Shown here one piece after another: positions 1 to 39,414 of a DNA stretch of 39,414 nucleotides. This stretch comes from a virus, in IMG/VR virus record IMGVR_UViG_3300039191_000190, positions 1-39,414 of that record; one strand, written 5' to 3'. Within the stretch, counting starts at the first letter, position 1. Every line of letters begins with the position of its first letter. A model generated the notes under the pieces. The model made no database searches. It was not told the origin of the DNA and saw only the letters and a list, made by a program, of their open reading frames with translations. The position numbers and the translations under genes are program-made.

Positions 1-63
1 TAACAACTTGTTTATGATCCAATGGAAGATAACAACGCTGAATTATCCACCAAAGATTAAATC

Positions 64-92
64 TTGATCATTAACTACTAACCAATTATATT
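64..92 (+). promoter_or_regulatory. candidate sigma70-like promoter ahead of the terminase genes
   Basis: TTGATC at 64-69, a 17-base spacer and TATATT at 87-92. The -10 box ends six bases before the ATG at 99, so the predicted transcript would start at or next to the start codon and be leaderless. The same -10 to ATG distance occurs in two cassette promoters near 35171 and 35999. Read from sequence only; host promoter rules are unknown. Confidence 0.45.
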
Positions 93-98
93 GAATCC

Positions 99-506
99 AT
101 GAAACCACCTAAAGGAGAGACTATCACAGCTAAGCAGCGCTTATGGGTTAAGCATGTGGTAGCTGGGATGTCCGATGTAGTGGCTTACGAGAAGGCGTTC
201 AAATGCACTAGGAAGAACGCTGAAGACAGGGCTTACATAATGAGAACCAAGATCGGAGTAAAGTCGGAGTTGGTGAAGCTACAGGATGCTGCTTGGAATG
301 AACAGGTGGTAAGCATAGCGGAACGGAAGCATATTCTAAGTGAAGGGGCGCGCGGTCAACTAGGTGAGGAGCTTAAAATAATAGACGGAATCAAGGAGCT
401 CAACCGGATGGAAAGAGTCTATTCCGATGTAACCGTGGACATCAGCGTGGTAGGATCTCTGATAGAGCAGATCAGGAATGGAGTTGAACCGAAGGAGGAT
501 GAATAA
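99..506 (+). CDS. terS: terminase small subunit
   Basis: A 135-residue protein. TerS recognises phage DNA and loads it on the large subunit for packaging. The N-terminal stretch 'TAKQRLWVKHVVAGMSDVVA' has the usual layout of terminase small subunits (a 'TpkQ..Fv..yv....a..AY' pattern leading into a helix-turn-helix), and the centre has the expected 'I.eLnRm..vy' helix. It lies directly ahead of terL and first in the morphogenesis cluster, as is usual. The ATG at 99 sits just after a candidate promoter. The call rests on pattern and position; no catalytic residues are expected. Confidence 0.8.
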   Translation: MKPPKGETITAKQRLWVKHVVAGMSDVVAYEKAFKCTRKNAEDRAYIMRTKIGVKSELVKLQDAAWNEQVVSIAERKHILSEGARGQLGEELKIIDGIKELNRMERVYSDVTVDISVVGSLIEQIRNGVEPKEDE

Positions 507-508
507 TC

Positions 509-703
509 ATGGATAAGTATCACGAAACAGGGACTAAGCTCAAGAGCGAGGTGATGGGAGGTAAGAAGACTAAGGTTGAATCGCCATTCACCAAGGAACA
601 GCAGATCATTATTGCTAAATCAAAGCGAACTGGTGATCCTCATAGGTTCTGCCGAGCAGGTGGCGGTAATAATTTTCACTGTGGATGCAAATATGACTCA
701 TGA
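509..703 (+). CDS. hypothetical 64-aa protein between terS and terL
   Basis: Starts two bases after terS and overlaps terL by four bases (ATGA at 700), with GGAGG about 12 bases upstream of its ATG, so it fits the operon. The protein is basic, with a Lys-rich N-terminal half and three cysteines near the C-terminus (C-R-A-G-G-G-N-N-F-H-C-G-C), which might bind a metal. I recognise no family. It could instead be a truncated remnant, since terminase pairs rarely have an intervening gene. Confidence 0.5.
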   Translation: MDKYHETGTKLKSEVMGGKKTKVESPFTKEQQIIIAKSKRTGDPHRFCRAGGGNNFHCGCKYDS

Positions 704-2271
704 AATTCAAGAACACCATACTCAACTGGCGCTGGCGGTTCAGTAATCTTTATTACATTCAGCCAGCAGACATCGGCGCGCCCAAGGTTTTATTCTCTCC
801 CAGGGATGAACAGCTAGAAGTTCTATCGCTGATCTATGATAAAGGATGCAAAAAGTTAGGTATATTGAAAGCCAGGCAACTAGGATTCTCCACACTACTA
901 TCATTGATTAGCTTAGACATGGCTATCTTCAATGGCGGTTTCACTGCAGGGATTGTGGACCAGAACCGCGTGAAGGCTGAAGAGAAGGTGGCGATGGTAA
1001 GATTTGCTTACGAGAATCTTCCTCACGATCTAAAGAATGACATGACTATTTTGATTGATAACAAGGGAGAGCTCAAGTTCTCCATTGGCAATTCTATCGA
1101 GTCGAAGGTTTACGCTGGAGTCAAAGCTCGTGGTGGAACGCATCAACTACTATGGATCTCAGAGTGGGGAGCTATTCAGAAGGATGATCCATCGAGAAGT
1201 GAAGAGATTGCGACTGGTGGTCTACCATCAGCCAAGGAGGGAATCACCATCGTTGAAACTACTTGGAAAGGAGGCAAGACAGGACAGCTATACACGGTCA
1301 TCGTTGAACCTACGCTCAAGATGAGTCTAGAGGATGTCACACTGAAGGATTGGAGAATACTATTTTACCCTTGGTGGCTAGATGAATCTTATCAGTTTGA
1401 AGGTAATGCTAACCAGATCGATCACAGATGTCTCGAGTACTTGGATGAGTTAGAAGAAAAGCATGACATCGATCTAGTGCCATCACAAAAGCTATGGTAT
1501 TTCAAGATAGCTTGGCCTCTCCGGGCGAAGAGGTTTGAAGAATTTCCTTCACGCTTAGGTGAAATATTCCTCTCTCCAGTCGATGGAGCTGTGTATGGTG
1601 AATACTTCGATGATGCGATGGTTGATGGACGAGTGGTAGATTTCCCGAAGGAGCGCCCAGAGTTCTACACGTTCTGGGATTTGGGCAAGGCTGATCTCAC
1701 GACTATCTTGATCATGCAGAGGATCGGCGGTCAAGATAGGTTTTTCGATGGATACATGGGACAAGGTGAAACAATCGGACACTATGCTCATTGGCTTCAA
1801 GAATGGGAGAGAGATAATGATGCGTTCATCGGTGGTCACTTCCTCCCGCATGACGGTGGCTGGGAGAGAATGGGTAAGAGCACAAATAAATCTTATGCCG
1901 ATATGTTGATCGAGGCTGGCCTCCGCTATGTTCAAGTAGTGCCGAGAATACCATTGGTGAGCATAGGGATTGAATACGTGCGCGATAGATTTCAGAGGAT
2001 GGTATTTCACAAGACTAATCTGAGCAGAGTGTATGAATTTGGGAAGGCTAGGATTAATTTCCTTGATGCTTTTCAGCAATATCAGTATAAGCCACTAGAG
2101 AAAGGTGGCACGAGTAGAGAGCCATTACACGACATTAATTCGCATCCGAATGACGCGCTCAGGACCTACGCTGAAGCTGATGAAGCTGGCTTAATTCCTT
2201 CAAGCGGTGGTATGGGAAATCAGGCTAATGAAGGGCAAGGTGTCACGAAGACAGGAATGGATAACTGGTAA
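700..2271 (+). CDS. terL: terminase large subunit (packaging ATPase-nuclease)
   Basis: A 523-residue packaging motor that translocates DNA into the prohead and cuts it. The ATPase half has a Walker A-like loop 'KARQLGFST' at residues 57-65 and a Walker B-like 'LLWISEWG' ending with Glu155. The nuclease half has 'FWDLGKAD' (325-332, acidic Asp327 and Asp332), 'PHDGG' (His384, Asp385) and 'HPNDAL' (482-487, Asp485), matching the three acidic motifs of the RNase H-like TerL nuclease. Length is normal for the family. It overlaps the preceding small gene by four bases. The Walker B has Ser-Glu where Asp-Glu is more usual. Confidence 0.95.
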   Translation: MKFKNTILNWRWRFSNLYYIQPADIGAPKVLFSPRDEQLEVLSLIYDKGCKKLGILKARQLGFSTLLSLISLDMAIFNGGFTAGIVDQNRVKAEEKVAMVRFAYENLPHDLKNDMTILIDNKGELKFSIGNSIESKVYAGVKARGGTHQLLWISEWGAIQKDDPSRSEEIATGGLPSAKEGITIVETTWKGGKTGQLYTVIVEPTLKMSLEDVTLKDWRILFYPWWLDESYQFEGNANQIDHRCLEYLDELEEKHDIDLVPSQKLWYFKIAWPLRAKRFEEFPSRLGEIFLSPVDGAVYGEYFDDAMVDGRVVDFPKERPEFYTFWDLGKADLTTILIMQRIGGQDRFFDGYMGQGETIGHYAHWLQEWERDNDAFIGGHFLPHDGGWERMGKSTNKSYADMLIEAGLRYVQVVPRIPLVSIGIEYVRDRFQRMVFHKTNLSRVYEFGKARINFLDAFQQYQYKPLEKGGTSREPLHDINSHPNDALRTYAEADEAGLIPSSGGMGNQANEGQGVTKTGMDNW

Positions 2272-2278
2272 TAAATCT

Positions 2279-2629
2279 ATGAGCTACTACCACCAAGCAA
2301 TCGCAATGTATGAAGCAATCGGTGAGACTGCCGAGCAATTCAGCATCGATATGGCTTGGCATTGCGTGAATGGCTACGTTTACGCCTCTCCGCTGGGTTT
2401 GGCTATGGCTAGGCCAGTCAGTTCCAAGTGGACTACTGAGCAGATCCTCGACTACACTGAGCAGGGAATTGAGTTGACATCTGACCTAGATTGCTGGCAT
2501 GTTCATATCGTAGTCGGTGACTTAACTCACTTACTTTCACTAATTCCGCACTCTTTACCACTCATTAGTTATGAGAGGAAAGGGAAACTTAAATTCCATC
2601 CATTCAGCAGATTCTATGAAAAGCCCTAA
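2279..2629 (+). CDS. hypothetical 116-aa protein after terL
   Basis: I chose the ATG at 2279, seven bases after the terL stop, over an upstream ATG inside terL at 2207, because it avoids a 65-base overlap. The protein begins MSYYHQAIAMYEAIGE and carries 'AWHCVNGYVYASPLGLAMARPV', followed by an acidic/aromatic stretch ('DLDCWHVHIVVGDL'). The layout, a small protein between terL and portal, is common in T7-like marine podoviruses, but I cannot name the family. No membrane segment or catalytic motif is evident. Confidence 0.6.
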   Translation: MSYYHQAIAMYEAIGETAEQFSIDMAWHCVNGYVYASPLGLAMARPVSSKWTTEQILDYTEQGIELTSDLDCWHVHIVVGDLTHLLSLIPHSLPLISYERKGKLKFHPFSRFYEKP

Positions 2630-2792
2630 ACCACCAGCACCAGCGCCAGCATCACCACCAGTCCAGCAGAGAGGCAGCGAAGCCAATAGAAGCCGAGTTG
2701 ATATGATGCGTAAACAAAAAAGAAAGAAGGGTATGCGATCAACTCTATTGAATAAATCTAATGAACCACCTAAATATCAATTACTAGGCTAA
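2616..2792 (+). CDS. proline-rich small protein next to the portal
   Basis: A 58-residue protein from the ATG at 2616, overlapping the preceding gene by 14 bases. The N-terminus is a Pro/Ala stretch ('KPPAPAPASPP'), followed by a basic segment and 'MRSTLLN', ending in 'LLG'. Small proteins with a Pro-rich start, a basic 'RR..G..STiL' centre and a '.LLG' end sit beside the portal in many podophages; their role is unknown and they may be minor virion proteins. The family resemblance is from memory, not from a search. Confidence 0.6.
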   Translation: MKSPKPPAPAPASPPVQQRGSEANRSRVDMMRKQKRKKGMRSTLLNKSNEPPKYQLLG

Positions 2793-4442
2793 ATGAAAGT
2801 CGAAACCAGAATTAAACGATACGATTCACAGAAGGCTGAGCGTAGCACCTGGGATACTCGATGGCAGAAGCTCAAGGAGTGGTATGCTCCACACCAAGCT
2901 CATGTGACCGAGAAGAGTTATCCAGAAGATAATGCTTACCGGTCAAACCTTCACGATACTAAATCGATTGAGGCGTCGGATATTCTCACGCAAGGGCATA
3001 TCAGTTTTATTATGCCACTCAATGAGCGCTGGTTTTCCTACACTCCTAACGTGAAGCAAGATGAAGGTGATGAGGTAAAGGCATGGTTTTCAGAGTGTTC
3101 AAAGATCGCTTATCTTGAATTACAGGCATCTAATTTCTATCCTACAGCTTATAGCGCGTGCAAGGACCGGACTGAGTGCGGTACTGGTTGCATGTTTGTT
3201 CGTAAAGGTCGCAAGCATAAATTATCTTATGAGTATGTAGAGATTGGCACGTATGTTTTCAGTGAAGATGAAGATGGCAATGCTGACGAGCTTACTAGGT
3301 CGATCATGCTCTCCGCACCTGACGCTGTGAAGCGATGGGGTAAAGAGAAGATGGGACCAAAGGTATTAGATGCTTATGATGCGTTTAATAGTGGTAAGGG
3401 TGAAGGTAAGAAATTTGAGTTCCTTCATATTGTTGAACCAAGGATCGAACGCGATGAGAACAAAATGGATTCTAAGAACCTTCCTTACGCTTCATTCTAC
3501 ATTGGTGTAGAAGATAAGATCGAGATTGAGGAAAGTGGATTTGAAGAATTTCCTTACTTGGTGACAAGATTCCAACGATGGGGATCAGCTATTTGGGGAT
3601 TCACGCCGGCTTACAATGCTCTACCGAATGTTCTATCAGTCAACTGGCTGAAGAAACTGGTCAAGCTTATAGGTGAGGTGGCTGCGAATCCTAGATTACT
3701 AGCACTAGCTGGGGAGAAGACTAACATCGATCTCACACCTGGCGGGACAACTTACGTTTCAAGACAGGCAGTCCAAGCTGGATTACCTAAAGAATGGGGA
3801 ACAGCAGGAGATTTTCAAGCTGCTCAGTATCTTATCGAGCAGGACCATGAGCAGATCGAGCGATTCTTTCACACGAATCTCTTCAGAATGTTTGCTGATC
3901 TTGATCGTGACATGACAGCCACAGAGATTTCAGCGCGTGAACGTGAGAAGCTATTGCTTTTTGCACCTACGTTCGTTCAGTTTGCATTTGATCAAGCTCC
4001 GATGATGACTCGCATGTTCAATATTTTGGCGCGTGATGGTGCTTTTCCAGAACCTCCTGAGAGCATGGTTGATGAAGAAGGAAACGCATACGTTGAAACT
4101 CCTAATGTTAGTTACCAATCTAAGGTAGCGCTTGCTTTGAATGGTCTAAACAATGAATCATTTGATCGTGTTATGCCTAAAGCTATGGCACTAGCTGAAA
4201 TAGTTCCATCAGTAATTGATAACTTTGATACTGATGAGATCATCAGAACCCTAGCCAGAAATCAAGGGATGCCTGAAAAGTGGTTGACGAAGATGGATGA
4301 AATGCTTAAAAGTCGTGAAGAACAGATGGCGGCACAACAACAACAAATGCAAATGGAACAGATGGAGCAAGCTGCTGGAGCATTAGGCAAAGCTGGTGGA
4401 GCTCAAGGAGTTGAACAGATAGCTGGGATGGTAGAAGAATAA
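2793..4442 (+). CDS. portal protein (T7-type head-tail connector)
   Basis: A 549-residue portal that forms the dodecameric ring through which DNA enters and leaves the head. The N-terminus 'RSTWDTRWQKLKEWYAPHQA' is the standard opening of T7-type head-to-tail connecting proteins, and 'MTATEISAREREKLLLFAP' (around residues 370-390) matches their conserved 'TAtEv..r..E....' helix. The C-terminal 40 residues are Gln/Met-rich and probably flexible. It begins right after the Pro-rich gene stop and its last base is shared with the next ATG (TAATG), so expression is coupled. Confidence 0.92.
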   Translation: MKVETRIKRYDSQKAERSTWDTRWQKLKEWYAPHQAHVTEKSYPEDNAYRSNLHDTKSIEASDILTQGHISFIMPLNERWFSYTPNVKQDEGDEVKAWFSECSKIAYLELQASNFYPTAYSACKDRTECGTGCMFVRKGRKHKLSYEYVEIGTYVFSEDEDGNADELTRSIMLSAPDAVKRWGKEKMGPKVLDAYDAFNSGKGEGKKFEFLHIVEPRIERDENKMDSKNLPYASFYIGVEDKIEIEESGFEEFPYLVTRFQRWGSAIWGFTPAYNALPNVLSVNWLKKLVKLIGEVAANPRLLALAGEKTNIDLTPGGTTYVSRQAVQAGLPKEWGTAGDFQAAQYLIEQDHEQIERFFHTNLFRMFADLDRDMTATEISAREREKLLLFAPTFVQFAFDQAPMMTRMFNILARDGAFPEPPESMVDEEGNAYVETPNVSYQSKVALALNGLNNESFDRVMPKAMALAEIVPSVIDNFDTDEIIRTLARNQGMPEKWLTKMDEMLKSREEQMAAQQQQMQMEQMEQAAGALGKAGGAQGVEQIAGMVEE

Positions 4443-4729
4443 TGACTGAAAAAGAAGAGATCCAGAAGGTTACATGCGCTGCTCAAAGGCTGAGTGTGAA
4501 TGAAGACTTCATCCTTGTGATCGAGAGACTTCGTGAGGTGTTCAAGGTCGATGATCCGAGTGCTATCATTGCTAGTTTCGAGACTAATCAAACTATGTTC
4601 TACGATGGGCATAAGGCAGTATTTAGGTATTTAGAAAAGGTGATCAATGGTGTTTACCTGGATGAAGTATCACACGAAGACCAGCCTGGAGAGAAAGAGA
4701 AATTCTACTCTAAGCATCAAATAAAATAA
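4442..4729 (+). CDS. Bbp19-like small structural protein
   Basis: A 95-residue protein coupled to the portal through TAATG. The segment 'TNQTMFYDGHKAVFRYLEKV' resembles the C-terminal signature of the Bbp19 family ('gns.tfFneG.r.vgl.il'), small proteins found beside the portal in BPP-1-like and T7-like phages. The N-terminal part 'FILVIERLREVFKVDDPSAI' could be a degraded version of that family's start. Function in the family is not established, though it is presumed virion-associated. Family assignment is tentative. Confidence 0.5.
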   Translation: MTEKEEIQKVTCAAQRLSVNEDFILVIERLREVFKVDDPSAIIASFETNQTMFYDGHKAVFRYLEKVINGVYLDEVSHEDQPGEKEKFYSKHQIK

Positions 4730-4733
4730 GACT

Positions 4734-5165
4734 ATGAGCAAACAAACTGAACCAGCGAAAGACCCAAACATCGGTACATGGACACCGGCTTGGGCGAAGT
4801 GGGCGATGGAGACTAAGACAGATGTCGAGTTTCTAGCACTCTATAAGATGACTAAGGCTGATGGCCGCGCACTCTATCCAAAGGAATTTGGAGTAACCGA
4901 ATCTAAACCAGTGGCCGGTAAGGTCGAACCAATCAAATCAAATGAGTCAAATAAAGTCAAAGCAGATGCTACACCTGAGAAATCTAGCGGTCAAAGCGCA
5001 CCAGATGCAGAAGGACTTAGCGACCCTAAGCCAGAGGCGGAAGCACTTGAATCAGTATCAAGCAAGCAAGCTGAAACCGATCTAAAGGAAATGCACCACA
5101 AGACATTCTCTAGCAAATACGGAATGACCAAGAAGGAGTATAAATCTAAAGGAGGGCTAATCTAA
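4734..5165 (+). CDS. hypothetical 143-aa low-complexity protein
   Basis: Acidic and lysine-rich, mostly disordered by composition, with a folded-looking start ('TWTPAWAKWAMETKTDVEFL') and a short end ('FSSKYGMTKKEYKSKGGLI'). The middle is Ser/Glu/Lys/Pro-rich. It lies between the Bbp19-like gene and the scaffold and abuts the scaffold start. A role in head assembly is inferred from position only. Confidence 0.65.
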   Translation: MSKQTEPAKDPNIGTWTPAWAKWAMETKTDVEFLALYKMTKADGRALYPKEFGVTESKPVAGKVEPIKSNESNKVKADATPEKSSGQSAPDAEGLSDPKPEAEALESVSSKQAETDLKEMHHKTFSSKYGMTKKEYKSKGGLI

Positions 5166-6044
5166 ATGAGCGGTCAACTATTAGGTAATGAACCTGCGCC
5201 AGATCCAAACGTTCCAGATCCAGGGGGCGCACCAGATCCAAGCGCTGTAGCACCAGCGATGTTTGGTGATGACGGTAATTTTAATCCAGAGTATCTAAGC
5301 CATGGCGAACTAGCTGAGCATAAAGAACAGCTTAGCAAGTTCAAGACAGTCGGAGCTCTCGCTAAAAGCTATGCTCATTTGGAGAAATCCAAGGGTATGC
5401 CGAAACTAGCGGAGAATGCTTCTGAAGCTGATAAACTGGATTACGAGACAAAGCTCAATAGCTATCGTGAAAACCAAGGTGTTCCAAAGGATCACACTGG
5501 TTACGATCTCAAGCTACCAGAAGAAATGCCAGAAGGTGTGGAAATGCCAGAGGGCGCGGTTGAGAAGTATCAGCAACTCGCTCATAAACTTGGTCTTGCT
5601 CCTGACACTGCCCAGCAGTTGATGGATGAGCATATTGGAATCATCAGTGAAGATAACGCTTTAATGGCTACTCAGATGGAGGAATCCAAAGAGAAAGCGG
5701 TCACTGATCTAAAGGGTAAGTGGGGTCAGAAGTTTGATGGTAATCTTGAACAGGCTCAAAACGCTCTCAACTCCTTATCAGGTGACACAGGCATATCTGA
5801 AGAGGATCTAGCACCACTCATGCATAATACGGCTTTCATCGAGCTCATGCAGTCAGTAGGTAGCAAGATGGGTGAAGGTAACTTCGTGAAGAATGGAGGA
5901 GGACCACCGGTTCAAGGTGGTAAAGCTGAAGCGCTCAAGGTAATGAATGACTCTGAGCATCCCGATCACGCTGCTTTTAATAATCCAAATGATCCGCGAC
6001 ATCATGAAATCATGGAGCGCGTAGCTGTAGGATTGAAGAGATAA
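5166..6044 (+). CDS. scaffolding / capsid assembly protein
   Basis: A 292-residue acidic protein with a disordered Pro/Asp-rich start, a helical middle ('FKTVGALAKSYAHLEK', then 'VPKDHTGYDLKLPEEMPEG') and a basic C-terminal tail. The 'l.kSy..lek..g.' and 'vP.d..gYdl..P.e' patterns are typical of scaffold proteins of T7-like and related phages, which template the prohead and then leave it. An AAGGAGGGC sequence lies upstream of the ATG. A strong terminator follows, separating it from the capsid gene. Confidence 0.78.
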   Translation: MSGQLLGNEPAPDPNVPDPGGAPDPSAVAPAMFGDDGNFNPEYLSHGELAEHKEQLSKFKTVGALAKSYAHLEKSKGMPKLAENASEADKLDYETKLNSYRENQGVPKDHTGYDLKLPEEMPEGVEMPEGAVEKYQQLAHKLGLAPDTAQQLMDEHIGIISEDNALMATQMEESKEKAVTDLKGKWGQKFDGNLEQAQNALNSLSGDTGISEEDLAPLMHNTAFIELMQSVGSKMGEGNFVKNGGGPPVQGGKAEALKVMNDSEHPDHAAFNNPNDPRHHEIMERVAVGLKR

Positions 6045-6066
6045 TTTGATACGTGTAGTATTGTTT

Positions 6067-6108
6067 AGGCCTACTCTGGTTTTTGTGTTCTCCAGGGTAG
6101 GCTTTTTT
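6067..6108 (+). terminator. intrinsic terminator after the scaffold gene
   Basis: Stem 6069-6079 pairs with 6092-6102 (11 pairs, one of them G-U) around a 12-base loop, followed by six T. This ends the packaging operon and lets the capsid gene be transcribed separately. Confidence 0.85.
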
Positions 6109-6125
6109 CATCATAAAGATTTAGG

Positions 6126-6154
6126 TTGACGTATTTTAAACTTAGTGGTATTTC
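6126..6154 (+). promoter_or_regulatory. candidate promoter for the capsid operon
   Basis: TTGACG at 6126-6131, a 17-base spacer and TATTTC at 6149-6154. The gap between the terminator and the capsid ATG is 285 bases with no gene. It holds this promoter, a small hairpin (CGGT-AAC-ACCG near 6214-6224) and a long A-rich leader. The preceding motif 'AGATTTA..TTGAC' is also seen at 31806. The -10 box is imperfect. Confidence 0.4.
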
Positions 6155-6329
6155 TTAAATTGTAGTTAGAACTGGACAATCACTTTTGTGACCTAGAATC
6201 TCTAATAACTGATGCGGTAACACCGTAGGCTATGACCCTTTGTTTGAAGGATAATCGAAATGCTGATCCATATCCGATCACTTTCGATACAATATTGGAA
6301 GAAATCACCAATTATAACAAACAAATATC

Positions 6330-7271
6330 ATGGCAGACTTCGCAAACTTCAGTGAGTTGGTAGATCATTACCAACCACTACTAGCTGAGCAATGGCATAC
6401 CGTCGCTCAACAATCATCCAATAGACTCGCTCAATACGTTTCTATTAAACCACTCACAGGTGAATCGACTCACATCGATCAGATCCTACCAGTGGAAATG
6501 CAACCTAAGACTGGGCGCATGGCTCCCACTGTTCTAGGTGAAATGGACTACAACAAAAGAATCGTTTACGCTCAGGAGTTTGAACTCCCTAAAGGCTTTG
6601 ACGAATTTGATGCAAGTAAGTTCACCAAGCAAACACTTCCTATCATGGCAACAATGAACGAGTTTAAAAACGCTCATGCCCGCCAGTCAGAGAAGATCAT
6701 CATTGAAGCGATTCAAGGAACAGCTTATGAAGGCGCAAAGGCAGTAACAGCCGTTGAACTTCCTAGCGAGCAAGTTATTGCTCTAGACTTCAAGTATGGT
6801 GGTTCTGGTTCAGATATTGGACTCACTTACGATAAGGTAGCTCGTCTTCGTAGACTTGCTATGCAAAATGAAATCTACGGCCAAGATGTCGAGGATGGAT
6901 CTGACGTTCTTTGCATGGCTGTTTCAGCATCATGCCTAGAAGATCTCTTCCAGGACGCTAAAGCTAACAATACTGACTACGTGACCGCTATTGGTCAACT
7001 CAAGGACGGTCTTGTAGATAAGTTCCTCGGAATCCACTTCGTTCGCACTGAACAACTAACTAAGAGAACAGTAGGCGGTATAAACATCGTTGATTCTCTC
7101 GCTTGGGTTCGCTCAAGAGTTTGTTTCGGACATCGTGACAACTACAATGTTGATCTTTGTCAGCGTAAGGATCTATCTAATGCGACTCAAATCCGCGCTA
7201 CCGCAGCAATGGGTGGCTCAAGACTCGAAGAAGCCGGTGTATGGAAACTTCCATGCAAAGTTTCTTCATAA
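6330..7271 (+). CDS. major capsid protein
   Basis: A 313-residue protein, the main head subunit, called from size, composition and position (scaffold, then capsid, each with its own transcription signals). Features typical of podovirus capsids of this size: N-terminal helix 'FANFSELVDHYQPLLAEQWH', central 'MNEFKNAHARQSEKIIIEAI' and the C-terminal 'RATAAMGGSRLEEAGVWKLPC'. It has its own terminator-promoter boundary, consistent with high expression. No HK97-type protease is present nearby, so no processing is predicted. Confidence 0.85.
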   Translation: MADFANFSELVDHYQPLLAEQWHTVAQQSSNRLAQYVSIKPLTGESTHIDQILPVEMQPKTGRMAPTVLGEMDYNKRIVYAQEFELPKGFDEFDASKFTKQTLPIMATMNEFKNAHARQSEKIIIEAIQGTAYEGAKAVTAVELPSEQVIALDFKYGGSGSDIGLTYDKVARLRRLAMQNEIYGQDVEDGSDVLCMAVSASCLEDLFQDAKANNTDYVTAIGQLKDGLVDKFLGIHFVRTEQLTKRTVGGINIVDSLAWVRSRVCFGHRDNYNVDLCQRKDLSNATQIRATAAMGGSRLEEAGVWKLPCKVSS

Positions 7272-7303
7272 CCTAAACCTTAACTAAATAGAATATAACC
7301 ATT

Positions 7304-7780
7304 ATGGCTAATCTAACACCAGCAGTTATCAAAGCGTTCTTCGACACTTATTCCGATAAGGGTCAAGAGCAAGTTGATTCACTAACCAACAGCGCTAAGC
7401 GCGGTAAAGCAGATCAAGGCAATGTGCTTACACTAAAAGCAACATACGCCTATCCAGCATCAGGACTAGCTGAGGACGACTATATCGGACTCATCCAAGT
7501 TCCAGCCGGAGCAGACGTTCTATGGAGCGAGATCGCAGTCTTAGCAGATGCCGATTGTAATGCCGATGCAGCAGGAGAAATTGGCTTCCTAGTCAACTCT
7601 ACTGGAGCATTCGTAAAGGCAGCTACGCTAGTGAAGACCGAGGCATTTGTTTCATCCATCGTCCCAGCGACTAATGCTGTGCCAGTTGATGAAGTTCAAT
7701 GGCTCGCGTTTAAAGCGAAAGGCGACATGCCAACAGACGGAATCATCACATTCCTAGTCCCTTACCTAGCGACTAACTAA
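7304..7780 (+). CDS. probable head decoration / minor capsid protein
   Basis: A 158-residue protein immediately after the capsid and before a terminator, so co-expressed with it. The predicted fold is beta-rich and Ala/Val-rich ('ASGLAEDDYIGLIQVPAGADVLWSEIAVLADADCNADAAG' region, split here by description only), a style seen in small jelly-roll head or fibre-base proteins of podophages. I cannot name the family. An internal virion or decoration role is inferred from position and composition. Confidence 0.6.
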   Translation: MANLTPAVIKAFFDTYSDKGQEQVDSLTNSAKRGKADQGNVLTLKATYAYPASGLAEDDYIGLIQVPAGADVLWSEIAVLADADCNADAAGEIGFLVNSTGAFVKAATLVKTEAFVSSIVPATNAVPVDEVQWLAFKAKGDMPTDGIITFLVPYLATN

Positions 7781-7788
7781 AGATCATT

Positions 7789-7831
7789 AAGCCAGCATCT
7801 TCTTCATTGGGGGTGCTGGCTTTATCTTTTT
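7789..7831 (+). terminator. intrinsic terminator after the capsid operon
   Basis: Stem 7789-7799 pairs with 7812-7822 (AAGCCAGCA with TGCTGGCTT, extended by a G-U and a G-C pair), followed by TATC and a T run. The A-rich leader of the next gene follows at once. Confidence 0.85.
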
Positions 7832-7859
7832 TTATCATAACCATCCAAATCTAAATATT

Positions 7860-8267
7860 ATGTCAGATACATTATTTGAAACTTTACAAGCGAAAGCGAT
7901 TGCTGGGACGTTGACACCAGAAGAGGCCAACATTAACAGCCTGCAACTAACATCGGTCCAGAAGGATTTTCTACATGATTCTCTTTTAAGCAGATCAGGT
8001 AGTAATTGGGGTGGTTCTACTACTATACCAACACCACAAGCAGGTGTATTTATTACGGTTGACGAAACCACCACTATCCCAGCAGCGATAGAGTGGACAG
8101 CGGAAGTCATAGAGGGAACAGGCACGTTCGCAGAAGGAGATAACACAATCAAACTTTATGAGACAGCATTTCAGAGCCCAAGAGTGGACGGTCAAGCCCA
8201 TCCGGCTATTACTCTCACACTCACTGGCACGGCAAAGGCGAGACTTAACTACACACCATTAGCTTAA
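7860..8267 (+). CDS. hypothetical structural protein, 135 aa
   Basis: The first 45 residues are helical ('TLFETLQAKAIAGTLTPEE') and the rest is a Thr/Val-rich beta-type domain ending in 'TLTGTAKARLNYTPLA'. An N-terminal helix followed by a beta domain suggests a virion-attached, fibre-like component. It heads a run of fibre-like genes, is one base from the next gene and follows a terminator, so it needs its own promoter or readthrough. No family recognised. Confidence 0.6.
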   Translation: MSDTLFETLQAKAIAGTLTPEEANINSLQLTSVQKDFLHDSLLSRSGSNWGGSTTIPTPQAGVFITVDETTTIPAAIEWTAEVIEGTGTFAEGDNTIKLYETAFQSPRVDGQAHPAITLTLTGTAKARLNYTPLA

Positions 8268-8268
8268 T

Positions 8269-9279
8269 ATGAAAAGACTATTTAATAGATCAGCGCAAAA
8301 CGCTCAGAAAATAACAGAAGTTGACAACACAAGCGATGCGGATAAACCAGTCAGCACGGCTCAGCAGACAGCACTCTCCAGCAAGCTGCCAAAAGAGAGC
8401 ATCAATGGTTTTAAGGTGGCAACTACTGTTGGGACAAGTCCGGCAATTTACAACATTACTGATCCTGACTTAGGTTTTTCAATACAAAGTGATTTTGCGG
8501 GTGAAACCTATTACGTCTTGGAAAATGCTACAGTAGACGGTATTGTCCACATTAAAGCAACGGCAACAGGCAACAGTCGAATTTACCTAGATGGTTCTTC
8601 CACACAATACAAAGACCAATTCGGAAATTCGGTTGACTATGTTGATATACCTGCGGGTGGCATGTATAGTTTCATCCGCGCGAATGGCTTGTGGTCTGCA
8701 TTAAATGCTAGTGATCCAAGTAAGGCACCTATAGATAGCACTGTTAATCTTACAGGAGATCAGACCATTGCGGACGACAAGACATTCACTGGTCAGACGG
8801 AGATGCCTAATCAAGAGGCTCTCACTGATGACTCGCCGATGACTAGAGGGTTGATTGCTGACCTAGAAATTTATCAAACTAAAACGATTGCTGCTGGGTT
8901 TGTTACTGTAGGAGGTTCAGCGGCTGTGGTGTCGGTTGGATTTAAAGACAATGGGCTACAGTCTCTGAGCAATGACGCCGCCGCGCGTGTTTGTTATTTA
9001 GATGTAGTCAGTTACTATCCCGCCGGAGGAGCTGGAATAGTGCGATATGCTAGATACATTTTATCAGGTCGATATATTGGTAGCGGAAATTTTGAATCAA
9101 ATACCTTGGAAATATCTAACGTTAGCGAAACGGGGTCAGCAACTATAATAGCGCCAGGTAAGACTGTATCTGGACAGAGCACGGTAGACGTGACCATCAC
9201 CCCGCCTGCTTCTGGCACAGGAACTGTGCGCTCTTATATCATAAAAATAACACCAATAACTATTCCAGTATCTTGGTAA
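8269..9279 (+). CDS. tail-fibre-like protein, 336 aa
   Basis: It contains 'VDNTSDADKPVSTAQQTAL' near residue 18, the 'v.NTsDadKPvSta...al' motif that recurs in phage tail-fibre proteins, and a second, weaker one ('PNQEALTDDSPMTRGLI'). The C-terminal 130 residues are Ser/Thr/Gly-rich and beta-type, as expected for a fibre tip or shaft. A receptor-binding or fibre role is likely. Beta-rich domains also occur in non-fibre virion proteins, so this stays a family-level call. Confidence 0.65.
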   Translation: MKRLFNRSAQNAQKITEVDNTSDADKPVSTAQQTALSSKLPKESINGFKVATTVGTSPAIYNITDPDLGFSIQSDFAGETYYVLENATVDGIVHIKATATGNSRIYLDGSSTQYKDQFGNSVDYVDIPAGGMYSFIRANGLWSALNASDPSKAPIDSTVNLTGDQTIADDKTFTGQTEMPNQEALTDDSPMTRGLIADLEIYQTKTIAAGFVTVGGSAAVVSVGFKDNGLQSLSNDAAARVCYLDVVSYYPAGGAGIVRYARYILSGRYIGSGNFESNTLEISNVSETGSATIIAPGKTVSGQSTVDVTITPPASGTGTVRSYIIKITPITIPVSW

Positions 9280-9301
9280 TCAACCACAAACCACCAAAAT
9301 C

Positions 9302-9646
9302 ATGACATATATAACCACACAGACACCCACACAAGCACGCAAGAACGAGCGTGATCGTCAAGTCCTCAGAATAGCTGAGGCTCTTAATCACACAGCAAGC
9401 ATCATGACCTCAGTCAATAATGCTTTCTGGGCGGTCGAGCCAGTCCAGTTAGTCGCAGACCTTAATGCTGATCTGGAAAACTCAGTGGCTTTAATGACGG
9501 CTAACGCCACATTAGGTCAAGGTATTAACGCCCATTTAGACACGCTTGATCTCCCTAAGTATTCAAAACGCGTCCCGCTAGAAATAGGGCATCCTCATAT
9601 TAGTCTGACTGACGATGGGTTTGTTTACACAGATCCAGAAACTTAG
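9302..9646 (+). CDS. hypothetical 114-aa protein
   Basis: It starts after 'aaaatcATG', the non-Shine-Dalgarno leader seen throughout the window. It begins 'TYITTQTPTQARKNERDRQVLRIAEALNH', a helical segment of roughly residues 10-30, and ends with 'HISLTDDGFVYTDPET'. It lies between the fibre-like gene and the lysis block. No family, signal peptide or membrane segment recognised. A small virion or chaperone role is possible from position only. Confidence 0.6.
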   Translation: MTYITTQTPTQARKNERDRQVLRIAEALNHTASIMTSVNNAFWAVEPVQLVADLNADLENSVALMTANATLGQGINAHLDTLDLPKYSKRVPLEIGHPHISLTDDGFVYTDPET

Positions 9647-9674
9647 GGATAATCACCAACAACCACATAATAAA

Positions 9675-10085
9675 ATGACAACCAAACCAAAAGTAAATAT
9701 ACAATCAAGGACAATATCAGCGGCTCTAGTGGCCATCATAACAGGTGTAGTAGGTCTAGTAAATGAGGACGCTGGAAAACTACTATCACAAGATGCATCA
9801 ATCATCCTCATCGCCTTAGGTGGACTATTTGGATTCTTGCGCCGGATCACTAATACTAAGCTAACCTGGCTGCCATTAGTAATTGGTATGCTCTGCTTAG
9901 GTCTCCCATCATGTGCTACAATCGACGTTAAAGTTGATCGATCACAGCTAAAAGGTAGCACCGAGACCCACGACGTCTACCCATCAAAGGCGGTCACTCC
10001 TATGCTTAACTCCGAGGAGCTAGACTTACTCATTCAAGACAAGCTAAAGAAGATCAACGACTCAATCAAAACTAGCGCTAAGTAA
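9675..10085 (+). CDS. membrane protein with lipobox: holin/spanin-like
   Basis: I start at the ATG at 9675 (136 aa) rather than an upstream in-frame ATG that overlaps the previous gene. Two hydrophobic segments (about residues 13-30 and 40-55) are followed by a third (64-79) ending in 'LGLPSC', a lipobox-like sequence with Cys80. The remainder is a soluble tail ending in 'DKLKKINDSIKTSAK'. The gene overlaps the endolysin start by one base. Either a holin-like part is fused to an outer-membrane spanin lipoprotein, or a separate lipoprotein starts internally (ATG at 9888, only eight residues before the Cys). Confidence 0.55.
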   Translation: MTTKPKVNIQSRTISAALVAIITGVVGLVNEDAGKLLSQDASIILIALGGLFGFLRRITNTKLTWLPLVIGMLCLGLPSCATIDVKVDRSQLKGSTETHDVYPSKAVTPMLNSEELDLLIQDKLKKINDSIKTSAK

Positions 10086-10690
10086 TGAAAATTCCGATTC
10101 CGACTAAGATCGACACAAGGAAAGAGCTTGAGGTTTATTTACTGCAATACGCTTTAAAGGCTCACGGCTTCTCGCCTAAGGGCCTAGATGGGATTATGGG
10201 AATCAATACTGAGACAGCATTCAATAACGCTCTCATAGCGCACATGAAGGTTGAATCCCGTAGAGGTGTTCCCGCTTATTTACAATACGCTCAACAACAC
10301 ATCGGCATCAAGGAAGTCCCAGGGGAGAAATCTAATAAGACTATACTGGCTTGGATTAAATCATTCTTTTCGTGGGCCTCAGACGATGGTGAAATTGCGT
10401 GGTGTGCTATCTTTATCAACAAGATGCTTGAGCGTGCTGGCATGGAAGGCACTGGCAAAGCAAATGCTAAGTCATTTCTTGACTGGGGAAGGCAGGTTTA
10501 CACTCCATATAAGGGTGACATCGTTGTTTTTCATCGCGGAGATCCTAAATCATGGAAAGGTCATGTGGGGATTTACATTGGTCAAGCTGGTCCAGGGATG
10601 ATCTACTGTTTAGGTGGTAATCAATCAAATGGTGTCAACATCAGGAAATACTCAGAATCTAAAATTGTTGAATATAGAAGATCAAAATAA
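10085..10690 (+). CDS. endolysin (NlpC/P60-type, TIGR02594-like)
   Basis: A 201-residue peptidoglycan hydrolase acting in the periplasm at lysis. Residues 1-60 look like a peptidoglycan-binding module ('HGFSPKGLDGIMGINTETAF'). The catalytic part opens with 'AQQHIGIKEVPGEKSN' and has 'AWCAIFINKML' (Cys107), 'GHVGIYIG' (His160) and 'LGGNQSNGVNI', the pattern of TIGR02594-type cysteine peptidases found in phages. No signal peptide is seen, so export should depend on the holin. It is coupled by one-base overlaps (TAATG) to the membrane genes on both sides. Confidence 0.88.
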   Translation: MKIPIPTKIDTRKELEVYLLQYALKAHGFSPKGLDGIMGINTETAFNNALIAHMKVESRRGVPAYLQYAQQHIGIKEVPGEKSNKTILAWIKSFFSWASDDGEIAWCAIFINKMLERAGMEGTGKANAKSFLDWGRQVYTPYKGDIVVFHRGDPKSWKGHVGIYIGQAGPGMIYCLGGNQSNGVNIRKYSESKIVEYRRSK

Positions 10691-10926
10691 TGGATATTAA
10701 ACCAGCCATAGCAGAAAATATAAAGGCGATCTTTTCTATAGTGGTAGTAACATCAAATAGCATGATCCAATGGCTATCAAACGCTGATACAGTGATGAAG
10801 GTTATAGCAACTGCGATGACTGTTCCAGCAGGATATTTCTTTGCAAGGTTCATGTATTTTCAAGTCGAGCTAAAAAGGCTGGAAATTGAGAACCAGAAAA
10901 GATTAAACTCAGAACCAAAAGAATAA
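10690..10926 (+). CDS. putative holin, 78 aa
   Basis: Coupled to the endolysin by TAATG. It has hydrophobic segments 'IKAIFSIVVVTSNSMIQWL' (about 10-30) and 'VMKVIATAMTVPAGYFFARFMYF' (about 35-57), then a charged C-terminus ('LKRLEIENQKRLNSEPKE'). Small size, two membrane segments, a charged tail and its position in the lysis block fit a class II holin. The 9675 product is a competing holin candidate; both may be needed. Confidence 0.6.
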   Translation: MDIKPAIAENIKAIFSIVVVTSNSMIQWLSNADTVMKVIATAMTVPAGYFFARFMYFQVELKRLEIENQKRLNSEPKE

Positions 10927-10927
10927 C

Positions 10928-11551
10928 ATGGCAATCACTTACGAAGAGAAATTAACTGATATTTGCAATCTTGCTCTCGCTAAACTAGGGCAATACCAGA
11001 TTGCTAATATCGATCATAGCAGGAATGAAGCGGTTCTCTGCCGTCTTCACCTTCCGTTCGCGCGTGAAGAACTGCTTAGAAGTCATCCTTGGAACTTTGC
11101 TACTAAGTTTGCGGAGCTCGTAAAGAATGAGACTCTCTTCGATGTCCGGTGGGATTTCAGATACACTCTTCCTTGCGATTACATGCAACTCATAGGAGGC
11201 TGGCATGATAAGGACCAGAATTACAGAATCGAAAATTTCAACATTGTTCAGCTAGATATGCTAGTCGGGGAAGAAAACGTATTCATCGAATATACATCAA
11301 ACATGCTAGATGCTCGTATTTGGGACGCTAGTTTCATCGACTGCATTACTACCCTTCTGGCATCTAAACTCGCTATTGGCATCACTGGTAGCGCGAGACT
11401 AGAGGCTAGTTTATTTGAGCGATACCAGAATTATTGCATTCCCCAAGCTCACATTAATAACGCTTGGGAAGATGCAAGTAATGAAAACAATTCAACAGAG
11501 GAAAGAATGAATCGATCCTCATTAATAAGACAAAACAATATTTACATTTAA
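10928..11551 (+). CDS. tail tubular protein A (T7 gp11-like adaptor)
   Basis: A 207-residue protein that forms the ring joining the portal to the tail nozzle in T7-like virions. The opening 'EKLTDICNLALAKLGQYQI' and 'LHLPFAREELLRSHPWNFATK' are the hallmarks of the family ('..iin.aL..lG...i.sl', '...y...R...L..hpW.fA'). The central 'YTLPCDYMQLIGGW' is the usual 'y.lP.D.lrl' element. It is followed by fibre-like genes and the nozzle gene. Confidence 0.9.
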   Translation: MAITYEEKLTDICNLALAKLGQYQIANIDHSRNEAVLCRLHLPFAREELLRSHPWNFATKFAELVKNETLFDVRWDFRYTLPCDYMQLIGGWHDKDQNYRIENFNIVQLDMLVGEENVFIEYTSNMLDARIWDASFIDCITTLLASKLAIGITGSARLEASLFERYQNYCIPQAHINNAWEDASNENNSTEERMNRSSLIRQNNIYI

Positions 11552-11555
11552 AATC

Positions 11556-12161
11556 ATGGCAGACATCGATACAGAAAATTGTGAAGGTAAAGATCCATAC
11601 TTTAAAAAATCTCCAAGCACCGCTGTAGGGCTAAAGGGTGATAAAGGGGATACTGGCGAGAAAGGAGATCCGGGCGCGGTCACTACCGTTGTTGAGGGCT
11701 CCACCATCACAGTGATCAATAACAATCTTCATATCAATAATGTTGATACTGGGGTTCGCGTTGAGATCCCTAATAGCGTGGATGTACCGGTCATGTCGTC
11801 ATTTGATTGGATGCTGGCAGATAACATCCTTCGGATAAGGAGTAAAGATATTAGGACGGTAGCAGGTGTGCTAGAAGCAGATGCCGAAGGTGATGAGGTT
11901 GAGATTGAGATTGAGATTGATCCAGATGATAGCACTAGCTTTTCAACTATTAGTTCGATCACTGAGTCGGATGGGACAGTCACAGTTAATACTCGGAACC
12001 TTCAGACTGAGAAAGGAGTCCTTACCGCTGGTGCATCATCAGTGCTGCTAACCTTTGATCTTGGTGGTGGTGTCCCGGCAGGTTATGAAGAAATAGATTT
12101 AGAGATCTGCGTATCAGGTTCACCAGTAACCAGAACATTCCTAGTAAAAACACTTCCTTAA
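11556..12161 (+). CDS. collagen-repeat fibre protein, 201 aa
   Basis: It carries five consecutive Gly-X-Y triplets, 'GDKGDTGEKGDPG' with flanking GLK, at about residues 28-42, followed by beta-type sequence rich in Val/Thr/Asp. There is an acidic run ('EGDEVEIEIEIDPDD') near residue 110. Short collagen-like stalks are common in phage fibre proteins and give trimeric shafts. The rest has no family I recognise. It sits between tail tubular A and B, so it is likely a tail appendage. Confidence 0.65.
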   Translation: MADIDTENCEGKDPYFKKSPSTAVGLKGDKGDTGEKGDPGAVTTVVEGSTITVINNNLHINNVDTGVRVEIPNSVDVPVMSSFDWMLADNILRIRSKDIRTVAGVLEADAEGDEVEIEIEIDPDDSTSFSTISSITESDGTVTVNTRNLQTEKGVLTAGASSVLLTFDLGGGVPAGYEEIDLEICVSGSPVTRTFLVKTLP

Positions 12162-12162
12162 T

Positions 12163-12882
12163 ATGCCTACTGCAACTGCTTTCATGTCCCATAGTTTGAC
12201 TAATTATCCAGAATGTTTCACTAAGACAGATGTGTCTGGTTATGACTACTGGACTACCATGTCTGGATTCAACAAGAGCAGTGGCGGCACTCCGACTACC
12301 GCTCAAATAGATGACTCACTAGCTTTGGCATATAACTTTTTCTGGAACTTTTACGCAATTAGGGTTTATGGTGAAGCAACGCAGGATTTCGGGACGTTGA
12401 AATCCTCATCACTTTCTCCAGCGGATGCCTCAGATGTATCAGGAGATGATAACGCAGAACCATCAACTAGAGTCTGCTCAAGTCCCTATGTCTATGTTAA
12501 AAACAACAGCTCACCAACTGGGACTAATTGCAAGATAGCTGGAGGGGCTGAGAGGATCAGGAGATTTTACGATGGCGACACCACGGACGAAGCAAATTTC
12601 GTAGGTTACGGGATGCTGGGGTATTTATTTGATCTGTATTGCACGGCAGGATCGTCTAATTACGCTTCTGAAATAAGGCTCTACGGCGTAGGTGACACCA
12701 CCACGGGACTCTATGCCACAGACTACACGGAGATTGACGGGTATCACTTTGTTTGTAGAGCTAAAGGCTACACCACAAGGGATGCGGCGAATGCGTCTGC
12801 AAGTAGTGTCTACGCTACCGCGCCGCTCGGATACAACACAAGCGCATCGATTGACTCGCTAGAATTTTACACTTACGCTTAA
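12163..12882 (+). CDS. hypothetical tail-associated protein, 239 aa
   Basis: It starts two bases after the collagen-like gene. It is Ser/Thr/Tyr/Gly-rich with several aromatic clusters ('YNFFWNFYAIRVYGEATQDFG', described in part) and five cysteines, and ends in 'SASIDSLEFYTYA'. The composition is like an extracellular beta protein such as a fibre tip. No Pfam-type motif recognised. Placement between a fibre stalk gene and the nozzle gene supports a virion role; a fibre-tip partner of the collagen-like protein is a guess. Confidence 0.6.
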   Translation: MPTATAFMSHSLTNYPECFTKTDVSGYDYWTTMSGFNKSSGGTPTTAQIDDSLALAYNFFWNFYAIRVYGEATQDFGTLKSSSLSPADASDVSGDDNAEPSTRVCSSPYVYVKNNSSPTGTNCKIAGGAERIRRFYDGDTTDEANFVGYGMLGYLFDLYCTAGSSNYASEIRLYGVGDTTTGLYATDYTEIDGYHFVCRAKGYTTRDAANASASSVYATAPLGYNTSASIDSLEFYTYA

Positions 12883-12897
12883 ATTTAAAAAAACATT

Positions 12898-15444
12898 ATG
12901 CAAGGATTCAACTCAGGAACATTAGCACCTTGGCTAGATTCAAGGCACGACATAGACAAATACCAGCGTGGGCTGAGAATTTGCAGAAACTTCGTGGTTA
13001 CTCCTTATGGTGGAATACGTAGGAGGCACGGAACGGAGTTTATGCGCGAGGCACTATCTGGTGATTCAAGATTGATCAGCTTTCAGCCTACTAGTGAAGA
13101 GGGATTCATTATCGAGATAGGTAATGAGTCTGTGAGGGTTTATGATAAAGGAGTGTTAGATGAAACTATCGCTTCACCCTGGTTATCCTCTGAGGTCTTT
13201 GAATTACAATGGGAGCAGTTAAATGATGTGATGTTTATTACTCACAAGAATCACCCTCCGCAACAACTCAATAGGATAACAGGTGGGTGGTCATTTGGCC
13301 CAGTGGTTTTTGATTATCCACCATTTTTAGATTATGTCCTAGATGGCACTGAAGTTGAGGTTACAGCGGGGGGAAGCACTGATATTGAAAGTGAAACAAC
13401 ACTAAGCGCTGAAGACTCTGAAAATAATGCTTATAGCGGAGTTGTTCCATCTGGTGATTGGGAGGTTGTTACAACTACTAATTCTGGGTCCTCATTAGTC
13501 CAGGATAAACTTTCGTTAGAAAAATCTTTGGATGGAGGAAATACATGGGAAGAGATCCAGACTATTGAAGGGACTGGAGCAGAAACAGGTTCAGAGGGTG
13601 GGGGGTTGCTTAGACTCCATTCTGAAGAAGCTAATATCGAGGCTACATTAACCACGACCAATTCATCTGCTAATTTAGCAGTCGGTGGCGCGGTTACGAT
13701 AACAAGCACCGATGATATTTTTGAAACTTCTCACATAGGTAGTGAATTTGAGGTTACTCATCCACTAGAGAAAAGTGAAATGAGACTAGCGCTTAACTCA
13801 AGTGGCACAAGTGAAGGTATCACTGTTCAAGGAGATTATCTTTTAACTACTAGCGGTCTATGGAAAGGCAAAGTTACAATAGAGAATAGTTTAGACTCTG
13901 GCGCAACATGGAACAGCGTTGTTGTCCGCGAGGCTTTCGGGGATCGTAATATTAGTTACGAAGGTTTCCAGAACCAGAAGGCTTTGATGAGGATACTCTT
14001 TTCCAGATCTGGTGCTGGTGCAAATAATCCACACGCTACGCTTGAGGCGATAGAGTCGCAAGTTTCTGGCAGAGTTAAGATAACAGGATTCACTAGCTCT
14101 ACAGTGGTCACTGGGTCTGTTGTTGATGGTATTTACAGCGAGGAATCAACTGAGCTGTGGAAGCATGCGGCATGGAGTGGTAGACAAGGATACCCAGCAG
14201 CGGTTTGTTGGCATGATCAGCGGGTTTGGTATGGAGGCAGTTGGTTTCAACCATCTACATTATGGGCATCAGTGATCGAGGATTTCTTTAATTTCAGAGC
14301 AACTACATTGGACGATGCTTCATTTAGTAGGCGTATCGCTGCGAATGAGCAGTCAGATATACGATGGTTGGCATCTAAACAATATTTATTCATTGGAACT
14401 GGTGGAGCGGAATGGCGCGGATCTAGTGATTCAGATAGCGGAGTCATTACACCAAGTTCATTTAGAGTAAGTAAGTTTTCATCATTCGGATCAGCATCTT
14501 TACCAGCGGTCATCACTGGTTCAAACATGCTCTACATTCAGAGACAGGGGAGAAAGGTTCGTGAGATTTCTTATACGCTAGATTCTGATGGCTACAGCGC
14601 TGCGGATCTCACATTATTATCGATCCATTCGACAATGACTGGGATCAAAGATGTAGCTTATCAAGCTCAACGAGATTCTGTTTTATGGGCGACTACAAAT
14701 TGCGGTAGATTGGTTGGGTTGACCTACGATAAATCGCAGAATGTTTACGCCTGGCACACTCACACAACTAAAGGAGAATATGAATCTGTGGCTACTGTTT
14801 ATGAGCAAGGTGATGAGGATAGCATTTACTGCATTGTTAAACGCGATGGCGTGAGGATGCTAGAAAGATTCCAGCCTGAGCAGTATGAAGTGATTGAAGA
14901 GAGCGTTTTGCAAGATATGCTCTTTATGGATTCCGCTGTGATTTACGATGGCGATGCTACTACTACGCTGAGCGGGTTTGATCACTTAGAAGGTGAAACT
15001 GTTCAAGTATTAGCAGACGGGTCTTATGTAGGCGATAAGGTGGTTGCTAGTGGGGAGATCACCTTAGACGTTGCCGCATCGAAAATCAAAGCTGGATTAG
15101 AATTTTTATCTTTAATCGAGACAATGCCGATGAATTATCAAGGCACTGATGGGAAATTTAAGAAAGTTTCAGCGGTAAGCATTAGAGTTTGGCGTTCTGT
15201 ATCTGCTGAGTTTGCGCCTAATCAGAGGTTTGATAACTGGCAGAAAATTGATCAAGGGCAGCGCAAGTGGGTTGATCTTGACGAGCAGCCAGATCCAGAT
15301 GATATTGGTAGCTTCGAAGATTGGAAAGTCTCACTCGATGGCGGTCATGATCGTGATGCCAGGTGCGCGGTTCGTATCACTGAACCTTACCCATTAAATA
15401 TTTTATCCTTAACTCCTGATATAAAAGTAACTCAAGACATATGA
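12898..15444 (+). CDS. tail tubular protein B (T7 gp12-like nozzle)
   Basis: An 848-residue tail nozzle protein. The N-terminal 'FNSGTLAPWLDSRHDIDKYQRG' plus 'CRNFVVTPYGGIRRRHGTEF' is the conserved start of the family ('nf.gGelsp.l.gR.Dl.ky..g...l.NfiV.p.Gg..rRpGt.fv'). Further support comes from 'AWSGRQGYPAAVCWHDQRVWYGGS' and 'DFFNF' in the middle. Residues about 150-420 are a Ser/Thr-rich beta insertion not usual in T7 gp12, possibly extra surface domains. It overlaps the next gene by four bases (ATGA at 15441). Confidence 0.9.
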   Translation: MQGFNSGTLAPWLDSRHDIDKYQRGLRICRNFVVTPYGGIRRRHGTEFMREALSGDSRLISFQPTSEEGFIIEIGNESVRVYDKGVLDETIASPWLSSEVFELQWEQLNDVMFITHKNHPPQQLNRITGGWSFGPVVFDYPPFLDYVLDGTEVEVTAGGSTDIESETTLSAEDSENNAYSGVVPSGDWEVVTTTNSGSSLVQDKLSLEKSLDGGNTWEEIQTIEGTGAETGSEGGGLLRLHSEEANIEATLTTTNSSANLAVGGAVTITSTDDIFETSHIGSEFEVTHPLEKSEMRLALNSSGTSEGITVQGDYLLTTSGLWKGKVTIENSLDSGATWNSVVVREAFGDRNISYEGFQNQKALMRILFSRSGAGANNPHATLEAIESQVSGRVKITGFTSSTVVTGSVVDGIYSEESTELWKHAAWSGRQGYPAAVCWHDQRVWYGGSWFQPSTLWASVIEDFFNFRATTLDDASFSRRIAANEQSDIRWLASKQYLFIGTGGAEWRGSSDSDSGVITPSSFRVSKFSSFGSASLPAVITGSNMLYIQRQGRKVREISYTLDSDGYSAADLTLLSIHSTMTGIKDVAYQAQRDSVLWATTNCGRLVGLTYDKSQNVYAWHTHTTKGEYESVATVYEQGDEDSIYCIVKRDGVRMLERFQPEQYEVIEESVLQDMLFMDSAVIYDGDATTTLSGFDHLEGETVQVLADGSYVGDKVVASGEITLDVAASKIKAGLEFLSLIETMPMNYQGTDGKFKKVSAVSIRVWRSVSAEFAPNQRFDNWQKIDQGQRKWVDLDEQPDPDDIGSFEDWKVSLDGGHDRDARCAVRITEPYPLNILSLTPDIKVTQDI

Positions 15445-15836
15445 TCCGATATATTCAATCTAGTGACATGCCCAAACTTTCAAAGTGGTTTATTGAGCGC
15501 TGGGGGGGTGCGCCGGAAAACTTACCAAAGCTAGGGCTTATTTCATGTCCTGACACAAGAGATTTGGAATATAAAGATAAAGCTGCCGGTTGGATCTATC
15601 ATGATAAAGAGTGTCAAGTAGGTTGGATCGGGTGGGTTGTCACGAATCCAGATAACAGTCTTTCCGATACTAAATACATCGATCATCTTTTTGATGGGTT
15701 GGAAATGGTCGCTCAAAACAACAATATAAAAACTTTGCTTTATACTACGGATAAACCAAGTATGATGAATTTATTAGAGAAACGCGGGTTCCATCGAGGC
15801 GATGAGAATATAACACAGTTAATTAAAAAATTATAG
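15441..15836 (+). CDS. GNAT-like acetyltransferase protein, 131 aa
   Basis: Beginning 'IRYIQSSDMPKLSKWFIERWG' and ending 'LLYTTDKPSMMNLLEKRGFHR', it has the start and the final 'n...le..GF' motif of GNAT acetyltransferases. The acetyl-CoA loop (usually 'R..G.G/A') is not clearly present, so catalysis is uncertain. GNAT-like proteins of this size occur between tail nozzle and internal virion genes in several T7-like phages. It is coupled to tail tubular B by ATGA. Confidence 0.65.
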   Translation: MIRYIQSSDMPKLSKWFIERWGGAPENLPKLGLISCPDTRDLEYKDKAAGWIYHDKECQVGWIGWVVTNPDNSLSDTKYIDHLFDGLEMVAQNNNIKTLLYTTDKPSMMNLLEKRGFHRGDENITQLIKKL

Positions 15837-15839
15837 ATC

Positions 15840-16373
15840 ATGGGACAGGCAGCATTAGCAATCGGAGCAATCAGCGGAGTAGTGTCGGCAGTCGGCGGTG
15901 TAATGAGCGCGGTCGGTCAATACCAACAAGGCAAGGCGGCAGAGGCGGCAGGTAAGCACAACGCTGAGATTATGCGCCAGCAAGCTGAGACGGCTAATCA
16001 GGAGGCTAGAGAGAACAGTAAGAGACAGCGTAGAAATAATGAGCGCCAACTCGCTACTATGCGCGCGAATCTATCATCACAAGGGACTGGTGTATCTAGT
16101 GGAGCTCCATTGGCTATTCTAGGAGATACGGCTAGTGAGTTAGAGTTACGAGTATTAGATGGTTATCGAGCAGCCGACAATCAGCGATCTCAATTACTTA
16201 CTCAGGCAGACACATCAGTCTGGAAAGGTAAAATGGCTATGAAGTCATCAAGAGTGAATGCTTTTGGAACGCTGTTAAATACAGGATACAAAGCAGATCA
16301 AGGCTATCGCCAAGGAGTCAACAGCGGGACATTTAAAGGATCTAAGTATTATTCAGGTAAGAAATTCAAATAA
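15840..16373 (+). CDS. internal virion protein (T7 gp14-like)
   Basis: A 177-residue protein with a small-residue hydrophobic N-terminus ('AALAIGAISGVVSAVGGVMSAVG', described in part) and then a long charged helix ('RQQAETANQEARENSKRQRR'). This matches T7 gp14-type ejection proteins, which insert into the outer membrane to form the DNA ejection channel. It contains 'ANLSSQGTGVSSGAPLAILG', typical of the family ('r....sGv.....sp..v...'). It is followed by two larger internal proteins, as in T7. Confidence 0.85.
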   Translation: MGQAALAIGAISGVVSAVGGVMSAVGQYQQGKAAEAAGKHNAEIMRQQAETANQEARENSKRQRRNNERQLATMRANLSSQGTGVSSGAPLAILGDTASELELRVLDGYRAADNQRSQLLTQADTSVWKGKMAMKSSRVNAFGTLLNTGYKADQGYRQGVNSGTFKGSKYYSGKKFK

Positions 16374-16381
16374 AAAAAATC

Positions 16382-18586
16382 ATGGGCGTAAGAATACCAC
16401 TATCACAAGGAGTCACACCAAGTCGCGGATCAGGTGTAATGTTGAGCGGAGCATCGATGGCTGGGCCATCAAATGCTATGGCGAAGCTAGGACAAACTAT
16501 TGCTCAGATCGGTAATGACCAGTTTGGCCAACAAGTTAAAATAGCACGCATCGAGAATGGTCGTAAGATGAGCGAGATGAAGCGGAAGAAGCAAGAAGGT
16601 GTTGCTGAATTTCAAAATAAGATTATGCAGGATCGTTCAATCGCTCCGTCTAAATGGGGTGGGATGCTACAAGACCACATGAAAAAGATTGATTTAGGTA
16701 AATCTAAATTATCGCCAGAAGCGCAAGCTCAATGGCAAGATTGGGATGCAGAATATAGCAGTAAACAGCACTTGAGAGTAATGCGAGACGCTACTATCGC
16801 GGGGATAAAGGATGCTAAGTTGGAGAACGAATCGACTAACATTGCTTTAGAGGAATCAGGAGATTTTGCCGGAGCATCTGAGAACGATAGAAATAGCGGT
16901 GTCTGGTCTGAGGTTGAGTTGAACGCAAGGCAAGTGAAGCGCGATGGGAGAGAAAAAGTTTTTGGTGAAGTTGAGCGTAGAAAAACTATCGAGACAGGTA
17001 TCATGAACGATCCTTTCAATGAGGAAATGAGACTTGATGATGATAGTATTTATCCTGATCTTACCGATTTAGAGCGCGGGTTTTATAAAAAGAAGGTAGC
17101 CAGGGCGAAGCATTTAGTCGGCACAGGTTTGGCTAGTGACATCATTGATTCTATTTACTCAGGTCAATCATTAACTGATGCCACTATTGACCAGATGGCT
17201 AATGACCAGGTCGATCCTAAGACCGTTCATTTATTAAAGAAAGAGAGAACAGCTTATCTCATGCGTAAAAAAGATCCTACACCAGAACAACTACGGATGC
17301 TCACGGTAGAAGGTCAAAACGAATTACTTGGATTATCTGATAGAGTGATTGATGAGTATGATCCAAATGGGGAAGCTGGTGACATTAATTATGCGAGGGC
17401 TAAAACATTCATTTCTCAGATTCAAAACAAGTATTTGCAAAAAGAAAAATTTAATGAACTAGATGCCAAGCGTAACGGTAAAGATGCTGAGATCAAGACT
17501 ATTGGAGATTGGATGAAAACTCAAGCGAAAGAGGATGTCGCGGCTGGTGTTTTTGGTAAAGCGACTGAAGCTAAACAGAAAGTCCAGACTTTTAGAGATA
17601 AACTTGATCACGGCTTTTTTGATAATATTGATGAGTTAGAATCACTAGGTATTGATGAAGGACAGATTGAAGATATAATGGACGAAGATTCATACGCTGA
17701 TAAAGTAAAAATGTTTCAAGAAGTATATGCCGAAAGACCTAATCAAGTTTATGCTGAACAGTCTGTTTTAGATTTAGGTTTAGCATTTTCAAAACTAAAA
17801 GAAGGTAATTTAGATAGCATTTATTCCGAAGAGGATGATGATGATTCTATTCGTCAATCTACGGAATCTCAACGTGTGATCGATGGTAAGGCAGGAGCAT
17901 TACAGCGCGAGATCGACAAGTTCATCAAGTCTCAAGGTGGTGAAATCAATATGAAAGACGCGGCTGATTTTCTTAAATTACATAAGGTCAATATCGCATC
18001 GGGTGAAACGGATGAAACTTGGGAGGCTATCCCAGAAAGGCCAGAAGGATTCTTGCCTAGCTACAATCCAGCAGAAAGCGAGTTTAATAATAGTGAATTA
18101 TTGAATTATCTAGGTGATGTTAATAATGGAGGCGCGGGTAATGTTGCGCCACCTATTATTGATCTTCCTACTAACCGCGGGGTCGTTGATCCACAAACAG
18201 GATCAGCTAGAGGATTAGCATCGACTTACTGGGGTGATGGTAAAGATGATAATGGCATGACTAGCGTAGGTATATCTCGTAGTAAAGCACCATGGTTTGT
18301 TGATGATGGTAAACCTACGGTAGCTCTTGCACCTGAAACAGCAAAGGCTATGGGATTATCACTCCCTAAAAAACAGAAGGATGGGACATGGGATACAAGC
18401 AATAGTGAATTAGTAGTGACGATTGGCATGAAATCTGTAACATCGGTTTATGCAGAGAATGGCATGTATAAGAATCCAGCTAGTTTTAATAAGCTAGTTG
18501 ATCTATCCGAGCAATTTCAAGATGTAGCTGGAGTCAAAAAAGGAGAAACACTCAAGGACGTTAGAATTAGAAAAATCACAAAATAA
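16382..18586 (+). CDS. internal virion protein (T7 gp15-like position)
   Basis: A 734-residue, mostly helical charged protein. It starts 'MGVRIPLSQGVTPSRGSG', has heptad-like helices from residue 40, and a C-terminal segment after residue 600 ('ASTYWGDGKDDNGMTSVG') that resembles the terminal, beta-type domain of some podovirus internal proteins. By order (gp14-like, this, then a giant protein) it corresponds to T7 gp15, part of the ejectosome. Its last base is shared with the ATG of the next gene (TAATG), so the two are translated together. Confidence 0.7.
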   Translation: MGVRIPLSQGVTPSRGSGVMLSGASMAGPSNAMAKLGQTIAQIGNDQFGQQVKIARIENGRKMSEMKRKKQEGVAEFQNKIMQDRSIAPSKWGGMLQDHMKKIDLGKSKLSPEAQAQWQDWDAEYSSKQHLRVMRDATIAGIKDAKLENESTNIALEESGDFAGASENDRNSGVWSEVELNARQVKRDGREKVFGEVERRKTIETGIMNDPFNEEMRLDDDSIYPDLTDLERGFYKKKVARAKHLVGTGLASDIIDSIYSGQSLTDATIDQMANDQVDPKTVHLLKKERTAYLMRKKDPTPEQLRMLTVEGQNELLGLSDRVIDEYDPNGEAGDINYARAKTFISQIQNKYLQKEKFNELDAKRNGKDAEIKTIGDWMKTQAKEDVAAGVFGKATEAKQKVQTFRDKLDHGFFDNIDELESLGIDEGQIEDIMDEDSYADKVKMFQEVYAERPNQVYAEQSVLDLGLAFSKLKEGNLDSIYSEEDDDDSIRQSTESQRVIDGKAGALQREIDKFIKSQGGEINMKDAADFLKLHKVNIASGETDETWEAIPERPEGFLPSYNPAESEFNNSELLNYLGDVNNGGAGNVAPPIIDLPTNRGVVDPQTGSARGLASTYWGDGKDDNGMTSVGISRSKAPWFVDDGKPTVALAPETAKAMGLSLPKKQKDGTWDTSNSELVVTIGMKSVTSVYAENGMYKNPASFNKLVDLSEQFQDVAGVKKGETLKDVRIRKITK

Positions 18587-21500
18587 TGGCAATCACAATC
18601 ACAAATCAAGGAGACATCGAGGAAGTCGAGAAGGATGAACTAATCTCAACTGAACCAATCAATGATGGGGTGATGACTCCTAATAACCCGATTGAGGTAA
18701 CACCAGTGAATCCACTTGAGTTAAAAGCTCAAGACATGGGGAATCCACTAGAGCAAGAGCTTGTCCGTCCTGCTATCGAGGCAGAGCAGGAATATCAGAA
18801 CCAAGTTTTTGAGACTCGCGCTAAGAATAGACAGACTACTGATCGCATTTCATTGGATATTTCTAAATGGAAAACTGACAAGGCTGATGATGTAAAGGAA
18901 ATGATGCTTGTAAAGGGTGTGATTAAGACTGAGTTTGATCGCGATTCTGATTCTGTTTCAACGTATCAATTTAACCGGGCGATGGCTTCAAAGTCTCTAT
19001 TTGGTGAAGAGATCAACGATGATAAGCAATTTGTCGCAAAGCTAAAAGAACGCGCGGAGGTTCAGCGCGATACGGATGATTATCGGAAAGCGTTTGCTAA
19101 AAGTTCTATTCTGAAAGTGCTAACACTAGGGAAATTTTCTGATGTGAGTGAAGAGACGGCTTCGCACGTAGGTAGTAAATACGTTCCAGACTCACGGACT
19201 CGCAAAGTATTTGATAGGATTCAAAGTAATATCGAGAAAGAGTTGAGTTCAAAGGGTGTTGAAATGTTGGCTGGAGTATTTGAAGGATTCAAAGCTAAGG
19301 ACCGCGCTGGATTCATGGATGACACTAGATCGATGTGGAAGGTCCTTGATAAAGATCAACGTGATTATGCCGCGAGAACACTAGGGTTTATGGCCCGCAA
19401 TCTTAAAAGCCAAAAAGAGAGGGATGATTTCTTCGAGTATCTAGGAGAGTCGATGCGTGGAGTGGCTAGTATTGGGCGTTCCGTTGGTAATGTTATTGAA
19501 AGATCAGATGCTTTTTTAAGGAATAATAGCTCTGATGCAAAAAGAGAAGAACATACAAGGATTGTTGCTAATATTGAGCAACAATATGAAAGAGGTCACA
19601 TGTCAAAAGAGACTTATGATAAACGAATGGAGCGAGCGGGTAGGGCTAGTCGTGAGATTTACTCTCTGAAAGAAGATGCTGAAAATGCTCAAACAAAAGT
19701 TCTTGAAAATGATTTTGTTGAACAAGTAATTAGAAGTTACGAGAATGAATATGATCCAACTGAGTTCTACACTAAAGATAAAACTGTTTTTGGTGTAATC
19801 GAGCGAGGTTTACATTCTGCTCCAGCGGCTATGTCAACGACTTTTGTAGCAATGATACCATACGCTGGTTTGCCTTTGGTTAGCGGTATTATGTTTGATC
19901 AAGCAAAAAACGATCTCAATCAATCAATGTTTGATCAAGGCATTAATCTTGAGGAATCTACTAAGGCGACAGATAAATATTCATTCATGATCATGATTCC
20001 TAACACCTTCTTTGAGAGGGCTGGAGCTAAAGGATTCACTGGTGGGAAATTTAGCCCGATAAGCTGGGTAGAGAAAAAAGCGTTTAAGAAAATTTCTAGT
20101 AACTTATTCACAAAGGCTCTAATCCGTAATGCGGGTGAGACTGTGACTGAATTGACTCAGGGAATATGGGAGAACGTAGTTAAAGACTACGCTGCAAGCA
20201 TGGATGAAAGATTCCCTGATATAAAATTCTCAGGAGAAGGTGGCGTGTTTGATGGGTATGCTTACACTATTTTAGAAACTGCGGTGGCGGTAGCTCCTAT
20301 GTCTGGAATATCTGCGGGATTGGTTAAGACTAGCGAGATCGCTGGGATCGTTGAGCAGATGGATGAACTAGTTATCGAGGCTTCTGGTTACGATCTTGAG
20401 GCAGCGAGAGAGCTAGTGAAAGCTAAAGGCACACTAGGCGAAGATGCGGCGGCACAAGCGTTTAGGAAGAACTATGATCCTAATTCTGAGAAATCTAGGC
20501 TGGCAGTTGATAGCTTAAATATCAAAATTAATGAACACAAAGTAGCTGTTGATGAGTTAACAAACTTAGGGATGCTTCCAAGTTTTAAGATGAACGAGGA
20601 AGGAAAGGTTGAAGTTTATGACGAATATGAAGGTGAATTGATAGGAACTGCCGACAACCACCTGGAGGCGCAGCCTATTATTGAGAACTATTTAAAAGAG
20701 AAAGAGGTATCTGCGGATAATTTTACAGATTACGTGATGTCGATGCTTGGATCTGCTGATGAGCAAAGGCGTGAAAAGAAGTCACAAGGATATTCTGAGC
20801 GATACAATCTGAGACTAGGTGATAAGCTGACAGTTGAAGACGCGATTAAGTCTATGCCTCAACATGAGGCGCGCATTTTAGAAGAAGTAGCTTTATATGA
20901 AAAACAACATGGCGGTAACGGTAAAATCACACTGGCGGTCAATGGCTTCTCACAGACTGAATACGAGGACAACCAAAGAATAGTCACGAATAACCTGTTT
21001 GCGGGTTCAAGCCCGCTGACGGTCATTCATGAGTCCACTCACGGGGCATTTAGACGAGCTCTCGATAGCGGGGCGATGAATCAGGAAGAAGCAATTAGGT
21101 TTTTCCGCATGGCCGATGGTCAGATCGGAGATAAAGGCCAGAAGTTTCTCAAGTCCACCGAGGATAGTGATGTTTCATTTACTGAACTAGATGAGGCAGT
21201 TTCTGAGTTCATGGAATCTGAAGTATTGAGAACCCGGCAAGGCGTGGCTTCTACATTCACCAGCGTATTGCGCGAAGGCTTGAAGGATGCGGTCACAAAT
21301 GATGCTGACGCTAAGATCATCGGCAAGTTCAAGGCATTTGCTAAAGCGGTCGGAGCATCGTTTAGAGTGGCGCTCACAAGGGCTGCTTACATGAACAGGG
21401 CGATCAAGAAGGGTTTAATCGATGAAAAGGATGTCGATGAGTTCAGAGCGAAGCTACAACAGACCAGCGGCCAGGAAGAATTTAATAGAGAGGTCGAGCA

Positions 21501-24500
21501 GGAATATGCTGAACTGACGAAGGACCAAGAGCAAGCATTGAAAGATTTTCAGCCTACTGAGGATGTGCCGTTTAGTCTTGGTTGGAATCCTATGGAGTAT
21601 CAGCGAGTAATGCCCAGAGATTTATTTAATGAGGCTAAGACACTTTCAATGCATAAGAAGCTGGTGGAAGATTTCAATCAAGGCAAACTTCCAGAGGGTT
21701 TTGAAATCCAGTTAAATGAAGAGAGTTTAGATATTGGTTTATCAGAGGATGGAGAATTATTCTTGCAAGATTTTGAAATATCATTTGATGGTGAACCGAT
21801 AACAGTCACAGTCCCTTATAACTCAGGAAAAGAGACAAAATACCCGATGGAGTTCACAGCAGAGGGAATAGATGTTTGGGGTGTTCCAGTGTATGAGCAA
21901 GATGGAACATTTGACAGTGAGTTTGTGGAAGCATTTGGGGATAACTTGTCCACACCAGATGAATCAATTAATCTTAATGGAACATGGGATGAAGCTAATA
22001 ACTTCATGACTCAGTTAGGTATTGTTGGTTTAATGGAGGTTGACGGGAAACTATCAGATGATTTTAAGTTTGATCTTAATGAACTGGAGAAAGGTTTTCA
22101 ACTGGAAGATGATGGCGGTTCTTATCGATCAGAAAATCTTGATGCCTCCATCAATGGCGAAGTAGTTGATTTCTATATGAGCTTCAGTGATGGTAAGCTA
22201 AAGTTTTCTCATAAAGATCAAGTAGGCGATGTTCTGAGTGGATCCAGAGGGATGAGTGAGGAATTTAAGTCATTAGTAGGTAGAGACACAAGCGCCAGCT
22301 TCTCTATCTCCCCAGAGCAAGACGCAAGCTACATGCAAGCGGTAGAGTCTGGAGACGTAGCTGCCCAGCAAGCGATGGTGGACGAGGCGGCTAAGGCGGC
22401 AGGGTTTGATTCTGATTTTTACCATGGGACTGATGATGAAATAAATACGTTTAACCCAGAAAAAGGTAGTCGTGGTAATAGGAATGAAAGTGGGTTTGTT
22501 GGATTTGTTACAAAAAAAGAAGATGCTGCATCGGTTTACGGACAAGCAATAAAGGTAGCTATTAAGCATGATAACACACTCAGCCTTGATGATGCTGATT
22601 TAGCTATTAAAGAATACGCAAAGGATAATGGATACAACCAAGAGCGGGAAGATGATGGGGATGGATCTTCGTGGAGATTACCATCTGTTAATGACCCTGA
22701 CGATTCATTTGAGGGTGAATACTCTGATGAATTAGTTCCTTCATGGGAGTTTAATGAAGCCCTCATAGCTAAATCTAAGGAAGTGGGAGCTGATTCATTT
22801 GTAACATGGGACGGATCGGGGGATGCCCTTACATTAGCGTTCCTTAACCCAAACCAGATCAAAAGCGCAGAGCCAGTAACCTACGACGCATCAGGCGAGG
22901 TGATACCACTAAGTCAGAGGTTCGATCAAGGGAAGGATTCTATCAGTTTCTCTATCGGTATGGTGGAAGCTAGGACAGAAGGCGGGGCGCAATGGAGTCA
23001 ACCGATACTAAGGATTTCACAGAAGGAAATGCTAGCGCAAGGCGCTGACGGTCATTTAAGGCAAGCGTTCAAGGCTCAGATCCCACTTGATAAGATTATG
23101 GGGCATGAACCTACTCCGGCAAACTACTACGAAGAAGATGGTAAGTATAAAGCGGGTAAAGAAATCACGCAACCTATCGAAGTTTTATGGGACAAAGATC
23201 AAGGTGGATTCATGCTCTACGGTGGAAATCACAGGGTCGCGCAAGCAGAGGCTAATGGTGATAAAATGATCACGGCTTTTGTTGAAGTGCCTATGAATAA
23301 ACCATCATTCTCACTATCAGAAACTAACATTGCTGATGAATTGATCAGAAACGCCACTGGAAGAGGTAAGTCGCCAGAAGCCCGCGTTATGATCATGAAT
23401 GATCTAGCCGCGCGTGTGGAGGCTCTCAAGCGTGATAAAGACATCATGAAGCGTGCATTTGGTAAAGACTACGTTCAGAAAGCTAATCCAGATAAACGTA
23501 CCAAGAAATCTATACAGAAAGAATCAGCGATGATCGAAGCGCTCAGGCGTGAAGAACTAGAGGATCAAGTTTATGCTGAGAACTATATCCTGGAGGCAGA
23601 AGAATTGACTAAGCTAAAAGAACAGCCTATCCACGAATATTTATCGAGTCCATCTAGCCCATTGAAAGGTCAACTCATGTCAGTTTCTGAGGCGATGAAG
23701 CAAGGCAAGTATGATCCTAAAAATCATGGTGATTATAATGGGGCTGGTGGCGCATCTAAAACTCTATTTGGTGGGACGTTGATGCCAGATCAAGCAGCTC
23801 AAGAGCTGGCTGATCTGGGGCTGATTAAAGATCCTTACGTTGATACAATGTGGGAGGCTCTGGAGAAAGAGCAATTTTCGGTTACTGATCGTAAAGAGGA
23901 TCTAGCCAAAGCAAAGAAAAAGCTAAAGGATGCAAGGGCATTAGCTAAGTCTGAAGCTAAAGAGTGGGCTGATGCCACGATAAAAGAGCAAAACAAGATT
24001 CATAATCCACTAGCGACCGTGAGGCGATCACTAGCGATGCTAGATGCTATCCTTATGGCTTTACCTGTTGAGCTCAGGGGCAAGGTCGGTGGGCATACTC
24101 AGCTATCTAAGATCGGGACTAACGAGAAGCGGTTAGAGTTTTTTGAGAAAAGATTAGAGAAAGCTGATGTTGTTATTGAGCAGTGGCAGAAAAAAGAAAT
24201 AACAAAGCAGATTGATAAATTATTCTCAAGGGCTGGGTTAGATGTCACGGCTAAGGGCGTGAAGATGAAGAAGACTGGCAAAGGTGTTCCCAAATCTAGC
24301 CTTCCTGCTGAGTTCACAGATAGAGCCGTGGTGATAGCGAAATTATCCAAGCTCTCACAAGAAGAAGTCGATACTAGGATTACTAATATTGCTGAAGCTC
24401 TCGATAAGACTGATAAGCAAGTTGAGGTTGATTTGATAGGATTTGGAAATATCGCTGGTCAAAGCGCGGCTTCACTCACTAGTTTCTTTGAGAATCTGAA

Positions 24501-26766
24501 CAGCGTTGTTAAAACTGGTAAGACCATCAAGGAGTTCAAGGATGCTGAATTTAAAGAGCAACTTGACGAGATCAAGGCGATAATGAATAAAGATATTACT
24601 GGAGGAGCTGGTAGGATGCTATCATCTAAAGCGAAACTAAAAGCTAAAAAACAAAAGAAATTCAAGGCGTTATCAGCATTCCATAGAAAAAACGTGGCAT
24701 GGGAATGGCTTATTAATGGTCTAGCTAGAGAGAATAAAGATGCTGGGACACTGGATAGCGAGACTCATAATAGACTTGCTAGAATGGTTCATGTTGCTAC
24801 TCACTCAGAGAAAAGAATGAATGCTGGATTACAGGAAGAATACCGAGAATTTCTTTCATACATTTTCGGTGGTCTTAAAGGCACGAAACTTACTGATGCT
24901 ATTTCTGAAATGATGGAAGAGGTTCAGACTAAAGTGATGCGCGTAGATTATTTAGGTAATGGAGCGTTCTCTATGAAGAAAGCTAAAGCATCAAACATTC
25001 AAGCGGTCATCGAAGGTAGAGCCGATTCTGAAAAATTAGGATTTAACAGCGCTGAAATAGAAAATGCTAAGATCGAATATGAAAGACTAAAAGAGAAAGC
25101 AGGAGGCAAATTAGATGGTAGCCGGATAATCAACTACGAGTCTCCAAATGTCGGTCAATCTGATGCGTTAATATTATCTCAAAGCCAGGCTATTTATTTG
25201 ACAATGATGTTCAAGCAGGATGGCATTAGAGAGTCAATGATCCACGAAGGATATACTGAAGAGACAATGAAGCAGATGGAAGATTTCTTATCTGATGAAT
25301 CTCTACAGGTTCGGGACTGGATGGCGCAACAATATAAAGACAATCACGCTGTAGTGAATGAAGTGTTCAAGGAACAGAATGGAGTGAGTTTGCCTATCAT
25401 TGATAATTACTCTCCAGTTCGTAGATTGACTGATGGTTCAGCAAATGATTTAGAGATCGATTCTCATGGTGGCACAGCGATGTCAACGAATCCTAATTTC
25501 ACGATCAGCCGGGTTAAAAACTTTGCTGAAGTAGATCAGAAAGCAGATGCTTTATCAGTCTATATGCAACACATGGTTCAAACTAATCACTATGTTACCT
25601 GGGCGAAGCCAACAAAAATACTTCGATCAGTTTTCTCTGATAAGACAGTGAAGAAAAACATCGAGGACTATGCTGGAGGATCACTTCTTTCAATTATTAA
25701 TGAGCGGGTTCAGTGGTTTGCTGATGGTGGTAACAGAAAGGCAATGCATATGGCTACTCTGGATAAAATGCGTGCTGCTCACACCTACGGTTCACTAGCA
25801 TTTAACTGGCAAGTCGGGGTGAAGCAGTTGACATCGTTGCCAGCATTTGCTTTCGATATGGGATTTGGAGATTTCGCAAAATACCAAACTCAGTTCTTGA
25901 AGAATCCTATCGATAACGCTAAGGCTATGATGGGGACTGACTACGTTAGAACGCGATTCAAAGAAGGTTATGAGCGCGATGTGATGGAAGGTCTAAAACA
26001 AGAAGGCGGTAAGATCCTTAAAGGATTACAGATGGGGATGATGTTCGGTAAGGTAGGTGACATCATGCCAGTGATAATAGGTGGTTGGATGGCTAAGCAG
26101 AGATCATACGATAGGGCTATCGCTGAAGGTTTGAGTGAGTCCGAGGCTGAACCTAGATCGATTATTGATTTTGAAATGACAGTTGATCGAGCACAGCAAG
26201 CAGGTGACTTGAAAGATTTATCAAGTTTCCAGGGTGGAGGATCATTCTTCAAGTTATTCACGATGTATAAGACATCACCGAGGCAGTATTACGCGAACGT
26301 TTATGAATCTATGCTGGATGCTAAGGCAGGGAAGACCGGAGCGGGTAAAGAATTTGCGAGGCGCTTGATGATTGGGCAAATAGTTCTACCGCTTACTTTC
26401 CAGTTTGTCAGTGATCTACTCAAGATGCCTTTCGAGGATGATGATGAAGAATTAGAGGGATCAGATTACCTTCGCGCGATGCTCATGGGGCCGCTCAATG
26501 GTCTATTCATTGCTGGTGATTTTGCTGAGTTAACTTTCTCAGGAATTGCAGATGCTAAGATTTGGTCTGAAACTTTCACGATTATGGATGGCGCGACTAA
26601 AGCATCTTATGGTATGCAAGATTTCTGGGATGGAAACTTTGTTGAGGGAATAGATAATGTTGCGCGAGGTGTTGGTAAGACTCTACCTGGAGGCTTTACC
26701 TATTACGAAATCGCTCGTAAACAAAGTGATCAATACTTCGGGAAAGTTGAATTTGATAAGGACTAA
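18586..26766 (+). CDS. giant polyvalent internal virion protein with protease, ART-like and ParB-like domains
   Basis: A 2726-residue protein that occupies the place of T7 gp16, probably ejected with the DNA. Visible modules: a helical N-terminus; a hydrophobic segment at about 405-440; a zinc-metalloprotease motif HESTH at 815-819; an ART-like domain opening with YHGT at 1279-1282 and closing near 'NPNQIKSAEPVTYD' and 'IPLSQRF'; a ParB/sulfiredoxin-like segment ending in 'LYGGNHRVAQAEANG' (GGNHR at 1546-1550); and a long helical C-terminus with 'FKLFTMYKTSPRQYYANVYE'. FSLG/FSIS/FSIG/FSLS boundary motifs recur at 996, 1239, 1455 and 1575. This is the domain style of phage polyvalent proteins; enzymatic activities are inferred, not shown. 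Confidence 0.85.
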   Translation: MAITITNQGDIEEVEKDELISTEPINDGVMTPNNPIEVTPVNPLELKAQDMGNPLEQELVRPAIEAEQEYQNQVFETRAKNRQTTDRISLDISKWKTDKADDVKEMMLVKGVIKTEFDRDSDSVSTYQFNRAMASKSLFGEEINDDKQFVAKLKERAEVQRDTDDYRKAFAKSSILKVLTLGKFSDVSEETASHVGSKYVPDSRTRKVFDRIQSNIEKELSSKGVEMLAGVFEGFKAKDRAGFMDDTRSMWKVLDKDQRDYAARTLGFMARNLKSQKERDDFFEYLGESMRGVASIGRSVGNVIERSDAFLRNNSSDAKREEHTRIVANIEQQYERGHMSKETYDKRMERAGRASREIYSLKEDAENAQTKVLENDFVEQVIRSYENEYDPTEFYTKDKTVFGVIERGLHSAPAAMSTTFVAMIPYAGLPLVSGIMFDQAKNDLNQSMFDQGINLEESTKATDKYSFMIMIPNTFFERAGAKGFTGGKFSPISWVEKKAFKKISSNLFTKALIRNAGETVTELTQGIWENVVKDYAASMDERFPDIKFSGEGGVFDGYAYTILETAVAVAPMSGISAGLVKTSEIAGIVEQMDELVIEASGYDLEAARELVKAKGTLGEDAAAQAFRKNYDPNSEKSRLAVDSLNIKINEHKVAVDELTNLGMLPSFKMNEEGKVEVYDEYEGELIGTADNHLEAQPIIENYLKEKEVSADNFTDYVMSMLGSADEQRREKKSQGYSERYNLRLGDKLTVEDAIKSMPQHEARILEEVALYEKQHGGNGKITLAVNGFSQTEYEDNQRIVTNNLFAGSSPLTVIHESTHGAFRRALDSGAMNQEEAIRFFRMADGQIGDKGQKFLKSTEDSDVSFTELDEAVSEFMESEVLRTRQGVASTFTSVLREGLKDAVTNDADAKIIGKFKAFAKAVGASFRVALTRAAYMNRAIKKGLIDEKDVDEFRAKLQQTSGQEEFNREVEQEYAELTKDQEQALKDFQPTEDVPFSLGWNPMEYQRVMPRDLFNEAKTLSMHKKLVEDFNQGKLPEGFEIQLNEESLDIGLSEDGELFLQDFEISFDGEPITVTVPYNSGKETKYPMEFTAEGIDVWGVPVYEQDGTFDSEFVEAFGDNLSTPDESINLNGTWDEANNFMTQLGIVGLMEVDGKLSDDFKFDLNELEKGFQLEDDGGSYRSENLDASINGEVVDFYMSFSDGKLKFSHKDQVGDVLSGSRGMSEEFKSLVGRDTSASFSISPEQDASYMQAVESGDVAAQQAMVDEAAKAAGFDSDFYHGTDDEINTFNPEKGSRGNRNESGFVGFVTKKEDAASVYGQAIKVAIKHDNTLSLDDADLAIKEYAKDNGYNQEREDDGDGSSWRLPSVNDPDDSFEGEYSDELVPSWEFNEALIAKSKEVGADSFVTWDGSGDALTLAFLNPNQIKSAEPVTYDASGEVIPLSQRFDQGKDSISFSIGMVEARTEGGAQWSQPILRISQKEMLAQGADGHLRQAFKAQIPLDKIMGHEPTPANYYEEDGKYKAGKEITQPIEVLWDKDQGGFMLYGGNHRVAQAEANGDKMITAFVEVPMNKPSFSLSETNIADELIRNATGRGKSPEARVMIMNDLAARVEALKRDKDIMKRAFGKDYVQKANPDKRTKKSIQKESAMIEALRREELEDQVYAENYILEAEELTKLKEQPIHEYLSSPSSPLKGQLMSVSEAMKQGKYDPKNHGDYNGAGGASKTLFGGTLMPDQAAQELADLGLIKDPYVDTMWEALEKEQFSVTDRKEDLAKAKKKLKDARALAKSEAKEWADATIKEQNKIHNPLATVRRSLAMLDAILMALPVELRGKVGGHTQLSKIGTNEKRLEFFEKRLEKADVVIEQWQKKEITKQIDKLFSRAGLDVTAKGVKMKKTGKGVPKSSLPAEFTDRAVVIAKLSKLSQEEVDTRITNIAEALDKTDKQVEVDLIGFGNIAGQSAASLTSFFENLNSVVKTGKTIKEFKDAEFKEQLDEIKAIMNKDITGGAGRMLSSKAKLKAKKQKKFKALSAFHRKNVAWEWLINGLARENKDAGTLDSETHNRLARMVHVATHSEKRMNAGLQEEYREFLSYIFGGLKGTKLTDAISEMMEEVQTKVMRVDYLGNGAFSMKKAKASNIQAVIEGRADSEKLGFNSAEIENAKIEYERLKEKAGGKLDGSRIINYESPNVGQSDALILSQSQAIYLTMMFKQDGIRESMIHEGYTEETMKQMEDFLSDESLQVRDWMAQQYKDNHAVVNEVFKEQNGVSLPIIDNYSPVRRLTDGSANDLEIDSHGGTAMSTNPNFTISRVKNFAEVDQKADALSVYMQHMVQTNHYVTWAKPTKILRSVFSDKTVKKNIEDYAGGSLLSIINERVQWFADGGNRKAMHMATLDKMRAAHTYGSLAFNWQVGVKQLTSLPAFAFDMGFGDFAKYQTQFLKNPIDNAKAMMGTDYVRTRFKEGYERDVMEGLKQEGGKILKGLQMGMMFGKVGDIMPVIIGGWMAKQRSYDRAIAEGLSESEAEPRSIIDFEMTVDRAQQAGDLKDLSSFQGGGSFFKLFTMYKTSPRQYYANVYESMLDAKAGKTGAGKEFARRLMIGQIVLPLTFQFVSDLLKMPFEDDDEELEGSDYLRAMLMGPLNGLFIAGDFAELTFSGIADAKIWSETFTIMDGATKASYGMQDFWDGNFVEGIDNVARGVGKTLPGGFTYYEIARKQSDQYFGKVEFDKD

Positions 26767-26848
26767 TTTTGGTGAAAATAAAATAAAGTGACATTTATTA
26801 AAGATTTATCTTGCGTAACAAAAGAAGCAGGTGTATTCCTGTTTCACC

Positions 26849-27016
26849 ATGAAGATAATCAGAGTAACAGACAAAGCGCATCAAAGCGTAAAATTGGCCG
26901 CAGTTAAGGCGGGAGTAACGACAAGCGATATGGCATCACACCTTATTATTGAGGCTGACCATCTTCTTAGCGACGGTAAATTATGTATTCCTAAACCAAA
27001 AGGAGGGCAATCATAA
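26849..27016 (+). CDS. ribbon-helix-helix regulator, 55 aa
   Basis: I use the ATG at 26849; a GTG 18 bases upstream is in frame but less likely. 'KIIRVTDKAHQSVKLAAVKAGVTTSDMASHLI' has the order of an RHH fold (beta strand, helix with 'h..hK..A...G.t', second helix), like CopG/Arc-type repressors. It would bind DNA as a dimer and could control the early operon it leads. GGTGAAA at 26771-26777 can pair with TTTCACC at 26842-26848 just before the ATG, which may mask the start in RNA. It is coupled to the next gene by TAATG. Confidence 0.65.
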   Translation: MKIIRVTDKAHQSVKLAAVKAGVTTSDMASHLIIEADHLLSDGKLCIPKPKGGQS

Positions 27017-27357
27017 TGGTCAAGTTCGATTTACCTAGAGGCTACTCACTAATCCTGATTGGATATGATAATGCCGCGACTAGCTCCCATGAGTGGAGAG
27101 TCGAAGATGCTCATCAAGTTTGTCATACTGGTGGCGATCTTACTAGAGAGCTACCTGCCATCATTACTGATATTTGCCGCGGACAAAGTCCATGGGGTAA
27201 AGCTGTATATGACGATCAATCATTTGATAACTTCATCGCTTACACTATCGCGCTTCTCATGATCGAGGTGGCAAAGTTAATGGATCATTACAATGATTTA
27301 TTGGTGAGTGCTTCAAGTATAGGGTGCGGTCTTAATATTAGAGAGGCGGTGCTATAA
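27016..27357 (+). CDS. hypothetical 113-aa early protein
   Basis: Coupled by one-base overlaps on both sides within a chain of small genes. Soluble, mixed alpha-beta composition: 'LPRGYSLILIGYDNAATSSHEW' then 'LMIEVAKLMDHYNDLLVSASS'. No motif or family recognised. An early host-takeover or anti-defence role is plausible from position only. Confidence 0.6.
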   Translation: MVKFDLPRGYSLILIGYDNAATSSHEWRVEDAHQVCHTGGDLTRELPAIITDICRGQSPWGKAVYDDQSFDNFIAYTIALLMIEVAKLMDHYNDLLVSASSIGCGLNIREAVL

Positions 27358-27533
27358 TGCCTGCTTACGTGCCATTCCTCGTATTTGCGGCCTTTATAGG
27401 TTTATTTCTGACAATAATAATCATGGCTTTTAAGGCAGCGTCTCGTGAAGATAAAAGGATCAATCGAATGATTAAGCGTAGAGCTTATAGGACGGTTGAT
27501 ATTAAAAAAGATTTTAGGAGGGCTGGTAAATAA
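27357..27533 (+). CDS. single-span membrane protein, 58 aa
   Basis: ATG at 27357 overlaps the previous stop (TAATG) and its own stop overlaps the next start (TAATG), strong support for a real gene. The hydrophobic segment 'VPFLVFAAFIGLFLTIIIMA' at about residues 5-24 is followed by a strongly basic tail ('REDKRINRMIKRRAYR'), so N-out/C-in topology is predicted. Function unknown; small early membrane proteins can alter host envelope or exclusion, but nothing here shows that. Confidence 0.65.
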   Translation: MPAYVPFLVFAAFIGLFLTIIIMAFKAASREDKRINRMIKRRAYRTVDIKKDFRRAGK

Positions 27534-27808
27534 TGAAATACGATGTCCAATTAAATATTGTTAACCAGCCATGTCTCGAAACTTTATCACGTGATCTAAG
27601 CGAGAAAATAGGAGGATGGACGGCCTTTGTTAGCCTTAAATCCAAGACTTTTAAAGCTGATAGATCAGGATCTGAATTCATGATTTCCTTGTTTTTCGGA
27701 GCGCAGATAGTGACTCAAGAGTGCGGTCCCGAGTTGCATTCTTTGGCGGTGGAATCGCTGATTAAATATGAAGAAATCATAGACACCCCAAAAAAATGGG
27801 TACGGTAA
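27533..27808 (+). CDS. hypothetical 91-aa early protein
   Basis: Coupled to the membrane protein gene by TAATG. Mixed alpha-beta: 'YDVQLNIVNQPCLETLSRDL', then a beta-type centre 'WTAFVSLKSKTFKADRSGSE', ending 'KKWVR'. The alternating strand pattern suggests a small compact domain. No family recognised. It overlaps the next small gene by 13 bases. Confidence 0.6.
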   Translation: MKYDVQLNIVNQPCLETLSRDLSEKIGGWTAFVSLKSKTFKADRSGSEFMISLFFGAQIVTQECGPELHSLAVESLIKYEEIIDTPKKWVR

Positions 27809-27957
27809 TCGATGAGGATATGCACCGCCAAGCGATTAAAGGCCTCAGTGATCACGCGCTAGCTTGCATTGTCAGAGATTTAAGCTACGCACAATGGGGT
27901 CACATGAAGGAGCGCCGCCGGGTGGCGATGCTCATATTACGAGAAAGAAAGAAGTAA
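27796..27957 (+). CDS. hypothetical 53-aa early protein
   Basis: It begins MGTVIDEDMHRQAIKGLSDH and ends 'ERRRVAMLILRERKK'. It overlaps the preceding gene by 13 bases in another frame and keeps an open frame to a stop 18 bases before recT. Charged, helical, basic at the C-terminus. The overlap and spacing suit a real gene in this packed region, but the support is coding style only. Confidence 0.45.
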   Translation: MGTVIDEDMHRQAIKGLSDHALACIVRDLSYAQWGHMKERRRVAMLILRERKK

Positions 27958-27975
27958 ATTAATTAGAAAAACACA

Positions 27976-28932
27976 ATGGATAAACAAGAATTAGCGGTCA
28001 ATCCGCAAACACAGACAGGAATCAGCGTATTTGATTCGGGTGCATTTGAACAAATGTGGGCGGTAGCTGATGCAATCGCACAATCTAGCCTAGTGCCAGT
28101 ATCGCTACAAGGTAAGACTCCACAGGAAACAAAAGCTAACTGCCTAAGAGTAGTTGAACAGTCTCAGCGTTGGGGGTTCTCTCCGTTCGCTGTGCTTGAT
28201 TGCGCCTCAGTGGTGCATGGGAAATTAATGTGGGAAGGCAAACTCGTATCTGCCGCTGTATCGGCATTACTTGGGTTTAGACTTGATTACAAGTATTCTG
28301 GCAGTGGTCAGAATCTGACGGTCATCGTGAGTGGTAAATTTCCCGATGAGGAAGAAGCGAGGACGGTGCAAGGTAGTGTTGCAGATTGGAAAACCACAGG
28401 CAAAGGATCACCGTGGGATAAGACTAGCCAGCATGAGCAGATGCTCGCTTACCGTGGGGCGAGAGAGTGGGCGAGAAGACATTCACCTGGGACTATCCTT
28501 GGTGTTTACTCACCTGATGAGTTTGATGAGTCTGAGACGCGCAATGTGACTCCAGCCAGTAGAGGATTACAAGAGCGTGAAGTTAAGATTGATCCAAAAG
28601 CTAAAGAAGCAGAGGCAGCCAAGGAGAAAGAAACCACCGTAGCAGAGCCCGAAGGTAGACAGAAAAAGAAGCGTTATACCACCGCCGCGAAAATGGTGAG
28701 CGTGGTCGAAAAAAGCACCGAAAAAGGCAAGGTTTTCTTTGTGATAACCTTAGATAATGGTCAAAAGACATCGGACCTCATTACTTTTAGCCAGACTCAG
28801 GGAAAAAATCTCAGGGAGTTGGATAAAGGCACGATGCTCGATATAGTCTTTACTGCATCGGAGAAAGGTCAGTTGAGCTTAGAATCTTACGAGATAGCAG
28901 GAAATGAATCTGAAGAAGGAGGGCTAGTCTAA
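27976..28932 (+). CDS. recT: RecT-family single-strand annealing protein
   Basis: A 318-residue annealing protein that pairs complementary strands exposed by the YqaJ exonuclease encoded downstream. 'CLRVVEQSQRWGFSPFAVLDCASVVHGKLMWEGKLVSAAV' (described in part) matches the RecT 'c...a..lg..P..al..i..i.GK....g.....' core, followed by 'QHEQMLAYRGAREWARRHSPGTILGVYSPDE', the 'ml..ra...a.r...P..l.G.yt.eE' end. The last 120 residues are a low-complexity linker plus a small beta domain not part of the RecT core. It overlaps the next start by one base (TAATG). Recombination by such systems tolerates short homologies. Confidence 0.85.
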   Translation: MDKQELAVNPQTQTGISVFDSGAFEQMWAVADAIAQSSLVPVSLQGKTPQETKANCLRVVEQSQRWGFSPFAVLDCASVVHGKLMWEGKLVSAAVSALLGFRLDYKYSGSGQNLTVIVSGKFPDEEEARTVQGSVADWKTTGKGSPWDKTSQHEQMLAYRGAREWARRHSPGTILGVYSPDEFDESETRNVTPASRGLQEREVKIDPKAKEAEAAKEKETTVAEPEGRQKKKRYTTAAKMVSVVEKSTEKGKVFFVITLDNGQKTSDLITFSQTQGKNLRELDKGTMLDIVFTASEKGQLSLESYEIAGNESEEGGLV

Positions 28933-29945
28933 TGAAAAATCAAGAATTAGAAGTAGTGCCAACCGCTACAACCGCTTTGACTATCGCTGTGAAAGGTGAA
29001 GTGCTGAGCTCAAACTTTGTGGATTACGAGAAATTTGTCATCGCTAGGGTTGAGTCTGTAAACGTGAACCTAAAAACTCCAGAGGATGTAGAGCAGGGCA
29101 AACTTGATAGCAAAGAATTGAAGGCATTTGTGGCTGACCTCGATGAGAAGGCTGACAATGCTTACAAGGAATTGAACCAGGTCTATATGCTCATGCAAGG
29201 TATTAAGCGACTAAAAGGATCTGCCGATGAGAAGCGTATTGCGATCGATCGTAAGGTCAAAGAGATTTCCGCGAAGATTAAGCAGGATTTAATCGATGCT
29301 GGCATTGCTAATCTTGAGTTAAATACTCCTGCAAATCGCCTCGCTGTGAAAAACGCAACTAATCGCAAAAGCTCACCACTTAAAATGAGTGAGGCGATTG
29401 ACGATGTAGTTGGGTCAATCAACCTAGCAGTTCAGAGCAACCGTAAAGCCATCGATGCTTGCAAAGAAAAGCATGGTGACGCGATTGGCTACGATGAGCA
29501 CACGTTGCTTTGCATGACTCCAGAAATGCTAGTTGTGGAGCTAGAGCGTAGGATTGAGCGCCAAGCTCAGGCTGTGGAGAAGGCGAAGCTACAAGCGAAG
29601 CTAGACGCAGAAAAGATAGCTAAGGATGAAGCGGAGGCCATAGCTAGGCAGAATGAGCGAGATATGTTTAAGCCAAGCGAGGGGGTAAATAAGACAAGCA
29701 GTGAAATCGTTGATACCCCTAGCGTTAAAGCTCCTGAACCAGAGATTGAGACAGTACAAGCTAAGACAGAAAACGAAACCGCTGAGCAGGAAATGGAGAG
29801 ATTCATGGAGGTAGTGCCAAGCGCATTTGCTCCAGTCAAGGCAGCTAGATCAGCATTAAAACACCCAGAAAACATTGAGGCCGCGGGCGAGTTCGCTCAG
29901 TCTCTCGGTGCGGCATGGAACAAACTAAAAACACCAACTAAATAA
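28932..29945 (+). CDS. DUF1351-like recombination-associated protein
   Basis: A 337-residue coiled-coil protein between recT and the exonuclease. 'ELKAFVADLDEKADNAYKEL' and later 'ERQAQAVEKAKLQAKLDAEK' are long charged helices. DUF1351-type proteins sit in this place in many siphophage and podophage recombination operons and are thought to support the annealing reaction. The last 100 residues are Glu/Ala-rich and likely disordered. The family call is by layout and neighbours; the two genes flanking it are firm. Confidence 0.55.
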   Translation: MKNQELEVVPTATTALTIAVKGEVLSSNFVDYEKFVIARVESVNVNLKTPEDVEQGKLDSKELKAFVADLDEKADNAYKELNQVYMLMQGIKRLKGSADEKRIAIDRKVKEISAKIKQDLIDAGIANLELNTPANRLAVKNATNRKSSPLKMSEAIDDVVGSINLAVQSNRKAIDACKEKHGDAIGYDEHTLLCMTPEMLVVELERRIERQAQAVEKAKLQAKLDAEKIAKDEAEAIARQNERDMFKPSEGVNKTSSEIVDTPSVKAPEPEIETVQAKTENETAEQEMERFMEVVPSAFAPVKAARSALKHPENIEAAGEFAQSLGAAWNKLKTPTK

Positions 29946-29949
29946 TAAG

Positions 29950-30654
29950 ATGAAAATCTATACAGAAATCCACCAAGACCATGAAGCATGGCACGAAATG
30001 AGAAGCATTAAAGCCACCGCTTCCGAGTTTGGTAAGATATACACTGGAGGCGGGAAAGTATCTGCTCAGCGCGAACCGTATATGAGAAAGTGCGCTATCG
30101 CTAGAGAGTTCAAGATGCCAGAATGGTCTGGGAATCGTGCGACTGATAGAGGGCATGAGCTTGAGCCAGTGGCTAGGGATCTATTCAGAGAGTTATCTGG
30201 ATTGGATGTGAGAGAGGTAGCATTCGTTGAGCATGAGAATGGTCTTTGCGGTGGTTCTCCGGATGGTCTTATCTACGCTCCTGATGACACTTTAGTATCT
30301 GGTTTAGAAATCAAGTGCTATAATTACGACAAGCACATGGGTATATTATCTAAGCGAGTTCTACCTACTGAGAATAAGCCACAAGTTCACGGAGCTATGT
30401 TTTTAGCTAAGGTTGATTCATGGCAGTTTATGCCTTACAACGATAAGGCAATGCCATTTGATCACTGTGTTATCGAGACTACTCCTGACAGCTACACGGA
30501 CAATTTGGAAAACGAGGTAATGCAATTCTGCGAAGAGCTAGATAGAAGGGCTGATGAGTTTATCAGTGACTTTAGAAAAAGCATGGATGGTCAATCGATG
30601 CGTCTCGCGATGCCAGCACTATTCAAGAAACTCGAAGAGGGCAGCATAATCTAA
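29950..30654 (+). CDS. YqaJ-like 5'-3' exonuclease (lambda exonuclease family)
   Basis: A 234-residue nuclease that resects double-stranded ends for RecT. It starts with the usual 'QDHEAWHEMRSIKATASEFGKI' opening ('q...eW...R.g.itaS....i'). Active-site pieces: 'RGHELEP' (Glu70/Glu72), 'CGGSPDGLI' (Asp105) and 'GLEIKCY' (Glu120, Lys122), with 'PQVHGAMFLA' following, the conserved Gln helix of the family. All PD-(D/E)XK residues are present, so it should be active. RecT, DUF1351-like and YqaJ form one recombination operon. Confidence 0.92.
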   Translation: MKIYTEIHQDHEAWHEMRSIKATASEFGKIYTGGGKVSAQREPYMRKCAIAREFKMPEWSGNRATDRGHELEPVARDLFRELSGLDVREVAFVEHENGLCGGSPDGLIYAPDDTLVSGLEIKCYNYDKHMGILSKRVLPTENKPQVHGAMFLAKVDSWQFMPYNDKAMPFDHCVIETTPDSYTDNLENEVMQFCEELDRRADEFISDFRKSMDGQSMRLAMPALFKKLEEGSII

Positions 30655-30710
30655 CCAACAGTGGGCAGCGCATACTTATCACGCTGATTAAAACTAAAAC
30701 ACATGAAACT

Positions 30711-30893
30711 ATGAAAATAATAAAGAAAACAAAAGTAAATATACAATTAACAGAAGACGAAGCTCACGCCTTAATGACTGCGCTAGGCGAAATAAGCCAT
30801 TGTCAACACATCGCGAACGGACTGACAGAAAAACAGTCTAGTATGGTTTCTGATTTATATTTTGAGATGACCGATAACAAAGATCAATCTTAA
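30711..30893 (+). CDS. hypothetical 60-aa protein
   Basis: It begins KIIKKTKVNIQLTEDEAHAL and continues in a helical style ('MTALGEISHCQHIANGLTEK'). The sequence 'iqLtedEa..L...l' resembles small phage proteins of unknown function with a short strand then helices. It follows a 56-base gap that shows no firm signal. No SD; A-rich leader. Confidence 0.55.
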   Translation: MKIIKKTKVNIQLTEDEAHALMTALGEISHCQHIANGLTEKQSSMVSDLYFEMTDNKDQS

Positions 30894-30904
30894 AACACAA
30901 AAAT

Positions 30905-31309
30905 ATGAACACAATAAAACTAGAAAAAGGAGATACATTCGAGGACTCAGACGAGGGTGTGATGGCTGAAAGCGTTCACGCTGATGGCATTGAGGAATCT
31001 TATTTTCCTTATTTAATACAACAAGAAAACAAACAAATCCCCGATGTACTATTCGAGATAGAGGATTCTATCTCGCCACGTAGCCAGTGGGAAAGAAAGA
31101 ATGAAATACACGTCAACTTTAACTCAAAGGTAAATGCCGAAATTTCTTGGCTTGCTCTAATTGGCGATATTGATGAGAATGCTTTTTACAACGAATTCTC
31201 CCCTGATGCTGGACTAGGGGAGACTCGACAAGCAGCCATCGATGACCTGGTGCTAAAGACAGAAATCAAGTCATTTGAAGAAACTCAACTAGATGGGGAA
31301 CAAGCATGA
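30905..31309 (+). CDS. hypothetical acidic 134-aa protein
   Basis: Very acidic ('KGDTFEDSDEGVMAESVHAD') with a few beta-type segments ('EIHVNFNSKVNAEISWLALI'). It overlaps rusA by four bases (ATGA). Acidic small phage proteins sometimes mimic DNA or bind host factors, but there is no specific evidence here. No family recognised. Confidence 0.55.
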   Translation: MNTIKLEKGDTFEDSDEGVMAESVHADGIEESYFPYLIQQENKQIPDVLFEIEDSISPRSQWERKNEIHVNFNSKVNAEISWLALIGDIDENAFYNEFSPDAGLGETRQAAIDDLVLKTEIKSFEETQLDGEQA

Positions 31310-31725
31310 TCAGCATATTCGTAAAAGGAGAAGTAAAGGCTCAGCCTAGACCAAAGGCTAGACGCATGGTGCAGCGCATCGCTATCTATACACCACCTAC
31401 CGCAAAGGGCTGGAAAGAGGCGGTTATGAGAGCTGCCCGGCCATACAAGGGCAGATTTGAAAAAGGTGAAGCGCTACAAGTTGACATGTGTTTTTACTTA
31501 GTTAGGCCTAAATCTCATTACAAAAATAATGGCGAACTGAGAAAAAGTATTTGTCTCTATCACGTCCAAAAACCAGACTTTGATAATCTAGCAAAGGCTG
31601 TATGTGATGCTATAGATGACGCTGGCGTTTGGCATGATGATAGCCAGATTATCACTAGCAAAATATCCAAATATTGGGTCAGATCGGAAGGCGGATGCCA
31701 GATAGAAATAAGTAAAATAGGATAA
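31306..31725 (+). CDS. rusA: RusA-like Holliday junction resolvase
   Basis: A 139-residue homodimeric endonuclease that cuts four-way junctions left by recombination and replication before packaging. The family pattern is complete: 'VKGEVKAQPRPKARR' (substrate-binding start), 'KPDFDNLAKAVCDAIDDAGV' (Asp91 and Asp93 catalytic region) and 'WHDDSQI' (Asp111, Asp112). Length is normal. It overlaps the preceding gene by four bases and closes the recombination block. Confidence 0.92.
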   Translation: MISIFVKGEVKAQPRPKARRMVQRIAIYTPPTAKGWKEAVMRAARPYKGRFEKGEALQVDMCFYLVRPKSHYKNNGELRKSICLYHVQKPDFDNLAKAVCDAIDDAGVWHDDSQIITSKISKYWVRSEGGCQIEISKIG

Positions 31726-31726
31726 T

Positions 31727-31813
31727 ATGAAAACCGATAAACTAGACATCAGGAACATGGATACTTACCAGACGATTTCAGCTTTTAAACAACGAAAAAA
31801 CATGAAGATTTAA
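31727..31813 (+). CDS. possible 28-aa peptide
   Basis: ATG at 31727, one base after the rusA stop, reading MKTDKLDIRNMDTYQTISAF and on to TAA at 31811-31813, directly before a candidate promoter. It is basic and hydrophilic. Its support is the close spacing only; it may be chance. Confidence 0.25.
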   Translation: MKTDKLDIRNMDTYQTISAFKQRKNMKI

Positions 31814-31814
31814 T

Positions 31815-31843
31815 TTGACAACACATCGGTGCTGGCGTTTACT
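31815..31843 (+). promoter_or_regulatory. candidate promoter for the replication operon
   Basis: A consensus TTGACA at 31815-31820, a 17-base spacer and TTTACT at 31838-31843. Transcription would begin near 31850, so the RNA would start with the interleaved inverted repeats at 31860-31945. A second TTGACA at 31859-31864 has no good -10 box at the right distance. The upstream 'AGATTTAATTTGAC' resembles the capsid promoter. Confidence 0.5.
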
Positions 31844-31858
31844 GCGCCTGTAACCAAC

Positions 31859-31956
31859 TTGACAGGACGGATGCAAACATAATTTTCATCGCACCCATAA
31901 CGCTTAGACCGTCCTGTCAGACTATCTTTACTAAGCGTTATGGGTCTTTTACTTTA
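31859..31956 (+). promoter_or_regulatory. interleaved inverted repeats: candidate RNA pseudoknot / switch
   Basis: Two perfect inverted repeats are interlaced. Repeat A (31860-31870) pairs with A' (31909-31919), 11 bp. Repeat B (31893-31907) pairs with B' (31931-31945), 15 bp. Order A-B-A'-B' with loops of 22, 1 and 11 bases is the geometry of an H-type pseudoknot with two stems stacked end to end. Alternatively the stems are mutually exclusive: B-B' followed by a T-rich tract (TCTTTTACTTT) is terminator-like, and A-A' would sequester B. It lies between a promoter and the replication initiator gene. Confidence 0.7.
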
Positions 31957-31963
31957 CAGAATT

Positions 31964-32017
31964 ATGAATGACATAGAACAGAAAGACTTCGGCAAATACA
32001 GGAAGGACTACACCTAA
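31964..32017 (+). CDS. possible 17-aa leader peptide
   Basis: ATG at 31964 encodes MNDIEQKDFGKYRKDYT and its TAA overlaps the ATG of the next gene (TAATG at 32015-32019). It sits 18 bases after the pseudoknot candidate. This arrangement suits translational coupling, so that folding of the leader could govern initiator synthesis. No other support. Confidence 0.4.
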   Translation: MNDIEQKDFGKYRKDYT

Positions 32018-32778
32018 TGGCAGGAGATTGGATAAAGGTAGAGCATGTCACACCAGATAAGCCAGAAGTGGTGAATATGGCGGATATGCTCGGAATAGAT
32101 CAGGACGCCGTGACAGGCAAGCTCCTCCGTCTTTGGATTTGGGCAGATCAAAATTCTTTAGATGGTTGCGCTTTGAGTGTAACAAAAGCGTTTATCAACC
32201 GTATCGTTTTTTGCAACGGATTTGCAACGGCACTAGAAAAGGTCGGGTGGCTAAATACGGAAGAGGGCATTTTACACCTTCCCAACTTTACTCGTCATAA
32301 TGGTGTAACAGCTAAAAAACGTTCTGATAGCAACAGGCGCATGACTAAATCAAGGGATAAGAAGAAAAACGGTTGCGCTAATGTTGCGCTCGGAGTGCAA
32401 CAAAAAGCGCAACCAGAGAAGAGAAGAGAAGAGAAGAGTAAAAAGGAGGCTATCGCCTCTTGTCCGAAAACGGACGATAAATTGCCTATTCTGGCTGAAT
32501 TATGGAAAAGATCACCAGCCAAATCAAGGGAGAGATCAAGCAAGGTTAAGGTATTCAATGCTTGGCAGAAGATAAAAAAATCAGAACAGCCAGACGAAGG
32601 TGACTTATTTATCGCTATAGACGCTTGGTCTGACTCTGAAAAATGGACGACAGGATTCGCTGAGGGTCTCCATATATGGATTAACGACAGACAATGGGAA
32701 AACCTGCCCGAAGCATCGGGGAAGCCCAAGCTAAACCACGGCAGAGTAGGGACTAAGGAAAAAATCGACTTATTTTAA
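32017..32778 (+). CDS. replication initiation / replisome organizer protein (lambda O-like role)
   Basis: A 253-residue protein. The N-terminal 110 residues ('DWIKVEHVTPDKPEVVNMAD', 'DAVTGKLLRLWIWADQNSLDG', 'GILHLPNFTRHNGVTAKKR') form the winged-helix domain common in phage replisome organizers. A Lys/Arg-rich linker follows, then a C-terminal domain ('FNAWQKIKKSEQPDEGDLF', 'GLHIWINDRQW') like that used for helicase-loader contact. The DnaC-like loader gene follows two genes on, which supports the role. It would bind the origin and recruit the loader and host helicase; the origin could lie in the upstream repeats or in the gene. Confidence 0.75.
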   Translation: MAGDWIKVEHVTPDKPEVVNMADMLGIDQDAVTGKLLRLWIWADQNSLDGCALSVTKAFINRIVFCNGFATALEKVGWLNTEEGILHLPNFTRHNGVTAKKRSDSNRRMTKSRDKKKNGCANVALGVQQKAQPEKRREEKSKKEAIASCPKTDDKLPILAELWKRSPAKSRERSSKVKVFNAWQKIKKSEQPDEGDLFIAIDAWSDSEKWTTGFAEGLHIWINDRQWENLPEASGKPKLNHGRVGTKEKIDLF

Positions 32779-32782
32779 TATT

Positions 32783-32941
32783 ATGAAAGTCCTCGACACG
32801 CACATGGGGAGCGGTAGCATAGCCATAGCAGCGCATTACGCTGGAATCCATCTAACGGCTTGCGAACTCGATGAGGACTACTTTGACGCGGGGTGCGCTA
32901 GAGTCCACAGGGAAACATCACAAACAACACTGAAACTATGA
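32783..32941 (+). CDS. orphan DNA methyltransferase motif-I fragment, 52 aa
   Basis: It reads MKVLDTHMGSGSIAIAAHYA and goes on to 'LTACELDEDYFDAGCARVHRE'. This is the SAM-binding end of a DNA (N6-adenine/N4-cytosine) methyltransferase: 'vLDp.mGSGs.aiA....g....a.ElD.eYf.....r' (motif I and the following acidic strand). The catalytic DPPY part and all other domains are absent here, and the upstream 250 codons are a different protein. It overlaps the next gene by four bases (ATGA), so it looks expressed. It is a remnant, or a small SAM-binding protein in its own right. Methyltransferase activity is not expected from it alone. Confidence 0.65.
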   Translation: MKVLDTHMGSGSIAIAAHYAGIHLTACELDEDYFDAGCARVHRETSQTTLKL

Positions 32942-33612
32942 AAATGAATTGTAAATGCGGTAATGAATTTGACTCAGGCGGTTTAACGCTGGACGACTTC
33001 GAGCGATATGGATGTGAACCACTGTGCGATACTTGCGAAGTCATCGAGAAACAACAGCAAGAACGCGCTTTGAAGATCAGGAGGGGTAAGGAGCTTTATG
33101 AAAGAGAGATAGAGCTAGAATTTAGACTGACTGATAAAACTCATGAAGGATATTCTGTGAATCTTGAAAAATCGGTTTTTGAATATGACAGGGCGCATCG
33201 ATCAAGCATTGGGATCATCGGTAGGTCAGGGGTGAGTAAAAGCCGTGTCCTGGCGATGCTGGCGAGAGACTTTGCATGGCGAGGATTAGATTTTATGTGG
33301 ATCAACGCTACGACCTTTCGGAAAGCGTGTGATACTGAGTTTGACGATGACTTAGGTTATTTTTCTAGGAAGCTACTCTCCAGGGCTAAAAAAGTGAATA
33401 ACTTATTTTTTGATGATATTGGCTCGCTTGACGGAACGAAGGGAGTGACGAAAAATCTCCATGAACTACTTGAATTTAGAGGTAATAAGATGCTACCGAT
33501 GTATTGGACATCAAACGAATCAGCAGAAGAGATGTTAACCTCGCTACCCATGAAGACTAGGGAACGCTTAGTGTCAAGAATCGAAGGAAAAAGCCACGTG
33601 ATCAACGTATAA
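32938..33612 (+). CDS. DnaC-like helicase loader (AAA+)
   Basis: A 224-residue loader that delivers the replicative helicase to the initiator-bound origin. It has an N-terminal cysteine set ('MNCKCGNEF', then 'CEPLCDTCEV') that could bind zinc, a Walker A loop GRSGVSKS at 95-102 and a Walker B 'NLFFDDIG' (Asp159/Asp160), followed by 'MYWTSNESAEEM' (sensor) and 'RERLVSRI' (arginine-finger region). Length and order match DnaC/IstB-like phage loaders. No helicase gene is seen in the window, so the host DnaB-type helicase is probably used. Confidence 0.85.
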   Translation: MKMNCKCGNEFDSGGLTLDDFERYGCEPLCDTCEVIEKQQQERALKIRRGKELYEREIELEFRLTDKTHEGYSVNLEKSVFEYDRAHRSSIGIIGRSGVSKSRVLAMLARDFAWRGLDFMWINATTFRKACDTEFDDDLGYFSRKLLSRAKKVNNLFFDDIGSLDGTKGVTKNLHELLEFRGNKMLPMYWTSNESAEEMLTSLPMKTRERLVSRIEGKSHVINV

Positions 33613-33629
33613 ATAAAATAAATGTAAAT

Positions 33630-33673
33630 AATCACGCTTTTTATTTGACTAATGATAAAAATCACGCATAGTA
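33630..33673 (+). promoter_or_regulatory. promoter with flanking 8-bp direct repeats (operator candidate)
   Basis: TTGACT at 33645-33650 and CATAGT at 33667-33672 (16-base spacer). AATCACGC occurs at 33630-33637 and again at 33660-33667, exactly 30 bases apart; the first copy is upstream of the -35 and the second overlaps the spacer and -10. Such placement suits a repressor bound on one face of the helix, about three turns apart. It drives the XRE, winged-helix and cassette genes downstream. Confidence 0.5.
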
Positions 33674-33716
33674 ACTACATCAAAGGCAACGAAGCCACGA
33701 TAAACCAAACTAAATC

Positions 33717-34022
33717 ATGAAAACAACTATATTTCAAACATCAGAAGAAGCGTTAGAATCACTAATGCTTATTATTAATAAAATTGAAGCCACTCTTTCT
33801 TGTGGGATATTCGCATGTGAAGCAATGGGATCATTGGTTATAGAGTTCGCTAGCTCTACCAATAAAGGGGATGAAGATAAGGAGAAAGCTAAGGAAATGG
33901 TAGGAAAGTGGATGAATGAAAACAATATAGGCTTAGAGCATAAAGCTGACGCATTCAGATCACCTATCCATACAGATTGGGCGATTGAATCTAACTGGTG
34001 GACTACCGAGGAATTTGAATAA
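33717..34022 (+). CDS. hypothetical 101-aa protein
   Basis: It starts MKTTIFQTSEEALESLMLII and runs through a helical region to 'HTDWAIESNWWTTEEFE'. It is followed at once by the XRE gene (TAATG overlap). It has Cys near residues 29 and 34 but no clear zinc motif. Its place beside regulators suggests an early or immunity function, but no family is recognised. Confidence 0.55.
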   Translation: MKTTIFQTSEEALESLMLIINKIEATLSCGIFACEAMGSLVIEFASSTNKGDEDKEKAKEMVGKWMNENNIGLEHKADAFRSPIHTDWAIESNWWTTEEFE

Positions 34023-34201
34023 TGACCGCAAAGAAATACAAAAAGCTAAGAAAGTCTCTAGGCACTCAGCGAGAAGTAGCTGAGCTGCTTGGAGTCACAA
34101 GAGGTCTCATAGGTCTACGAGAGACCCGTAAAGCTAACATCACGATGGAAGCTAGCATAGCCATGCTCAGCATCATTAAAATTAACGAAAAACAATCATG
34201 A
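34022..34201 (+). CDS. XRE/Cro-type helix-turn-helix regulator, 59 aa
   Basis: Begins MTAKKYKKLRKSLGTQREVAEL, with the 'R..lG.tq.evA.lLGVtrg.I..rE' helix-turn-helix pattern ('REVAELLGVTRGLIGLRETR'). ATG is shared with the preceding stop (TAATG). It is short, one HTH domain only, like Cro. Likely operators are the direct repeats at 33630/33660 in its own promoter region; this is inference. Confidence 0.75.
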   Translation: MTAKKYKKLRKSLGTQREVAELLGVTRGLIGLRETRKANITMEASIAMLSIIKINEKQS

Positions 34202-34214
34202 AATACACAATAAA

Positions 34215-34808
34215 ATGAAACTTAGAAAAACAATAAATGTAATCAATCAGGCTATCGAGCTAAACATGACTCAACCAATACTGGCGATCACGCTGATGCT
34301 CACTGAATACAAGGTGGCCCCGATAGTAGAGATCGCGGGAATCCTTAATAATTGTCAAAATAATGTAGGAGTGACGATTAAGAAAATGGAGCGCAGCGGG
34401 TTGATTGAGATCCACTCAGAAAAGACCAAAGGAGCGAATGGGCATGATCTGAAACAATACACGCTCACAAGCATGGGGAAAAGGACATCTGCCAGATTAC
34501 TCAAAGAAGGCCATAAGAGCGTGATGAGTCCGCTTAACTACATAATCAAGTCAACTGCTGCGGGAATCGGCTTACTCGATCTGAGGGTAATGCTGCACCT
34601 AGCTGAAGCAAATCAAGGTAGCGCCGCAGAGATCAACAGCAGATTTACCGGATCGGTAATAACATTGGCTCGACGCTTAAATACGATGACTTGTGATGGT
34701 AAATTAGACAGGATCACGGTAAATAACGTTAATTATTATAGGCTCAGCTCTTATGGTGAGAGAGTCACATTAAAGATTCTGGGAATCAAAACCCCTGCTA
34801 CTGTTTAA
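34215..34808 (+). CDS. tandem winged-helix (MarR-like) protein, 197 aa
   Basis: Two winged-helix-like halves, residues about 20-90 ('MLTEYKVAPIVEIAGILNNC', 'IKKMERSGLIEIHSEKTKGA', 'YTLTSMGKR') and 115-190 ('LDLRVMLHLAEANQGSAAEI', 'LARRLNTMTCDGKLDRITVN', 'YYRLSSYGER'). Each half has the recognition-helix-then-wing pattern of MarR-like proteins, with the 'y.LT..G.r' ending, so it is an internal duplication. A DNA-binding regulator is likely. It is the last ordinary phage gene before the cassette array, whose first half-site begins 6 bases after its stop. Confidence 0.6.
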   Translation: MKLRKTINVINQAIELNMTQPILAITLMLTEYKVAPIVEIAGILNNCQNNVGVTIKKMERSGLIEIHSEKTKGANGHDLKQYTLTSMGKRTSARLLKEGHKSVMSPLNYIIKSTAAGIGLLDLRVMLHLAEANQGSAAEINSRFTGSVITLARRLNTMTCDGKLDRITVNNVNYYRLSSYGERVTLKILGIKTPATV

Positions 34809-34813
34809 TTATT

Positions 34814-34866
34814 ATGACTCAAAACGTAAATACACCCAGAGAATCGGATACTGCGATTTGTTCGCC
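34814..34866 (+). repeat. attC right half-site at the 5' edge of the array
   Basis: It has the A-rich spacer, 'GATACTGCGATTTG' and the R' core GTTCGCC (34860-34866), but the preceding bases are the end of a phage gene with no TAACGTC arm or L'' element. It is therefore a half-site, not a full attC. Either the array lost its first cassette by deletion, or the phage carries a fixed docking sequence equivalent to attI. Confidence 0.6.
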
Positions 34867-35050
34867 TTTTGTTGTTGGTGATCCCGTTGACATCTCTCGC
34901 TGGAATCAAGCGACGAATAAAGGGAGCGGCATCGGTGACACTGGAATAGTCGTGAGAGTGTGGCGAGATAAATGCTCGTCTGGAATAATGATAAAAGTAA
35001 GAGGCAAAGGGACTGTAGAAATTGACTCTCAATGGGCATCCCACCTTTAG
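34814..35050 (+). CDS. cassette C1 gene: SH3-like small protein
   Basis: A 78-residue protein whose ATG lies in the half-site; the first 16 codons come from the attC-like sequence and the rest from cassette C1 (34861-35099). 'VGDPVDISRWNQATNKGSG', then 'IGDTGIVVRVWRDKCSSGIM' and 'KGTVEIDSQWASHL' is a repeated beta-strand pattern like small SH3-like barrels ('vGD.V........G.iG..G.V..v....i.v...g'). The stop codon (TAG) ends at the first base of R''. Function unknown. Confidence 0.6.
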   Translation: MTQNVNTPRESDTAICSPFVVGDPVDISRWNQATNKGSGIGDTGIVVRVWRDKCSSGIMIKVRGKGTVEIDSQWASHL

Positions 35051-35105
35051 CCTAACGCCAAAGCATAGGTGCGCCGTAGGCGTTAGGTAATCTGATTTGT
35101 TCGTT
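35050..35105 (+). repeat. attC1 (short form, 56 bp)
   Basis: R'' GCCTAAC at 35050-35056, a hairpin core CGCC-GTA-GGCG and R' GTTCGTT at 35099-35105. This R'' matches its own cassette start (GTTCGCC) only 5/7, the poorest in the array. It instead matches an inner GTTAGGT at 35081-35087 at 6/7. The variable spacer is almost absent, unlike attC2 and most later sites. Confidence 0.75.
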
Positions 35106-35195
35106 TTGCATTTAATTAGAGAAAAGTGAATAAAGATTGAAATAAAGGTTGCGTTAAATCAAACAGCGTGCATAATAGGGACATGACAAACCAAA
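35062..35195 (+). repeat. 134-bp duplicated segment, copy 1 (attC right part plus cassette promoter)
   Basis: It aligns without gaps to 35890-36023, with about 20 differences counted by eye (about 85% identity). It spans the attC right arm, the crossover point and the promoter up to the first codons of the cassette gene (ATGACAAACCAAA). The differences cluster at the inner core-like bases and near the -35 boxes. Confidence 0.85.
35149..35182 (+). promoter_or_regulatory. cassette C2 promoter (leaderless geometry)
   Basis: TTGCGT at 35149-35154, a 16-base spacer and CATAAT at 35171-35176; ATG follows six bases later at 35183. The predicted transcript starts at or beside the ATG. The AGGGAC between the two is too close to the ATG to act as a ribosome binding site. 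It is an own-promoter cassette, as expected for toxin-antitoxin cassettes. Confidence 0.55.
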
Positions 35196-35359
35196 AGAGA
35201 GAGATCAAGTTCAGTGTAACAAAAGCAGGTCAAATTCAAGCTTTTGAATATAAAAGGAATCAAGCCCGTTGGATGAGATTAAAACTAAGTGACGCTGAAA
35301 CAGCAGTGGCTAACGGAGAAGCTAAAGTATATGAGCCAAGAGCAAACAACATCTACTAG
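35183..35359 (+). CDS. cassette C2 gene 1: small basic protein (toxin-like position)
   Basis: A 58-residue protein from the ATG at 35183; a GTG 15 bases earlier in frame overlaps the promoter and is less likely. It begins MTNQKREIKFSVTKAGQIQA and ends 'EAKVYEPRANNIY'. The start 'MTNQ' is shared with the C4 gene. Mixed strand-helix pattern; no toxin family recognised. It overlaps the next gene by 29 bases, so the two are translated as a pair. The toxin role is an inference from layout. Confidence 0.5.
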   Translation: MTNQKREIKFSVTKAGQIQAFEYKRNQARWMRLKLSDAETAVANGEAKVYEPRANNIY

Positions 35360-35528
35360 AGGAGGGTCCCGCAAAGGGGCGGGGCGAAAGCCTCGCATCG
35401 GGGCGAAGGTCAAGAAGACTATAGGACTAGAGCAAGATGTCTGGGATCTGATAGACTCAGCAAGAGCCAAGGATGGACTCAGTAGACCTAAACAGATTGA
35501 GAAATGGGCTAGAGGTGGAGATCTTTAA
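35331..35528 (+). CDS. cassette C2 gene 2: RHH-type DNA-binding protein (antitoxin-like)
   Basis: A 65-residue protein from the ATG at 35331, in another frame overlapping gene 1. It has 'GGSRKGAGRKPRIGAKVKKTIGLEQDVWDLIDSA' (quoted by parts): the 'G.R.GAGRKP' arm followed by a beta strand and helix, ending in a second helix ('LSRPKQIEKWAR'), as in ribbon-helix-helix proteins. RHH proteins often autoregulate toxin-antitoxin operons, so binding to the promoter at 35149 is likely. The stop (TAA) ends on the first base of R''. Confidence 0.6.
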   Translation: MSQEQTTSTRGGSRKGAGRKPRIGAKVKKTIGLEQDVWDLIDSARAKDGLSRPKQIEKWARGGDL

Positions 35529-35643
35529 ACGAACGTCTAAGAACACCGCCACCACCCACAGAGGCGGATAAACCAAACAACCAACTAATAACCTAACAAC
35601 CCAGAAGACACGCCGTGGTGGCCGAGTGCTTCGTTTGTTATCC
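35528..35643 (+). repeat. attC2
   Basis: R'' AACGAAC (35528-35534), matching the start of its own cassette GTTCGTT (35099) at 7/7; R' GTTATCC (35637-35643). The left inner arm 'CCGCCACCAC' pairs with the right 'GTGGTGGCC'. Total 116 bp with an A-rich spacer lacking an in-frame ATG for the next gene. Confidence 0.88.
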
Positions 35644-35652
35644 ACTATAATT

Positions 35653-35883
35653 ATGAACATTAAAGAACTTAAAGAAAAAATAAAAGACTTACCAGACGAA
35701 ATGACCGTAGCACAGCATCATCCAGATGATTGGTCTGCTGGTGAAATATGTCATATAGCCACAGTTATAGTCGATATCAGGGAATTAAACTTACTGACAC
35801 ACAGGTGGGAATTAGTGAAAAAGAGAAGTCTTTTTATTGGCGATAAATGCAAGGAGACAAAAGAGATATTGCTCATAGGATAA
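35653..35883 (+). CDS. cassette C3 gene: 76-aa hypothetical
   Basis: I use the ATG at 35653, 16 bases into cassette C3, rather than an upstream GTG in the attC. It reads MNIKELKEKIKDLPDEMTVA, then 'HHPDDWSAGEICHIATVIVD' and a basic end. 'i..LPddm.V' openings are common in small phage and cassette proteins. The TAA lies inside R'' (GGATAAC). Cassette size 290 bp; no promoter seen inside. Confidence 0.65.
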   Translation: MNIKELKEKIKDLPDEMTVAQHHPDDWSAGEICHIATVIVDIRELNLLTHRWELVKKRSLFIGDKCKETKEILLIG

Positions 35884-35933
35884 CGTCTCAGCATAGGTGC
35901 GCCGTAGGCGTTATCTGCTCTGATTTGTTCGTT
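35878..35933 (+). repeat. attC3 (short form, 56 bp)
   Basis: R'' GGATAAC (35878-35884) matches its own cassette start GTTATCC (35637) at 7/7; R' GTTCGTT (35927-35933). Nearly identical to attC1 outside the R'' and inner core-like bases. The inner GTTATCT again follows R'' (6/7). Confidence 0.85.
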
Positions 35934-36023
35934 TTGGATTTAATTTGAGAAAAGTGAAGAAACATTGAAATAGTGCTAGACATAAATCAAATCAAGTGCA
36001 TAATAAGGACATGACAAACCAAA
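35890..36023 (+). repeat. 134-bp duplicated segment, copy 2
   Basis: Partner of 35062-35195, same length with no gaps. It carries the attC3 right part, the crossover at 35927/35928 and the C4 promoter. Because the similarity crosses a cassette boundary, it is not explained by homology of one cassette alone. Confidence 0.85.
35977..36010 (+). promoter_or_regulatory. cassette C4 promoter (leaderless geometry)
   Basis: TAGACA at 35977-35982, a 16-base spacer and CATAAT at 35999-36004, with the ATG at 36011 six bases after the -10. Same design as the C2 promoter. Confidence 0.55.
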
Positions 36024-36214
36024 CACAACAACTAATCGGTAAGGAAATATTCAAAATTGAATCAACAAAAAAGGCGAGAGTAAAAAGCGTTGAAGCTGGA
36101 TGGTTGAAAGGCATGTTTAATGTTAATTTTGAAGATGGAACTACTGCTGGGTTTAAGGACGAGGATTTAGCATCATTGCTCCTTGACGGAACAACTAAAT
36201 CTTTAGGGGTATAA
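36011..36214 (+). CDS. cassette C4 gene 1: 67-aa small protein (toxin-like position)
   Basis: ATG at 36011, right after the promoter; an in-frame GTG at 35996 lies in the promoter. It reads MTNQTQQLIGKEIFKIESTK and 'AGWLKGMFNVNFEDGTTAGF', a beta-type domain with 'G.F.V.F.dG....f...dl'. It shares only the first four residues with the C2 gene, so the shared part is the promoter cassette start, not the protein. It overlaps the next gene by one base (TAATG). Confidence 0.55.
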   Translation: MTNQTQQLIGKEIFKIESTKKARVKSVEAGWLKGMFNVNFEDGTTAGFKDEDLASLLLDGTTKSLGV

Positions 36215-36387
36215 TGAAAGGCGGGAAACGCAAGGGAGCGGGGCGCAAGCCTCGCCAAACTGCCAGGAAGCAAGTTAATCTCCGCCTTGAACCTGAGACT
36301 AAGGAAAAGCTAGATCGGATCTGTGAAGCGGAGGACATAAGCCAAACCGAGAGAGTCACGCGCTGGGTGGACGATCACCAACTTTAA
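36214..36387 (+). CDS. cassette C4 gene 2: RHH-type DNA-binding protein (antitoxin-like)
   Basis: A 57-residue protein reading MKGGKRKGAGRKPRQTARKQ, then 'VNLRLEPETKEKLDRICEAE' and 'SQTERVTRWVDDH'. It has a basic arm with RKGAGRKP, a beta strand and two helices in RHH order, closely resembling the design of the C2 partner. TAATG coupling to gene 1; the stop TAA ends on the first base of R''. A second copy of the same two-gene plan with the same promoter supports a selfish toxin-antitoxin pair that stabilises the array; toxicity is untested. Confidence 0.65.
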   Translation: MKGGKRKGAGRKPRQTARKQVNLRLEPETKEKLDRICEAEDISQTERVTRWVDDHQL

Positions 36388-36509
36388 ACGAACGTCCTCA
36401 ATCTAGCCGCCACCACCTCAGAGACTGCCACCGAAACCATGAAACTAAACACAACCAAAAATCTAACTATACGCCAGCCGTGGTGGTCGGCTGCGATGTG
36501 TTGTTATAC
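36387..36509 (+). repeat. attC4
   Basis: R'' AACGAAC (36387-36393) matches its own cassette start GTTCGTT (35927) at 7/7; R' GTTATAC (36503-36509). Left 'TAGCCGCCACCAC' pairs with right 'GTGGTGGTCGGCTG'. An ATG at 36439 in the spacer is in frame with the next gene. Confidence 0.88.
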
Positions 36510-36516
36510 ATCTATT

Positions 36517-37026
36517 ATGAGAGCATTACCAACGATATACAAAGGCAAAGAATACAGAAGCAGCACAGAAGCAAGATGGCACGCATATTTTGATCTGATA
36601 GGGTTTGAAGTTGAGCATGAGCATGATGCTTATTGTATAAATGGTAGGAATTATCTACCTGACTTCCAAAGTAAAAAAGGGGCTTTTTGGGGTTATGCAG
36701 ATAAATCAAAACAAATACCATGGTTTATTGAGGTCAAAGGGTGTATTGATGATGCTTTAGATAATTATCAGTTAATGCAGGAGTTTAGTGAGGAAACTCA
36801 ATCACTCGTGCAAATAGTTTGGGGTAAACCTTCTTGTAAACCTTTCCCCACATGGATCAAAGGTGAAGAGGTGTGTCCATCGTCCCTTACTTATTACGGT
36901 TTCACGCAAAAAGGATGGGATCAGCCTCAGTTTAATCCTGATGAGTATGAGAGTGATGGTGATTCTAATGTGCTTGATATACTTAGGTGCGCCAGAAGAA
37001 CCAGAAAAGGTGAACTTTTAGTATAA
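36517..37026 (+). CDS. cassette C5 gene: PD-(D/E)XK-like nuclease
   Basis: A 169-residue protein from the ATG at 36517; an in-frame ATG in the upstream attC (36439) would add 26 residues. It has 'YRSSTEARWHAYFDLIGFEV' (Glu18), 'RNYLPDF' (Asp49) and 'WFIEVKG' (Glu72-x-Lys74), the order of phage PD-(D/E)XK nuclease-like proteins ('fRS..EArWa.ff...G....YEp......YlPDF........EvKg'). All expected acidic and Lys residues are present. The stop lies inside R''. Substrate unknown; it is the only clear enzyme in the array. Confidence 0.7.
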   Translation: MRALPTIYKGKEYRSSTEARWHAYFDLIGFEVEHEHDAYCINGRNYLPDFQSKKGAFWGYADKSKQIPWFIEVKGCIDDALDNYQLMQEFSEETQSLVQIVWGKPSCKPFPTWIKGEEVCPSSLTYYGFTQKGWDQPQFNPDEYESDGDSNVLDILRCARRTRKGELLV

Positions 37027-37146
37027 CGCCCTCAAGTGACCGCCACGACTAGACACCCCAAGACAATAAACCACAACCGATACAAACTAACCTAACAACC
37101 TTGAGCGACCTGCGCCGTAGTGGTCGAGTCCACTGCGTTGTTCGCC
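37021..37146 (+). repeat. attC5
   Basis: R'' GTATAAC (37021-37027) matches its own cassette start GTTATAC (36503) at 7/7; R' GTTCGCC (37140-37146). Left 'GACCGCCAC' pairs with right 'GTGGTCGAG' imperfectly. 126 bp. Confidence 0.88.
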
Positions 37147-37179
37147 TTTTTATTAACCAACTATTATTAACCAACTATT

Positions 37180-37380
37180 ATGAAAGCAAAAGTAACATTA
37201 ACATTACCTAACGGATTCAAGCCGCTAGAAAACAACAGAATGCACCTATCAGGTGAAAATAAGAAATCAGTGAGCGAATTACTAAAGGCTCTTGGAGAAG
37301 TTAAAGATGAGTGTAACAGGGAAGCCAATCGAGAAGGTTTCGCTCTTAACGATTGTGAAATGGAAGTCGAGTTCCTTTAG
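37180..37380 (+). CDS. cassette C6 gene: 66-aa hypothetical
   Basis: ATG at 37180 after a perfect 14-bp tandem duplication (37152-37165 and 37166-37179) that ends at the ATG. It reads MKAKVTLTLPNGFKPLENNR and ends 'NREGFALNDCEMEVEFL'. The end resembles that of the C7 protein ('KRGIVLNDEGLLIT'), so the two may be distant relatives. The stop TAG ends on the first base of R''. Confidence 0.6.
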   Translation: MKAKVTLTLPNGFKPLENNRMHLSGENKKSVSELLKALGEVKDECNREANREGFALNDCEMEVEFL

Positions 37381-37469
37381 GCGAACGTCTTAGGATAGCC
37401 ACGCCGAACGGAAGACACAGAACCAAAAACTAGGGCAACAGAGGGGTTGGATAATCCGACTTGATATGC
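37380..37469 (+). repeat. attC6 with an unusual GAT core
   Basis: R'' GGCGAAC (37380-37386) matches its own cassette start GTTCGCC (37140) at 7/7. The right core is GATATGC (37463-37469) instead of GTT-type. The right arm is weaker ('GGTTGGATAATCCGACTT') and the spacer is short (90 bp total). The next gene's ATG lies inside this core. Confidence 0.75.
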
Positions 37470-37705
37470 CACGAATAACAAACGATATGATAACGATAAA
37501 AATAGAGGAAAAGATACCATACTCAGATGAATCTGTGATTCTTGAACAATCAATAGATGACGAATCCTACTACAATTTGAGGAACAAAGGGGAAGTGCTC
37601 GCAGATATGATCTTCCGAATGAAGAGTCAAGTAAACGATGGGATTGATAAAGAAATGCAGAAACGAGGAATCGTTTTGAATGATGAGGGATTATTAATCA
37701 CTTAG
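37466..37705 (+). CDS. cassette C7 gene: 79-aa hypothetical
   Basis: ATG at 37466, inside the R' core of attC6; a second in-frame ATG follows at 37487. It reads MPRITNDMITIKIEEKIPYS and ends 'QKRGIVLNDEGLLIT'. Helical centre 'GEVLADMIFRMKSQVNDGID'. Acidic. The stop ends directly before R''. No family recognised; weak similarity at the C-terminus to the C6 protein. Confidence 0.6.
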   Translation: MPRITNDMITIKIEEKIPYSDESVILEQSIDDESYYNLRNKGEVLADMIFRMKSQVNDGIDKEMQKRGIVLNDEGLLIT

Positions 37706-37817
37706 GTATATCGTCTCAAGACAGCCACCAGCGCAAGACATGGATGAATCAACAAACAAATAACCACGAATAAACGCTGCTACGCCCTAGCTGGTCGGCT
37801 GATCTGCGTTGTTAGAT
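37706..37817 (+). repeat. attC7
   Basis: R'' GTATATC (37706-37712) pairs with its own cassette start GATATGC (37463) at 6/7, so the unusual ATC/GAT is kept on both sides. R' GTTAGAT (37811-37817). Left 'ACAGCCACCAGC' pairs with right 'GCTGGTCGGCTG'. Typical spacer. Confidence 0.85.
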
Positions 37818-37850
37818 TTTTAACATGCTGGCGAGCTACGCAATAAACCT

Positions 37851-38102
37851 ATGAGTAGACGAAGCTTTAGAATTAAAGGGAATAATGATGAGGTCAAACC
37901 TTGTCCCGAATGTGGAAACAATACCGATTTTGTATGTAGATCTGAGCAAGTTGCGGATGATGGATGCGAGGTCTGGGCGGAATGTAAATGCGGTCACAAC
38001 CCGTCTGCCCCTATGGATCGCATGGAGAGTGTAATGGGTGGGTGTGGTGACAACAACTGTTATGACTCCCTGAGTATCTGGAATGACTCTATAACATCTT
38101 AA
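37851..38102 (+). CDS. cassette C8 gene: Lar-like zinc-ribbon protein
   Basis: An 83-residue protein with 'KPCPECGNNTDFVCRSEQVA' (Cys18, Cys21) and 'VWAECKCGHNPS' (Cys45, Cys47), ending 'SLSIWNDS'. This is the pattern of Lar-type restriction-alleviation proteins ('KPCPfCG......v.C..Cg.......Ai..WN.'). The paired cysteines suggest a zinc-bound fold. Lar of the Rac prophage relieves type I restriction, so anti-restriction is a reasonable guess. A nine-codon open frame (37825-37854) overlaps the start by ATGA. Confidence 0.6.
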   Translation: MSRRSFRIKGNNDEVKPCPECGNNTDFVCRSEQVADDGCEVWAECKCGHNPSAPMDRMESVMGGCGDNNCYDSLSIWNDSITS

Positions 38103-38107
38103 CTTTA

Positions 38108-38219
38108 ATCTAACGTCTAAAGATAGCCACTGGTGCAACGCTCCGCCTAACCTAAGAGCGACTAACTAAACACAAACTAAAACACGCCCTAGCCAGTTGG
38201 CTACTCTGATTTGTTAGGG
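38108..38219 (+). repeat. attC8
   Basis: R'' ATCTAAC (38108-38114) matches its own cassette start GTTAGAT (37811) at 7/7; R' GTTAGGG (38213-38219). Left 'GATAGCCACTGG' pairs with right 'CCAGTTGGCTAC'. It is the cleanest consensus site in the array. Confidence 0.9.
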
Positions 38220-38236
38220 TTTAACTAGAAAATATT

Positions 38237-38377
38237 ATGAAAAGTAAACCAGACATCGAACAAGAAAAAGAGCAGTTTATTATAAAATGGTGTAGCGACC
38301 GAGCATTAGATGCAAAGGATGAAGTTAATAGAAGCAATGCGTTAGACGCATGGAATGTGAAAGTTCTATTCTTTTAG
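38237..38377 (+). CDS. cassette C9 gene: 46-aa hypothetical
   Basis: ATG at 38237, reading MKSKPDIEQEKEQFIIKWCS and ending 'WNVKVLFF'. A small charged helical protein. Its TAG ends on the first base of R''. The cassette is 269 bp and nothing else fits in it. No family recognised. Confidence 0.55.
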   Translation: MKSKPDIEQEKEQFIIKWCSDRALDAKDEVNRSNALDAWNVKVLFF

Positions 38378-38488
38378 CCTAACGTCATAAGTGAGCCGCC
38401 TCTGACAAATATAAACTAACCTAAAAATATGGAACAAAAAATAAACACTACTACGCCCAAAGAGGTCGGCTCCGCTGATTTGTTATAC
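38377..38488 (+). repeat. attC9
   Basis: R'' GCCTAAC (38377-38383) pairs with its own cassette start GTTAGGG (38213) at 6/7; R' GTTATAC (38482-38488). The left 'GAGCCGCCTCTG' pairs with right 'AGAGGTCGGCTC'. The spacer carries ATG at 38429 in frame with the next gene. Confidence 0.88.
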
Positions 38489-38656
38489 CGTTGCGAGAAA
38501 AAAGCATTGAAGTTATTTTACGGTGAGAGGGGAGACCTGAAAGTATGGGAGTGCCGCGCTGAAATAGAGAAAGAGTTCGGCAAGGATGTAGTAAACGAAA
38601 TGATGCGTAATGGGATAGGTGGTAATAAAGGGAAAAATTGGAATCCTACATCTTAG
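38429..38656 (+). CDS. cassette C10 gene with attC-encoded N-terminus
   Basis: A 75-residue protein. The ATG at 38429 lies in the spacer of attC9; the first 18 codons (MEQKINTTTPKEVGSADL) come from the upstream cassette's attC. The cassette-derived part is 'LYRCEKKALKLFYGERGDLK' onward, ending 'NGIGGNKGKNWNPTS'. The only later in-frame ATG would leave about 15 residues, so the attC start (or a TTG at the junction) is needed. The stop ends on the first base of R''. No family recognised. Confidence 0.6.
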   Translation: MEQKINTTTPKEVGSADLLYRCEKKALKLFYGERGDLKVWECRAEIEKEFGKDVVNEMMRNGIGGNKGKNWNPTS

Positions 38657-38777
38657 TATAACGTCCAAGCATAGCCACCGACCAACAATAACATATGAAA
38701 ACACCAACAGAAAACTTACCTCCAGAAAACTCCGTGGAAGCCAGCCCAGGGCGGTTGGCTACTGCGGCTTGTTATGT
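38656..38777 (+). repeat. attC10
   Basis: R'' GTATAAC (38656-38662) matches its own cassette start GTTATAC (38482) at 7/7; R' GTTATGT (38771-38777). Left 'CATAGCCACCGACC' pairs with right 'GGGCGGTTGGCTAC'. The spacer carries ATG at 38695. Confidence 0.88.
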
Positions 38778-38958
38778 TTGGAAACCTATTGATGCAGATG
38801 CAAAAAAAGGAACCGTGCTTTTGGGTAGAGCAGGCAGGGAGCCTATTATGGACTTTTGGCTAGAATATGGGAATTGGTGCAGGTGGCGACACAGTGACAG
38901 CTCTGGATGCGGTAACTTCCCTCCCACGCACTATATGCCAATCAAAGAATTACTTTAA
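38695..38958 (+). CDS. cassette C11 gene: DUF551-like protein with attC-encoded N-terminus
   Basis: An 87-residue protein. The first 25 residues come from attC10, reading MKTPTENLPPENSVEASPGR onward; the junction codon is Cys26. The cassette part is 'WKPIDADAKKGTVLLGRAGR', ending 'NFPPTHYMPIKELL'. A start with 'W.pi.dapk.g..vll' and an end with 'PTHwmPl' is the pattern of DUF551, a small domain frequent in phage accessory regions. Function of DUF551 is unknown. The stop (TAA) ends on the first base of R''. Confidence 0.65.
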   Translation: MKTPTENLPPENSVEASPGRLATAACYVWKPIDADAKKGTVLLGRAGREPIMDFWLEYGNWCRWRHSDSSGCGNFPPTHYMPIKELL

Positions 38959-39078
38959 TATAACGTCAAAGCATAACGCCGCATCGAGTGGCATAGAATA
39001 GAAAAAAATATGGGAAATAAAGAAGAAATTAAAACAGGCGAACACGCCGTAGCGGTCGATTACTGCGATTTGTTAGAT
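38958..39078 (+). repeat. attC11
   Basis: R'' ATATAAC (38958-38964) pairs with its own cassette start GTTATGT (38771) at 6/7; R' GTTAGAT (39072-39078). Left 'CATAACGCCGC' and right 'GTAGCGGTCGAT' pair imperfectly. The spacer carries ATG at 39010. Confidence 0.85.
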
Positions 39079-39285
39079 TGTCCATTTTGCGGTAAGATCG
39101 AGGCGGAAGATTATGATTTCCCCGCGACTATTTACAACGGATCAGATCAATTTACAGATAGGTATGAGCGCGGAAATCCACCTTATTACATTCAGTGTGA
39201 GCATTGCTTAGGGAGAGGGCCAACGGCTGACAACCCTGTAGATGCTTCAAAATGGTGGAATGACCGCAAGACATGTAAATCTTAA
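39010..39285 (+). CDS. cassette C12 gene: Lar-like zinc protein with attC-encoded N-terminus
   Basis: A 91-residue protein; the first 21 residues (MGNKEEIKTGEHAVAVDYCD plus Leu) come from attC11. The cassette part has 'CPFCG' (Cys24, Cys27), 'YYIQCEHCLGRGPTADNPVD' (Cys63, Cys66) and 'ASKWWNDR', the Lar restriction-alleviation pattern ('CPFCGg...v.C..CgarGp......Ai..WN.R'), more complete than in C8. The first cysteine pair starts two codons after the junction, so the cassette still encodes the whole domain. Anti-restriction is inferred from family resemblance. Confidence 0.7.
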   Translation: MGNKEEIKTGEHAVAVDYCDLLDCPFCGKIEAEDYDFPATIYNGSDQFTDRYERGNPPYYIQCEHCLGRGPTADNPVDASKWWNDRKTCKS

Positions 39286-39412
39286 TCTAACGTCTAAAGA
39301 TAGCTACCCCGAAAACCAAACAACTAAATAGAAACGAAATAATATGGAAAACGAAAATACTACTATTAAACCCTCCGACTCCGAGGGGGTTAGATACTCT
39401 GATTTGTTAGCT
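39285..39412 (+). repeat. attC12
   Basis: R'' ATCTAAC (39285-39291) matches its own cassette start GTTAGAT (39072) at 7/7; R' GTTAGCT (39406-39412). The left inner arm 'GATAGCTACCCC' pairs with right 'GGGGGTTAGATAC' imperfectly. The spacer contains an ATG at 39344. Confidence 0.85.
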
Positions 39413-39414
39413 TT
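39344..39414 (+). CDS. start of cassette C13 gene (partial, attC-encoded N-terminus)
   Basis: ATG at 39344 in the attC12 spacer gives MENENTTIKPSDSEGVRYSD and then Leu-Leu-Ala up to the window end, open at the 3' edge. The crossover lies after base 39406, so nearly all visible codons belong to attC12. If the window is circular, this frame continues from base 1 and stops at 65-67, giving a protein of about 45 residues. Confidence 0.45.
   Translation, partial: MENENTTIKPSDSEGVRYSDLLA

Follow-up and report, generated by a model that had tools for sequence, protein, structure and literature searches.

Can a gene cassette whose core triplet is not GTT have been a mobile cassette, or does an altered core point to decay, copying or error? 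The question is raised by cassette C7 of an integron-type array in a virus genome. This cassette begins with GATATGC, and its own R'' box ends in the complementary triplet ATC. The change must be real, the two boxes must have had occasion to face each other, and an integrase must be able to accept the result. We address these points in turn and then weigh the histories that could have produced the pair.

An attC array in a podovirus genome

The window is the whole of a metagenomic virus record, 39,414 bp in length. A gene set like that of the podovirus epsilon15 spans position 99 to about 33.6 kb of the record and includes a large terminase, a portal, a head-tail adaptor, a major head protein, a tail protein sharing about 29% identity with its epsilon15 counterpart, and a small terminase recognized by a weak match only. 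Further genes specify a RecT-like annealing protein, a RecE-like exonuclease, RusA, and a replication initiation protein. Downstream of these structural, recombination, and replication genes lie 12 attC sites, which belong to a run of small cassettes that all point in the + direction:

34860 to 39414, + strand: row of at least 12 integron-type cassettes, forming an integrase-free cluster of attC sites (CALIN), recognized from its cores and own-complementary R'' boxes, the attC alignment, and no PF00589 match
34860, 35099, 35637, 35927, 36503, 37140, 37463, 37811, 38213, 38482, 38771, 39072, and 39406, + strand: starts of the 13 R' cores
35050, 35528, 35878, 36387, 37021, 37380, 37706, 38108, 38377, 38656, 38958, and 39285, + strand: starts of the 12 R'' boxes

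The R' box starts with GTT in 12 of 13 instances and the R'' box ends with AAC in 11 of 12, the exceptions being the two boxes of C7. Across the array, the R' and R'' of one cassette are complementary at 6.6 of 7 positions on average, compared to 4.25 of 7 for the neighboring boxes that are juxtaposed at cassette borders, so the rule that each box matches its own partner is real in this array.

No tyrosine recombinase (PF00589) was matched anywhere in the 39,414-bp record, and the array is therefore classed as a CALIN; an IntI gene with attI beside the array, as in a complete integron, was not found within the record. The end of the record falls inside the array, and an integrase may lie beyond it. 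CALINs are known in phage genomes, where clusters are defined by at least two attC sites and methyltransferase cargo has been reported (Qi et al. 2023, PMC9892861). The array described here, with its 12 sites, resembles them in combining same-direction attC sites and small genes in a tailed-phage genome that has no integrase gene. Both may carry antirestriction cargo, methyltransferases in the phage CALINs and Lar-like proteins here. The present array differs in having at least 12 cassettes, one of them with a compensated GAT core. Five of six phage-borne attC sites tested recombined with attI1 through IntI1, demonstrating that attC sites carried by phages can work (PMC9892861). Given its phage-like cargo (Lar-like proteins in C8 and C12, an endonuclease-like protein in C5), the array is likely phage DNA rather than host DNA flanking a prophage.

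Both boxes of C7 carry a reciprocal core change

The features of C7 and of the two attC sites at its borders are as follows:

37463 to 37810, + strand: cassette C7, 348 bp, from the GAT core to the base before the C8 core
37463 to 37469, + strand: C7 R' box, GATATGC, with GAT in place of GTT (from the sequence and the attC alignment)
37466 to 37705, + strand: C7 open reading frame (ORF), 79 amino acids, with its start codon within the R' box and its stop codon immediately 5' of R''
37706 to 37712, + strand: C7 R'' box, GTATATC, with ATC in place of AAC and 6 of 7 positions complementary to its own R'
37706 to 37817, + strand: attC7, made up of the C7 R'' box, the stem, and the C8 R' box (69.3 bits by the array's own model; folding)
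37380 to 37469, + strand: attC6, made up of the C6 R'' box (GGCGAAC), the stem, and the GAT-containing C7 R' box (44.6 bits; folding)

C7 is organized as gene cassettes are, with a core at 37463 and the next at 37811, a gene at 37466 to 37705, a 3' attC at 37706 to 37810, and complementary R' and R'' boxes (6/7); only its triplets, GAT and ATC, depart from GTT and AAC. The 79-amino-acid protein matched no known family and has no detectable relationship to the protein of C6.

The sequence-only reading had placed the C7 start at GATATGC and its R'' at GTATATC, with a reciprocal ATC and a single departure from perfect complementarity. An alignment of all 12 attC sites confirms each of these points. 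GATATGC falls exactly in the GTT column and GTATATC exactly in the R'' column ending in AAC, and a true C7 core located elsewhere was rejected by the same alignment. The lone mismatch lies outside the core and is T.G on the top strand and C.A on the bottom, recombining strand. The probability that a random heptamer from the array pairs with C7 R' at 6 or more of 7 positions is about 0.0009. However, C7 R'' also pairs at 6 of 7 positions with the R' boxes of C5 and C10 (GTTATAC), so the heptamer score is not unique and it is the reciprocal triplet that carries the weight.

Apart from its core, attC7 has the appearance of a sound site. Folded as the bottom strand with DNA parameters, as were all sites, it has an L stem, an unpaired spacer, and an extrahelical G, which is a feature of functional attC sites. 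It shares with the attC sites of Vibrio-type sedentary chromosomal integrons the R''/L''/L'/R' layout, the complementarity of a cassette's own R' and R'', and the bottom-strand extrahelical G. The array's own model (R1) is built from primary sequence, the RNAalifold consensus of the 12 sites having 0 base pairs, and by its score attC7 ranks fourth best in the array, with a well-preserved stem. As attC7 is among the best-preserved sites, its altered core does not reflect general decay. By contrast with attC7, attC6 at the left border of C7 is poor and has a weak stem in folding.

A sequencing or assembly error would be the simplest source of an odd triplet in a metagenomic virus record. Two separate errors would need to be reciprocal, however, and the C7 ORF and attC are otherwise intact, which makes this the most improbable of the explanations that we considered.

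The two boxes meet only in an excised circle

In the array, the R' and R'' boxes of C7 are not neighbors but lie 240 bp apart; C7 R' sits opposite the R'' of C6, and C7 R'' sits opposite the R' of C8. The triplet pair is consequently broken at both borders of C7, and no other site of the array shows this. Only in an excised circle, or after a tandem duplication, do the C7 boxes join into one attC. For the circle, folding predicts that the core triplet is paired with a probability of about 0.60, compared to 0.43 for a GTT/AAC version, whereas a change in either triplet alone cannot pair. Because the core pair is broken at both borders of C7, a feature that the sequence-only reading had not pointed out, the altered core is coherent only as a circle.

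This geometry bears on the main rival to a history of movement, templated palindrome correction, which could generate the same pattern without any use by an integrase. One arm of the palindrome would have mutated and the other would have been rewritten by template switching (quasipalindrome correction) or by phage-recombination annealing, so that the covariation would record repair and not selection by an integrase. The R' and R'' inverted repeats can fold together, the phage has a RecT-like annealing protein and a RecE-like exonuclease of its own, and one mutation followed by one repair event would suffice. However, a neighboring position within the same seven bases was left uncorrected, and in the array the gene and 240 bp separate the boxes. 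With this spacing, correction would be easiest in the circle, so that templated copying again implies excision. Single-sided core changes are also not seen corrected in the arrays surveyed below. We regard templated copying as possible, although rather unlikely.

The sequence-only reading had held that the covariation means that the cassette moved with this core or that its two ends were cocopied. What stands is the alternative as such, a shared circular history or copying between the arms; that C7 moved is a conclusion drawn from a single case.

Compensated cores are not seen in surveyed Vibrio-type integrons

We surveyed 867 cassettes from chromosomal arrays beside integron integrases in Vibrio and related genera, all within one bacterial order, with a finder that is blind to the triplet. 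The R' triplet was GTT in 845 of 867 cassettes and the R'' triplet was AAC in 850 of 867 (about 97 to 98%). Most of the exceptions can be put down to a shifted register (CGT in place of C|GTT), to weak hits, or to an inserted element. For example, a GCT core found five times in one Vibrio-group array was rejected as a cassette core; it belongs to a 1.3-kb element with a transposase-like ORF that was inserted five times exactly at the attC core (L103-L104, genome G185). Clear one-sided core changes in these arrays stay uncompensated, and a matching double change, i.e., a compensated pair other than GTT/AAC, occurs in 0 of the 867 surveyed cassettes. C7 thus differs from Vibrio-type attC sites, which keep GTT/AAC and offer no compensated alternative triplet.

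One convincing GAT core was present in the survey, with the very heptamer GATATGC, in a worn distal part of its array; its own R'' is ATATAAC. This uncompensated core reads as plain decay, which, judged by the two sequences, C7 does not resemble. A loose search by structure alone, for complementary heptamers carrying other triplets, returned no excess of GAT (two hits), with most other altered triplets at 1 to 34 hits and TAT and TGT at more; background dominates this search, and we therefore left it out of the evidence.

Hand screening leaves true deviations in roughly 0.5% of R' triplets and 0.7% of R'' triplets. If the two sides were independent, a matching double change would be expected in about 4 per million cassettes, and in well under 1 in 10,000 arrays of 12 cassettes. 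This survey-based estimate weighs against two independent mutations that match by coincidence in an array that no longer moves. Some features suit such a history: the record has no integrase, C1 and attC6 look degraded, and GTATATC is one base off GTATAAC, the R'' of C5 and C10. Every other triplet in the array is intact, however, and we consider coincidence unlikely.

Searches for relatives of C7 and its array

Neither a relative of the array nor one of C7 emerged from protein and pattern scans of viral contigs, phages, and plasmids; these scans also gave no second location for C7 and no GTT ancestor of it. The array's own attC model likewise found no relative in 398 Pseudomonadota genomes and nothing in four distant phage relatives. 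The single hit of the pattern scan of genome contigs (L001) was rejected, having no attC around it. With no relative found, there is no second copy to show movement of C7.

The missing GTT ancestor would fit a cassette that was formed with a GAT core at the outset, both arms deriving from one GAT-containing heptamer, in which case reciprocity would be immediate. However, the alignment places the stem and spacers of attC7 in the same family as those of all other sites in the array, and the site therefore descends from a GTT/AAC site. An original GAT core is accordingly very unlikely.

Integrase tolerance and a model for C7

Provided that the first base matches, one partner can reportedly carry a different second or third triplet base while recombination stays near wild-type levels (work attributed to Frumerie et al. 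2010). A GAT-core circle meeting a GTT attI or attC is this case of a one-partner change. The relaxed-triplet attC and attI1 mutants were engineered, whereas C7 would be a natural example in which a single attC has both its boxes altered.

Constraint on the second triplet base is only lax, IntI1 needing little beyond GNT (PMC10127599, PMC3518468), and IntI1 can cleave G|A within GAT (PMC10127599). The C7 core resembles the secondary GNT sites described in these studies in having G first, T third, and a free second base, and G|A cleavage has been reported for them; they are accidental double-stranded targets, whereas in C7 both arms of a true attC are altered. These observations qualify the earlier claim that GTT is close to invariant. 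It holds as a description of natural sites, about 97% of the 867 R' triplets being GTT, but not as an absolute demand of the enzyme, given its GNT tolerance and the G|A cut in GAT. As the enzyme tolerates GNT, the GAT core counts as an uncommon natural site and does not breach the mechanism. A paired core change is rare yet consistent with known enzyme behavior.

The explanation that we prefer, giving it roughly an even chance, is that C7 is a genuine cassette that underwent a coordinated triplet change, functioned as a GAT-core circle, and was moved by an integrase acting in trans. Under this model, GTT would have become GAT in R' and AAC would have become ATC in R''. In the free circle, the two boxes would form the base of the bottom-strand hairpin, in which the altered triplet would pair normally. 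An integron integrase, probably supplied in trans by the host as the record has none, would make its bottom-strand cut at the T|C step of 5'-GCATAT|C-3'. This is feasible because a match to the partner is needed at the first triplet base only, the second being under loose constraint. Once inserted, C7 would have its boxes opposite those of other cassettes, with the core pair broken at both borders, and its entry is therefore predicted to be easier than its exit. We thus infer that C7 moved with its GAT core and is at present partly locked into the array. The model draws on the exact reciprocity of GAT and ATC in boxes that meet only in the circle; weighing against it are its dependence on a single case, the one mismatch outside the core, the poor folding of attC6, and the lack of an integrase in the record.

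A broader reading, which we consider doubtful, takes C7 as the representative of a natural class of cassettes in which the triplet is altered but compensated within the cassette, and which are served by an integrase of relaxed or different specificity. Since the boxes of such cassettes match each other and not their neighbors, they would enter readily and be hard to excise, which would allow phages to retain a gene within such an array.

Returning to the single cassette moved in trans, the case of C7 suggests that integrons are able to move altered-core cassettes. A natural compensated GAT core would show that what evolution preserves is less the exact triplet than the pairing of the two boxes in the circle, and it would give the biochemistry of relaxed triplets a place in nature. 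The GTT triplet is the sequence on which almost every attC finder and model depends, and a natural GAT core would suggest that cassettes with other cores are being missed.

Other features of the array and the phage genome

The cargo of the array resembles phage accessory genes. C12 encodes a Lar restriction-alleviation protein, the C8 protein has a weak Lar-like match, and C5 encodes a phrog_21138/endonuclease-like protein. Elsewhere in the genome, a 52-amino-acid ORF at 32783 to 32941 (MKVLDTHMGSGSIAIAAHYAGIHLTACELDEDYFDAGCARVHRET...) resembles by eye a short DNA methyltransferase fragment, and a 2,726-amino-acid phage protein at 18586 to 26766 has a weak match, below the curated cutoff, to PF18760 (ADP-ribosyltransferase in polyvalent proteins).

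The recognizable attC at the left border (34833 to 34868) consists of the R'-side half only and lies inside the C1 ORF; the R' and R'' of C1 match at 5 of 7 positions, and the left-border site is possibly a worn first site. C1 and C3 terminate in near-identical, very short attC sites (56 nt), and a 148-nt repeat with 83% identity (35048 to 35195 and 35876 to 36023) comprises the short attC and the start of the next cassette.

Genes and recombination sites also overlap. In 7 of 12 cassettes (main ORF, offset 0), plus C1, the stop codon shares its final base with the start of R'', a one-base overlap of gene and recombination site. The ORFs starting at 34814, 38429, 38695, and 39010 begin at an ATG within the attC of the preceding cassette, 46 to 76 bases upstream of the core, and read in frame across it. 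In C12 the Lar-like domain starts very close to the core, so that the beginning of this protein appears to come from the attC.

Follow-up and report, generated by a model that had tools for sequence, protein, structure and literature searches.

Integron-like cassettes with probable start codons inside attC-type sites

At the end of this phage record lies an array of small genes separated by attC-type sites, and several of the genes appear to begin inside the site that precedes them. We favour the reading that these are inverted cassettes, in which an attC with a start codon in its spacer sits in front of the gene, leader and gene form one unit, and the crossover falls at the left box; we give this a probability of about 0.7. 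The phage would thus carry a cluster of integron-type cassettes with no integrase in the record and with genes pointing opposite to normal relative to attC, so that each attC would stand 5′ of the gene it belongs to. About half of the cassettes would have an A-rich translation start in the apical spacer of the hairpin, and ribosomes starting at this ATG would cross the right arm and the box before reaching the cassette body, which adds a leader of 16–29 residues. Crossover at AA^CG of the left box would move start codon, leader and gene together and keep the frame. The scheme supposes that ribosomes do start at the spacer ATG, that the cassettes are mobilised in trans by an integrase and that the leader either does no harm or is trimmed. 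It draws on site anatomy, reading frames, start context, polarity marks and shared blocks, as observed in two arrays with three shared cassettes.

The window, i.e. the whole stretch of DNA analysed, is a 39,414-base virus record from IMG/VR with terminase, portal, head and tail genes. RecT/RecE-like, YqaJ and RusA genes come after the tail genes and before the array, which extends from about 34.8 kb to the record end. The array sites are imperfect palindromes with R and L box pairs and GTT/AAC boxes, as in integron attC. Their canonical attC reading is on the minus strand. Besides those in front of C1 and C10 to C13, sites extend from left to right box at 35054-35101, 35532-35639, 35882-35929, 36391-36505, 37025-37142, 37384-37465, 37710-37813 and 38112-38215. 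No Rfam family matched anywhere in the window.

We scanned IMG/VR with the site patterns and with the TerL, Lar and C1 proteins. The scans yielded a single further array, on a 50-kb contig (L008/G002; IMGVR_UViG_3300031607_000005) that otherwise has little in common with the window, the two phages being unrelated. It encodes proteins related to C1 (94 % identity over 62 residues past the junction) and to the Lar-like C12 (93 % identity). The Phage_integrase profile matched neither in the window nor in the G002 record, both of which are perhaps incomplete, and no attI was noticed in the sequence present in either contig; as the record ends are open, this negative does not extend to an attI near terS. 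A complete integron with intI and attI was thus found in neither record. A terL relative (L001/G001) showed no array on a contig that stops 0.5 kb upstream of terL. The array had no match among plasmids and only one weak 35-nt match among phages. Other candidates (L002-L007, L009-L015, L018-L021, L028-L032 and L035) were discarded as chance pattern matches, being lone sites, scoring low or lacking attC anatomy. The genome of one of them (L029; G004, Terriglobia) contained 76 integron-integrase-like matches, none above the curated cut-off and many without profile positions about 178-233. Outside the array, positions 8317-8795 of the window share 93 % identity over 479 bp with the start of the G002 contig.

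Spacer ATGs and reading frames

For each site we tabulated the spacer ATGs, their frame and the frames open past the right-hand GTT box. ATGs in frame with the following gene and open through the right arm were found at 34814 (C1), 38429 (C10), 38695 (C11), 39010 (C12) and 39344 (C13), lying 15.7, 18.0, 25.7, 21.0 and 21.0 codons before the junction, respectively. The frames hence bear out the earlier note, which had proposed that these five genes begin in the preceding spacer and read through the right arm. It had also placed the G of GTT at the third codon base in C10, C12 and C13 and at the second in C1 and C11, and this holds. In C1, C10, C11 and C12 the frame is open across the junction and has no ATG of its own in the first 25 codons. 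The next in-frame ATG in the cassette body comes 42 codons past the junction in C1, 39 in C10 and 25 in C11, and the body of C12 has none, in agreement with the claim that C10, C11 and C12 have no other good in-frame ATG.

The C1 gene (34814..35050, plus strand like all genes given below) starts within the half-site leader 34814-34860. The C10 ORF (38429..38656, 75 aa) has its box junction after residue 18 and the C11 ORF (38695..38958) encodes 87 aa; the C12 ORF (39010..39285) encodes a candidate Lar-like restriction alleviation protein. C13 has the same form but runs off the record after its leader (39344..39414). When this segment is joined to positions 1-67 of the window, the ORF extends and closes after 45 aa, and only then, a hint that the genome may be circular or permuted. 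One further cassette, at 36503, was absent from the earlier note and has both an in-frame spacer ATG (36439) and an ATG of its own (36517). The second array contains the same two types. In four of its cassettes (C1, C2, Lar and C6) the frame passes the junction without a stop, and an in-frame ATG is present in the spacer but absent from the first 25 codons of the cassette; the methyltransferase cassette has an ATG in both places.

We infer that translation starts at the spacer ATGs. The attC-type site would then provide the start codon and the first 16–29 residues, so that translation start, leader and recombination site overlap, as the earlier note had predicted.

Excess over chance and start context

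In both arrays together, an in-frame spacer ATG was present in all 8 cassettes without a near ATG, but at none of the 11 sites that precede self-starting cassettes. We assessed chance by shuffling each spacer with dinucleotides kept and counting spacer ATGs only. An open in-frame ATG appeared in 8–25 % of the shuffles per site (P 0.08–0.25); multiplied together, these values give 3.8e-6 over the seven independent start-less cassettes. When the two cassettes that also have an ATG of their own are added, making nine, the product falls to 4.5e-8.

Shine-Dalgarno-like motifs were seen in only 6 of 35 window genes, and the start context is A-rich. We trained a start-context score on 35 further window genes and ranked ATGs against a background of 818 others; the ten leader ATGs fell at the 94.6–100th percentile, at least as high as real phage genes. 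In-frame ATGs in the arms reached the 1.5–10th percentile, and arms and closed spacer ATGs together the 1.5–68th. The RNA folding z-scores of the sites ranged from +1.0 to -2.2, and because of this span fold energy was left out as evidence.

Translation might instead start at a TTG or GTG at or just past the junction, the spacer ATGs being incidental to A-richness. In C10, C12, C13 and C2 of the second array the right arm does end in an in-frame TTG, and at or near the junctions of C10 and C12 this codon could initiate. The TTG is, however, out of frame for C1, C11 and C6 of the second array, and both the frame excess of the spacer ATGs and their start context speak against it. So does the count of stops in the leaders, which is 0 for the reading frame used and 19 and 14 for the two alternatives, even if the leaders were chosen partly for openness. 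We consider this alternative improbable.

In bacterial arrays the survey covered 102 canonical-direction and 7 reversed cassettes. Eight of the 102 had a frame that was open across the junction but contained no ATG within 20 codons, and for two of these eight the attC upstream contained one in frame. None of the 7 reversed genes started in its own attC.

Polarity of the sites and probable position of the crossover

The polarity of attC is set by its extrahelical bases. We aligned both arms of each site using one script for the phage sites and for a control of 153 sites from 19 bacterial arrays adjoining integron integrases. In the control the extra bases were in the left arm at 136 of the 153 sites, in the right arm at 12 and equal at 5. 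Of the 16 scorable phage sites, 15 had them in the right arm and none in the left; they are confined to one arm, as in attC, but with respect to the direction of the genes it is the opposite arm. The box flanks behave likewise. Read on the minus strand, 16 of 19 phage sites start with AACAA and 17 of 19 end with [AG]CGTT, the flanks seen at 103 and 117 of the 153 control sites. As extra bases and flanks are both reversed, array and genes point in opposite directions, and the polarity marks place attC 5′ of the gene rather than 3′ of it as in a canonical cassette.

When extrahelical bases were moved to the other arm, the recombination point moved to the other R box (PMC2727003). With the polarity reversed, the crossover probably falls at the left box, AA^CG, and leader and gene would travel together. 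The boxes flanking a gene also match at 7.6 of 8 nt within such a unit, compared with 4.9 across one site and 5.2 at random, as in a gene cassette whose two end boxes derive from one attC.

The cassettes can be redefined on this basis. C10 would span 38383..38661, comprising left arm, spacer, right arm, gene and the ending AA of the next box, with boundaries set by polarity; C11, with putative limits of the same kind, would span 38662..38963 and comprise attC, leader and gene. C12 would occupy 38964..39290, a block common to the second array from the left arm through its own 3′ box, and C13, truncated by the record end, 39291..39414 with attC and leader. In the inverted reading the C5 cassette would cover 36393..37026, with attC, the leader ATG at 36439 and the gene's own ATG at 36517. 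Given a left-box cut, C10, C11 and C12 would each be a complete gene, with its start and its stop codon inside a single unit, and their frames would agree without any need for luck.

The earlier note had assigned each site to the upstream cassette, with crossover at G^TT, so that shuffling would bring new start codons and N-termini. C1 favours this model, having two different leaders, both in frame, in the two phages; moreover, the C1 and C6 leaders of the second array both end in APMRSNTAIC before different genes. The model is contradicted by the reversed extrahelical bases and box flanks, and the match of every frame would be unlikely if sites and genes assorted freely. Among the three cassettes shared by the two phages, the arms upstream of the gene are shared in two and the downstream arms in none. 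We regard the model as unlikely: a crossover at the G of the right box is probably wrong, and the polarity and shared-block ends lend no support to a leader that belongs to the neighbouring cassette. Since leader and gene would form one unit, N-termini would not be expected to be swapped, or frames broken, at each shuffle; C1 with its two leaders is the exception.

Blocks shared by the two phages

The blocks common to both phages run between successive left boxes. The Lar block begins just past the left box of the site upstream and stops at the left box that closes its own 3′ end, and the genes upstream of it differ. Both ends of the C4/C7 promoter cassette behave in the same way. The C1 block ends at a left box, and its upstream half-site differs between the phages. 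In this small sample of three shared cassettes, the block ends are as the inverted unit would predict; homologous recombination at the repeats could leave similar ends.

At C1 the upstream site is a half-site only. The leaders MTQNVNTPRESDTAIC and MTEPQENLATPAPMRSNTAIC precede the same SPFVVGD body in the two phages, and the gene body is 94 % identical although the leaders differ. Leader replacement has therefore happened at that half-site, and an exchange near the C1 junction is conceivable.

The sites could also be fossil attC, with cassettes exchanged by homologous recombination at the repeated arms, for example by RecT/RecE-type proteins; the start codons within the sites would still be real. 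Such proteins are encoded at 27976-29945, 5–7 kb 5′ of the array, and an integrase gene was found in neither contig. The shared blocks are mosaic as well: a 100 % identical leader stands beside a diverged gene body. The box match within units and the retained asymmetry of the hairpins are, however, better explained by recognition by an integrase, and we deem the fossil explanation rather less likely than inverted, integrase-mobilised cassettes, if still a serious one.

Three cassettes have in common a short hairpin site with promoter-like sequence after it (TTGAAA/TAGACA ... CATAAT), at 35046-35196 and 35893-36013 in the window and at 12798-12932 in the second array. The C4 copy is 97.5 % identical to the copy in the second array over 121 bp.

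Comparison with known systems

Cassettes of normal integrons need an outside promoter and have attC behind the gene. If the inverted reading is true, attC in front of the gene, providing both the translation start and the N-terminal codons, would be another way to express mobile genes, and a recombination site maintained for how it folds would be recruitable as coding sequence. More tentatively, attC might have become a built-in 5′ expression part in a phage lineage, where start-less coding fragments captured downstream of it would gain an A-rich landing loop for ribosomes, a start codon and a generic hydrophilic leader; the coding strand would be the recombining strand, and mRNA and folded DNA would share the hairpin.

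The CALIN (attC clusters without an integrase) of phages also have several attC-type sites, small cassettes, DNA methyltransferase cargo and no integrase gene (PMC9892861). However, those of Tetrasphaera phage TJE1 and Pseudoalteromonas phage PH101 show the typical integron structure (PMC9892861), whereas here all genes oppose attC and many seem to start inside it. In ORF-11/ORF-18 of the class 1 integron attI1, translation likewise runs from a recombination site across the crossover into the cassette (PMC8876359). There, a short peptide stops in or near the cassette box and aids re-initiation, while here the frame runs on into the gene, whose N-terminus it would form, and the site is attC, not attI. 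In fused cassettes, e.g. blaGES-1/aacA4, expression of the cassette gene similarly relies on sequence at the 5′ boundary, but the fusions arise by loss of attC (PMC4670013), and here the site is intact. Our literature search found no paper on attC-encoded start codons, although such may still exist.

Putative Lar-type domain and cargo

The putative Lar-type domain of C12 begins at residue 20 (PF14354, Pfam) or 21 (TIGR03655, NCBIfam); codon 21 also contains the junction. The E-values are 4e-5 and 3e-5, respectively, both matches lying under the curated cut-offs. As the domain starts at the junction, the cassette body contains the domain but no start. Another protein with weak similarity to Lar (phrog_6422, E 0.008) is encoded by C8 (37851-38102), which has its own ATG. 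Across both phages the cargo includes two Lar-like proteins and one DNA methyltransferase, which suggests that anti-restriction genes are exchanged between unrelated phages.
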